Assembly (NCBI GenBank): GCA_021846505.1 | Contig: JAJZWV010000029.1 | Location: 1-44,852 of the forward strand | Source of the DNA: Bacillota bacterium | GTDB lineage: Bacteria; Bacillota; Sulfobacillia; Sulfobacillales; JAIMBI01 | Length of the DNA stretch: 44,852 nt | Direction: 5' to 3' | Shown here: in pieces, positions 1-44,852 of the stretch | How the letters are laid out: every line of letters begins with the position of its first letter | Numbering within the stretch: position 1 is the stretch's first letter | Translations under genes and position numbers: made by a program | Notes under the pieces: generated by a model | The model's input: the letters and a program-made list of their open reading frames with translations, nothing else | What the model was told of the DNA's origin: nothing | Databases searched by the model: none

Positions 1-125
1 TCACGCACGGTTAGATGAGGGGGCGCTGGAAACGGGGCAGGGTGGGGCGAGTGAGGCACTGTCCACCGAAAGGGACCGCCACGGCTGGGCCTGACCTACA
101 CGACCGCGCCAGCGCTCTACTCTAC
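1..125 (+). ncRNA. 3' end of a group II intron (domain V remnant and domain VI), cut by the window edge
   Basis: The first bases (tcacgcacggtta) look like the 3' strand of a group II intron domain V, which usually ends in CACGTACGGTTC. They are followed by the G-rich run that normally comes after it (gatgagggggc). A stem pairs ggcgctgg near 22-30 with ccagcgctc near 109-117, and the segment closes with ctctactctac at 115-125, a typical intron 3' end. No intron-encoded reverse transcriptase is visible because the 5' part lies outside the window. The domain assignment is by pattern recognition, not by a covariance model. Confidence 0.5.
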
Positions 126-241
126 TGAGGGGGGTACGGGCCCAAGGCGACCAGGCCGGTTCACCGACAGGCACTGGCCCGAAAGGGCCAGCAACCGCTA
201 TTGGTGCTATGGCTACCGCCGCCAAGGCCCGTATCTACCTA

Positions 242-300
242 CCCAAAATCAGCAGGCGACATTTCCCCAGATCAGCAGTCTCATTTCCCCAGATCAGCAC
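242..300 (+). repeat. Left terminal repeats of the IS21-like element (three copies)
   Basis: Three copies of a 14-bp unit, ccccagatcagcag or close variants, begin near 242, 265 and 287. They are spaced about 22-23 bp. Such iterated sites are known IstA transposase binding sites in IS21 elements. The outermost copy is the most diverged (cccaaaatcagcag). Confidence 0.8.
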
Positions 301-441
301 CAGGGGAATCCTGGTGGGATCGGGGTGGCCGGTCACCGGCCTCAGGGGGAACCGGTCCGCCGGATCGCGAAGCGAGCCGGTGGGGCGGAACGCCCCTAAA
401 GGAGGGAACCGGGCATGCGCGCCATGGGGAGGAGTGAATCC

Positions 442-1663
442 ATGGAGATTCGAGACCGTTTCCAGCACGGGATGCGGGTGAGTGCCATCCGTCGAGAAAC
501 GGGGCGGGACCGCCAGACGATTCGCGAGATCGTCACCGCGGCGGCGCCCCGCGCGGACCACGGGTCCGCGCGGGGCGCCGCAGCCCCGCTTCCTCGACGC
601 CTACACCGAGTATATCCGTCAGCGCACCCAAGAAGGGTGCGGGAACAGCGTGGGGGTGTTCGACGCGATGCGCGCGCCAGGGTATCCGGGCGGCCTGACC
701 CTGGTGCGGGCCTTCATGGCGCGGCGGCGTCCCGTGATGACCCCTGTGCCGGTGGTCCGTTACGAGACGCCGGCGGGACGCCCGGCCCAGTGCGACGGGG
801 CGGCCTTTGGGGAAACGGAGGCCCCCGACGGCACCGTTCGCAAGCTCTGGGCCTTCGTCTATACGTTGAGCTATTCCCGCTGCTTGTACGGGGAGTGCGT
901 CCGGGACACCACGCAGGACACCCTGCTGACGTGCCTGGAGCACGCCTTCGCCCACGGCGGCGGGGTGCCGGAGGAGATCCTGTCGGACCACAGGCGCCCC
1001 ATGGTGTTGGCCCATCCGCGGGGCGGCCCCGTCACCTGGCATCCCCGGTTTCTCGCCTGCGCCCGCTTCCCGGGGTTCGTGCCGACAGCCGCGGAAGCGT
1101 ACCGGGCCCAGACCAAAGGCCAGGGGGAGCGCCCCCTTCGGTACCTCCGCGGGACCTTCGGGCCCCGGGTGCGCACGGTGGTGGACGACGCGGACTGGAA
1201 TCGCCCGGGGGCCCACGGGGTGGCCACGGTCGCGGACGCGCGGATCCACGCCACCCTCCACGCCACGCCCGCCCGCCGGCGGGCGGCGGACACGGCGGCG
1301 CTCACGCCGTGGCGCCCCGACCACCCGTACGCCTCCAGTGAACAGCGTCCCCGGCGGGTGGGTGCGGACGGCCTGGTGGCGGTCGACGGCCATGCCTGGC
1401 GGGTGCCGCCGGCTTACGTCGGCCAGACCGTCACCGTGCCACGCACCCGCGACGGCGGGTGCGTCATCCGGGTCGGGACGACGGAGTTGGTGCGCCATGG
1501 CCCGCCGACCGGTGCCCACGCCGTGGTGACGGGGGATGTGCCCGCCCCCACCCCGGGCCCGACGGCGACGGTCGCGGCCACGGGCCGCGGGCGGTTGGTC
1601 TTGGCCGCGCCCGACGTCGCGGCGCAGTCCCTCGACCAGTATGCGGCGGGGAGGCCGTCATGA
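442..1663 (+). pseudogene. istA: istA, IS21-family DDE transposase, frameshifted
   Basis: IstA cuts and joins the element ends with a DDE integrase fold. The N-terminal helix-turn-helix (MEIRDRFQHGMRVSAIRRE) starts at ATG 442 behind GGAGGAG at 428-434. It is read in frame until about 560-590. The rest, RFLDAYTEYI onward, continues in a frame one base over, so a single frameshift splits the gene. Catalytic positions look kept in the second part: the Asp in AQCDGAAFG, the Asp in ILSDHRRPMV (usually DN) and the Glu in KGQGERPLRY. The C-terminal beta-barrel region with DGLVAVDGHAWRVP is intact to the stop. Its stop overlaps the istB ATG at 1660 (ATGA), the usual IS21 arrangement. Programmed frameshifting is not expected in this family, so decay is the simpler reading. 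Confidence 0.8.
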
Positions 1664-2459
1664 CGCCGGTGCGGGACGCCTGGTGTGCCCGGCTTCCGCT
1701 GGGCGAAGTGGGCCGGTGGGCCGCCGCCCGGGCGGCGGCCGCGGCGGCGGCGGAGACCCCGGACCACCGCCGACCTCACGGACCTCCTGCCAGCGGAGGC
1801 GGACCGGCGCCAGCAGCGGGACCATCACGTCACGGACCCCGCGGGCCCCTCTTCCGTATCGCAAGACGCTGGACCCGTTTGACTTCGCGTTCCCACCCCG
1901 CGGGGACGAACGGCCGGGGCGCGAACGGGCCACGCTGCCGTGGGGGGATGCCGCCGGGAATCTCGTGGTCCTCGGCCCGCCCGGCGTCGGCAAAACCCCT
2001 CTCGTCGTGGCGCTGGCCCTCGCGGCCATTCCGGCCCGGGCCTCCGTGTACTTCATCACGGTGCAGGCCTGGGTGGCCGACCGGCGCCAGGCGTGGCAGG
2101 AAAACCGCTTCGCCCAACGTCTGGCGGTGTACACGCGCCCCAAGCTCCTGGGCATCGATGAAGTGGGCTACCTCGCGCTCGACCGGGTGGAGGCGAACCT
2201 GTTGTTCCGCGTGGTCAGCGCGCGGTACGAAACGGGCCGCCGGGCGCTCCCGTCCCACAAAGGCTTCAGCGAGTGGGGCGCAGGGTGTGGGGATCCAGTG
2301 TTGGCGACGGCCATTCTCGACCGCCTCCTGCACCATGCCACGCTCCTGACCATGTGGGGCGAGTCGTATCGGTTGAAAGACAAGAAGCGGGCGGGGACCT
2401 GGGGCGGCCCGCCGGCGGGGCCGGGGGGACCGTCGGCGCCCCCCGTGTCGCCCGCCTGA
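1660..2459 (+). pseudogene. istB: istB, IS21 helper AAA+ ATPase, frameshifted at least twice
   Basis: IstB is the ATPase that selects target DNA and activates IstA. The start at ATG 1660 overlaps the istA stop. The opening MTPVRDAWCARLPLGEVG is in one frame. The expected helix (DLTDLLPAEADRRQQR) appears in a second frame from about 1770. The ATPase core appears in a third frame from about 1840. Core motifs are clear there: Walker A GPPGVGKT, Walker B LLGIDEVGYL, and the family tail FSEWGAGCGDPVLATAILDR with GESYRLKDKKR. Two shifts within about 70 bp make a functional product unlikely. Confidence 0.8.
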
Positions 2460-2538
2460 CAGGGGGCGTCCCCCGACGGACTCCTCAGGACGCGATCTGA
2501 CACCTCGTGTCATCCCCCAGAGGAAGGAGGAGACCTCG

Positions 2539-2933
2539 ATGGCTTGTGTTCGGTGGCGCGGGGGCTGTGCGCAACTCCTGGCCACGGTGTGGGCGGACGG
2601 GCACCCCCGCCAGCTCCTGTTGACAAACGTGTCCGGGTGCTCGGCCCCGGCGGCGTTGTGCGAGGCCATCGCCGCGCGGTTCCCGACGCTGACGGTGGAT
2701 GGGGCGGCGGTGGACCGGGCGTAGGCGGCAGCCCCGCCTGGAGGCCCGCCGCCAACGCCCCGGCGCGCCTGTGGGCCGAGACGGCCCACGATCTCCACAC
2801 CTGGGCCCTCACGGCCGCCTTCGTGAGTGAACGGACGGCCCTGGAGGGGGCGGCGAGCGTGCTGACGCTGTGGGCGGCGCGCCGGCCGGGCTCGGGCTCG
2901 GGCCCGCCCTCCCCGGACGCGCCCCGACCCTAA
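2539..2933 (+). pseudogene. Broken small passenger ORF inside the IS21-like element
   Basis: A 61-codon ORF starts at ATG 2539 with a strong ribosome binding site (gaaggaggag) at about 2522-2531 and stops at 2724. The reading can be continued in another frame to 2933 (AWRPAANAPARLWAETAHDL onward), which suggests one longer gene broken by a frameshift. The first part (VWADGHPRQLLLTNVSGCS) is not recognised with confidence. Its place between istB and the right end makes it a passenger or accessory gene of the element. It could also be chance coding in GC-rich DNA. Confidence 0.35.
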
Positions 2934-3023
2934 CTCGCCCCGACCCCCACGTCCCCCGCCCGCACCCCTGCGGGCGGGGGACTCCGTCGAGGGCGGCCTG
3001 CGCTCTCGCCTAGGAATTCCCTG

Positions 3024-3127
3024 GTGCTGATTTGGGGAACTGTGTGTTGGCGTTTTGAGGAAATGTCACCTGCTGATCTGGGGAAATGTGCGTTGGCGAT
3101 CTGGGGAAATGAAGATTGCTGTTGACA
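3024..3127 (-). repeat. Right terminal repeats of the IS21-like element (four copies)
   Basis: Four units related to ctgctgatctgggg begin near 3024, 3047, 3070 and 3093 with an exact 23-bp period. They are the inverse complement of the left repeats. The second unit (ttggcgttttgagg) is diverged. The outer tip reads TGTCAACAGC on the minus strand, starting at 3127. Confidence 0.8.
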
Positions 3128-3403
3128 CAGTGCGGTGCCCACCAGCACGAGGTTTGGTGCACATGTCGGCGAGCACAGCCACTGGATGAGGCGTTGCGGG
3201 GCACCCATATTTGGGGCAGCGGGACGGTCTGCGGGGGCTCTCAGCGCATCGAGAAGGGTCCGATGGGCTCGGAGGAACCCGAGCCCGCCGATCTGGCCTC
3301 ACTCACATACCCATAGGGTCGAGCGAAATGAGTATCAGGGTCCGGGAGAGCGTTGGCTCGTGGGGCGGGCTGCGTCGGTTGCAAGAGACGAGTCGACCTT
3401 CGC

Positions 3404-4177
3404 TCAGAGAGGCTTGCCCTCAAGGTGGGAGACACCTGAGCGCGTCACGGCCGTCACCAAGATCCGGTACTTCAAAAAGGTGCCGTCGGGCAATAGCGCC
3501 GCGCGTGTGGGCGCGGGCCAGCCCGCCATGTACTGGAAAGCGGCCTGGCCCTCCGGGGATCCAGGATGGACGGGCGACAGCCATTCTTCCCGCGTCATCG
3601 GCTCGACCGTCACTTCTAGCCACTCCAGCCCAAATCCAGCGTCCAGCAGATAGCTGACCCACTGGTCCGCGCTCTGCGCGGCCTGGTGCGAGGGGTCGCG
3701 AAGCCGCTCCAGGTGATTGAGCGCGTCTAAGTTGGCCACCGGCGCGGTCATGTCGGAGATGCCGAGCCGCCCCCCCGATGCCAGCACGCGGCGGCACTCT
3801 TGGAGCACGCGCGGCAGATTGGGGAAGTGGTGGGCAGCCCGTCGGCACACCACCACATCGAAGGCGCTGTCCTCGCACGGCAGCGAGGCGGCGTCCGCCG
3901 CCACCCAGCTGATGGGGTGGGCCAGCGTGCGCTCGCGCTCGGAGGCCTGGGCCACCTGAAGCATTTCCGGGGTGAGATCGGCGCCGGTGACCTCGAGGCC
4001 GCGCTCGGCCAGCTGAAAAGCGACGTGGCCGGGGCCGGTGGCAATGTCCAGCGCGCGCTGACCCACCTCGAGGTGGAGCGCGTCCAGCAGGCGAGCCAAG
4101 TCGCTTCCGCGCGCGTGCCGCGCGCTCTGGGCGTAGTCCTGGGCGTGCTGGCCAAAGTACCGCTGAATCTCGTTCAT
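3404..4177 (-). CDS. Class I SAM-dependent methyltransferase (UbiE/YcgJ-like)
   Basis: A 257-residue protein of the Methyltransf_11/UbiE-like group, which moves a methyl group from S-adenosylmethionine to an unidentified small molecule. The SAM-binding motif I is ALDIATGPGHVA, followed by the acidic motif GLEVTGADLTPEM. The later SAFDVVVCRRAAHHF and VLASGGRLGISDM segments are typical of the family. The start is taken at ATG 4177 because GGAGGAG lies about 7 bases upstream; a longer reading to 4357 has no such support. It is transcribed away from the LysR regulator at 4345, and the palindrome at 4295-4311 between them suggests control by it. The substrate cannot be told from sequence. Confidence 0.85.
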   Translation of the reverse strand: MNEIQRYFGQHAQDYAQSARHARGSDLARLLDALHLEVGQRALDIATGPGHVAFQLAERGLEVTGADLTPEMLQVAQASERERTLAHPISWVAADAASLPCEDSAFDVVVCRRAAHHFPNLPRVLQECRRVLASGGRLGISDMTAPVANLDALNHLERLRDPSHQAAQSADQWVSYLLDAGFGLEWLEVTVEPMTREEWLSPVHPGSPEGQAAFQYMAGWPAPTRAALLPDGTFLKYRILVTAVTRSGVSHLEGKPL

Positions 4178-4294
4178 AAGATCGCTCCTCCAGCCTTTTT
4201 CGATCTTCTTCGGTTTGGATGCCATGCGGGCCACCCAGTGGTGCTCTACTGTACGGCACAGGGGCCGTCCCTTGCGGATGATCGTGCAAGTGTG

Positions 4295-4311
4295 GTTGCA
4301 TAGATTGCAAC
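4295..4311. promoter_or_regulatory. Palindromic operator between methyltransferase and LysR genes
   Basis: The sequence GTTGCATAGATTGCAAC has perfect 6-bp arms around a 5-bp centre. It contains the T-N11-A pattern of LysR-type regulator sites and lies in the divergent intergenic region just before the LysR gene. An outer gcaagt/acttgc pair nearly extends the symmetry. Use by the adjacent LysR protein is inferred. Confidence 0.6.
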
Positions 4312-4344
4312 TTGCCAGCGGGACCGAGACGGAGGCGAGATGGA

Positions 4345-5238
4345 GTGAGGTTGCCAAATTTGGACTTGAAGGACTTGGCGCTGGTGGCGGCGCTGGCGGA
4401 CAGCCGCCACTTGGGCCGTGCCGCTCGCCACGTGGGCTTGTCGGTGTCGGCAGCCAGCCATCGGCTCACACAGCTGGAGTCCCGGCTGGGGGTCGCTCTC
4501 TTTCGCCGAGGCGCCTCTGCGATGGACCTGACCGACCACGGTGTTCGCTTGGTGGTGGAGGCGCGGCGCGCGCTGGATGCCGCGGAGGCGGCCGAAGCGT
4601 CGGTGCGCCACGAGCACCCGGTTATGCGTGTCGGGTCGGCTTGGCTCATGGCCACCACCTGGCTGCCGCCGCTCTTAGCTTCGCTCACCCACACGTATCG
4701 TGACCGCGTCACCGAGGTGACGACGGGCCGCTCCCGGGAAGTGGCGCGGTGGGTGGAGGAGGGGCGGGTGCGCGTGGGACTGGTGCGTGCCACCGAAGCG
4801 CGTCCGGGAGTGAAGGCGTTTGTGGTAGGCGCCGACCCGGTGGTGCTGGTCGCCCCCGCCGGGCACCCCTGGGTCCGGAGGGCCCCCACTCCCGAGCAGC
4901 TGGCAGAGGCAGCCTTTGTGGAGGTGTCGCGGGACACTGGCTTTGGCGAGTTTGTGGCGGATGCTCAGCACCGGTTGGGCATTCAATGGCCGACGGCGGT
5001 GCGCGTGGACCATTTGGAAGCCGCCCTGGCGCTGGTGGAAGCCGGGGTTGGCCCGGCCCTGCTGCCCCGGTCCCTGGTAGACCGCCGGGGAGCTGGCGGC
5101 GCGGCGGAGGTGGCGGTGGCCGGGCTGGAGTGGCCCAGGCGCCCATTGGCCCTGGTCATTCGGGCGGGAGACACGCTGCCGGCCTGGGCTGAGGCATGGC
5201 CCGCTCTCCTGAGGCGGCTGGTGCAGCGTCAGGACTGA
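4345..5238 (+). CDS. LysR-family transcriptional regulator
   Basis: A 297-residue regulator. The N-terminal winged helix-turn-helix is clear (LGRAARHVGLSVSAASHRL, then LESRLGVALFRR), followed by an effector-binding domain of normal length. GTG 4345 is chosen because GGAGG lies about 10 bases upstream; TTG 4351 or an upstream TTG at 4312 are alternatives. The gene is divergent from the methyltransferase and its 3' end overlaps the convergent hydrolase gene by 10 bp. Family members usually bind the shared intergenic region and repress themselves while activating the neighbour with a small-molecule co-inducer. The ligand here is unknown. Confidence 0.9.
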   Translation: MRLPNLDLKDLALVAALADSRHLGRAARHVGLSVSAASHRLTQLESRLGVALFRRGASAMDLTDHGVRLVVEARRALDAAEAAEASVRHEHPVMRVGSAWLMATTWLPPLLASLTHTYRDRVTEVTTGRSREVARWVEEGRVRVGLVRATEARPGVKAFVVGADPVVLVAPAGHPWVRRAPTPEQLAEAAFVEVSRDTGFGEFVADAQHRLGIQWPTAVRVDHLEAALALVEAGVGPALLPRSLVDRRGAGGAAEVAVAGLEWPRRPLALVIRAGDTLPAWAEAWPALLRRLVQRQD

Positions 5239-6068
5239 GGCGGGCTGGTGATGGGATGCCGCTCCAGGAAGTCCAGCAGCAGATGGTTCACGAGCCCGGG
5301 GGTTTCGATGTGGGGCAGATGGCCCGCGTTTTCAATGACCGTCAGCTCGGCGGTCGGGACGCGACCGGCCAGGGCGCGCCCATACTCGATCGGCACGATC
5401 TGGTCGTGGCGGCCCCAAATGAGCAGCACGGGCATGGTGAGCCGGGCCAAGTCGCCGGTGCGATCCGGCCCGATGGGTGACGCGCTCAGATAGCGCCGAA
5501 ACGCCTCTCGCCCGCGGTTCAGGGCCTGCGCGTCCGCAAGGGTCCGGTAAGGTGTGGTCCGCCGGTACTGGTCCGGGTCGTGCACAAGCTCCTGCAGGTA
5601 CCGGTCCGGTGGAATCTCCAGCGGATTCTTGGGGGCCATCCCTTCGATGAGCACGGCCACGGCGTCCAGCAGCACCAAATGGGACACCCGCTCGGGGCGG
5701 CGAATGGCCGCCGCGGCGGCGACGCGCCCCCCCATGGAGTTGCCCCCGACCACGGCGCGGGCAATCTCCAGCGCGGCCATCCAATCCAGCAGCACCGGGC
5801 CCAGGTCGTCGACGGTGCGGACCCCCTCGATCCACGGGGAGTCGCCGTGGCCCGGGAGATCCGGCGCCAACACCCGAAAATGATTCGACAGTCCCTCGAG
5901 CTGATACCAGAACGCTTTGCCCGTGCCGCCGCCGCCGTGAAGCAGCATGAGGGGATAGCCGGTGCCGGCCTCCCAGTGGCTCATGGTGGCGCCGCGGACC
6001 GCAGTGGTCACGCGCTGGAGGGGGCTCGGGGCGTTCCACGTCCCGCTGCCGTCGTGATGGGTGGCCAT
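5229..6068 (-). CDS. Alpha/beta-fold hydrolase
   Basis: A 279-residue alpha/beta hydrolase of the MhpC/dienelactone-type group. Visible elements are the oxyanion segment LLHGGGGTG, the nucleophile elbow GGNSMGG, the acid region LLIWGRHDQIVP and the catalytic His in IENAGHLPHIETP. Ser, Asp and His are therefore all in place. ATG 6068 is preceded by GAAAGGGG at a good distance; the longer reading to 6089 has none. The gene stands alone behind a likely -10 (TACAAT, 6167-6172) and a perfect palindrome at 6124-6142. The substrate, an ester, lactone or C-C bond, cannot be assigned. Confidence 0.88.
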   Translation of the reverse strand: MATHHDGSGTWNAPSPLQRVTTAVRGATMSHWEAGTGYPLMLLHGGGGTGKAFWYQLEGLSNHFRVLAPDLPGHGDSPWIEGVRTVDDLGPVLLDWMAALEIARAVVGGNSMGGRVAAAAAIRRPERVSHLVLLDAVAVLIEGMAPKNPLEIPPDRYLQELVHDPDQYRRTTPYRTLADAQALNRGREAFRRYLSASPIGPDRTGDLARLTMPVLLIWGRHDQIVPIEYGRALAGRVPTAELTVIENAGHLPHIETPGLVNHLLLDFLERHPITSPPQS

Positions 6069-6123
6069 AGAAAATCCCCTTTCACACATTCACGGATCGT
6101 GGCTGCTGGTGTCTGCCGCCGCG

Positions 6124-6142
6124 GTTCGGCATATTGCCGAAC
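6124..6142. promoter_or_regulatory. Perfect palindrome in the hydrolase leader, probable repressor site
   Basis: GTTCGGCATATTGCCGAAC has 8-bp arms around a 3-bp centre. It lies about 56-74 bp upstream of the hydrolase start and just downstream of a TACAAT box at 6167-6172 (minus strand). The position suits a repressor operator. No cognate regulator is recognised from the motif. Confidence 0.6.
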
Positions 6143-6200
6143 ACTTTTCCGCTGATTGTGCCCTCAATTGTAGCGCACTTAATGGGGTGCCAGCATGCAA

Positions 6201-6234
6201 ATCCGCGGGCCAGTCGGAGGACCGGCCCGCGGAT
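6201..6234 (-). terminator. Hairpin terminator after hppA
   Basis: An 11-bp perfect stem (atccgcgggcc at 6201-6211 with its complement at 6224-6234) and a 12-base loop lie 28 bp downstream of the hppA stop. There is only a short T run after it on the minus strand, so termination strength is uncertain. Confidence 0.55.
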
Positions 6235-6261
6235 GCTTGTCGGCCAAACAGCCGCGCACGG

Positions 6262-8289
6262 TCAGAGGCGAATCAGATAGTGCAGGGCGAACACCGGGCC
6301 AATCAGGAGGGCCACGATGTTGACCACCTTGATCATGGGGTTGATCGCCGGGCCGGCCGTGTCTTTGTAGGGGTCGCCCACGGTATCCCCAGTGACCGCC
6401 GCCGCGTGAGCCTCCGTGCCTTTGCCGCCGTAGTGGCCCTCTTCAATGTACTTCTTGGCGTTGTCCCAGGCACCGCCCCCCGCCGTCATCTGCACGCCGA
6501 GGAACAAGCCGGTGACAATGACTCCCACCAGCAGGCCGCCCAGGGCCAGCGGCCCCAGCAGCGCGCCGACGATAATCGGGGCCAGCACGGGAATCAGCCC
6601 GGGCAGCACCATTTCCTTCAGGGCGGCGCGGGTGACGATGTCCACCGAGCGCGCGTAGTCCGGGACGGCGGTGCCTTCCATGAGGCCCTTAATCTCCCGA
6701 AACTGCCGGCGCACTTCTTCCACTACCGCCATGGCCGCGCGCCCCACCGCCTCCATGGCCAGGGCGCCAAAGAGAAAGGGCAAAATCCCGCCCAGGAACA
6801 GCCCCACCAAAACCAGGGGGCTTTCGAGGCTGAAGGCGAGGTGCAGATGGTTTTTCACCGCCAGCTCCTGGGTAAAGGCCGCAAACAGCACAATCGCGGC
6901 GAGGCCGGCGGATCCAATCGCGTAGCCTTTGGTGACGGCCTTGGTGGTGTTGCCCACCGCGTCCAGCGGGTCGGTGATGGCCCGCACCTTCTCGTCCATT
7001 CCTGACATCTCGGCAATGCCGCCGGCATTGTCGGTGATGGGGCCAAACGCATCGATGGTGATGATGATGCCGGTCATAGACAGCATACCCATGGCGGCGA
7101 CGCCCACCCCGTAGAGCCCCAGGCCAAAGTGCGTGCCCAGCACGTAGGACCCGAGGATGCCTGCCACAATGACCAGCACCGGAAGCGACGTGGACTTCAT
7201 GCCCACCGCAAGCCCGGTGATGATGTTGGTGGCGTGGCCGGTCTGGGACGCGGCTGCGATGCGCCGCACCGGGCCAAAGCTGCTGGAGGTGAAGAAGTCG
7301 GTGATGTACATGATGAGCACGGTCACGGCCAGTCCCACCAGCGCGGCTCCAAACAGATACGGCCAGTGCGGCCCGCCGATGATGTCCTGCGACACCAGCC
7401 AGAAGCCGACGGCCGAGAGAATCACGGTGACCCACAGGCTGGTGTACAGCGTGCCCATGATGCCTGCGCCTTTGGGGGTGCGAAGCGCTAGCACCCCGAT
7501 GATGGAGGCGACAATGGCGACCCCGCCGATGTACAGCGGGTACAGGATCACACTCATGGAGGGATGCGTGAGGTAGCCCAGCACCATGGCCGCGACGGCG
7601 GTCACGGCGTAAGTTTCAAACAGGTCGGCGGCCATGCCCGCGTCGTCGCCGACGTTGTCGCCGACGTTGTCCGCAATGACCGCCGGGTTGCGGGGGTCGT
7701 CTTCCGGGATGCCCGCCTCCAGCTTGCCGACGAGGTCGGCGCCGACGTCGGCGGCCTTGGTGTAAATGCCGCCGCCCAGGCGGGCGAACACCGAAATCAA
7801 GCTGGCGCCAAAGCCGAAGCCCAAGAGGTCCGCGGGTGCGGACGCAAAGCGCGCCGAGATCGACAGGCCGAGGAGGCCTAGGCCCACGACAAACAGGCCG
7901 GTCACGGCGCCGCCGCGAACGGCCACCCGGAGGGCCGAGGCTAAGCCGCCGTTGGCAGCCTCCGCGGTCCGCACGTTGGCGCGCACCGAGACGCTCATGC
8001 CGATGTAGCCGGCGCTGGCGGATAGCGCGGAGCCAACCAGAAAGAAAATCGCCGTCTCCAAATTCAGCACCAGCCAAATAACGAAAAACAGCACGATAGC
8101 GACCATGCCAATCGTCCGGTACTGACGGTTCAGAAACGCAAAAGCGCCATCTTGAATGGCTTTGGCGATGCGCTGCATCACCTCGGTGCCCGCTGGCAGC
8201 CGCACAATCCAGCGAATCAATACGCCCCCGTACGCGAGCGCTAGAAGGGCAGCCACAATCGGGAACACGAGATCGCCCCAGGTTGCCAT
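6262..8289 (-). CDS. hppA: Membrane proton-pumping pyrophosphatase, K+-independent type
   Basis: A 675-residue integral membrane enzyme that hydrolyses pyrophosphate and exports or stores protons. Many hydrophobic helices run through the whole protein. The substrate-binding signature [18 protein letters not shown] is followed by [20 protein letters not shown]; the second acidic cluster is near the C terminus ([14 protein letters not shown], then [18 protein letters not shown]). The segment [15 protein letters not shown] carries Lys where K+-dependent enzymes have Ala, which marks the K+-independent H+-pumping class. The gene stands alone. It is transcribed from a TTGACG-17-TACAAT promoter, with GGAGGG about 13 bases before the ATG. 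Length is normal and no defect is seen. Confidence 0.97.
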
Positions 8290-8329
8290 AAGTTAGGGGA
8301 TGCCCTCCTCTCATCGAGTGCCGCAATTA

Positions 8330-8358
8330 ATTGTAGGGAAGGGGTTTGGAAGCGTCAA
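8330..8358 (-). promoter_or_regulatory. hppA promoter (TTGACG-17-TACAAT)
   Basis: On the minus strand a -35 box TTGACG (8353-8358) and a -10 box TACAAT (8330-8335) are separated by exactly 17 bp. Transcription would start near 8323, about 33 bases before the ATG. This matches the housekeeping sigma consensus closely. Confidence 0.8.
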
Positions 8359-8505
8359 CAATCAAACAATCGCTGGCCGCGGGGCCGCGGGGCCGCTGGC
8401 TGCGGCCGGCGCCGCAGTGCAGGAGGACTATACTGGGACCAGCGCCGCAGGGTCGGCAGCGGGCCGGACACCAGGAGTCGAACGGTCGAAGGGCAGGGGT
8501 GCCAA

Positions 8506-9525
8506 GTGGCCACCGTAGAGGATCGGGGCGAAGCGTGGGTGATCGAGGTGATGCGCCGCCAAGCCGGGCCGGCGCCCGCGGGGGGAGTCGGCATCGGGGA
8601 CGACGCGGCCGTGCTGCCGCTGCCGGCCGGTCGGCTGCTGGTGTCGCAGGATATGCTGGTGGAAGGGGTCCACTTTCGCCGTGACTGGATGCCGCCCGAG
8701 CTGATCGGGGCCAAAGCCGTGGCCGCCAATGTGAGTGACATCGCGGCCATGGGTGGACACCCCTTGGCATGCGTGGTGGCCCTCGCCCTGCCGGGATCCC
8801 TCACGGCGGCATGGCTGGAAACGCTGCTGGCCGGCTTGGCGCGGCAGGCGCGCGAGGCCGGCGCGCCTGTGGTGGGGGGTGACACCGTGGGATCGCCTGC
8901 GGGGCTGGTGATTGACATTGCGATCCTGGGCCTGGCTCGAGAGGATCCGGTCGAGCGGCGCGGCGCGGCGCCAGGGGACTGCCTGGTGGTGACGGGCGCG
9001 CTCGGGGGGTCGGCCGCCGGGCTGGCGTGCTTCCAGAAGGGGGCGGCCTGGCCGGGGGCGGCGCGGTGGGAGGCGGCCGCGCTGCGGCGGCACGCGTGCC
9101 CGCCGGTGCGGGTCGCGGCCGGCCGCGTGCTGGGGGCCTATGCCCATGCCATGACCGACATCTCGGACGCCTTTATCACCGAGGTAGACGCCCTGGTCAG
9201 CCCCATGGGGCTGGGTGCCGCGGTGCAGCAAGAGGCTCTGCCGCTGTTTGCCGAGGGGCCCGATGTGGCCCGGGCCCTGGGCCAGCCAGCCGACCGGCCG
9301 CTGGCGTGGGCGCTCTTTGGCGGTGAAGACTATGAGCTGCTGGCTGCCGTGCCGCCGGAGGCCTGGCCGTCGGTGGCGGGCCAGCTGCGCGCCATCGGGG
9401 TGGAGGCGCACATGGTGGGACGGGTTGAGCACGCGCCGGGGATTCGGCTGGTGCAGGACGGGAGGGCGGTGCCGCTTGATCGAGGGGCCGGCGGAGTCGG
9501 ATTTGACCACTTTGGCGCCCGCTAG
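8506..9525 (+). CDS. thiL: Thiamine-monophosphate kinase
   Basis: ThiL phosphorylates thiamine monophosphate with ATP to make thiamine diphosphate. This 339-residue copy has the family's metal and ATP-binding features: GIGDDAAVL near residue 28, then VSQDMLVEGVHFRRD, AVAANVSDIAAMGGHP and GGDTVGSPAGLVIDI. Later come GALGGSAAG, DISDAF and the FGGEDYELL motif. The start is GTG 8506; an ATG is lacking and the binding site (aggggtg) is moderate. It leads a tight operon, and tsaE begins inside its last 23 bases. Placing thiL directly before tsaE-tsaB-rimI is a known Firmicute and proteobacterial arrangement. Confidence 0.95.
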   Translation: MATVEDRGEAWVIEVMRRQAGPAPAGGVGIGDDAAVLPLPAGRLLVSQDMLVEGVHFRRDWMPPELIGAKAVAANVSDIAAMGGHPLACVVALALPGSLTAAWLETLLAGLARQAREAGAPVVGGDTVGSPAGLVIDIAILGLAREDPVERRGAAPGDCLVVTGALGGSAAGLACFQKGAAWPGAARWEAAALRRHACPPVRVAAGRVLGAYAHAMTDISDAFITEVDALVSPMGLGAAVQQEALPLFAEGPDVARALGQPADRPLAWALFGGEDYELLAAVPPEAWPSVAGQLRAIGVEAHMVGRVEHAPGIRLVQDGRAVPLDRGAGGVGFDHFGAR

Positions 9526-9973
9526 CCGGGCGCTGGGCACCTGGCAGTGGGAGGCCAACGACGCTGCCGCGCTGCGCGGAGTGGGGGCCGCGCTGGCCGC
9601 GCGATTTCCCGCGCCGCGGGCCGTGCTGCTCACGGGGCCGCTGGGCGCCGGCAAAACGACGCTGGCTCAGGGATGGCTGGGGGCGCTCGGTGTGGCCGAC
9701 CCCGTGAAGTCGCCGACGTTCGACTTGGTCCACCGCCATGCGGCTCAAGGCGGCACGGCGTACCACGTGGATTTGTATCGGCTGTCTCCGGTGCCGCCGC
9801 CCGAGGAGTTGGACGTGCCCCTGCCGCCCGCGGACGGGTCCCTGGTGCTGGTGGAGTGGGGAGAGCCGTGGCGGCGGTACGCGCCGCAGCGGGTCGAGGT
9901 GGCCATCGCCTTTCTGTCTCCCGCAGAGGGCCGGCGCGTCGTGCGGGTGCGTCAGGAAGGCAGCGCCCCATGA
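9503..9973 (+). CDS. tsaE: tRNA t6A biosynthesis ATPase TsaE
   Basis: TsaE is the ATPase that works with TsaB and TsaD to make N6-threonylcarbamoyl-adenosine at position 37 of ANN-decoding tRNAs. The 156-residue protein has Walker A GPLGAGKTTL, the family motif VKSPTFDLVHRH, and AYHVDLYRL followed by VLVEWGEPW. TTG 9503, with GGAG about 8 bases upstream, is the best start; the frame has no ATG nearby that would keep the N terminus at family length. It overlaps thiL by 23 bp and tsaB by 4 bp (ATGA), which implies translational coupling. Confidence 0.93.
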   Translation: MTTLAPASRALGTWQWEANDAAALRGVGAALAARFPAPRAVLLTGPLGAGKTTLAQGWLGALGVADPVKSPTFDLVHRHAAQGGTAYHVDLYRLSPVPPPEELDVPLPPADGSLVLVEWGEPWRRYAPQRVEVAIAFLSPAEGRRVVRVRQEGSAP

Positions 9974-10671
9974 GCGCGCCGGCCGCCAAGCCCGTCCCAC
10001 TGGTGTTGGCCATCGACACCGCGGCCGGGCTGTCGCTGGCCCTGGCGCGCGGGAGCGACGTTCTCCGCCGCCGCGCCACCGCGGCGCCTCAGACCGCCGA
10101 CGTGGCCCTGCTGCCCACCATCCAGGCATGGGTTCGCGGCGCGGGCGTGCCCGACCGGATTGCCGTCGGGACGGGCCCGGGGTCGTTTACCGGCACACGG
10201 GTGGGCATCGTGGCGGCCAAGACGCTGGCGTGGGCCTGGTCTGTTCCTGTGGTAGGAATATCCAGTTTGGAGGCTGACGCCGCGGCGGCGGGCGATCCGG
10301 GGGCCGTGGTCGTAGCCACGGCCGAGCTGCTGCGAGACGAACTATATGGCGGCGTCTATCGCTGTTGGGGGGCGGGTGCGGCCGCAGGGGTGGAGGTGCT
10401 GGTGCCTGCCGAGCCGCGCCGTCTGTCGTGGGTGCCCGCAGGCTGGCCGGCGGGGGCACGGCTCGTGGTGACCGGGCCGCTCGCGGCCGTGCCGGCGTTT
10501 ATGGCGGCGCTGCCAGGCGCCGAGGCCCACCCGGACGTGTTCCGAGCGTGCGGACTCGCCCGCCTGGCACCGACGGCGGCGCCGATTGACCCGATGGCCC
10601 TGGAGCCGCAATATTTGAGGCCGGCGACCCGTGCCGGAGAAAGGGGGCCAGGGCATGGCCATCTCGAATGA
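9970..10671 (+). CDS. tsaB: tRNA t6A biosynthesis protein TsaB
   Basis: TsaB is the inactive ASKHA-fold partner that dimerises with TsaD. The 233-residue protein opens with LVLAIDTAAGLSLALA and has the signature GTGPGSFTGTRVGIVAAK. As usual for TsaB, the metal-binding histidines of TsaD are missing. ATG 9970 overlaps the tsaE stop. The gene runs into rimI with a 17-bp overlap. The C-terminal part is variable and ends with LEPQYLRPATR, the common tail of the family. Confidence 0.94.
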   Translation: MSAPAAKPVPLVLAIDTAAGLSLALARGSDVLRRRATAAPQTADVALLPTIQAWVRGAGVPDRIAVGTGPGSFTGTRVGIVAAKTLAWAWSVPVVGISSLEADAAAAGDPGAVVVATAELLRDELYGGVYRCWGAGAAAGVEVLVPAEPRRLSWVPAGWPAGARLVVTGPLAAVPAFMAALPGAEAHPDVFRACGLARLAPTAAPIDPMALEPQYLRPATRAGERGPGHGHLE

Positions 10672-11191
10672 CGCGGATCCGTCGCCCGCCCTATTGATCC
10701 GCGATATGTACCTGGCCGACCTGGATGACGTGCTGGTCATTGAGCGCCACTCGTTTCCGACGCCGTGGTCGCGTCAGTCTTTTCTATCTGAGCTGGTCGA
10801 CAACACATTTGCGGTATATCTCGTGCTGGAATTTTGCGGCCGGGTGGCCGCCTATGGCGGCATGTGGCTGATTTTGGACGAAGCGCACGTGACCAACGTC
10901 GCCGTGCTGCCGGAATTTCGCGGCCACGGCTTTGGCGAGGCCATGATGGAAGGGCTGATTGCCCGCGCCGCCGAGCGCCAGGCCCAGCGGATGACGCTCG
11001 AAGTGGCGCGATCCAACGCGGTGGCTCAAAGACTTTACGCCAAGCTGGGGTTTGTCCAGCTGGGGATTCGCCGCGGGTACTACTCCAATCCCGTGGAGGA
11101 CGCGCTCATTATGTGGAGAGATCCGCTGGTGCCGGCGCCGCCGGAAGACGGTCAGGGCGAGGGGGCGCCGCCCGCGCCGGGATCCGCGTGA
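10655..11191 (+). CDS. rimI: Ribosomal protein S18-alanine N-acetyltransferase (GNAT)
   Basis: RimI acetylates N-terminal alanine of ribosomal protein S18 and sometimes other proteins. The 178-residue GNAT protein begins its domain at LLIRDMYLADLDDVLVIE. It shows the acetyl-CoA motif VAVLPEFRGHGFGEAMM and the C-terminal motif NAVAQRLYAKLGFVQLGIR followed by YYSNPVEDALIM. ATG 10655 is preceded by AGGGGG at 6-8 bases; GTG 10631 is a longer alternative. It sits in the usual tsaB-rimI order. A Pro/Gly-rich tail of about 20 residues lies beyond the domain and overlaps the convergent membrane gene. Confidence 0.93.
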   Translation: MAISNDADPSPALLIRDMYLADLDDVLVIERHSFPTPWSRQSFLSELVDNTFAVYLVLEFCGRVAAYGGMWLILDEAHVTNVAVLPEFRGHGFGEAMMEGLIARAAERQAQRMTLEVARSNAVAQRLYAKLGFVQLGIRRGYYSNPVEDALIMWRDPLVPAPPEDGQGEGAPPAPGSA

Positions 11192-11637
11192 GCCGAGCGG
11201 ACGGAGCGCCCGCCCCACCAGCTGGCGAAAAAGCCGACCACGGCATAGAGGGCGGCGCCGAGGGCGGCGGTGAGCGTGGCACTGGCGGCGGCGTTCAGGT
11301 GCATCAGGGTGGCCGCGGCGGCGGCGGGGACGCCCTTCGGCGCCAGGTTGGCCACGAACGCCGCGCTGGCTTGCGGCGTGTGCATGAGCACCTGGGTGCC
11401 TGCGGCCCCCAGCGCGCCCCCGGCAGCGCCGGCCCAGAGGCCCGCGTGCGCGGCGCCGCGCGGCCGTCGGCGGCGCCAGGCGCGGCCCAGGCCCACCAGG
11501 GTCAGCGCCGCCAGGACAAAGGCGGCCAAGTGGGCCAGCGAGAGGTAGTTATAGCCCAGCGGGGTGAGGGTCAAGAGGCCCGGAGCCGCCAACACTATCA
11601 TGAGCACGGCCAGCGCGGCCGCTACAATTGCAATCAC
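11152..11637 (-). CDS. Small membrane protein of unknown function
   Basis: A 161-residue, strongly hydrophobic reading with about four predicted membrane segments: residues 2-24, 33-50, 66-84 and 117-141. An Arg-rich loop (RAWRRRRPRG) lies after the second and would face the cytoplasm. It opposes the surrounding operon and overlaps the rimI 3' end by 40 bp. The family is not recognised. GC-rich DNA can give spurious Ala-rich readings, but the alternation of hydrophobic segments and charged loops makes a real gene more likely than not. Confidence 0.55.
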   Translation of the reverse strand: MIAIVAAALAVLMIVLAAPGLLTLTPLGYNYLSLAHLAAFVLAALTLVGLGRAWRRRRPRGAAHAGLWAGAAGGALGAAGTQVLMHTPQASAAFVANLAPKGVPAAAAATLMHLNAAASATLTAALGAALYAVVGFFASWWGGRSVRSAHADPGAGGAPSP

Positions 11638-11681
11638 TCGGCATCACCACTCCGTAGTGTGAGTGGGAAGGAGGAAAGTAT

Positions 11682-12704
11682 GTGGCAGGGCCCGGCCTAT
11701 TTTTAGGGATCGAGACGTCGTGCGATGAAACCGCAGCTGCGGTGGTGGCGGACGGCTCTTTGGTGCGATCCTCTCAGGTCGCGTCGTCCGCGGCCCTGCA
11801 GAGCCGCTACGGCGGCGTGGTTCCCGAACTGGCCGCGCGGCAGCATGTGCGGGCCCTGCCGCTGGTGGTGGCGGCCACTCTGGAGGAGTCGGGCGTGGCC
11901 CCCGCCGACTTGACCGCCGTGGCGGTTACGCAGGGGCCGGGCCTGTTGGGGTCACTGCTGCTGGGGCTCACGGCGGCCAAAGCGCTGGCGCTCGCATGGG
12001 ACAAGCCGCTGGTGGCGGTGAACCACCTGGAGGCGCACCTGTTTGCCAACGCGGTGGTGAGTCCGGTGGTGCATCCCAGCCTGGCGCTGCTGGTGTCCGG
12101 CGGCCACACGGGCCTGTTTTGGTGGGCGGACCCGCGGCACTTGGAGCTGCTGGGCGAAACGCGCGATGATGCGGCCGGCGAAGCCTTTGACAAAGGGGCC
12201 CGCCTGCTGGGCCTGGGGTACCCCGGCGGGCCTGCCTTGGAGCGGCTGGCGGCTGCGGCCGTGCCGCCGTGGCCGCCCCTGCCGGTGGCGTGGATGCCCG
12301 GCACCCTGGACTTCAGCTTCTCGGGCCTCAAATCCGCTCTCCAGCGTGCCCTGCCCGAGCGTGCCGCGGCGGGGGAAGAGGAGCGGGCTGGCTGGGCAGC
12401 GGCTCTCCAGGCGGCGGTGGCCGCACAGCTGACCGACCGGCTCTCGCGGGCCTGGGAGCGTCGGCCCGTGCGCCATGTCTATGCCGCCGGCGGCGTGCTG
12501 GCCAATCGCTATCTCCGCCGCGAGCTGGATGCGTGGGCGGCTCGGCGGGGCGTGGCCATGCACGTGCCGCCTGTGGGGCTGTGCACGGACAATGCCGTCA
12601 TGGTCGCGGCGGCGGCGGCCGCCCATTGGCCTAGCGGCCAAGTGGGGCTGGACGCGGCGCCGCGCACGCCGTGGCCGGTGGCAGCGAGTACCGACGCGTG
12701 GTGA
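11682..12704 (+). CDS. tsaD: tRNA t6A threonylcarbamoyltransferase TsaD
   Basis: TsaD transfers the threonylcarbamoyl group from its adenylate onto A37 of tRNA. The 340-residue ASKHA protein opens FLGIETSCDETAAAVV. The metal-binding histidines are in VNHLEAHLFAN (H-x3-H; HMEGH is more usual), with the third ligand Asp in LCTDNAVMVA. Other motifs are LLVSGGHTGLF, GEAFDKGARLLGLGYPGG and LDFSFSGLKSAL. GTG 11682 is the start, with AAGGAGG 8 bases upstream; the ATG two bases earlier is out of frame. It is separated from tsaB-rimI by the opposing membrane gene, so it probably has its own promoter. Confidence 0.96.
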   Translation: MAGPGLFLGIETSCDETAAAVVADGSLVRSSQVASSAALQSRYGGVVPELAARQHVRALPLVVAATLEESGVAPADLTAVAVTQGPGLLGSLLLGLTAAKALALAWDKPLVAVNHLEAHLFANAVVSPVVHPSLALLVSGGHTGLFWWADPRHLELLGETRDDAAGEAFDKGARLLGLGYPGGPALERLAAAAVPPWPPLPVAWMPGTLDFSFSGLKSALQRALPERAAAGEEERAGWAAALQAAVAAQLTDRLSRAWERRPVRHVYAAGGVLANRYLRRELDAWAARRGVAMHVPPVGLCTDNAVMVAAAAAAHWPSGQVGLDAAPRTPWPVAASTDAW

Positions 12705-12764
12705 GAAGCCGGGGCCCCTTGGGGCGCAGGCCATCGCCGAACCGACGCAAGGAGGATGCATAGC

Positions 12765-13274
12765 ATGTTGTTGCCGCATCGCGGCCGGGAGCCAGTGCTG
12801 GAAGGGCCGTGCTTTTTGGCGCCCGGCTCGTATGTCATAGGGGACGTGGTCCTCGCCCGTGAGGTGTCCGTGTGGTTCAACGCCGTGCTGCGCGGCGATG
12901 AGGCGCCGATTCGCATTGGGGCGGGCTCGAATTTGCAGGATGGCGCGCTGGTGCACACGGACATGGGGGTGCCGGCCCATGTGGGGAAACATGTCACCGT
13001 GGGGCACGGCGCGATTTTGCACGGGGCCGTGCTGGAAGATGGATGCTTGGTGGGCATGGGGGCGATTGTGCTGAACGGGGCCCGCATTGGGCGAGAAAGT
13101 TTGGTCGCGGCGGGCACGCTGATTCCAGAGGGGCGCATTATCCCGCCGCGGAGCTTGGTGATGGGTTCACCGGGGCGGGTGGTGCGCACGCTGAGAGACG
13201 AAGAGCTGGAGCGGCTCGCGGAATCCGCGCCGCAGTATGTGGCGTTGTGGAAGGAGAGCGGCTGGAGCTTGTAG
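12765..13274 (+). CDS. Gamma-carbonic-anhydrase-like hexapeptide-repeat protein
   Basis: A 169-residue left-handed beta-helix protein of the gamma-carbonic anhydrase/PaaY/YrdA family. Hexapeptide repeats run from about residue 15 to 125. The three metal histidines are visible: one in LVHTDMG and two in VGHGAILHGA (H-x4-H). The conserved SVWFNAVLRGDEAPIRIG is also present. ATG 12765 is chosen over ATG 12756 because the AAGGAGG site at 12749-12755 would touch the earlier codon. Many members bind zinc or iron but show no carbonic anhydrase activity, so the biochemical role is open. It lies between tsaD and murC in the same direction. Confidence 0.9.
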   Translation: MLLPHRGREPVLEGPCFLAPGSYVIGDVVLAREVSVWFNAVLRGDEAPIRIGAGSNLQDGALVHTDMGVPAHVGKHVTVGHGAILHGAVLEDGCLVGMGAIVLNGARIGRESLVAAGTLIPEGRIIPPRSLVMGSPGRVVRTLRDEELERLAESAPQYVALWKESGWSL

Positions 13275-13349
13275 GAGCCGGTGGGCCAACGTGTCGCGGG
13301 GGTACGGTGTGCGAGTGGCGCCAACGAATCGCAAGAAGGAGTGAAGCCT

Positions 13350-14876
13350 GTGGGGTTCAACGAGGGTGGGAGCCCCCTGCGAAGGGATGGTGAGGCGCGG
13401 AGGCGCCCCGCCGAGCCCAGCGAGCCCGTCGGATCCGCGCCGCCGCTTCGTCAGGTGCATTTCATCGGCGTGGGCGGTGTGTCCATGAGTGCCTTGGCCG
13501 TGGCGGCCCAGGCGAAGGGCTTAATCGTCACCGGGTCCGATGCCCAGCGCTCGGCCCGGTCCGAGAGGCTGGGCGCCGGCGGGATTCCCGTTCAGATTGG
13601 CCACAGCGCGGCCAACGTGGGTGCGGCCGACACGGTGGTGTACAGCACGGACGTGCCGGCCGACAATCCGGAGCGGCGGGCCGCCCAGGCGATGGGCCTT
13701 CGGCTGTGGCACCGCGCAGAGATGCTCGCCTGGCTCATGGCGGGGCGGCGGCCGCTGCTGGTTACCGGCACGCACGGAAAAACAACCACCACGGCGATGG
13801 CCGCCGCCATTTGGAAGGCGGCCCAGCAAAGTCCCACCGTCTTGGTGGGTGGGGATGTCCCCACCCTGTCCGGGGGCAATGTGGAGCTCGGAGACGGGGA
13901 GTTCCTCGTCGCGGAAGCGGACGAAAGCGACGGATCGTTTCGGCACTACCATCCAGAGTCGGTGATCCTGACCAACCTGGAGCCTGAGCATCTGGAGCAC
14001 TATGCGGGCTCCTTTGACAACGTGCAGGCGTCCATCGCGGCCTTTGCCGGCCAGGTGGGCGCGGGGGGGCCCGGGGTGGTGGTGTGGGGTGGAGACGACC
14101 CGGTTCTGCAGCGCCTGATGCCAAGCGTGCCGGCATCCCAGGTGTCTTTTGGCCTAGGAGGGGAGGGTGCCGGGCTGCTGGATTTTACCGCCGAGCGGAT
14201 GGAATTGGGCGCGTGGGGGTCTCGATTTGCGGTCGCGCACCATGGGCAGCAGGTAGCCGCCGTGGCTCTCCAGGTTCCGGGGCGCCACAACGTTTTGAAC
14301 GCCCTGGCGGCGTTTGCTTTGGCTCACCACTACGGGCTGGATCTTGCCGCGGCGGCCGCGGCGCTGAGCGAATTTGCGGGCGTGCGGCGGCGCTTCGACA
14401 TTCGGTCCCGAGCTCGGGGCATTTTAGTGGTGGACGACTATGCCGTGCATCCCACGGAAGTGGCGGCGGTGCTGACGACGGCCCGCCGCACGGTGCCGGG
14501 GCGGGTGCTGGCCGTGCTGCAGCCCCACCGCTACGCCCGCACGGCGCTGCAGTGGGACGAGATGCTGGCGGCGCTCGGCCACGCGGATCGGGTTGCGGTG
14601 CTGCCCGTGTATGCGCCGCCGGGGGAGGCGCCGCGCCCCGACTTCACGGGGGAAAAGCTGGCGCAGGCGGCCCAAGCGGCCCATCCGGGCCGGCGGATCG
14701 AATACGTCGATTCGCTGGAGGGAGCAGTGGCGTGGGCCGTGGAGCAGGTGCGGCCGGGCGACGTGCTGGCCACGCTGGGCGCCGGCGACGTGTGGCAAGT
14801 TGCGGGGCGGCTGGCTGCCCTCCTGGCCGACGGCGCGGACGCCTGGGCGACCGCCGAGGGGCGCGAAAACTGCTGA
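13350..14876 (+). CDS. murC: UDP-N-acetylmuramate--L-alanine ligase
   Basis: MurC adds L-alanine to UDP-N-acetylmuramic acid, the first amino acid step of peptidoglycan synthesis. The 508-residue protein has the Rossmann start QVHFIGVGGVSMSALA (at about residue 36) and the ATP loop VTGTHGKTTTTAM. It also has EADESDGSF, the ILTNLEPEHLEHY motif and the C-terminal domain with VDDYAVHPTEV and QPHRYART. GTG 13350 has AAGGAG 9 bases upstream. An extra 30 or so residues precede the Rossmann strand and look disordered, so a later start is possible. It is outside the usual dcw cell-division cluster. Confidence 0.95.
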   Translation: MGFNEGGSPLRRDGEARRRPAEPSEPVGSAPPLRQVHFIGVGGVSMSALAVAAQAKGLIVTGSDAQRSARSERLGAGGIPVQIGHSAANVGAADTVVYSTDVPADNPERRAAQAMGLRLWHRAEMLAWLMAGRRPLLVTGTHGKTTTTAMAAAIWKAAQQSPTVLVGGDVPTLSGGNVELGDGEFLVAEADESDGSFRHYHPESVILTNLEPEHLEHYAGSFDNVQASIAAFAGQVGAGGPGVVVWGGDDPVLQRLMPSVPASQVSFGLGGEGAGLLDFTAERMELGAWGSRFAVAHHGQQVAAVALQVPGRHNVLNALAAFALAHHYGLDLAAAAAALSEFAGVRRRFDIRSRARGILVVDDYAVHPTEVAAVLTTARRTVPGRVLAVLQPHRYARTALQWDEMLAALGHADRVAVLPVYAPPGEAPRPDFTGEKLAQAAQAAHPGRRIEYVDSLEGAVAWAVEQVRPGDVLATLGAGDVWQVAGRLAALLADGADAWATAEGRENC

Positions 14877-16525
<1,649 letters not shown>

Positions 16526-16560
16526 CAGCGTGACACGGCAAGCGTGGAAGAGGGGCCGGC

Positions 16561-17853
16561 GTGGGCAAATTATGGATTGAAGGACGGGTGCCGCTGTCGG
16601 GGACGGTTGCCGCCAGCGGCTCCAAAAACAGTAGCCTTGCGATTGTCACCGCGGCAATGCTTGCCAGCGAGGGCCGGGTGGTGCTGGAGAATGTCAACGC
16701 TGGCAGCGATCTGCAGGACTTATGCGAAATTATTTCAGCGCTGGGGGCGGATGTGCGCTGGCTGGATGGCGCGACCCTCGAAATTTTTGCCGGCACACTG
16801 ACCAGCGCGTCGGCACCTTATGACTTGGCGCGCAAGCTAAGGGGCTCCACCTACATCGTGGGGGCGCTGCTGGCACGAATCGGGGAGGCAGATGTCGCGT
16901 TCCCCGGGGGATGTCAAATCGGCTCGCGCCCGGTGGACTTTCACATTCGGGGCTTTCAGGCGCTGGGCGCGGAGGTGGCTCTGGAGCACGGGTCCATTCG
17001 GGCTCATGCCCGCCGGCTCAGGGGCGCACGCATCTACGTGGAGCGGGCCTCGGTGGGGACCACCGTCAACCTGATGATTGCCGGCGCGCTGGCTGAGGGC
17101 ACCACCATTCTGGAGAATGCGGCGATGGAGCCGGAAATCGTCGACCTGGCCAACTTCCTAAACGCGATGGGCGGCCGCGTGCGCGGCGCTGGCACAAATT
17201 TTGTGCGGATCGAAGGTGTTCCCCAGCTGCACGGGGTGCGCCATGAAATTATCCCGGACCGCATCGAAGCCTGCACCTATTTGATTGGCGGCGCCATCAC
17301 GCGCGGCGAGGTGCAAGTTACTCGCGTGATTCCGGAGCATTTTCGAACCGTGCTGCTGAAGCTGGAGCAAACGGGGGCGGAAATTGCGGAAACCGACGAC
17401 AGCGTCATCTTGCGCGCTCCGCGCCGGTCCGTGTCGGTGGACATTGAAACCATGCCGCATCCGGGATTCCCCACAGATCTCCATCCCCCCATGGTGTCCC
17501 TGATGGCCGTCGCTGACGGCGTGTCCGTGGTGCAGGAGACCGTGTTTGACAACCGGTTCGCCTACACGCATGACCTGGCGCGCATGGGAGCCAGCGTCAA
17601 AGTGGATCGCGACACTGCCATTGTGCGCGGCGCCGATACACTCACGGGAGCGCCCGTGGAGGCCCAGGATCTGCGGGGCGGCATGGCGCTGGTGCTGGCT
17701 GGCTTAGCTGCCGAAGGCACCACCGAACTGGGCGGGCTGGAGCACGTGGAGCGCGGCTATGTGGGGCTGGGTGACAAGCTGCGGGCGCTGGGAGCCCAGG
17801 TGCGCGGCGGCGACCGGCTGCCCGCGCTCACGCGAGCGGGAGGAATGGCGTGA
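16561..17853 (+). CDS. murA: UDP-N-acetylglucosamine 1-carboxyvinyltransferase
   Basis: MurA transfers enolpyruvate from PEP to UDP-GlcNAc, the first committed step of peptidoglycan synthesis. The 430-residue inverse alpha/beta barrel opens with LSGTVAASGSKNSSLAIV. The catalytic loop carries the reactive Cys in AFPGGCQIGSRPVD, which implies fosfomycin sensitivity. Other family motifs are NFLNAMGGRVRGAGT, DRIEACTYLIGGA, HPGFPTDLHPPM and VFDNRFAYTHDLARMGA. GTG 16561 follows a GAGGGG site. It comes 35 bp after guaB, and its stop overlaps the thiolase start. With murC upstream, this is a small detached cell-wall group. Confidence 0.95.
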   Translation: MGKLWIEGRVPLSGTVAASGSKNSSLAIVTAAMLASEGRVVLENVNAGSDLQDLCEIISALGADVRWLDGATLEIFAGTLTSASAPYDLARKLRGSTYIVGALLARIGEADVAFPGGCQIGSRPVDFHIRGFQALGAEVALEHGSIRAHARRLRGARIYVERASVGTTVNLMIAGALAEGTTILENAAMEPEIVDLANFLNAMGGRVRGAGTNFVRIEGVPQLHGVRHEIIPDRIEACTYLIGGAITRGEVQVTRVIPEHFRTVLLKLEQTGAEIAETDDSVILRAPRRSVSVDIETMPHPGFPTDLHPPMVSLMAVADGVSVVQETVFDNRFAYTHDLARMGASVKVDRDTAIVRGADTLTGAPVEAQDLRGGMALVLAGLAAEGTTELGGLEHVERGYVGLGDKLRALGAQVRGGDRLPALTRAGGMA

Positions 17854-19064
17854 TGGGTGGAGTACAGGTCCGAGAATCTGGCGCGGCGCAGGAGACTGTG
17901 GTGGTGGGGTACAGCCGCACCCCGTTTGGCACGTTGGGCGGCGGACTGAAGTCCATCCCCGCCGCGGATTTGGGCGCACACGCGATTCGCCATGCCTTGG
18001 GCCGCGCGCGGGTGGCGCCTGGTGACGTGGACTACGTGTATATGGGCCAAGTGGTGCAAGCTGGCGCCGGCCAAATCCCCTCCCGCCAGGCCACCATGCG
18101 CGCGGGCTTGCCGGAGTCGGTGCCCTCCGACACCATCAACAAGGTGTGCGCGTCCAGCCTGCGGGCGGTCAATTTGGCCGATATGGCGATTCGCCTGGGC
18201 GAGTCCGCGGTGGTCGTGGCCGGTGGCATGGAAAGCATGTCGCAGGCGCCCTATCTTGTCCCCGGGGCGCGGTGGGGTCTCCGGATGGGCGACGCCCCGC
18301 TGGTGGATGCGGTGGTCCACGATGGCCTCTGGTGCAGCTTCGGCGACTGCCACATGGGCGTGTACGGCAGTCAGGTGGCGGCGGAATATGGCATTGGACG
18401 GGAAGCGCAGGATGCCTGGGCGTATCGCAGCCACGTGCGGAGCCTGGCCGCCATCGACTCCGGTCGCTTTGCGGAGGAGATTGCCGCCTTCACGGTTCCG
18501 GACAAGAAGGGGCCGCGGGTGGTGGAGCATGACGAGGGGCCGCGGCGCGACACGTCCCTGGAGAAGCTGGCGCGCTTGAAGCCCGCCTTCGGAGCCGACG
18601 GCACCGTGACGGCCGGCAATGCCCCGGGCCTGAACGACGGCGCCGCGGCCGTGGTGCTGATGAGCCGAGCAGAAGCCATGCGGCGGGAGCTGCCGATTTT
18701 GGCCACCATCGTCAGCCATGGCCAAGTGTCAGAGCGGCCGCCCTATCTCCACACCGTGCCGGCACTGGCTGGACAGGCCGCGCTCAAGAAAGCCAGGCGA
18801 ACCGCCGGCGAGTTGGCACTTTTGGAAATAAACGAGGCATTTGCCGCGGTCACGTTGACCAGCATCCAGCTGTTAGGCGTCGATCCCGAGCGGGTCAATG
18901 TCAATGGTGGGGCAGTCGCCCTCGGCCACCCCATTGGGGCGTCGGGCGCCCGCATTCTCATGACGCTGATCCAGGAACTGACGCGCCGCGGCGGGGGGTA
19001 TGGCCTGGCCGCCATCTGCAGCGGCGGTGGGCAGGGCGAAGCCACGCTGGTGCGCGTTGGCTAG
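17853..19064 (+). CDS. Acetyl-CoA C-acyltransferase (thiolase)
   Basis: A 403-residue degradative or biosynthetic thiolase, which condenses two acetyl-CoA or cleaves 3-ketoacyl-CoA. The acylated Cys lies in INKVCASSLRAVNLAD, the catalytic His in NGGAVALGHPIGASGAR with NEAFAAV before it, and the second Cys in AAICSGGGQGEA. ATG 17853 is used because GGGAGGAA is 8 bases upstream; GTG 17850 is directly before it. It overlaps the murA stop as TGATG, implying coupling although the functions differ. It is similar in layout to the second thiolase at 34146 but clearly diverged from it. Confidence 0.92.
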   Translation: MGGVQVRESGAAQETVVVGYSRTPFGTLGGGLKSIPAADLGAHAIRHALGRARVAPGDVDYVYMGQVVQAGAGQIPSRQATMRAGLPESVPSDTINKVCASSLRAVNLADMAIRLGESAVVVAGGMESMSQAPYLVPGARWGLRMGDAPLVDAVVHDGLWCSFGDCHMGVYGSQVAAEYGIGREAQDAWAYRSHVRSLAAIDSGRFAEEIAAFTVPDKKGPRVVEHDEGPRRDTSLEKLARLKPAFGADGTVTAGNAPGLNDGAAAVVLMSRAEAMRRELPILATIVSHGQVSERPPYLHTVPALAGQAALKKARRTAGELALLEINEAFAAVTLTSIQLLGVDPERVNVNGGAVALGHPIGASGARILMTLIQELTRRGGGYGLAAICSGGGQGEATLVRVG

Positions 19065-19328
19065 AGGTTTCGCAGAGCTGTGGCCCCCCAGCTGGCCGGG
19101 CTCTGGCGGCGAGCATGACGGCGGCGGGGCCCCCTTTCCCCGCAGAGCCGGTAGGGTCAAGCGGCATTCCCGAGTCAAGTGTGGTCCAGCACAGGCTCCC
19201 GGGCATCGACACCGAAGGGGCCGACCATGACCGGCCCTCAGCCGCAGCGCCAGCTCGGTGCGCCAGTAGGTCCGGTCCGAGACAGCGGGCCGGAAACCCG
19301 GCCAAGCGACGTGGGAGCCTGCGCCAGA
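19065..19328. other. Intergenic region between convergent thiolase and GDPD genes
   Basis: About 260 bp without a convincing gene. A short stem (aggggccg near 19216 with cggccct near 19232) could help terminate transcription from either side. Nothing else is recognised. Confidence 0.4.
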
Positions 19329-20006
19329 TCACGGGCGTCGAGCGGCTATCACCAGGTCGGGTCGGTCAGAGGTAATCCCGTCGATGCCCATGTCCACCAG
19401 CGCCTGAATCTCTTCCTCCTGATTCGGAGTCCACGCCGTCAGCAAAATACCTTCCTGATGGCAGTGGTCGACGTAGGCCCGGTTCAGCATCCCGTATTGA
19501 AGGCTGAGAAACTGGCACGACGCATCGCGGGCAACCGCTCCCGGATGCACGGGCAATCCCGCTAACAAGGCTCCTGTGAGCAAGCCCGGGATGGCTGTGT
19601 TCAGATCGCGCATAAGCTGGTGGTTGAATGACGTGGGCGTCATCCGCTCTCTCCAGGCCGGACGCCTCTCCAACAACGCGATCAGCGCGTTCAGGGTCTC
19701 AGGGGTCTTGAGTTCCACGCGAAGGCGTGCGTCAACGGCATTCAGAACATCCTCCAAAGCGGGAACCCCGTGGCCATCTCCCACATTCAGTGCCGCCAAC
19801 TCCTCGCGAGAAAGGCTGTCCACGTTGACATCCAGATTGGCGGTTCGCTTCAGCGATCGGTCGTGCACCACCATTAGGTGGCCATCCGAGCTCAAATGCA
19901 CATCGCACTCGATGAAGTCAACGCCAAGCGCCGCTACCGACTGAAAGGCGGTGATGCTATTTTCGGGAAATAAGGCGCCTCCGCCGCGATGGGCAACAAC
20001 CCACAT
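19329..20006 (-). CDS. Glycerophosphodiester phosphodiesterase family protein (first copy)
   Basis: A 225-residue TIM-barrel enzyme of the GDPD family, which splits glycerophosphodiesters into glycerol-3-phosphate and an alcohol. It opens VVAHRGGGALFPENSITAF with the catalytic His-Arg pair and continues DFIECDVHLSSDGHLMVVHD (metal ligands Glu and Asp, second catalytic His). The third acidic ligand is in LRVELKTPE. The C-terminal WTPNQEEEIQALVDMGIDGITSDRPDL is canonical. ATG 20006 is used because it sits directly before the barrel, but no good ribosome binding site is present. The open frame runs upstream through an 8-bp tandem repeat to 20171, so a longer protein cannot be excluded. Confidence 0.88.
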   Translation of the reverse strand: MWVVAHRGGGALFPENSITAFQSVAALGVDFIECDVHLSSDGHLMVVHDRSLKRTANLDVNVDSLSREELAALNVGDGHGVPALEDVLNAVDARLRVELKTPETLNALIALLERRPAWRERMTPTSFNHQLMRDLNTAIPGLLTGALLAGLPVHPGAVARDASCQFLSLQYGMLNRAYVDHCHQEGILLTAWTPNQEEEIQALVDMGIDGITSDRPDLVIAARRP

Positions 20007-20125
20007 ATATTTGCCTGGCTCACGAAGTGTGGTCGAGTCGACGACCCTACCCAGCGGCCTCCCTGTGATCCAGGTATTCGCCTCCTTTCTGAAGCCTTCA
20101 GATGGAATATCCTTCTGTTGGGGCG

Positions 20126-20176
20126 AACCAAGGAACCAAGGAACCAAGGAACCAAGGAACCAAGGAACCAAGGAAC
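20126..20176. repeat. 8-bp tandem repeat, unit aaccaagg, six copies
   Basis: Six perfect copies of aaccaagg run from 20126 to 20173, with three more matching bases. The array is 120 bp upstream of the GDPD start (minus strand), in the same open frame. Eight is not a multiple of three, so copy-number change would shift any reading through it. Confidence 0.9.
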
Positions 20177-20506
20177 GGACAGCACCGGAGCGTCAGACGC
20201 GGACGGAACCGCCCCCAAGCTCACTTTCCCATTCTCAGCGAATCGCGCCCCGCCGGCAATGTCGTCGTCATCGACGGCATCTCCGAAGCCAATTCGGCGG
20301 ACGCGTCCGTGATGAGGCAAAACACGCTGAGGGTGCCGTTGCCGCCAGCCCAAGGCCATGGGCGCGTTCCCCACGCGGCCACCACCAAGCCGGCGCTGCG
20401 GAGCATTTCCCTTCGCTCCGCCTCGGGCATCCGTCTGCCCCTCGGGCACCGCCGCTTTCGCCATGGATGGCAGCGCATGCGGCGGGACCGCGCCTGGACC
20501 GGACCT
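20177..20506. other. Region upstream of the first GDPD, no confident gene
   Basis: About 330 bp downstream of the cyclase gene. Minus-strand readings exist (for example 20221-20478, 85 codons, containing AERREMLRSAGLVVAAW) but none matches a family I recognise. It may be a decayed gene or a long spacer. Confidence 0.4.
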
Positions 20507-21469
20507 TCACTTGATAAAGAGGGGATTCAGCGGCGAGCCAATACCGCCGGTTACCGGCAGGGGCGGCGCGCACAAGAGGCCGTCGTACTGGCCGTCTTCC
20601 GCCGAACTTTCGGCAAGGGCTTCTAGGTCCCAAATCTCCCCCAATGTCAGACCCATGTAGGCGATGGCCACGAGGTGAAACGGGATCGGAACATCCTCTA
20701 CCTCGGATGGCCGGACCTCGACACCCCACGTGTCGGTCGCTACGGCGGAGATTTCATGCTGGGAGAGCCAAGGCAGGCATGCGACGTTGAGCCCGGGAGC
20801 TGGCCCGCCGGCATAGTCTCCCCAGCCGTGCCGCTTGGCGCGAGCCATAGCGCCCGTTCGCACCAACAGCACGTCCCCTGGCGAGGTCGTGAGACCCGCC
20901 TGCGATAGGAAGGCATCCAAATCCTCCGGCCCTATGCCCGTGCCGGGTTCCAGCCATTCCTGGTGGTGAAGCCGGGCGATGTCCAGCAAAATGCCCCGTG
21001 ACACAATGCCTTGCGCCTGCTGCTCTATTCCCAGGCGCTCGGCTCCCCAACTGGTGACGGCGGTGATCGGGGTGCCGTTGTACATCACGCCGCGGTGAGC
21101 GATGTGAGCCAGGGCATCCCACTGCGTCACAGATTGCAGAGGCAGCACCAGCACGTCATCGAGGCTTCGAACCTCTCCATCGCGGCCGCCGTAGTAGTTT
21201 CGCACCATTGCGCCTGTTGCTTCATCTCCGCCCGTGCGGAGCATGTAGTGCAGGGGATTGAAGCGGCCGCTCACGCCCGTGGTCTGGGGTCCGCTGTGCC
21301 CGAGAGGGATTCCCAAGTTGAAGACGCGCCCGCGGCGAGCGGCCTGCAGCCCCCGCAACACTGCGGCGGACCCAATGTAGTTGGTGGTTCCCCGTTGGTC
21401 GTCTGGGCCCCACTTCCCCCAATTTGACAGGTCACGTGCCATCTTCAGCAAGGTTTCCAAGGTTTCCAT
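20507..21469 (-). CDS. Cyclase-family hydrolase (kynurenine formamidase-like)
   Basis: A 320-residue member of the cyclase/KynB superfamily (Pfam PF04199), metal-dependent hydrolases acting on amides or lactones. The family start NWGKWGPDDQRGTTNYI, the central LPLQSVTQWDALAHIAHRG with metal-binding Asp and His, and the ending PPLPVTGGIGSPLNPLFI are all present. This longer group of about 320 residues is common in Actinobacteria and is annotated only as cyclase family. ATG 21469 has AGGAGGG 9 bases upstream. Its neighbours are a GDPD and an aldehyde dehydrogenase, which suggests a catabolic role, but the substrate is unknown. Confidence 0.87.
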   Translation of the reverse strand: METLETLLKMARDLSNWGKWGPDDQRGTTNYIGSAAVLRGLQAARRGRVFNLGIPLGHSGPQTTGVSGRFNPLHYMLRTGGDEATGAMVRNYYGGRDGEVRSLDDVLVLPLQSVTQWDALAHIAHRGVMYNGTPITAVTSWGAERLGIEQQAQGIVSRGILLDIARLHHQEWLEPGTGIGPEDLDAFLSQAGLTTSPGDVLLVRTGAMARAKRHGWGDYAGGPAPGLNVACLPWLSQHEISAVATDTWGVEVRPSEVEDVPIPFHLVAIAYMGLTLGEIWDLEALAESSAEDGQYDGLLCAPPLPVTGGIGSPLNPLFIK

Positions 21470-21701
21470 GACGCATGGCCCTCCTATGTTCTTCTGCCCA
21501 CTGTGCCTGGTCACACACCTTCTCGCCGGTCCTCACCCGCCAAGCCGCGGGTGGCGCGGCGGCGCTAGCGGCGCGCGCAGAGATCTGCGCCCGGTGGACA
21601 GGCCCGGCCCTGGCTGAAAGGCATCCGCGCGGAACCGGGGCCCACCTCGGGCGTCCACCCGTGTCATCCAGGCAGGCAGTGCCTCCGCGTGCGGATCCGA
21701 C

Positions 21702-23129
21702 CTAAAACCGCGTGGACACATACTTGGTTTCCAGGAACTCGAGCACGCCTTCATGACCACCCTCGCGACCGAGCCCGCTGGCCTTAAGCCCTCCGATCGG
21801 GGCTTCAACCAGCGAGGGCACGGGATCATTGATGCCCACCATCCCGAACTCTAATGTCTTGGAGGCCCTCATCGCTCGACCGAGGTCTCGGGTGTAGACG
21901 TAGGCGGCCAACCCATAGGGCGTCTGGTTGGCCCTCCCAAAAACCTCTTCTTCGGCATCGAAAATCAGCAGCGGCGCCACGGGTCCAAATGTCTCCTCTT
22001 GGGCCAACTGCATGGTGTCCTGCACCCCGGCGATCACCGTCGGCATGTAAAAGAACCCCACTCCTTCCCGGACCTCTCCCCCCACGGCAACCGTGGCGCC
22101 TCGCTGGACGGCATCGGCCACATGCTGCGCAACCTTCTTCACCGCTTCCCGATTGATCAGCGGACCCATTTGGGCATCGTCGTCCAATCCATTTCCGACG
22201 CGAAGGTGCTGAACCGCTTCGCTGAGGCGATCCTGGACGGCGGCCGCCACGCCGCGCTGAACGTAGATTCTATTGGTAGCCACGCAGATTTGCCCGGCGT
22301 TGCGAAATTTGCATGCCATGATGCCGTTCACGGCGTCTTCGACCGACGCATCGTCAAAGATAATGAACGGGGCGTTGCCGCCCAACTCCAAGGACACCGA
22401 GGTAATGTTCGCGGCGGCTCCGCGCAGGATGAGGCGTCCCACGGATGTGGAGCCGGTAAACGATACCTTTCGAATCCGGCTGTCTCCCACCAGTGCGGGT
22501 CCGATAATCTCGGGGTCGCCCGTAATGAGGTTCACGGTGCCCGGGGGGAGGTTGACCTTCTCCAGCACCCGGAACAACTGGGCGGCAATCAGCGGCGTCT
22601 GCTCGGCAGGCTTGACCACCACCGTGCATCCCGCGGCCAGCGCTGGAGCCATCTTCCGGCAAATCATGGCAAATGGGTAGTTCCACGGGGTGATGAGCGC
22701 GCTGACGCCGATGGGGACCTTGACGGTCCAAATCGACCGGGACCCCGAAGCGGAGGGCATGGTGTCACCAAAAATCCGGACGGACTCCCCCGCGTAGTAC
22801 TCAAAAAATCGGGCGCCATAGGCAACTTCGGAGCGAGCTTCGCGCAGCGACTTGCCCTCTTCTGTGGTCAACAGGCGCGCCAAGTCCTCTTGATTCTCCA
22901 TGATGGCTTGGCAGGCCGCTTGCAAGAGACGGCCTCGCCGCTCTGGCGGTGACTCTGCCCACGACGCGCCGGCCCGCACGGCCGACTGGATCACCAGGTC
23001 CAAATCCTCCACGCCGGCGGCGACGGCACTGCCAATGGTGGCGTTGGTGGCCGGGTTTTCCACGCTAAACCGCCGGCCCTGGCGCCCTTCATGCCACCGT
23101 CCCTCGTAGTAGCACTGTGCGTCGATCAT
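21702..23129 (-). CDS. NAD(P)+-dependent aldehyde dehydrogenase (succinate-semialdehyde type)
   Basis: A 475-residue aldehyde dehydrogenase that oxidises an aldehyde to the acid. Domain order is normal: cofactor-binding VSALITPWNYPFAMICRK and FTGSTSVGRLI, general base Glu in SLELGGNAPFI, nucleophile Cys in NAGQICVATNRIYVQ, and C-terminal EETFGPVAPLL and GREGGHEGVLEFLETKYV. The overall pattern (RRGRLLQAA, GLGREGG ending) is closest to the succinate-semialdehyde/GabD group. ATG 23129 fits the family length and has AGGGAA just upstream; readings to 23201 are longer. It is 230 bp upstream of the cyclase gene on the same strand. Confidence 0.92.
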   Translation of the reverse strand: MIDAQCYYEGRWHEGRQGRRFSVENPATNATIGSAVAAGVEDLDLVIQSAVRAGASWAESPPERRGRLLQAACQAIMENQEDLARLLTTEEGKSLREARSEVAYGARFFEYYAGESVRIFGDTMPSASGSRSIWTVKVPIGVSALITPWNYPFAMICRKMAPALAAGCTVVVKPAEQTPLIAAQLFRVLEKVNLPPGTVNLITGDPEIIGPALVGDSRIRKVSFTGSTSVGRLILRGAAANITSVSLELGGNAPFIIFDDASVEDAVNGIMACKFRNAGQICVATNRIYVQRGVAAAVQDRLSEAVQHLRVGNGLDDDAQMGPLINREAVKKVAQHVADAVQRGATVAVGGEVREGVGFFYMPTVIAGVQDTMQLAQEETFGPVAPLLIFDAEEEVFGRANQTPYGLAAYVYTRDLGRAMRASKTLEFGMVGINDPVPSLVEAPIGGLKASGLGREGGHEGVLEFLETKYVSTRF

Positions 23130-23201
23130 GTATTCCCTGGGCTCAACAACGACTTGACGGATTGCACCCAGCCCGCGCTGTCCGGTTCCACCGCCCAGCA
23201 T

Positions 23202-23456
23202 CCTCCGCAGCCCAGGCTCACGCCCCTTTCAGATGAAGATGTCTCCGCGACGCGGAGACGCCGCTCGCGGAGTCTTACGGATGCCGGCCCGAGAACAAGC
23301 CGCCCGCAAGGCAGAATCCGCCGCCTTCTGGCCGACAGAGCACCGGCGCTTCGCCGCTGCGTGGGCGCCGCCTGGTGTCTAGACCCTTGCCGCCGCGCTC
23401 GGGAGCACATGGAGCGGCCGTGCGGCTGAGTCAGCCGGGAGCGCAAGGCCGGGATG
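23202..23456. other. Intergenic region between the ABC operon and the aldehyde dehydrogenase
   Basis: About 250 bp with no convincing gene. It would contain the promoter of the aldehyde dehydrogenase-cyclase pair (minus strand), but no clear -35/-10 pair is seen. Confidence 0.4.
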
Positions 23457-23482
23457 GCCGGGGGTGGGAAAACACCCCCGGC
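23457..23482 (-). terminator. Hairpin terminator after the substrate-binding protein gene
   Basis: A perfect 10-bp stem (gccgggggtg at 23457-23466 with cacccccggc at 23473-23482) and a 6-base loop lie 43 bp beyond the stop of the ABC operon's last gene. There is no long T tract, so it may be a weak or factor-assisted terminator. Confidence 0.55.
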
Positions 23483-23524
23483 TAAGCCCGTCCTGGAAGG
23501 ATCAGCGCCGAACGTTGTGCTCCG

Positions 23525-24841
23525 TTAAGGCAGTTCGCTCAACAAGGTATCCGACTGCTTGGCGGCCGTGTTCATCGCGGAGCTCACTGAGGCACCATTC
23601 GCGTAGATCGACGTCATGGCCGTCTGCGCGTATCCGTAGACGCCGATATAGTGCGGGGACTGCGGCGGGGCGTGCTGGTACTTCACCTCGTTCAGCACCA
23701 CCCGCTCCTGCGGGTTGGCTTTCAGATAAGCCTCGTAGCCCGGGTTGGTCAGCGCGGCTTTCTGAACCGGGAGATACCCCGTCTCCTCAGACCACTTGAT
23801 GGTTTGCGGCAGTGACGTCATCCACTGCATGAACGTGAACGCCGCCTTGGCTGTGGCCTTCGGGATGCCGTTCATGATGACCATGTTGGCACCACCGGGG
23901 GGAACCGCGCGGGTGACGTTCTTGGGCATCATGTCGAGACCCCACTTGAACTTGCTGCCGACGCCCGCCCGGACGGACGCGAGGCTCGCCGGGGAGTCTT
24001 CGTCCATGGCGACTTTGCCGGCAATGAACGAGGCGGTGGTGAGACCCCACGCGTGCGGACCCTCCTGAACAATCGCGGTGCCCTGCTTCTGCATGTTGGC
24101 GGTGTCCTTCAGCATGCTCTCGGCAGCCGGCGTGTTAAACGTCGCCCTTGTCAGATTCGGCGAGAGGATGTGCTGACCGGAGCTCCAGGTGTAGTACTCC
24201 CAGAACCACCACTGGTCGTTGGGGGAGAACCCGTACACTTTGGAAGATCCCGACCCGTGCGTCAGCTTGGCCGCGTCACTCATAAGTTGGCTCCAGGTGT
24301 TGGGCGGGCCGCTCAGCCCTGCTTTCGCGAACATGGTTTTGTTGTAGAAAATAACCGGGACACTGCGATTGAACGGCAGTGCGTACGTCGTGCCCTTGTA
24401 GGTGGTGCTCACCATCATGCCGGGCAGGAGACTCGACGGGCTGTCAACTGCCGAGTGCTTGATAAACGAGGTGAGGGGCATCAGGGCGCCCACAGACGCA
24501 AAGACCGGCAGGGAGTGAACCTCCAACTGCGCCATATCCGGCGGGTTGTGGGCTGCCAGCGATGCCAGCAACTTCTGCTGCTCGGGGCCCCCACCGGTGT
24601 ATGACCCCTCATAGGTCCGGACTACGTGAATGCCAGGGTGCGTCTTGTTGAACTCGTTGACGAGGTTCTGCAACTTGGTGCCCAGCGATCCGCCCAACCC
24701 GGTCCAGAAGGTGACCGTAATCGGAGCGGACTTGCCTTTGGGAGCAGCTGCGGCCGGTCCGCCGCAGCCTGCGAGTACGACCGAACCCATGAGGCCAGCT
24801 CCGATCAACCCGCCTAGTCGCTTCGCGGTGCTTGAGTTCAT
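23525..24841 (-). CDS. UgpB-like ABC transporter substrate-binding lipoprotein
   Basis: A 438-residue extracellular solute-binding protein (family 1). A lipoprotein signal is clear: positive N terminus, hydrophobic stretch, lipobox VLAGC with the modified Cys near residue 26. The mature part begins VTFWTGLGGSLGTKLQNLV and includes HPGIHVVRTYEGSYTGGGPE, which resembles the glycerol-3-phosphate/glycerophosphodiester binder UgpB. Later NPPDMAQLEVHSLPVF is also typical. AAGGAGG precedes ATG 24841. It is the last gene of the operon permease-permease-binding protein. The GDPD genes nearby support a glycerophosphodiester-type ligand, but a sugar is possible. Confidence 0.92.
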   Translation of the reverse strand: MNSSTAKRLGGLIGAGLMGSVVLAGCGGPAAAAPKGKSAPITVTFWTGLGGSLGTKLQNLVNEFNKTHPGIHVVRTYEGSYTGGGPEQQKLLASLAAHNPPDMAQLEVHSLPVFASVGALMPLTSFIKHSAVDSPSSLLPGMMVSTTYKGTTYALPFNRSVPVIFYNKTMFAKAGLSGPPNTWSQLMSDAAKLTHGSGSSKVYGFSPNDQWWFWEYYTWSSGQHILSPNLTRATFNTPAAESMLKDTANMQKQGTAIVQEGPHAWGLTTASFIAGKVAMDEDSPASLASVRAGVGSKFKWGLDMMPKNVTRAVPPGGANMVIMNGIPKATAKAAFTFMQWMTSLPQTIKWSEETGYLPVQKAALTNPGYEAYLKANPQERVVLNEVKYQHAPPQSPHYIGVYGYAQTAMTSIYANGASVSSAMNTAAKQSDTLLSELP

Positions 24842-24916
24842 GTTGCGCTTACCTCCTTTGCACCTTTGTCGCTGTCTGGATGCGAGGCGTCCCTGATTTG
24901 GGACTCCGGCGCCTGC

Positions 24917-25729
24917 TCAACCCTTAATGCCAGAGAAAACACCCCCCTTCAAGAGATAGCGCTGGCCCCACAGGAAGACGGCCACGACGGGCGCCACCGA
25001 CATGACGCTGGCTGCCATAATCACATTCCACGTGATTTGGTGCTCCGCTGCGGCCAGATAGGACAGTCCAATGGGAATCACACGGTACTGCTCAGTGTCA
25101 GTGACCAAGAGGGGCCAAAACAAATAACCATAGTGGAATACGCCATTCAAGATGGCAAGAGTGATGAGGGAAGCTTTGGAGTTCGGCAGTACTAGCCGCG
25201 TTAAAATTGTCCAGTGGCTCGCCCCATCGACCTTCATCGCCTCCACCAGCGCTGTCGGAATACCCATAAAGGCTTGGCGCAGAAAGAAAATACCAAATCC
25301 CGTGCCGATAAATGGTATAATGAGAGCCTGATAACTGTTTATCCAGTGGACGGCCCCTAAAATAACGTAATCCGGAATAAAGATGGCTTGAATCGGAATC
25401 ATAAGGGATATCATAACCAAAACGAAAGACACGTTACGTCCTCTGGCTTTCGTAAACAAAATACCGTATGCAGCGAATGCGGATGTTACCACTTGACACA
25501 GAACGATGCTTCCAGTGGTAAAAAAGCTGTTAAAGAAGTAAAGACCGAAAGGCTGTGCCGCAAACGGTGCTGCATAGTTATGCAGCTCAAATCGATTTGG
25601 AATGAGGCGTCCCGACAACAGTTCGCCGATTGGTTCAAGCGATCCCAAAATCATCCAGATTATCGGGATCATCATAATTACGGCTGCCACTGTTAGCAGA
25701 ACGTAGGTGGACGTAGTCTTCTTCTTCAT
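24917..25729 (-). CDS. ABC transporter permease, UgpE/MalG type
   Basis: A 270-residue inner-membrane permease with six predicted membrane helices. The cytoplasmic EAA loop is LVEAMKVDGASHWTILTRL with the conserved Gly, which contacts the ATPase. The C terminus LLKGGVFSGIKG is typical of the MalG/UgpE side. The start overlaps the preceding permease stop (ATGA), implying coupled translation. The coding sequence is visibly poorer in G+C than its neighbours, especially between about 25100 and 25700. No ATPase gene is present, so a shared MsmX/UgpC-type ATPase elsewhere must energise it. Confidence 0.93.
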   Translation of the reverse strand: MKKKTTSTYVLLTVAAVIMMIPIIWMILGSLEPIGELLSGRLIPNRFELHNYAAPFAAQPFGLYFFNSFFTTGSIVLCQVVTSAFAAYGILFTKARGRNVSFVLVMISLMIPIQAIFIPDYVILGAVHWINSYQALIIPFIGTGFGIFFLRQAFMGIPTALVEAMKVDGASHWTILTRLVLPNSKASLITLAILNGVFHYGYLFWPLLVTDTEQYRVIPIGLSYLAAAEHQITWNVIMAASVMSVAPVVAVFLWGQRYLLKGGVFSGIKG

Positions 25730-26643
25730 AGATTAGACCCCACCCATCTCTTGCCGAAGGCAAATTGTGCGAACGTAATGCCACCCAGCAACACCATCAT
25801 GACGACTGATGCGGAAGCTGCTTTCCCGAAGTTGAAAAACTGAAAACCTTGAAGATATATATAGTATGTCAGGGTGCGGGTGACGCCTCCTGGTCCTCCT
25901 GCGGTCATCTCGTAGATTTGGTCGAACGCCTGGAACGACTGAATCACCGAAAACACCAGGGCAAAAAACAGACTCGGTGAGATCGCTGGCAGTGTCACCT
26001 TCCAAAACACCGCCCGGCTGTTGGCGCCATCGACGCGGGCGGCTTCTTGCAAGTTCGGGTCCACTCCCTGGAGGCCACTCAGGAAGATGAGCATATAGAA
26101 CCCCATAAACTCCCACGCCGTTACGATAATGATGCTCAGCATCGCGGTGTGAGGGTTGGTCAGCCAGCTGACGGAGGGGAGCCCCAGGGCTTGCAGCACA
26201 ACATCGACGGCACCAAATTGTGGCTGCAGCAGCCACATGAACGCCAAACTGGACACGACCAAGGGAAATACATAGGGCAGAAAGAAGATGGTGCGGTAGA
26301 TGTGGGTGCCGCGGAGTCCTTTGTCGAGCAGCGTCGCCAAGAGGAGGCCAAAGACCACGACCAGGGTGGTCACCCCAACCGCCAGCGCGAGGGTGTGCAG
26401 AATGGCGGGTCCAAATAAGGCGGATTGGGCCAGCGCGCGGTAGTTTCCGCCCCCGACATACGCCGCCGCAGGATTGACGATGGTTGACTGAAAGAAGCTC
26501 AGGTACACCACGTAGGCCCCTGGAACGAGAAAGAACACTCCCACGGTCAAGAGCCCGGGCAGGAGAAAGAGACTCTCCCACCGGCTGTGCCGGATGCGGA
26601 CCGGTCGATTGGCGGCAACGCGAGATCGTGGATGTCGGGTCAT
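25726..26643 (-). CDS. ABC transporter permease, UgpA/MalF type
   Basis: A 305-residue inner-membrane permease with six predicted helices. The EAA loop is LQEAARVDGANSRAVFWKVTLP, and the family segment MTAGGPGGVTRTLTYYIYLQGF follows. ATG 26643 has AAGGGG about 10 bases upstream; the codon before it is TTG. It is the first gene of the ABC operon. It has a leader of about 230 bases after the promoter at 26881-26909. It pairs with the downstream permease to form the heterodimeric channel. Confidence 0.93.
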   Translation of the reverse strand: MTRHPRSRVAANRPVRIRHSRWESLFLLPGLLTVGVFFLVPGAYVVYLSFFQSTIVNPAAAYVGGGNYRALAQSALFGPAILHTLALAVGVTTLVVVFGLLLATLLDKGLRGTHIYRTIFFLPYVFPLVVSSLAFMWLLQPQFGAVDVVLQALGLPSVSWLTNPHTAMLSIIIVTAWEFMGFYMLIFLSGLQGVDPNLQEAARVDGANSRAVFWKVTLPAISPSLFFALVFSVIQSFQAFDQIYEMTAGGPGGVTRTLTYYIYLQGFQFFNFGKAASASVVMMVLLGGITFAQFAFGKRWVGSNL

Positions 26644-26855
26644 CAATCAGGCGCCCCTTCCCCAATAGTGCTGTGCCGGGAACCTTGTCTTCGTCTCGTG
26701 ACGGGAGTCTCGGAAAGACGGGTTCAGTACGACAGGCAACCAGGTGACGCGACCCTAGAAACCGGTGTCCTAAGGGGATGACTTGACCTTCCGGCGGCCG
26801 CCACTTCAAATGTGCTCTCCAGACGCCTGCGCGGCCTCGTGGGCGGCGCTCAAAA

Positions 26856-26869
26856 TGATAACGCTTACT
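26856..26869. promoter_or_regulatory. LacI-family operator 1, over the ABC operon start
   Basis: TGATAACGCTTACT fits the LacI/CcpA-type consensus TGWAANCGNTNWCA with two mismatches and has the central CG. It lies directly downstream of the -10 box of the minus-strand promoter at 26881-26909. Bound repressor would block transcription start. The same type of site occurs at 28817-28830. Confidence 0.75.
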
Positions 26870-26880
26870 TTTTGTATGAT

Positions 26881-26909
26881 ACCATAGGCGTGGGCGAGCT
26901 GGTTGTCAA
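26881..26909 (-). promoter_or_regulatory. Promoter of the ABC transporter operon (TTGACA-17-TATGGT)
   Basis: On the minus strand a perfect -35 TTGACA (26904-26909) and -10 TATGGT (26881-26886) are exactly 17 bp apart. Transcription should begin near 26874, immediately before operator 1. The stretch is AT-rich relative to its surroundings. Confidence 0.82.
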
Positions 26910-27008
26910 GGCTGTTGTGTGAAATCTCTGGCGAAGCGGGAGCCCCGCTTCCCAGAGGAGCGCGTGGTGTCTGGTCCGGCGGGTTGCCTGGGTGAAAGCG
27001 AGGGGTCG

Positions 27009-28043
27009 ATGTCTGGGCAGAAGCATAAGACGATCAGGGACGTGGCCAGCCTAGCCCGAGTGTCTACGGCCACGGTGTCTCGGGTGTTGAATGGCACCGG
27101 CACGGTGCGCCCGAGGACCGCCGAGCGGGTGCAGCAGGCGCTGACCCAATTGGGGTATGTGCCCAACGGGTGGGCACAGGCGATGGCCGTCGGGAACGGC
27201 ATCAACCTCATGGGGATGGTTGTGCCCGATATCCAAAATCCATTTTTTGCCGCGATCTATGCCGGCGTCAGTGAGGAAGTCCGGAGTCACGGGATGATTA
27301 TCTGGATGGCCAACAGCGGGGACGACCCCGCACAGGAGCGCACGGAGCTATATTCCCTGCAGCGCTACCGGCCACACGGAATCGTGCTGACCCCCACTCA
27401 TCTGACGGAGAATCTGGCGGTGATCGAAAAGATTCCCACTCCGGTTTGTCTGGTTGACCGGCGCCTGGCCGTCGACCAGTGGGACTTGGTGCTCATTGAC
27501 AACAAGCACGGAGCACGTCAGGCGGCTAAGACGCTCATCGAGGCCGGACACAGAGACGTGGCCATTCTCGCCGGTCCCCAAGACACGACGCCAGGCCGAG
27601 AGCGGTTTGAGGGATTTAGGGAGGTGCTTCAGGAGGAGGGGCTGGCGCTGCCGCCCGCGTACGTTGGATTGGGCGACTTTCGGGAGAGCAGCGGGTACCG
27701 AATCGGCCGGGAGCTTCTGTCGCTGGATCACCCGCCGACCGCCATCTTCAGCTGCAACAATCTGATGACCATGGGCTTGCTGCAAGCCATTCAGGCGACC
27801 CCGGGTGCGAGCCTCGGGGAGAGTGTGTCGGTCATTGGGTTCGACGACATCCCGATCTCGACGTTCACCACCCCGCCTCTCACAGTGGTCTCGCGTCCCA
27901 TGAAAGAAATGGGCATTCAAGCGGGACGGCTGATTTTGGACCGAATGGACCACCCCACCCGAGCGAAGGAGACCATTATCCTGATGCCCCACTTGGTCAT
28001 TCGCGGGTCTGAGCGGCTGGCAGCGGCAAAACCCAGGGTATAA
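27009..28043 (+). CDS. LacI-family transcriptional repressor
   Basis: A 344-residue regulator with the LacI helix-turn-helix at the N terminus (TIRDVASLARVSTATVSRV), the hinge LGYVPNGWAQAM and a periplasmic-binding-protein-like sensor domain (NLMGMVVPDIQNPFFAAIY onward; VIGFDDIPISTFTTPPL near the end). ATG 27009 gives the normal family N terminus; its ribosome binding site GAGGGG is close, about 3 bases. Upstream in-frame GTG and TTG codons exist but add non-family residues. It is divergent from the ABC operon and is followed by the HAD phosphatase. Two LacI-type operators flank the gene, so it likely represses the transporter and the second GDPD until an inducer, perhaps a glycerol phosphate derivative, appears. 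Confidence 0.93.
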   Translation: MSGQKHKTIRDVASLARVSTATVSRVLNGTGTVRPRTAERVQQALTQLGYVPNGWAQAMAVGNGINLMGMVVPDIQNPFFAAIYAGVSEEVRSHGMIIWMANSGDDPAQERTELYSLQRYRPHGIVLTPTHLTENLAVIEKIPTPVCLVDRRLAVDQWDLVLIDNKHGARQAAKTLIEAGHRDVAILAGPQDTTPGRERFEGFREVLQEEGLALPPAYVGLGDFRESSGYRIGRELLSLDHPPTAIFSCNNLMTMGLLQAIQATPGASLGESVSVIGFDDIPISTFTTPPLTVVSRPMKEMGIQAGRLILDRMDHPTRAKETIILMPHLVIRGSERLAAAKPRV

Positions 28044-28145
28044 GACTGCCCGGCGGCAGGCGGCGATCTGTGGCCAGGCGGGGCGAGTGTGGCAGACTGC
28101 CCGCTTTTCAGACGGTGAAGGAGAAGGCAAAAGGGAGGCCGACGC

Positions 28146-28769
28146 ATGAGCGTGAAGACACTGCTGGTGGATGTGGGTGGCGTCCTGTTGAACGAGAACC
28201 CCGACTTTTGGGACCTGCTGCGGCGCGATTTCCATGCCCCGGCCAATGTGGAGGCACTGTTTTTCGGCCCGGGCAGTCCGTGGCCGGAGTGCCGGACGGG
28301 GGCACTGGACTACAGCGAGTACATGCGCCGCGTCGCCGAACAGCTGGGCATGGACCCGGGTCTGCTGGCCGAGTTGGCGGACCGGCACGAGTGGATGCTC
28401 AACCAGCCGATGGCAGAGTGGACTCGCGGAGTGCGCCGGCGTGGCCTCGAGGTGATTTTGGTCAGCAACGCGGATCTGACGCTCGAGGCGCGCCTTCGAA
28501 GCTTTGGCCTTGATGATGTGTTTGACGCGGTGGTCAACTCGGCGCGCGTGGGAGCGGCCAAGCCCGATCCGGACATTTATCGCCGGGCGCTCGAGCTGAC
28601 GGCGAGCAGCCCGAGCGAGTGTCTGTTTGTGGACGATCGGGAGAAAAACTGTGCCGCCGCTCGGGAACTTGGTATGGAGGCTCTCGTCTTTGTCGACACC
28701 GAGCAGTTCGTCCAAGAGGTGCGGCGGCGTCACGCGGGTGAGGTCTGGGTGGGCCCTGGAGCCCGCTGA
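28146..28769 (+). CDS. HAD-family phosphatase (IA type)
   Basis: A 207-residue haloacid-dehalogenase-like hydrolase. Motif I is LVDVGGVLL, where the second Asp of the usual DxDx is Gly, as in the YihX/epoxide-hydrolase-like branch. Motif II is ILVSNAD. Motif III Lys lies in RVGAAKPDPDIYRRAL, and motif IV is CLFVDDREKNCAAAR. A cap of about 70 residues follows motif I. GAGAAGG and surrounding purines precede ATG 28146. It lies between the LacI gene and the operator-controlled GDPD. Dephosphorylation of the product of GDPD or of transported phosphate esters is plausible but not shown by sequence. Confidence 0.85.
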   Translation: MSVKTLLVDVGGVLLNENPDFWDLLRRDFHAPANVEALFFGPGSPWPECRTGALDYSEYMRRVAEQLGMDPGLLAELADRHEWMLNQPMAEWTRGVRRRGLEVILVSNADLTLEARLRSFGLDDVFDAVVNSARVGAAKPDPDIYRRALELTASSPSECLFVDDREKNCAAARELGMEALVFVDTEQFVQEVRRRHAGEVWVGPGAR

Positions 28770-28784
28770 ACATCCCCGCACTCG

Positions 28785-28813
28785 TTGACGCGATGCCGCA
28801 AGGAGTCTACGAT
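28785..28813 (+). promoter_or_regulatory. Promoter of the second GDPD gene (TTGACG-17-TACGAT)
   Basis: A -35 box TTGACG (28785-28790) and a -10 box TACGAT (28808-28813) are exactly 17 bp apart. The -10 abuts the operator at 28817-28830. This is the same layout as at the ABC operon promoter. Confidence 0.82.
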
Positions 28814-28816
28814 AGA

Positions 28817-28830
28817 TGTAAGCGCATACA
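28817..28830. promoter_or_regulatory. LacI-family operator 2, upstream of the second GDPD
   Basis: TGTAAGCGCATACA fits TGWAANCGNTNWCA with one mismatch. It covers the expected transcription start just downstream of the -10 box. Its relation to operator 1 suggests one regulator for both. Confidence 0.8.
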
Positions 28831-28869
28831 AGGCGAAGCGACTTTTGCGCGACGAGGAGTGGCTGTGAG

Positions 28870-29619
28870 ATGAAGTTGGAGTCGGATCGTCACCGGGTGT
28901 TTGTTTGGGGCCACCGGGGCGCCCCGGCCCTGGCGGCGGAAAACACCGTCCCTTCCTTTCTGGCGGCCCTGGCGGAGGGCGTGGACGGCATCGAGTTGGA
29001 TGTTCAGCTGGCCGCGGACCACACGGTGGTGGTCCTGCACGACGATACGGTGGACCGCACGACCGACGGCCAGGGATGGGTGGGGCGCTTCACGTGGCCA
29101 GAGCTTCGCCGACTGCGGGCAAAGAACCCGGACGGCACTTGGTCAGCCGATGGGGTTCCCTGTCTGGACGACGTGCTGGACGCAGTGCCCCTCGACACGA
29201 AGGTTTGTGTGGAGTACAAGAATGGGCCGCGCTTTTACCAGGACTTGGTGCCTCGCACGCTCCAGGTGATTCGAGCACACCGAGCCGAGGACCGGGTGAT
29301 AGTGTCGTCGTTTGACCACTGCGCCTTAAGGGAGTCCGCCGAATTGGCTCCGCAGGTGGATCGGGCAGCAGCTTGGGGGATGGTGCGCCTGCTAGAGCCC
29401 TGGAGGGTGGCGGGCGCGGTGGGCGCGAAGTTTGTGCACTTGCACCGAGCCATGGCCCCGGTGCCCGACCTGCGGTCAATGCGAGCTCATGGGCTGGGGA
29501 TCGCTCTTTGGTCGCTCCGGTCGACTGCTGACGTGGGGGAGTTGGCCGAGGAGTTCATCGACGCGGCGTTTGTGGATGACCCCGCGTGGGCGCAGGGGTT
29601 GAAGCGGGCGGGGGCTTGA
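28870..29619 (+). CDS. Glycerophosphodiester phosphodiesterase (second copy, UgpQ-like)
   Basis: A 249-residue cytoplasmic GDPD without signal peptide, like UgpQ. It opens VWGHRGAPALAAENTVPSF with the catalytic His-Arg, then GIELDVQLAADHTVVVLHDD with the metal ligands and second His. The third acidic ligand is in CVEYKNGP. The C-terminal LGIALWSLRSTADVGEL is typical. GAGGAG precedes ATG 28870. It has its own operator-controlled promoter at 28785-28830. With the UgpB-like transporter this forms a plausible uptake-and-hydrolysis unit yielding glycerol-3-phosphate. It differs clearly from the copy at 19329. Confidence 0.93.
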   Translation: MKLESDRHRVFVWGHRGAPALAAENTVPSFLAALAEGVDGIELDVQLAADHTVVVLHDDTVDRTTDGQGWVGRFTWPELRRLRAKNPDGTWSADGVPCLDDVLDAVPLDTKVCVEYKNGPRFYQDLVPRTLQVIRAHRAEDRVIVSSFDHCALRESAELAPQVDRAAAWGMVRLLEPWRVAGAVGAKFVHLHRAMAPVPDLRSMRAHGLGIALWSLRSTADVGELAEEFIDAAFVDDPAWAQGLKRAGA

Positions 29620-29670
29620 TGCCATAGCCGGGAGGAGCCCACGGCGAATCAGGGGCGGAGGCGAAAATCT

Positions 29671-30462
29671 GTGCGCATTCTGCTGGTCAACGACGACGGG
29701 CTGGGAGCGCCTGGCTTGCAGGCGATGGAGCACGCTGCGGCGCGCGATCATGAAGTGGTGGTGGCGGCACCGGCCAGCGAGCGTTCAGCGGTGAGTCAGG
29801 GATTCACGTTTCATCGCAGCTACCGCGTCCAGCGGATGCGGGACGGCGTGTACCGTGTCGACGGCACTCCCGTGGATTGCGTGATGTTCGCGCTGGCGCA
29901 GCTGGGGTCCTTTGACGCCGTGTGTTCGGGAATCAATCGGGGGGCCAACCTGGCCTGGGACGTTTGGTATTCAGGGACCGTGGGTGGAGCGCTGGAAGCG
30001 GCGCGGCACGGCGTCCCGGCGATGGCGGCATCGCTGGACACCCTGCGCTGGCCAGGCACTCCCCGCTTCGATGTGGCCGCCGAAACCCTGACCGACTACT
30101 GGCGAGCGGGGCTGTGGGACGTGGCCAGGGACGGAGCTGTGGTGAATGTGAATTTTCCCAACGAACCGAGTCTGGCTCGACGGATGCCCCGCGTCGCGCT
30201 GCTGGGCCAGTATACCTACAACCGGAACGAGTTGGACGTGCGGCCGCTCGGCCCGGCCGAGTGGGAGGCTCGAGTCGTGCAGCCCGAGACCATTTCCGAC
30301 CCGGGCCCAGACACTGACGGCGGGCTCGTCCGCACCGGGCCGACGCTGAGCCTGCTGACGGCAGCGCAGCATGGGAGGGCCGAAGGCGCGATGGCCAACT
30401 TGGCGCGGTGGGCTGACGCGTTTCGGACGCAGCGTGAGCAGGGAGACGCGATCCAAGACTAG
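29671..30462 (+). CDS. surE: 5'/3'-nucleotidase SurE
   Basis: SurE is a metal-dependent nucleoside monophosphatase, also active on short polyphosphate. The 263-residue protein opens RILLVNDDGLGAPGL with the metal-binding Asp pair. SERSAVSQ holds the metal-binding Ser and SGINRGANLAWDVWYSGTVGGA holds the conserved Asn. GTG 29671 follows GGAGG. It is the first gene of a run of seven same-strand genes with small gaps. Why surE should head a catabolic cluster is unclear; it may act on a phosphorylated substrate rather than nucleotides. Confidence 0.94.
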   Translation: MRILLVNDDGLGAPGLQAMEHAAARDHEVVVAAPASERSAVSQGFTFHRSYRVQRMRDGVYRVDGTPVDCVMFALAQLGSFDAVCSGINRGANLAWDVWYSGTVGGALEAARHGVPAMAASLDTLRWPGTPRFDVAAETLTDYWRAGLWDVARDGAVVNVNFPNEPSLARRMPRVALLGQYTYNRNELDVRPLGPAEWEARVVQPETISDPGPDTDGGLVRTGPTLSLLTAAQHGRAEGAMANLARWADAFRTQREQGDAIQD

Positions 30463-30474
30463 GGGGTGAATGGG

Positions 30475-31251
30475 ATGGCCTCAGCGCAGACGGCGGTGGT
30501 GACGGGGGCGGGTTCCGGAATCGGGCAGGCGTGTGCGGTCGGGCTGGCGCGCCAAGGATATCGGGTGGCGGTGGCAGACGTTCGTCCGGACGCGTCCGCG
30601 ACCACGGCGGCTATGATTCACGAACAGGGTGGGGAAGCGCTGTCCCTTGCCGTAGACGTGAGCGACTCGGCTTCGGTCCAACGCGGCTTCGACCGCATCG
30701 TCGGTCAGTGGGGCGGCGTGAAGGTGTTGGTCAACAATGCAGGCATCGTTCATCAAAGCCTGCTGGAGCATCTTTCGGATGAAGACTGGCACCGCGTGCT
30801 GGATGTGAATCTCACGGGGATGTTCTACATGGCACGGGCGGCGATCCCGCTGCTGCGGGCGGAAGGATCTGGCGGCCGGATCGTGAACATCTCGTCGGTG
30901 CTGTCCACCGTCACCCGGCCTTTAAATGGCCCGTATTCGGCCAGCAAGGGCGGGGTCAACGCGATGACGAGAGCTTTGGCCCTGGAGCTGGCCCCCTCGT
31001 GCATCACCGTTAACGCGGTGGCCCCGGGGCACATCCTCACCCCGCTGACGGTGCCCATGTTCACCCCGGCCGTGACTCGCGCCTTCGAAGAGCGCATCCC
31101 GCTGGGATACCTCGGCCAGGCGGAGTGGATTGCCGATGCGGTGCTGTTCCTGGTAAGTCCCGAAGCCCACTACATCACCGGTCAAGTGCTGTTTGTGGAT
31201 GGCGGCTACAACATCAACGGAGATCTGCCGAATCTGGAGTTCGGGCGCTGA
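30475..31251 (+). CDS. Short-chain dehydrogenase/reductase
   Basis: A 258-residue classical SDR. The cofactor motif is VTGAGSGIGQAC, the NNAG motif is VLVNNAGIVHQS, and the catalytic Ser-Tyr-Lys are in NISSVLSTV and YSASKGG. The end VLFVDGGYNING is typical. An Asp at the end of the second strand (VADVRP) predicts NAD+ rather than NADP+. ATG 30475 has AGGGGG upstream and is favoured over GTG 30466. It starts 12 bp after surE. In this context it could oxidise a sugar, sugar lactol or 3-hydroxy acid. Confidence 0.9.
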   Translation: MASAQTAVVTGAGSGIGQACAVGLARQGYRVAVADVRPDASATTAAMIHEQGGEALSLAVDVSDSASVQRGFDRIVGQWGGVKVLVNNAGIVHQSLLEHLSDEDWHRVLDVNLTGMFYMARAAIPLLRAEGSGGRIVNISSVLSTVTRPLNGPYSASKGGVNAMTRALALELAPSCITVNAVAPGHILTPLTVPMFTPAVTRAFEERIPLGYLGQAEWIADAVLFLVSPEAHYITGQVLFVDGGYNINGDLPNLEFGR

Positions 31252-31298
31252 ATGTCTTGGATGCCGGCGAGATCGCGCGGCCTTAAGGGGGAGAGCGC

Positions 31299-32042
31299 AT
31301 GGACACCTGGAAGCTGGTTGCGCTGGATACGGGTACGTCACTGATCGAGAAGTCCATTCTGACCTATCTCACGGATGTTGGGCAGACGGTGCGCATCCCG
31401 CGGGTGATGTGGTATCTGCAAGGTGCGCAGCGCGTCCTGGTTGACACCAGCGTGGACAGTGAGGAGGTAGCGGCCAACATCATCGGAGAGAACCTTTCGC
31501 GGAGTCCCGATCAGGAGCCCGCCAACGCCTTGAGAGCTGTCGGCGTCGACCCGAAGCAAATCGATCTAATTATCTTTACGCACCTCCACTGGGATCATTG
31601 CGGTAATTTAGCCCTCTTTCCCAACAGCAGATTGCTGGCTCAGCGAGATGAGGTGCGTTATGCCTACGCGCCGAGCCGATTCTTCGAGCGGGCTTTCCTG
31701 TCGCCGCAAGCCGGTTTGGTGCCGCCCTACTTAGGGCGGCGCGTGGAGCTCCTGGGGGGCGACGAGGAGATTTTGCCGGGGCTGCAGGTGCTGCTGAGCC
31801 CGGGACACACACCGGGCTCACAGGCGGTGCGGGTCAAGACGGCTCGCGGCTGGTTTACGATTGCCGGCGACGCGATCTTTACCTATGAAAATTTGGAAAA
31901 AGATATCCCCCCCGGATTTCACGTGCAGGTGGACCAGGCGCTGGATTCCATGCACCGCATCGCACGGGTTTCGGATGTTGTGCTGCCGTCGCATGACTAC
32001 AAGGTGTTTGGAGACCAACTGGTCGTGGAGCTGGGCGGATGA
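31299..32042 (+). CDS. Metallo-beta-lactamase-fold lactonase (AHL-lactonase-like)
   Basis: A 247-residue metallo-hydrolase of the N-acyl-homoserine-lactonase (AiiA-like) branch. The metal motif is FTHLHWDHCGNL (HxHxDH), with a further ligand His in SPGHTPGSQAV, the bridging Asp in IAGDAIFTYEN and the last His in LPSHDYKV. AAGGGGGAG precedes ATG 31299. Proteins of this branch open lactone rings, but most are not true quorum quenchers. With rbsD and an SDR beside it, a sugar-acid lactone is a reasonable substrate guess: the SDR makes a lactone and this enzyme opens it. Confidence 0.87.
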   Translation: MDTWKLVALDTGTSLIEKSILTYLTDVGQTVRIPRVMWYLQGAQRVLVDTSVDSEEVAANIIGENLSRSPDQEPANALRAVGVDPKQIDLIIFTHLHWDHCGNLALFPNSRLLAQRDEVRYAYAPSRFFERAFLSPQAGLVPPYLGRRVELLGGDEEILPGLQVLLSPGHTPGSQAVRVKTARGWFTIAGDAIFTYENLEKDIPPGFHVQVDQALDSMHRIARVSDVVLPSHDYKVFGDQLVVELGG

Positions 32043-32094
32043 CAAGGGGGGAGGGGATGGCACGGGCTGGCCTGTTAGAGGAGGAGTGAAGGCG

Positions 32095-32496
32095 ATGAAG
32101 CAGAGTACGGCGATCCTGCATGGCCAACTGAGCCGTGTGTTGGCGGAGATGGGCCATACGGATGAGTTGCTGGTCACGGACGCAGGCCTGCCGATCCCGA
32201 TAGGCGTCGAACGCGTGGATCTGGCGCTGACGGGAAATGTGCCCCGTTTGGCCAGGGTGCTGCGGATGATTCTGGGTGAGCTGACCGTGGAAGAAGCGGT
32301 GATGGCGGAGGAGATGGCCACCGCCAGCGGGCAGCTGTTCGACGAAATCAGGCAGCTGCTGCCGGCAAGCGTCCGCATCACGGTGGTGCCGCATGAAGAG
32401 CTGAAGCTCAGAACTCGTCGTGTGCGGGCGGCGGTTCGCACCGGCGAGCTGACATGGTATGCCAATATAATCCTGGTTGGTGGGGTCTCGTTTTGA
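32095..32496 (+). CDS. rbsD: D-ribose pyranase / sugar mutarotase (RbsD/FucU family)
   Basis: RbsD/FucU proteins interconvert pyranose, furanose and anomeric forms of free sugars. The 133-residue protein contains MGHTDELLVTDAGLPIP with the catalytic His and Asp, and it ends YANIILVGGVSF, the family's binding-site tail. GGAGG precedes ATG 32095. The family is normally next to sugar transporters or kinases. Here it is between a lactonase and a CoA transferase with no ribose kinase in sight. This implies that a sugar enters this pathway, though which sugar is unknown. Confidence 0.92.
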   Translation: MKQSTAILHGQLSRVLAEMGHTDELLVTDAGLPIPIGVERVDLALTGNVPRLARVLRMILGELTVEEAVMAEEMATASGQLFDEIRQLLPASVRITVVPHEELKLRTRRVRAAVRTGELTWYANIILVGGVSF

Positions 32497-32542
32497 TTGT
32501 CTCAGCGGGACCGCTGGCTGACCAGCAAGGCAGGTGAGTTTG

Positions 32543-34126
32543 ATGACGCGACTCGAGTTTGTGCCCCCCGAGCGGATTGCGGACGCCATTCCAGACGAGG
32601 CTAGTCTGCTGACGGTCGGGATGACTTTAAGCGGTGCATCCGAGACGGTCTTGCGGGCGCTGGAAGCGCGCTTTCTCCGGGAGGGCCATCCAGCGGGACT
32701 GACCCTGATTCACGCTTCGGGTCAGAGCAACCGACAGGACGGCATCCAACATCTGGCCCACGAGGGGATGGTTCGGCGCATCATCGGCTCCCACTGGGGT
32801 TTGGCTCCTCGTTGGATGGACCTGATTGCGACGAACCGCGTCATCGCGTACTGCCTGCCCCAGGGCCAGATTACCCATTGGCTTCGCTCCATGGCGTCGG
32901 GGCTGCCAGGCCATCTCACCCAGATGGGGCTCGAAACCTTCATCGATCCCCGTGTGGAGGGGGGGAAAATGAACGCACGCACTCAGGCCGAGCCCGACTT
33001 GGTCCGTGTCGTGCAGGTAGAAGGCCGGGAGTACCTCTGGATTGAAGCGGTGCCGGTCGATTGGGTGTTGGTGCGTGGGACGTGTGCTGATGACCGCGGC
33101 AACATCGCGGCTACGGAAGAGGCGATGAAGCTAGAGATTCTGCCGGCCGTGTTTTCCGGGCGCCGGTACCGCGGACGGATTGTGGTTCAGGTTAAAGAAG
33201 TGGTGCCGCGGGGCACCTTAAACCCTCGGAGCGTGGAGATCCCGGGAGCGCATGTGCACTTCATCACGGTCGCCCAGGATCCGGAGCGCGATCATCGGCA
33301 AACCTCCAGCGTTGCTTTCGAGCCGCGCTTTTCGAGCCGCGGCTTTGACCCGTCGCTGGCCGACGCGGCCGTGCGGCCGCTTGACGTCCGGCGGGCCATC
33401 GGCCGCCGAGCGATTGCGGAGCTGGCGGCCGGTGACCTCGTGAACATGGGGACCGGCATCCCCAATGACGTCATCGGCCCAGAAGTCCTCAACGAGCAAG
33501 CCGGAGACTTGGTCACGCTGACGGTTGAGTCTGGGGTGTACGGCGGCCGGCCCCTCGGCGGCGTCGACTTCGGCATCGCGGAGTACCCCGATGCGCTGAT
33601 TGAGCACCCCTATCAGTTTGACTTCTACGATGGTCATGGGGTCGACATCACCTTTATGGGATGGGGCGAGGCCGACCGCGAGGGGAACGTGAACGCCACC
33701 AAGCTGGGAGAGCGAGCGACCGGGGCGGGAGGCTTCATCGAGATCACTCAGCAGGCGCGGACGGTGGTTTTCTGTGGAACCTTCACCGCTCACGGCGCAG
33801 ACGTGGAGGTCGGAGGCGGGCGGGTCAGCGTGCGGCGAGAAGGGGACGTGCGCAAATGGGTAGAGCGTGTGCAACAGCTGTCGTTCAACGGCGCCCGCGC
33901 TTTGGCCAACGGCCAGCGAGTCCTGGTGGTGACCGAGCGGGCCGTGCTCCAATTGACGCCGGCTGGATGGACCGTGATCGAGGTAGCACCGGGGGTCGAT
34001 CTGGTGCGGGACGTGTTGGGCCAAATGGACTTCCGGCCACTTTTGGCCAACCCGATGGGGGAGATTCCGCCGATCGTGTACTCGGAAGCCCGTCTCGGCT
34101 TGAAGGCGCGGCTAGCGGGTGAGTAG
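32543..34126 (+). CDS. Acyl-CoA:acetate/3-ketoacid CoA-transferase (fused alpha-beta, YdiF/PCT type)
   Basis: A 527-residue single-chain class I CoA transferase. The alpha half includes the glycine-rich region around MTLSGASETVL and GMVRRIIGSHWGLAP. The beta half carries the catalytic Glu in VTLTVESGVYGG, preceded by NMGTGIPNDVIGPEV. ITFMGWGEADREGNVN and GAGGFIEITQQAR are typical of the YdiF-like propionate/acetoacetate group. ATG 32543 has AGGCAGG upstream and is preferred over GTG 32534. Its stop overlaps the upstream leader of the thiolase. It can activate a short beta-keto or hydroxy acid to its CoA ester using acetyl-CoA or succinyl-CoA. Confidence 0.92.
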   Translation: MTRLEFVPPERIADAIPDEASLLTVGMTLSGASETVLRALEARFLREGHPAGLTLIHASGQSNRQDGIQHLAHEGMVRRIIGSHWGLAPRWMDLIATNRVIAYCLPQGQITHWLRSMASGLPGHLTQMGLETFIDPRVEGGKMNARTQAEPDLVRVVQVEGREYLWIEAVPVDWVLVRGTCADDRGNIAATEEAMKLEILPAVFSGRRYRGRIVVQVKEVVPRGTLNPRSVEIPGAHVHFITVAQDPERDHRQTSSVAFEPRFSSRGFDPSLADAAVRPLDVRRAIGRRAIAELAAGDLVNMGTGIPNDVIGPEVLNEQAGDLVTLTVESGVYGGRPLGGVDFGIAEYPDALIEHPYQFDFYDGHGVDITFMGWGEADREGNVNATKLGERATGAGGFIEITQQARTVVFCGTFTAHGADVEVGGGRVSVRREGDVRKWVERVQQLSFNGARALANGQRVLVVTERAVLQLTPAGWTVIEVAPGVDLVRDVLGQMDFRPLLANPMGEIPPIVYSEARLGLKARLAGE

Positions 34127-34145
34127 GGAGAAAAGGGGTGGAGCC

Positions 34146-35327
34146 ATGGCGGACGATGTAGTGCTGGTGGACGGAGTCCGAACCGCCGTTGGCACTTTTG
34201 GCGGGAGCCTGAAGGATGTGAAGGTCAGTGAGCTTGGCGCCGCGGTGATTCGGGAGGTGCTGCGGCGGTCGGGGGTGGCGCCGGAGACGGTCGATGAGGT
34301 GATTTTGGGCTGTGTTGGCCAGGTATCTCAAGACGCCTTCTTAGCCAGGGTGGCCGCACTCAGCGCGGGACTGCCGACAGATTCCAGCACGGCGCAGACG
34401 GTGAACCGACTGTGCGGCTCAGGGTTGCAGGCCATCATTACGGGCTCCCAGTGGCTGAGGCTGGGCGACGCGGATGTGGTGGTCGCGGGGGGCGCGGAGA
34501 ACATGAGCCGGCTGCCGTACTACGTGTGGAATCGCTGGGGCCGGCGGCTCGGCCACTCCGACTTGGAGGATGGGGTGTTGACGGCGGTGGCAGATCCTTT
34601 CCAGCATTACCCGATGGGCATGACCGGCGAGAAGGTTGCCGAGGAGTTTGAGGTGTCTCGCCTGGAGCAGGACATGCTGGCGCTAGACTCCCAGCAGCGA
34701 GCGAAGGCCGCCATCGAGGAAGGCCGCTTTGAGGACCAGATCGTGCCGCTCAACGTCCAGGATGGCCGTAAGTCACGAGAGTTCAGCGTCGATGAGCATC
34801 CACGGGAAACGTCGCTGGATCAGCTGCAGCGACTCCGTCCCGCCTTCCGAGAGGGCGGCAGCGTTACGGCGGGCAATTCGTCGGGCATCAACGACGGAGC
34901 GGCGGCCGTGGTGCTGATGCGGGCAGGGGACGCCGAGCGGCAGGGCCTCTCTCCCCGCGGCCGACTGGTGAGCTATGCGGTCGCGGGCATCCGGCCGGAG
35001 ATTATGGGGTACGCCCCGGTGCGGGCCATTGCCAAGGCGCTCGACCGGGCCAACCTCACGATCGACGACATCAGCTTAGTGGAGCTGAACGAAGCGTTTG
35101 CGGCTCAGGCTCGGGCGGTGGTTCGCGATGCGCACCTCGACTGGTCGCGCACGAACGTCAACGGGGGCGCCATTGCCCTCGGCCACCCGGTGGGCGCCAC
35201 CGGTGCCATCCTGACGGTAAAGCTCCTCTATGAGTTGGAGCGCCAGCGGGAGCGCTTTGGCTTGGTGACCATGTGCATCGGGGGCGGGCAGGGCATCGCC
35301 GCGGTGGTGGAAAACTTGCGCCGCTGA
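34146..35327 (+). CDS. Acetyl-CoA C-acetyltransferase (thiolase, second copy)
   Basis: A 393-residue thiolase with nucleophile Cys in TVNRLCGSGLQAI, NEAFAAQARAV, catalytic His in NGGAIALGHPVGATGA and second Cys in VTMCIGGGQGIAAV. The length and motifs match PhaA/AtoB-type acetoacetyl-CoA thiolases. ATG 34146 gives the family N terminus and follows GGGTGGAG; the longer reading to 34119 is unlikely. Following the CoA transferase, it would cleave acetoacetyl-CoA or another 3-ketoacyl-CoA to acetyl-CoA. Confidence 0.94.
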   Translation: MADDVVLVDGVRTAVGTFGGSLKDVKVSELGAAVIREVLRRSGVAPETVDEVILGCVGQVSQDAFLARVAALSAGLPTDSSTAQTVNRLCGSGLQAIITGSQWLRLGDADVVVAGGAENMSRLPYYVWNRWGRRLGHSDLEDGVLTAVADPFQHYPMGMTGEKVAEEFEVSRLEQDMLALDSQQRAKAAIEEGRFEDQIVPLNVQDGRKSREFSVDEHPRETSLDQLQRLRPAFREGGSVTAGNSSGINDGAAAVVLMRAGDAERQGLSPRGRLVSYAVAGIRPEIMGYAPVRAIAKALDRANLTIDDISLVELNEAFAAQARAVVRDAHLDWSRTNVNGGAIALGHPVGATGAILTVKLLYELERQRERFGLVTMCIGGGQGIAAVVENLRR

Positions 35328-35371
35328 GTGGGCGGAGGACATTGCCGGAGGACGGCTGAGAGGAGGCATCG

Positions 35372-36091
35372 ATGGAGAAGCCAATCGCGGTCGTGACCGG
35401 AGCCCAGCAGGGGATCGGGCTGGCCATCGCGCAGGTGCTGAGCACACGGGGATTTTACACGGTGTTGTGTGATTTGGATGAAAGGGCGCTGTCGGTCGCC
35501 GCGGAAGCCATCGGGGATAGCTCCGGCTATACCCTGGACGTGAGCGACTTCGCGGCAGTCGAGCGGGTGGCGGCGCAGGTGGAGGACACCTTGGGCCCGA
35601 TTGCCGTATTGGTGAACAACGCGGGCATCAACCGGGATCGCATGTTGCACCGCATGTCTCGGGAAGAGTGGGACCGGGTGGTGGCGGTTGACCTGACCGG
35701 GCCCTTCAATTTCATGCGTCATGTTGTGCCGCGCATGCGCGAGCGACGAGCGGGCCGCATCATCAACATCTCGTCGGCCAGCTGGCAGGGCAATGTGGGG
35801 CAAGCCAACTACGCCGCCGCCAAAGCGGGCGTTATCGGGTTGACCAAGACAGCGGCCAAAGAACTCGCCCCATTCCACATCACGGTGAACGCCATTTGTC
35901 CGGGGTTCATCGACTCGCCCATGACCCGGCGCATGGCGCCGGAGGCTTTCTCGGCCATGGTGGCCAAGATCCCCGTCGGACGGATCGGCACGCCGCACGA
36001 TGTGGCCAAAGTGGTGGCCTTTCTGGCTTCCGACGACGCTTCCTACGTGACCGGCGAGGTCATCAACGTGGGGGGGGGGATGGTGCTGTAA
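35372..36091 (+). CDS. FabG/PhaB-like short-chain dehydrogenase
   Basis: A 239-residue SDR close to 3-oxoacyl-ACP reductase/acetoacetyl-CoA reductase. It has VVTGAQQGIGLAIAQ, VLVNNAGINRDRMLHRM (a FabG/PhaB hallmark), Ser in NISSASWQGNVGQ, YAAAKAG and the ending GEVINVGGGMVL. Asp in LCDLDERA suggests NAD(H). GAGGAGG precedes ATG 35372. It closes the surE-to-SDR run. Working with the thiolase and CoA transferase it could interconvert 3-hydroxy and 3-keto acids or their CoA esters. Confidence 0.92.
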   Translation: MEKPIAVVTGAQQGIGLAIAQVLSTRGFYTVLCDLDERALSVAAEAIGDSSGYTLDVSDFAAVERVAAQVEDTLGPIAVLVNNAGINRDRMLHRMSREEWDRVVAVDLTGPFNFMRHVVPRMRERRAGRIINISSASWQGNVGQANYAAAKAGVIGLTKTAAKELAPFHITVNAICPGFIDSPMTRRMAPEAFSAMVAKIPVGRIGTPHDVAKVVAFLASDDASYVTGEVINVGGGMVL

Positions 36092-36291
36092 GAGAAAGTT
36101 TCGGAGCGACACCCAGCGCAGCGGCTCTCGCGATTATGGCGGCAAGCCGCTCACCTGGCCTGCAGTCTCCTCCAGGGTCCCACGGCCAAGCCGGCCATCG
36201 TTGCAAGGCATGGCGCTCGGCCGGGTGCCGGTGAGGAGTGGCGTGCGTGGTCCCTTCGCGAGGCGGTGGGAATTCTGACGCAGGCGGCCCG

Positions 36292-37272
36292 CTACCCGAG
36301 ACGAAACACGCGCATCATATTGACGGCGGCAAGGCCGAGCGCGAACGCCAGCGGCAAGGTCGTTACCCAGACAATCAGCAGACGGAGCACTGTCGGCCAC
36401 TCAATTCGCCGCGGGGCGAGCGCGGAACCAAGGCCGAACAGCGATCCGTCGGTCGTTTCGGTGGTGCTGACGGGCAGTCCCAAAAGGGCGGCCGACACCA
36501 CGGTGACGGCGGCAGAGCCCTGTACGGCCAAGGAGTGCAGCGGTCGGATTCGAAAAATGTGCCCGCCCACGGTTCGAGCAATTCGCAATCCGCCTGCGAG
36601 CAGCCCAGCCGTCCAGAACACCAGGGGCAAGCCGATCGCGGCGAGGGTCACGTGATAGTGACTCCCGGCGGCGGTTGTGAAAGCCAGGGCCATAAGGCCG
36701 ATGGCCTTTTCTTGGTCGTTGGCGCCGTAGGCCAGCCCTTGCACCGTGAGTGTGGCGACCTGCAAGTAGCCCAGCTGCCGCGGGTTCGCCACCGAGACGC
36801 CTCGGAGCATGCGCCACAGCAGCCGCGTGACCCAGAACGCCACAATGTAACCCACGAGCACGGACCCGAAAAGCCCTCCCACCACCTTTGCTACCCCGCC
36901 CCAATGGATAAGCGCCGCCTGGCCATTTAAGAGGGTGGCGCCCACCATTCCTCCCGCCAAGGCGATGGTCGTGCTGGAGGGGAGGCGAAGGCGCCACGTG
37001 ATCAGCAGGGTCATGATGGCGGCGATCAGTGCAGCGGTCAGCACCGAGAATCCGGCCCGGTGGAAGTTGATAATCTCGACGGCGATGGTGTGGGAGACGG
37101 CCGTACCGAAAAGGAGTGGTCCCACGGCAATGCTGGCAATCAAGAGAGGAATCAGCACACGGGGCGACACGGCTCGAGTCGGCAAGAAGGTGCCTACCAA
37201 ATTGCCGCCGCCATTGATCCCGGCGATGGCGGCAAACAGGCCGATCAGCACCGGCAGCGTCCAGCCGGTCAT
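36292..37272 (-). CDS. PiT-family inorganic phosphate permease
   Basis: A 326-residue integral membrane protein with about ten hydrophobic segments. The C-terminal PiT signature is clear in GLAYGANDQEKAIGLMALAF, with PVSTTETTDGSLFGLG after it. The N-terminal repeat reads AGINGGGNLVGTFLPTRAVSP where most family members have GANDxAN, so the first signature is altered. PSSTTIALAGGMVGA is the matching first-half motif. ATG 37272 has no convincing ribosome binding site, and the gene lies 64 bp after the DUF47 gene. PiT-DUF47 pairs are a standard low-affinity phosphate uptake unit. Confidence 0.9.
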   Translation of the reverse strand: MTGWTLPVLIGLFAAIAGINGGGNLVGTFLPTRAVSPRVLIPLLIASIAVGPLLFGTAVSHTIAVEIINFHRAGFSVLTAALIAAIMTLLITWRLRLPSSTTIALAGGMVGATLLNGQAALIHWGGVAKVVGGLFGSVLVGYIVAFWVTRLLWRMLRGVSVANPRQLGYLQVATLTVQGLAYGANDQEKAIGLMALAFTTAAGSHYHVTLAAIGLPLVFWTAGLLAGGLRIARTVGGHIFRIRPLHSLAVQGSAAVTVVSAALLGLPVSTTETTDGSLFGLGSALAPRRIEWPTVLRLLIVWVTTLPLAFALGLAAVNMMRVFRLG

Positions 37273-37336
37273 CGGGGTGTCGCGCTTCGCCGACGACCAT
37301 CCCGGACAAAGATCGTCGACGTGCCGAGGGACAAAA

Positions 37337-37966
37337 CTACCGGCCTTCCTTGATGATGATGTCCACGATCACGTTGGCGGCGTTGTCAACCCGGTCGGCG
37401 GAATTTGACAGGTGGCGGTAAACTTCACGCAGACGAATCGCGTACGAGAGGTCATCGACGTGGGACAGATCCGCAATGGCTTGGCGATAGAGGGCCTCCA
37501 TGCGGTTCTCCAGCCGCTTGGCGTCTTGGGCCCGCTTCTGGCCTAAGAGGCGGTTGCTGGGGAGCGCCTGAATTGCTTCGTGAATGGCTTTGCCTGCTTC
37601 GGCCAGCGTGGCCACCATCTCTCGGATGGCAGAATCGGGGTTGATGCCGTACAGGTGGATTTCCTTGATCGTGTTTTCCGCGTAGTCAGCGATATCATCC
37701 ACCGCGCGCGACAGGTGGTTGATGTCCTCTCGGTCAAAGGGGGTAACCAAAGATTGCAGCAAGTCGCCAACGAGCCGCGCGCGGAGCCGATCCCCCTCGT
37801 GCTCCCACTCCGAGGCCTGACGAGCCAGCTTCTCTTTCACACGGGAATCGCGTGAGGTCACGAATTGATGCAAAAGCTGCACCACTTGGGCCATGACTGC
37901 GGCCTGCTCGGCCAACCCGACGACGAACGGACTGGGGCGGGCGCTGAAAACTTCTCGCCAGCTCAC
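37337..37966 (-). CDS. DUF47/PhoU-like partner of the PiT permease
   Basis: A 209-residue, mostly helical PhoU-like protein that usually regulates the adjacent PiT transporter. It contains VTPFDREDINHLSRAVDDIADY, the hallmark of DUF47, and C-terminal YRHLSNSADRVDNAANVIVDIII with metal-binding acidic residues. GTG 37966 is chosen because GGGAGAGGGGG lies 6 bases upstream and the mapped promoter would start transcription near 37987. ATG 37987 is in frame but would give an almost leaderless message. Confidence 0.9.
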   Translation of the reverse strand: MSWREVFSARPSPFVVGLAEQAAVMAQVVQLLHQFVTSRDSRVKEKLARQASEWEHEGDRLRARLVGDLLQSLVTPFDREDINHLSRAVDDIADYAENTIKEIHLYGINPDSAIREMVATLAEAGKAIHEAIQALPSNRLLGQKRAQDAKRLENRMEALYRQAIADLSHVDDLSYAIRLREVYRHLSNSADRVDNAANVIVDIIIKEGR

Positions 37967-37993
37967 GACGGCCCCCCTCTCCCTCATAACATA

Positions 37994-38022
37994 ATCGTAA
38001 CATGTTCTTAATCCAACGTCAA
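37994..38022 (-). promoter_or_regulatory. Promoter of the DUF47-PiT operon (TTGACG-17-TACGAT)
   Basis: On the minus strand -35 TTGACG (38017-38022) and -10 TACGAT (37994-37999) are exactly 17 bp apart. Both boxes match those of the second GDPD promoter base for base. No Pho-box-like repeat is recognised around it. Confidence 0.82.
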
Positions 38023-38826
38023 TCAAAGTCCGGGACTGTGCGAAGGTCCGTGGCCGGGGCAAGACACCCAGGATCGCGACGCGCTCCGAGGCGGCGCGGA
38101 CGGTCTTTGGCCGGGGGGGAGCTTGGTGCCCAAGTGGGCTGAAGGTGGCGGGTGCAGCGGGCGGCCGCCGCATCAGCAGATGATGCGGCTGCGCGGTGTG
38201 GTGCAGAAGCGACACTTTGGGCCCCAGGTGCCGAATCCGAGGCCGCAGGTGTTGGCCTCACCCGACGGCGGCTGGCGGCGAGGGGACCGGCGCAAAAGCC
38301 ACCTAGTGGTCCTGCCGAAAGCGTTTGTCGACCCGCCGCCGGGCTGGTCGCGGGTCGGGACGCCGCGCGGCAGGGCGCTACTGCGCCGCGGGACGGTCCG
38401 GCGCTGGGCGCGCTGACCGTCGCCATCCCTGCTCCAGCACGGTGCCGCTGCAGAGTCAGGACTGCTCGCGGAGCGCGCTGCGCACCGAGCCAGATCCGCG
38501 CGAGGTGGGGGCACCACGACGAGCCCCTTGTGGCGGCGTTCGGGCGGGTGGTATATCCGAACCCGCGGAACGTCGGGCCGTCGCAGAGTGGGAGCACCGT
38601 TGCCCACTCCACCACCGGTCTAAGTTGCTTCGGTGGCCGTCCGCCGGGCAGCACATCGTTCCCAACGCAGGACGCCAAGACCCGCGAGTTCTCCCAAGCC
38701 TCCCTGCGCGGACCAGGCGGGCTTTGACGCGGGTTTAGGCCGTGACACTTGCGAGGACGCGGGGCTGGTGCCAAGATGCCGTCTAGGCGCTTCGCGCCAA
38801 TCGTGAGTTGGGGAAGGGGAGCGCCG
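38023..38826. other. Non-coding or decayed stretch before glycerate kinase
   Basis: About 800 bp with open frames on both strands, for example 38123-38416 on the plus strand (97 codons) and a long minus-strand frame at 38019-38894. Their composition is Arg/Pro/Gly-rich and no family is recognised. They look like chance frames in GC-rich DNA or an eroded gene. Confidence 0.45.
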
Positions 38827-39918
38827 GTGCGGGTGCTGATTGCCCCAGATGCACTCAAGGGCGCCATCAGCCAGCAGCTGTTTGCCGTGGGCATTGCCGC
38901 GGGCTTGCGCCGCGCGCTGCCCGATGCGGAGGTGATTGGCTGTCCCCTGGCGGATGGAGGTGAGGGGACTGCCGCCGTCGTGCAGGCGGCGCTCGGGGGC
39001 CGCCTTGTCCGCGTGCCGGTGCGCGACGCCTACGGGCGCCCCCGCAGCGCTGGGGTGCTGGTGCTGCCGGACGGCACTTGGGTGATAGAGGCCGCCGAGG
39101 GGCCAGGCTTTGTGCCCGAGGCTGAGCGCCCCCAGTCCGCGGCGTCTGCCACCAGCGCCGGCCTCGGCGACATGTTGGCTGCAGCGATTAAGGGGGGAGC
39201 CGAGCGCGTGTGGGTCGGCCTCGGCGGGACCGGCAGCACGGATGGCGGCTGGGGCCTGCTGCAGGCCCTGGGTGCTGCCGGCGACGGCGTGGCCCTCCGC
39301 CTGCAACCGTTTCCGGTGGCCCTGACTGCTTGGTGTGATGCGATGGTGCCGGCTACGGGTCCGCGCGGCGCGGTCATGCGCTACGGGCCACAAAAGGGCG
39401 TGGCGCCGGGCGAATTGGCGGCGCTGGCCGCCACGGTGGACGAGCGGGGCGCCGCCCTGGAAGCGGCAGCGGGCCGGCCGTTGCGGCAGCAGCCCGGTGC
39501 GGGAGCGGCTGGCGGTGCGGGCATGGCCCTCGCCGCCCTCGGCGGGCAACTGGTGCCCGGCGCCGAGGCCGTAGCCCGAGTCGTGCACCTGGACGACTGG
39601 CTCGACGTCGCGGATGTGGTCGTGACGGGAGAGGGCCGGCTGGACGAATCGTCCCTGGACGGCAAGGTGGTGGGGACGGTGCTGGCTCACGCCAGCACGC
39701 GGAGCGTCCCCGCCGTGGCGCTGGTGGGCGAGTTTGGGTCGGCCGCGGCCATGGAGGCGGCTTATGCCGCCGGGTTGGTGGCCGCGTTTCCGTTGGCCTT
39801 GGGGCCCCAAACACGAGAAGCGGCGATGGCCCAGAGCGCGTACTGGGCAGAGCAAGCCGCCTACCATGCGGGGCGTTGGCTCACCCGGTGGCCCTGGCAG
39901 CCGATAGGAAAGGCTTGA
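38827..39918 (+). CDS. glxK: Glycerate kinase (GlxK/GarK family)
   Basis: A 363-residue type of glycerate kinase that phosphorylates D-glycerate, usually to 2-phosphoglycerate. The N terminus VRVLIAPDALKGAIS, the substrate loop CPLADGGEGTAAVVQAALGG, GLGGTGSTDGGWGLLQALG and the later VVTGEGRLDESSLDGKVVG are all family signatures. GTG 38827 has GGAAGGGGAG just upstream; the upstream extension to 38749 is not family-like. It stands alone between decayed stretches. It links glycerate or glyoxylate metabolism to glycolysis. The symbol reflects family membership only. Confidence 0.93.
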   Translation: MRVLIAPDALKGAISQQLFAVGIAAGLRRALPDAEVIGCPLADGGEGTAAVVQAALGGRLVRVPVRDAYGRPRSAGVLVLPDGTWVIEAAEGPGFVPEAERPQSAASATSAGLGDMLAAAIKGGAERVWVGLGGTGSTDGGWGLLQALGAAGDGVALRLQPFPVALTAWCDAMVPATGPRGAVMRYGPQKGVAPGELAALAATVDERGAALEAAAGRPLRQQPGAGAAGGAGMALAALGGQLVPGAEAVARVVHLDDWLDVADVVVTGEGRLDESSLDGKVVGTVLAHASTRSVPAVALVGEFGSAAAMEAAYAAGLVAAFPLALGPQTREAAMAQSAYWAEQAAYHAGRWLTRWPWQPIGKA

Positions 39919-40703
39919 GGCAGGCGCCGCCCTCTACTGAGGGGGTTTCTTGGCCGCGTGTGAAAGTCCGAGAAGCTGTGACGGCGCGCGACGGAGCGCT
40001 CACCCGCGGCGCCCTGCCGGGTGGGGAGGGCGTCGGGCCCCGGGAAGAGGCCGCCGTGGGCAAGCTCCCGCAGCGCAGCACCTTCGTATTCATCACCCCG
40101 CTGCCGGTGGCTGGCTGTGCTGCTGCGAGCCTGCTGCGGGGCTGGCAGGCGGATGGTGCCGTTCGGCGGAGAAGTGAATGCGGGAGTTGCACATCCGTGC
40201 GCAAAGCGGCGCGATCAGTGCTGTGCCATTGCGGTCTTGCCGGCGGGGCTGTCACGCCTCGCACGGTGTAGCCGCGTCTGTGTCGAATTGCCTGTCCGGC
40301 TTCTTATCAGCTAAGGTCGCTCGCTGGACGCGACCGTGTCTGTGCGTGCCCACCAGGCCCAACAGCGGTCCGAAGGGCGGGGGCGGGTTTAGGCGGTCGC
40401 TGGACGACCAGTGGCGGGGGCGGGCTGCTCGGGGTCGATCCTCTGCCGCGGGAAGTCACGCGGCCGGCCGCTCAGAGAATGCCTTGCGGCTCTCGGCCCA
40501 AATAGTGCGAGACGTGCGCCGCGGTAGGTGTCAAGCCCTTCGGGACAAGTCAGCACCAGAAATTGACACCCTCTTTTTGCGAGGGATCCTCGGGGGATTG
40601 ATCGCCACACGGTCGGGCAAGCGTCACGTCCAAGATTGTGGTGCAAAAGTCGGGCTCCCTTGAGTGCCAATGGAACCAGATCCAGCGTATCCGGGAACGG
40701 AAC
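39919..40703. other. Decayed stretch between glycerate kinase and the IS region
   Basis: Nearly 800 bp without a convincing gene. The only structure noticed is a perfect 8-bp inverted repeat, ggtgtcaa at 40527-40534 and ttgacacc at 40563-40570, resembling transposon tips brought close together. Confidence 0.4.
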
Positions 40704-40848
40704 GGCGGCCAAGCGATGGCACCCAGGTGGTGCCCACCGCGTGCTGAGTCTGGCGTGCGTGGTGGCCACCGGGGTCACGGCCCAGGGGGAGCGGGCGGTC
40801 TTGGGCTGTGACGTCGGGCCGAGCGAGGCCGAGGCGTTCTGGACGGGG
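40704..40848 (+). pseudogene. IS256-type (mutator) transposase, central fragment
   Basis: The reading GAHRVLSLACVVATGVTAQGE followed by LGCDVGPSEAEAFWTG matches the central catalytic domain of IS256-family transposases, including the second catalytic Asp region (DVGxSE). The N-terminal part is missing upstream. The fragment is broken at 40848 by the IS607-like element; the reading resumes at 42720. Confidence 0.8.
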
Positions 40849-40906
40849 GTTCTAACGGTTGACCTGTTATAGCTACGGGTATCGGCGCGTGTGGTATACG
40901 ACAGAT

Positions 40907-41479
40907 ATGAGCCTGAGTACGTGGGCGAAGGAGCAGGGCATCAGCTGCCAAGCCGCGTGGCGAATGTACCGGGATGGCAAACTGCCCGTGCCGACGGAGC
41001 CACGGCCCACGGGGACGATCATCGTGAAGCCGCCGAAGGAGGAGCCCACCGGGGTGGCGGTCTACGCGCGCGGATCCTCATTCGACCCGCGTTCGGATCT
41101 TGATGGGCCGGGGGCGCGTGTGGTGGCGTTCGTGACGCACCAAGGCTGGCCGGTGGGGCGCACGGGAATGGCGGGGGGCTCCGGACTCACCGGACCCGTC
41201 CGCCGCTCATGCAGGTGCTCGCGGCCCCCTCCGTCGCCAGCGTGGCCGTCGCGCATCGGGATCGGCTGACGTGATTCGGTGCGCCGACGATGTGGAGGCA
41301 GCGCGGGCGGCGCAAGGACGACGCCTGGTTGTGGTGGATCCGGGCGAGACCCCGGACGATCTCGCGCCGGACGGGATCGAGGGGTGCACCGCATTCTGCG
41401 CTCGGCGGAACGGGCGGCGCTCGGCCCAGCCTCGCGCCGAACGCGCCCTGCGGCGTGCCGCCGAGGACGGGGCGCCATG
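40907..41479 (+). pseudogene. tnpA: IS607 tnpA serine recombinase, frameshifted
   Basis: IS607 TnpA is a serine recombinase with a MerR-like N-terminal DNA-binding domain. That domain is intact from ATG 40907 (MSLSTWAKEQGISCQAAWRM), followed by TGTIIVKPPKEEPTGVAVYAR with the start of the catalytic domain. The catalytic Ser region reads YARGSSFDPRSDLD, close to the normal YARVSSxDQ. From about 41180 the sequence changes frame twice: LAAPSVASVAVAHRDRL is in a second frame and EAARAAQGRRLVVVDPGET in a third. The product would be truncated. Confidence 0.82.
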
Positions 41480-42707
41480 GCGGTCCCCCAGGCCTTCCGG
41501 TACGAGCTGGACCCGACCGGGCGACAGCGGAGGCGCCTGGCCCAGGCGGCGGGCACGGCCCGGTACGCCTACAAGGGGGGCCTGGCCTTGTGCCAGCGCC
41601 GGCTCACCGTCGGCCAGCCCGTACCCCCCGCAGCCGAACTGCACCGTCTCTGGAACACGGAGAAGCCCCAGCGGTCGTGGGGGTCCGCCGTCGCCAAGTG
41701 CTGCGGCCAGGAGGCGCTGCGCGACCTGGATCGCGCCGTCGGCCACTGCGGGGGGGCGCACGGAGGGTCATCGCGTCGGGTTCCCGCGCGTCCGGCGCCA
41801 GCATAGACGGCGGGATTCCTGGCGGCTGACCGGCAGCCTCACGGTACACCCGCGATCGGTGGGACTGCCGCGCCTCGGCGGCGTGCGGGTCAAAGAGCCC
41901 ACCGCGAAGTTCCGGGGACGGATTCTGTCGGCCACCGTTTGCCGCGAGGCCAACCGCTGGTACGTATCCTGGGCGGTGGAGGTGGAGCGCGATGATCCGC
42001 AGCCCGCAGACGGTCCGGTGGGGGGGATCGACCTGGGTCTTCAGTCCTTTGGGGTACTCTCCGATGGAACACGGGTCCAGTCGCTCAAGCCGTTGGCGAA
42101 CGCACGGCGTCGGTTGCGGCACCGGCAACGGCTCCACAGCCGTAGACAACGGGGGTCGTGTAACCGGCGTAAGTCGGCGGCCGGGCTGTGGCCCGCCTGC
42201 ACCGGCGCATCCGTTGCCGGCGGAAGGACTTCCTGCACCAACTGACCACGACCCTGGCGAAAACCCAGTCGGTCATCGTGGTCGAGGACCTGTCCGCGCG
42301 CGGCACGAATCCGCAACCATCATCTGGCCCGCTCCCTCGCGGACGCCGGGTGGTCGGAGTGCCGGCGGATGCTGGCGTACAAGACCCCGGGGTACGGGTC
42401 CCGGTTGGTCATGGCCCCGCGCTTCTACCCGTCCACCAAGGCCTGCTCGGCCTGTGGGCACGTGAAGGGCGAGATGCCGCTGGGGGAGCGTCTCGTCCCG
42501 TGTGCCGTGTGTGGGCGAGATCGACCGGGACTGGAACGCGGCGCGGACCTCGCGTCGCTCGTCGCCGGGCGTTCCCCGGAGACGCCAAACGCCTGTGGAG
42601 CAGACGGCGCTGGCCAGGAGAACGGCCTGGTGAAACTGGCTGCCCCGAAGCCGGACCCTTGGAGTCCGAAACCGGGCGCTGCGGCGTCTGGAAACAAACG
42701 ACGATGA
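41477..42707 (+). pseudogene. tnpB: IS607 tnpB RNA-guided nuclease (TnpB/OrfB), multiply frameshifted
   Basis: TnpB is the RuvC-type RNA-guided nuclease ancestral to Cas12. The N-terminal part from ATG 41477 (FRYELDPTGRQRRRLAQAAG) is in one frame to about 41765. The middle (VKEPTAKFRGRILSAT, GGIDLGLQSFGVLSDG with the first RuvC Asp) is in a second. LHRRIRCRRKDFLHQLTTT and VIVVEDLSARG (catalytic Glu) return to the first. The zinc finger region (YPSTKACSACGHVKGEMPLG) is again in the second. The last RuvC Asp (IDRDWNAAR) needs yet another frame. At least four shifts are needed, so it is not functional. Confidence 0.82.
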
Positions 42708-42719
42708 ATAGGGGAACGG

Positions 42720-43205
42720 TTTCTCCGGGACCTGGTCGCGCGAGGGACACCGGCGTGCAGCTGGTCCTGAGCGACGCGCACAGCGGGCTAGTGGCGGCGC
42801 TGCGCCCGATGCTCCACGGGGCGCAGCGGCAGCGGTGTCGCGTGCGTGCCCTGCGGAATCTGCTGCGGCACGTGCCGAAGTCCCAACCGGCGATGGTGGC
42901 GGCGGTCACCCGGGCGCTCTTCGTGCAGCCGGACCACGCCGCCGCGCTGACTGAACTGGCCCCGCGTGGCGGAGGCGCTGCCCCCGCGCTTTCCGCGGGT
43001 GGCGGACGACCTGCGGGACATGGCGGCGGACCTGTTGGCGTTCCTGCACTTCCCGCCGGCCCATTGGAGGCAGATCTGCGCGACCAATCCCCTGGAGCGG
43101 TCGAATCGCGCAATGGGACGGCGGGCCGACGTGGTGAGGATCTTTCCGAACCGCGCGGCGAGCCTGCGCCTCCTGGGCGCGGCCGAGGTGCAGGACCAGG
43201 TGGGC
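42720..43205 (+). pseudogene. IS256-type transposase, C-terminal fragment
   Basis: The reading resumes after the IS607-like element with TGVQLVLSDAHSGLVAALRP, which includes the catalytic SDAHxGL motif. RCRVRALRNLLRHVPKSQP and FPPAHWRQICATNPLERSN follow, after one frame change near 42960. ADVVRIFPNRAASLRLLGA is the usual C-terminal end, but the last 20-30 residues are missing. It joins directly to an N-terminal fragment at about 43206. Confidence 0.8.
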
Positions 43206-43600
43206 ACCGACCGCTATGAGCGCACCGCGCGACCCATCGCGACCGGGACTGGGAGACCTGGCTAGGCACCGTGCATCTCCAGATCCCCCAGCGGCCGCGC
43301 GGGAGCTACTGTCCCGCCTGTCTCGAGCCGCGCCGACGCAGCGAACAGGCGCTCACGGCGGTGATTCAAGAAGTCATGTACTGGCCGTGAGTACGCGCAA
43401 GGTGGACGACCTGGCCCAGGCGCTGGGGATGACCAGGCTGACGAAGTCGGCGGTGTCGGCGCTCTGTGCCCGGCTCGATGAGCGAGCTACGGCCTTTCGG
43501 CAGCGGCCGCTCGCCGGGTCCTATCCTTAGATGTGCTTGGACGCCAAGTACGTGAAAGTCGGCGAAGGCGCGCGCTACGAGTGCGCTGCTCGGCCGTCGA
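43206..43600 (+). pseudogene. IS256-type transposase, N-terminal fragment, out of order
   Basis: This piece holds the N-terminal half of an IS256-type transposase: DRYERTAR, then LGTVHLQIPQRPRGSY, CLEPRRRSEQALTAVIQE, and STRKVDDLAQALGMTRLTKS. A nonsense TAG at 43528-43530 precedes LDAKYVKVGEGAR, which contains the first catalytic Asp. Frames change at least twice. It lies after the C-terminal fragment, so the gene is circularly permuted in this window. Similarity ends near 43600, close to where the central fragment at 40704 begins. Confidence 0.78.
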
Positions 43601-43614
43601 GCTATCGGGCATTG

Positions 43615-43686
43615 AGCCCCCGCCCGGATTCGAACCGGGGAATGCGGATGTTGAGACCCGTGCCTCATCCGCTTGGCGACGCCGGC
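43615..43686 (-). tRNA. tRNA-Cys-like pseudogene with a 6-base anticodon loop
   Basis: The minus strand folds as a tRNA of 72 bases. The T arm CCCGG-TTCGAAT-CCGGG is perfect and the D arm GCC...GGC is standard. The anticodon stem CGGGT/ATCCG has one wobble pair. The anticodon loop is CTCAAC, only six bases; restoring one G would give CTGCAAC with the Cys anticodon GCA. The rest (GCCAAGCGG, CATTCCCCGG) also resembles bacterial tRNA-Cys. The acceptor stem has two G-G mismatches. It is therefore probably a dead copy. Confidence 0.62.
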
Positions 43687-43687
43687 C

Positions 43688-43837
43688 ATGGAAGAAATGG
43701 AGCGTCTCGTTGACGCGATCCTCCACCGGGGACGGCGGCTCCCGGAGGGCAACTACCCGAACGCGGTGGCCATCACCGAATCTGGCAGCGCGCCATGGGC
43801 TGTTGTCACCAGCCGTCACACAGCCTGGGCCGCGTAG
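43688..43837 (+). CDS. Short hypothetical ORF (49 aa)
   Basis: An ORF of 49 codons from ATG 43688 (MEEMERLVDAILHRGRRLPE) to TAG 43837 begins directly beside the tRNA-like element on the opposite strand. Its composition is balanced and protein-like, but no family is recognised and no clear ribosome binding site is seen because the tRNA-like sequence precedes it. It may be the remnant of a longer gene. Confidence 0.25.
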   Translation: MEEMERLVDAILHRGRRLPEGNYPNAVAITESGSAPWAVVTSRHTAWAA

Positions 43838-43957
43838 ACATCCCCGCGTCAAAGCTGCCAGCCGATGGCGGGTGGTCCTGGAAAGGAGGAGGGTTTATCC
43901 AGACTCAGGCCATGATATGCTGAAGCCAACGTCTCAGCGATGGTGGGGAGCAGCGCC

Positions 43958-44272
43958 ATGCCGCGCAAGATCAAAGAGTTGATGGCGGAGAGCCTTTCAT
44001 GCGGAGTGACGCCCAGGGAGGTGATGAGGGCCCCGCACCCGCTTTACGCATCTCCCAGCAAGGGCAACGAGGGGTTGATGGTGCCCATGACGGCTCCCCT
44101 TGCTGCGCACCTCGATAAGGCCATCTTCCCCATGAACTGCGCGATGTCGGGTGGTGGTCCACTCACTCCCTTTGGCCTACCTTGTGTGCCGGCCCGACTG
44201 CGGAGACGATGCCCTCTTTCTTCCCGTAGGCGTCAACCGTGGGAGAGCCGTGGAGGGCAAAGGTGGGGCTGA
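43958..44272 (+). CDS. Hypothetical ORF with a HicA-like start
   Basis: The ORF from ATG 43958 opens MPRKIKELMAESLSCG, which recalls the start of HicA mRNA-interferase toxins (MPRKIRELIxDLEKAG). The HicA core GGKGSHRxFxHP does not follow in this frame. Fragments of a possible core (RTRFTH) occur in another frame with stops. If related at all, this would be a decayed HicA. No HicB antitoxin is recognised downstream. Confidence is low. Confidence 0.25.
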   Translation: MPRKIKELMAESLSCGVTPREVMRAPHPLYASPSKGNEGLMVPMTAPLAAHLDKAIFPMNCAMSGGGPLTPFGLPCVPARLRRRCPLSSRRRQPWESRGGQRWG

Positions 44273-44690
44273 TACCGTCCGTCCGACAGCAGCCATGGCT
44301 GACCGATTCCGCCGGCTCAGGTCGCTCGGCGTGCCAGCCAGGACGGCACGATCTCTGTGGCGGGTGCCGTCGGCGACGTCCAGGAGATCGCACCGAGCGA
44401 CGATATCCTCCAGCACCGCCACCGCCCCGTGCTCGCCGGCCTCGACGTCCGAGCTGTGGTCGACAGCATCGTCGTCCGGGCAGCGCGCTGCCAGGGGGCT
44501 CACTGGTTGGGTCCGCACAGGGGTTCACCCTCGTTGTCAAAGGGGCGGAGACAAGTCGAGCGGTCCTGGCAGAGGACTCTGCATCGGCGGAGCCAGACCA
44601 GTCGGGCCCCGTGGGAGTGGGTGCACCAGTGTCCCTGGCTCCTTCTGCCGGCGCCCTGCGTGCTCCATCCGGAGGGGCAACGGCGAGAAA
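44273..44690. other. Stretch before the group II intron domain V, no confident gene
   Basis: About 400 bp with open frames in several readings but no recognised domain. The last part (gcgtgctccatccggaggggcaacgg, read in halves) resembles the sequence that often precedes a group II intron domain V, so it may be intron remnant. Confidence 0.35.
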
Positions 44691-44852
44691 TCGGGGGCCG
44701 GATGCGGGAAATCCGCATGTCCGGCTCGCGTGCCACGAAGACATCGTTGCTTGTGGGTGCAAGTCCCACCCGGGGAATTCCTGGTTCACCCCGGTAGCGA
44801 GGGATGCAGGGCCGGGCGAGAGCCCGCGACCCTGAAGCCATCCGACCAAGGC
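44691..44852 (+). ncRNA. Group II intron pieces: domain V-like hairpin and a domain I-like 5' region, cut by the window edge
   Basis: At about 44694-44729 a hairpin with stem ccggatgcgg and complementary ccgcatgtccgg around a GAAA-type loop resembles domain V. From about 44750 the sequence gtgggtgcaagtcccaccc, then agcgagggatgcagggc and cctgaagccatcc, resembles domain I of bacterial group II introns. The sequence then runs off the window. The exact 5' splice site is not certain; GTGCC at about 44733 is a candidate. Confidence 0.45.

Follow-up and report, generated by a model that had tools for sequence, protein, structure and literature searches.

The seven co-directional genes at positions 29671-36091 of the window (the whole 44.8 kb stretch of DNA that was analysed, position 1 being its first letter), together with the genes that flank them, probably encode a pathway that oxidises a free 2-deoxy sugar without phosphorylating it, 2-deoxy-D-ribose being the likeliest candidate, as judged from gene content. 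The operon would depart from known pathways in having neither a CoA-synthetase nor a beta-keto acid cleavage enzyme, and in using an unrelated lactonase and an NAD-type sugar dehydrogenase. More tentatively, we suggest that a lineage of Sulfobacillus-related Bacillota has here a pathway devoted to free 2-deoxyribose, in which one CoA-transferase might both activate the sugar acid and discharge glyceryl-CoA, forming an ATP-free CoA loop.

Known oxidative catabolism of 2-deoxyribose and deoxyribonate uses a sugar dehydrogenase, a lactonase, a hydroxyacid dehydrogenase, a CoA-transferase, a thiolase and a glycerate kinase (Price 2019, PMC6365646). The Klebsiella michiganensis cluster BWI76_RS23695-RS23730 is needed for growth on deoxyribonate, and this organism does not use deoxyribose; that work, which found a deoxyribose dehydrogenase in just one organism of the four, left open the natural substrate of the pathways (PMC6365646). 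The glyceryl-CoA hydrolase of deoxyribonate oxidation is listed as unknown in the 2022 GapMind paper (PMC9007349). The original prediction knew of no described pathway joining the seven genes, a view that does not hold, since most of them are joined by the deoxyribose and deoxyribonate pathways (PMC6365646) and the nearest plasmid-collection relatives of three form a Klebsiella trio; RbsD, SurE and the glycerophosphodiester phosphodiesterase (GDPD) are extras relative to those pathways. Our literature search found no paper joining deoxyribose, rbsD and CoA-transferase, and nothing relevant on Sulfobacillus and deoxyribose.

Organisation of the gene cluster

All seven open reading frames were confirmed on the plus strand, with intergenic gaps, from SurE to SDR2 in order, of 3, 47, 52, 37, -8 and 44 nt (maximum 52), as expected of the closely spaced run described originally, and Pfam and NCBIfam profiles confirmed the families of their products. 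The borders first drawn were too narrow, as the unit extends to a LacI regulator, a HAD hydrolase, GDPD, a divergent sugar ABC transporter and an aldehyde dehydrogenase. The features are as follows.

21702-23201, minus strand: aldehyde dehydrogenase (SSADH-like), probable accessory gene (Pfam Aldedh)
23525-26646, minus strand: Ugp-like (CUT1-type) sugar ABC transporter, with binding protein (23525-24841) and permeases (24917-25729 and 25726-26646) (NCBIfam)
26919-28043, plus strand: LacI/RbsR-type regulator (NCBIfam and Pfam; closest models RbsR-type)
28146-28769, plus strand: HAD hydrolase (Pfam)
28785-28830, plus strand: promoter-like TTGACG-17-TACGAT, then LacI-type operator-like TGTAAGCGCATACA (28817-28830), both consensus matches only
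28870-29619, plus strand: GDPD family (Pfam)
29671-30462, plus strand: SurE 5'/3'-nucleotidase family (NCBIfam, over cut-off)
30466-31251, plus strand: SDR1, proposed NAD-dependent 2-deoxyribose 1-dehydrogenase (Pfam/NCBIfam, pairing with the lactonase, site residues)
31299-32042, plus strand: metallo-beta-lactamase-fold lactonase, proposed deoxyribonolactonase (NCBIfam, PDB sequence relatives, metal site)
32095-32496, plus strand: RbsD pyranase/mutarotase (over the D-ribose pyranase cut-off)
32534-34126, plus strand: fused family I CoA-transferase (Pfam/NCBIfam, Klebsiella match, tree)
34119-35327, plus strand: BktB-like thiolase (Pfam/NCBIfam, Klebsiella match)
35372-36091, plus strand: SDR2, FabG-like, proposed 3-hydroxyacyl(-CoA) dehydrogenase (Pfam/NCBIfam, Klebsiella match, motif)
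38749-39918, plus strand: glycerate kinase, probable last step, outside the operon (NCBIfam TIGR00045, over cut-off)

RbsD passed the cut-off of the curated D-ribose pyranase equivalog (143.9 against 93 bits), as did SurE that of its own curated equivalog (141.5 against 135.1 bits), the operon copy being one of three SurE genes in the genome. The lactonase, CoA-transferase and thiolase clearly belong to their families, yet score under the functional equivalog cut-offs; the CoA-transferase reaches 50.1 bits against 128.5 for the 3-oxoacid CoA-transferase (pcaI/scoA) model. The 3-hydroxybutyrate dehydrogenase (PHB_DH) cut-off of 307 was likewise missed by SDR2 (188.8) and SDR1 (195.1). Ketone-body or PHB turnover was rejected on these family scores and on the sugar-type genomic company. 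The description 'ketone-body-like' holds for the chemistry only, 3-hydroxybutyrate as substrate finding no support.

The flanking genes recur in relatives to differing degrees. Homologues of the aldehyde dehydrogenase lie inside the cluster at locus L022 (62-70% identity) and in L143 (64%) and L049 (55%), HAD hydrolase copies of 52% identity are found in the L022 and L143 clusters, and the GDPD has a 55% identical homologue in L022 that likewise precedes SurE. ABC genes are also present in relatives' clusters with poor conservation (28-46%), and a LacI-family gene occurs in L025, L041, L047, L050 and L143. The pattern TGNAANCGNWNNCA has a single match in the window, at the operator-like site, with 0.49 expected; comparison between clusters revealed no motif common to their operator-like sites. 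The glycerate kinase gene follows on the same strand after 2.7 kb, with two opposite-strand genes intervening, and sits within the cluster in L047, L025, L041 and L143. A PhoU-like gene neighbouring the unit is also absent from genomes of the same genus.

Conservation of the two enzyme modules

The best matches of the CoA-transferase, thiolase and SDR2 in the plasmid collection are genes that lie side by side in a single Klebsiella cluster, with identities of 51.8% (best of 274 matching plasmid records), 55.6-55.9% (best of 1225) and 51.7-52.1% (best of 2116), respectively, as computed against the syntenic K. pneumoniae genes and not the K. michiganensis sequences themselves. This cluster has the same gene order as the K. 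michiganensis deoxyribonate cluster, which has been tested genetically. The CoA-transferase tree (99%) is in line with Klebsiella-type membership; the thiolase tree did not group the clade of the window's enzyme with that of Klebsiella apart from BktB. SDR2 carries a SASWxGNxGQ motif and SDR1 a YxxSK motif and an Asp after beta-2, this Asp, typical of NAD enzymes, being kept in both.

Among 151 relatives, the seven genomes that encode SDR1 are also the seven that encode the lactonase, and the two genes are adjacent in every one. All seven also carry the CoA-transferase, compared with 12 of the 151 overall at the cut-off used. The HxHxDH metal site is conserved in all seven lactonase homologues. 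Sequence relatives in the PDB are AiiA and 4-pyridoxolactonase, also the two best NCBIfam models, which have the same fold and metal site as the operon lactonase; their far higher equivalog cut-offs were missed (104.8 against 325 for 4-pyridoxolactonase and 91 against 375 for AHL lactonase), and the operon enzyme always lies beside SDR1, in sugar-catabolism company. Quorum quenching was rejected on this constant pairing. Vitamin B6 degradation, suggested by 4-pyridoxolactonase as best lactonase family and pyridoxal 4-dehydrogenase as one SDR model, was also rejected, the scores being far under cut-off and the CoA-transferase and thiolase having no place there. We found no close SDR1 or lactonase relative with a characterised substrate, and a search of 398 genomes of the phylum yielded no further close lactonase relatives, so the pair looks confined to the order and one class-level relative.

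All seven genes recur in the same order in L022, from another genus of the order, at 52-75% identity, and L023 shows this order as far as its 5-kb contig goes, the thiolase being cut by the contig end; RbsD is 56-57% identical in both. Since L022 and L023 come from near-identical genomes of one genus, they count as one independent case. This shared order, and the pairing of SDR1 with the lactonase, go beyond chance. In genome G031 the two modules sit on separate contigs; such scattering had been named as grounds for refutation, though both modules are present in that genome. The L047, L025 and L041 clusters contain an RbsABC-type transporter and a glycerate kinase, L143 an acyl-CoA synthetase and a glycerate kinase, and L024 a nucleoside 2-deoxyribosyltransferase-family gene and a nucleoside hydrolase beside the trio. 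GDPD, SurE and HAD, shared by the window and L022 (which adds a type I phosphodiesterase), were not found in the RbsABC-type clusters.

Proposed pathway and its known counterparts

We infer a scheme, including its substrate and direction, in which the ABC transporter would import the sugar or a phosphorylated precursor, and GDPD, SurE and HAD, whose roles, like that of the aldehyde dehydrogenase, are putative, would liberate the free sugar. RbsD would provide the correct ring form, SDR1 would oxidise C1 with NAD to give the lactone, and the metallo-lactonase would open this to 2-deoxyribonate. The CoA-transferase would form the CoA thioester, either before or after C3 oxidation by SDR2 with NAD, and the thiolase would cleave 3-keto-deoxyribonyl-CoA to acetyl-CoA and glyceryl-CoA. 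The same CoA-transferase may then use glyceryl-CoA as the CoA donor for a further molecule of the acid, so that activation would need no ATP, and the freed glycerate would be taken up by glycerate kinase.

The K. michiganensis pathway has in common with the window the CoA-transferase, FabG-like SDR and thiolase (51-56% identity to the syntenic K. pneumoniae cluster), a lactonase, a glycerate kinase (in the window outside the operon) and, in the scheme proposed here, cleavage by thiolysis into acetyl-CoA and glyceryl-CoA. The 44.8 kb window gave no match to the Klebsiella CoA-synthetase, SMP-30-type lactonase or MFS transporters; it has SDR1, RbsD, the metallo-lactonase and the ABC transporter instead, so that the pathway could start from the sugar, which K. 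michiganensis does not use. The Pseudomonas simiae pathway (PS417_07245-07255, 10880-10890; PMC6365646) follows the same logic from sugar through lactone and acid to 3-keto acid, ends in an acetyl unit and glyceryl-CoA, and also uses a glycerate kinase. The operon contains no molybdenum-dependent deoxyribose dehydrogenase of the P. simiae type, and a route through its beta-keto acid cleavage enzyme (PF05853) was rejected because the whole genome has no match to this family. The deoK/deoC kinase/aldolase pathway acts on the same sugar, converting it in phosphorylated form to acetaldehyde and glyceraldehyde 3-phosphate; the operon encodes no enzyme of this pathway, and deoC lies elsewhere in the genome.

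If correct, the scheme would supply, through the ATP-free CoA loop, the step from glyceryl-CoA to glycerate that is unknown to pathway curators, and would count against the view that such pathways arose chiefly to deal with deoxyribonate as a waste product. Central sugar catabolism would then include a lactonase fold of the quorum-quenching type, and Sulfobacillus-like Bacillota would be added to the oxidative users of deoxyribose. Because the operon bundles import, mutarotase, sugar dehydrogenase, lactonase and CoA-transferase, the natural-substrate and glyceryl-CoA questions are testable with about five purified proteins.

Alternative substrates

We counted in favour of deoxyribose the Klebsiella trio match, the relatives' clusters, the RbsD score, the NAD-type Asp and the CoA-transferase in all seven SDR1-lactonase genomes. 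Against it we counted SurE, GDPD and HAD, which have no role in known pathways; deoC, through which deoxyribose phosphate could take the aldolase route; the glycerate kinase, outside the operon and 34% identical to Klebsiella's; the thiolase tree; and SDR1 and lactonase relatives without known substrate. The same enzyme chain might instead act on another 2-deoxy aldose, or on a sugar freed from an imported phosphodiester or glycoside, with C3 oxidation and thiolysis to acetyl-CoA and a hydroxyacyl-CoA. The CUT1-type transporter, the hydrolases of the window and L022 and the strong differences between transporters among clusters fit this reading, which we nevertheless consider unlikely, as the glycerate kinase in several clusters suits a 2-deoxy sugar with five carbons (from a hexose, erythronyl-CoA would be formed instead) and RbsD and the RbsABC-type genes suit a pentose. 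A pentose could also be D-ribose itself, processed through ribonolactone, ribonate and 3-ketoribonyl-CoA to glyceryl-CoA and glycolyl-CoA, in keeping with the RbsD score, the RbsR-type models closest to the LacI protein and the ribose-type ABC genes of L047. This seems improbable, given that deoxyribonate is the substrate of the related Klebsiella trio and that the L024 trio adjoins a deoxyribosyltransferase-family gene; moreover, thiolysis of a 2-hydroxy-3-keto acid to glycolyl-CoA is, to our knowledge, not an established reaction.

Least probable, and to our minds very improbable, is that two unrelated modules merely adjoin, one for sugar-lactone oxidation and one for 3-hydroxybutyrate or a short-chain hydroxyacid. 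Each module does occur without the other close by (SDR1-lactonase in L048; the trio in L024, L025, L027 and L143), but all seven SDR1-lactonase genomes also carry the CoA-transferase, L047 and L050 unite the modules in an arrangement unlike that of the window, and the trio loci L025 and L041 carry another lactonase-SDR pair with ribose-type ABC genes and a glycerate kinase. Comparative evidence gives good support to the division first proposed, into a sugar-lactone-acid half and a beta-keto-acid/thiolase half, and to the suggestion made with it that the oxidised sugar goes on to yield a beta-keto acid.

Gene content, extent and control of the unit

All seven genes of the run were found on the forward strand as originally predicted, and their family assignments were upheld by Pfam and NCBIfam.

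29671-30462, +, SurE nucleotidase (Pfam/NCBIfam)
30466-31251, +, first short-chain dehydrogenase, SDR1 (Pfam/NCBIfam)
31299-32042, +, metallo-beta-lactamase-fold lactonase (Pfam/NCBIfam)
32095-32496, +, RbsD (above the curated D-ribose pyranase cut-off)
32534-34126, +, CoA-transferase, family I, fused (Pfam/NCBIfam)
34119-35327, +, thiolase, BktB-like (Pfam/NCBIfam)
35372-36091, +, second SDR, SDR2, FabG-like (Pfam/NCBIfam)

From SurE to SDR2 the intergenic gaps are 3, 47, 52, 37, -8 and 44 nt. The unit is nevertheless larger than the reported run, since the same strand also encodes, upstream of SurE, a regulator of the LacI/RbsR type, a HAD hydrolase and a member of the glycerophosphodiester phosphodiesterase family (GDPD); an aldehyde dehydrogenase (ALDH) and a Ugp-like ABC transporter for sugars are divergent from these. 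A second GDPD family gene (19329-20171, -) and a putative cyclase-family gene (PF04199; 20507-21514, -) adjoin this ALDH. Downstream of the cluster, beyond two opposite-strand genes, a glycerate kinase gene starts at 38749; another contig of this genome carries a second (L146 653-1747, G000:C98) with 83% identity to it. The source assembly, in which the window makes up one entire contig (G000:C94), is a 3.58-Mb Bacillota genome with a Sulfobacillus benefaciens MAG among its relatives; it also contains deoC elsewhere. Transposase fragments of the OrfB_IS605 and Mutator families (41271-43219) and a tRNA-like gene of ambiguous anticodon (43614-43686) are located near the contig end.

A promoter-like sequence, TTGACG-17-TACGAT (28785-28813), is followed at 28817-28830 by TGTAAGCGCATACA, 39 bases ahead of GDPD, which is the sole match in the window to the LacI/CcpA-type consensus TGNAANCGNWNNCA (0.49 expected). 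A second promoter-like site is directed at the transporter, and on its downstream side lies AACGCTTAC, a half-site of similar kind. These predicted sites suggest that one repressor may control both transcripts, an idea that remains a suggestion because the relatives' clusters share no counterpart of the operator-like site.

Conservation and distribution of the gene set

The order from SurE to SDR2 is identical at locus L022, where GDPD precedes the set and two ALDH genes and a HAD gene come after, and matches at L023 as far as that short contig extends. Since both loci come from one other genus and are almost identical, they represent one independent case. Elsewhere the run splits into two modules, SDR1-lactonase and CoA-transferase-thiolase-SDR2. 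Among 151 genomes, SDR1 (E<1e-70) and the lactonase (E<1e-60) have an identical distribution, both being present in seven (G000, the source genome, G010, G020, G021, G031, G040 and G129) and neighbours in every one. All seven are among the 12 genomes with the CoA-transferase (E<1e-130), an overlap with a hypergeometric probability of about 3e-9 if the genomes' relatedness is ignored. Distribution is patchy, as all three genes are absent at these cut-offs from the same-genus genomes G001-G003.

The neighbouring PhoU-like gene is likewise missing, with the cluster genes, from the same-genus genomes. G+C is 0.61-0.66 across the whole cluster (about 18000-38000), compared with ~0.70 either side, and 0.55 in the ABC transporter genes (24001-26000). 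Given the low G+C and the missing genes, the stretch from about 18000 to 38000 looks acquired.

The gene sets of the relatives suggest a pentose-type sugar and glycerate as the product, and one of them suggests deoxynucleosides. Locus L047 carries, on a single strand, LacI, RbsA, RbsC and RbsB types, a SnoaL-like protein, SDR1, lactonase, SDR2, thiolase, CoA-transferase and glycerate kinase. L025 and L041 combine LacI, CoA-transferase, thiolase, SDR2, a sugar-binding protein and a different lactonase and SDR with an RbsA-type ATPase, permeases, 3-hydroxyacyl-CoA dehydrogenase and glycerate kinase. In L024, a nucleoside 2-deoxyribosyltransferase-family gene and a nucleoside hydrolase immediately precede CoA-transferase-thiolase-SDR2. 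L143 (G031) contains glycerate kinase, acyl-CoA synthetase, CoA-transferase, thiolase, SDR2, LacI, ALDH and HAD, and L049 (G129) has SDR1, lactonase, ALDH, ABC genes and SurE, with divergent thiolase, CoA-transferase and SDR2. Directly after the SDR2 homologue of L049 is an aconitase X-matching open frame (5010-7028, -), which could reflect either a gene fusion or faulty gene calling. A sister cluster in gut- and plant-associated bacteria (L029, L030, L031, L032, L033, L036, L040, L044) comprises acyl-CoA synthetase, CoA-transferase, 3-hydroxyacyl-CoA dehydrogenase and thiolase, with glycerate kinase in some members and a class II aldolase and iron alcohol dehydrogenase in Olsenella; it possibly encodes another sugar-acid thiolysis pathway.

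Relationship to deoxyribonate-type genes of Klebsiella

In a collection of 72,556 plasmid records, three from Klebsiella pneumoniae gave the top match for each of CoA-transferase (51.8%), thiolase (55.9%) and SDR2 (52.1%), and in these the three genes lie side by side. The annotated order there is adenylate-forming enzyme, CoA-transferase, FabG-type SDR, thiolase, MFS, SMP-30 lactonase, MFS and glycerate kinase. The identity figures refer to these K. pneumoniae genes, whose order is that described for K. michiganensis M5al, in which the cluster RS23695 to RS23730 is required for growth on 2-deoxyribonate (Price et al., 2019; PMC6365646). The original view that no described pathway joins these seven genes therefore fails for most of them, the kind of pathway having been known since 2019 (PMC6365646). 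In quick trees, built without bootstraps, the CoA-transferases of the window clade, a Klebsiella/Budvicia clade and a Lachnospiraceae-type group joined to the exclusion of other family I enzymes (99% SH-aLRT), and the SDR2 proteins of the window and Klebsiella joined at 94%; the thiolase tree lent such a grouping no support. The motif SASWxGNxGQxNY round the catalytic Tyr is common to SDR2 of the window, Klebsiella and most other clusters, with variant forms in L044 and L049, and is missing from the PhaB/FabG-type proteins used for comparison; one of these comes near it with SASALGNRGQANY. In one K. pneumoniae plasmid (L122, NZ_CP091979.1, 11589-12952), ISKpn1 lies between the thiolase and the first MFS gene of a deoxyribonate-type cluster. 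Another Klebsiella record, 'plasmid unnamed2' (L121, CP125156.1), is 5.37 Mb long, a size that suggests a mislabelled chromosome.

A proposed oxidative route for 2-deoxyribose

The likeliest function of the cluster enzymes is conversion of 2-deoxyribose to acetyl-CoA and glycerate. RbsD would catalyse mutarotation of the sugar, SDR1 its oxidation at C1 and the lactonase, which retains the HxHxDH site, opening of the resulting lactone. An Asp after beta-strand 2 is typical of NAD-dependent SDR enzymes; this residue is invariant in both SDR1 and SDR2, which are therefore probably NAD-dependent and would act in the oxidative direction. The CoA-transferase would make deoxyribonyl-CoA (or 3-ketodeoxyribonyl-CoA) and SDR2 would oxidise C3; CoA attachment before this oxidation is slightly the likelier order, given the homology to an enzyme with assigned acyl-CoA substrates. 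Thiolysis by the thiolase would then yield acetyl-CoA and glyceryl-CoA, from which the same CoA-transferase may free glycerate for phosphorylation by glycerate kinase. Action on glyceryl-CoA was suggested by Price et al. (PMC6365646), and fits the finding that Klebsiella, Budvicia and G031 retain the CoA-transferase in clusters that also encode an acyl-CoA synthetase. The window's cluster contains no synthetase, so its CoA-transferase would need both roles.

The substrate could also be D-ribose, whose pyranase cut-off RbsD exceeds, or another 2-deoxy sugar; no characterised close relative was found for SDR1 or the lactonase. The deoC gene elsewhere in the genome is a further limit on the 2-deoxyribose reading. 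For the 2-deoxyribose route, the least secure part of the scheme is dephosphorylation of an imported phosphorylated precursor, a role that SurE, GDPD and HAD would fit. In L022 and, to some extent, L049 they accompany transporters of the CUT1 type; RbsABC-type clusters are without them.

What is new is the full predicted sugar-to-acetyl-CoA set, RbsD included, within one operon. Further new features are that an NAD-type SDR stands where the known oxidative deoxyribose pathway has a molybdenum dehydrogenase, that a metallo-lactonase replaces the SMP-30 lactonase, and that there is neither a synthetase nor a beta-keto acid cleavage enzyme, the latter not being found in the whole source genome. 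The glyceryl-CoA to glycerate step is listed as unknown by the GapMind authors (PMC9007349), and the CoA-transferase is a concrete candidate for it.
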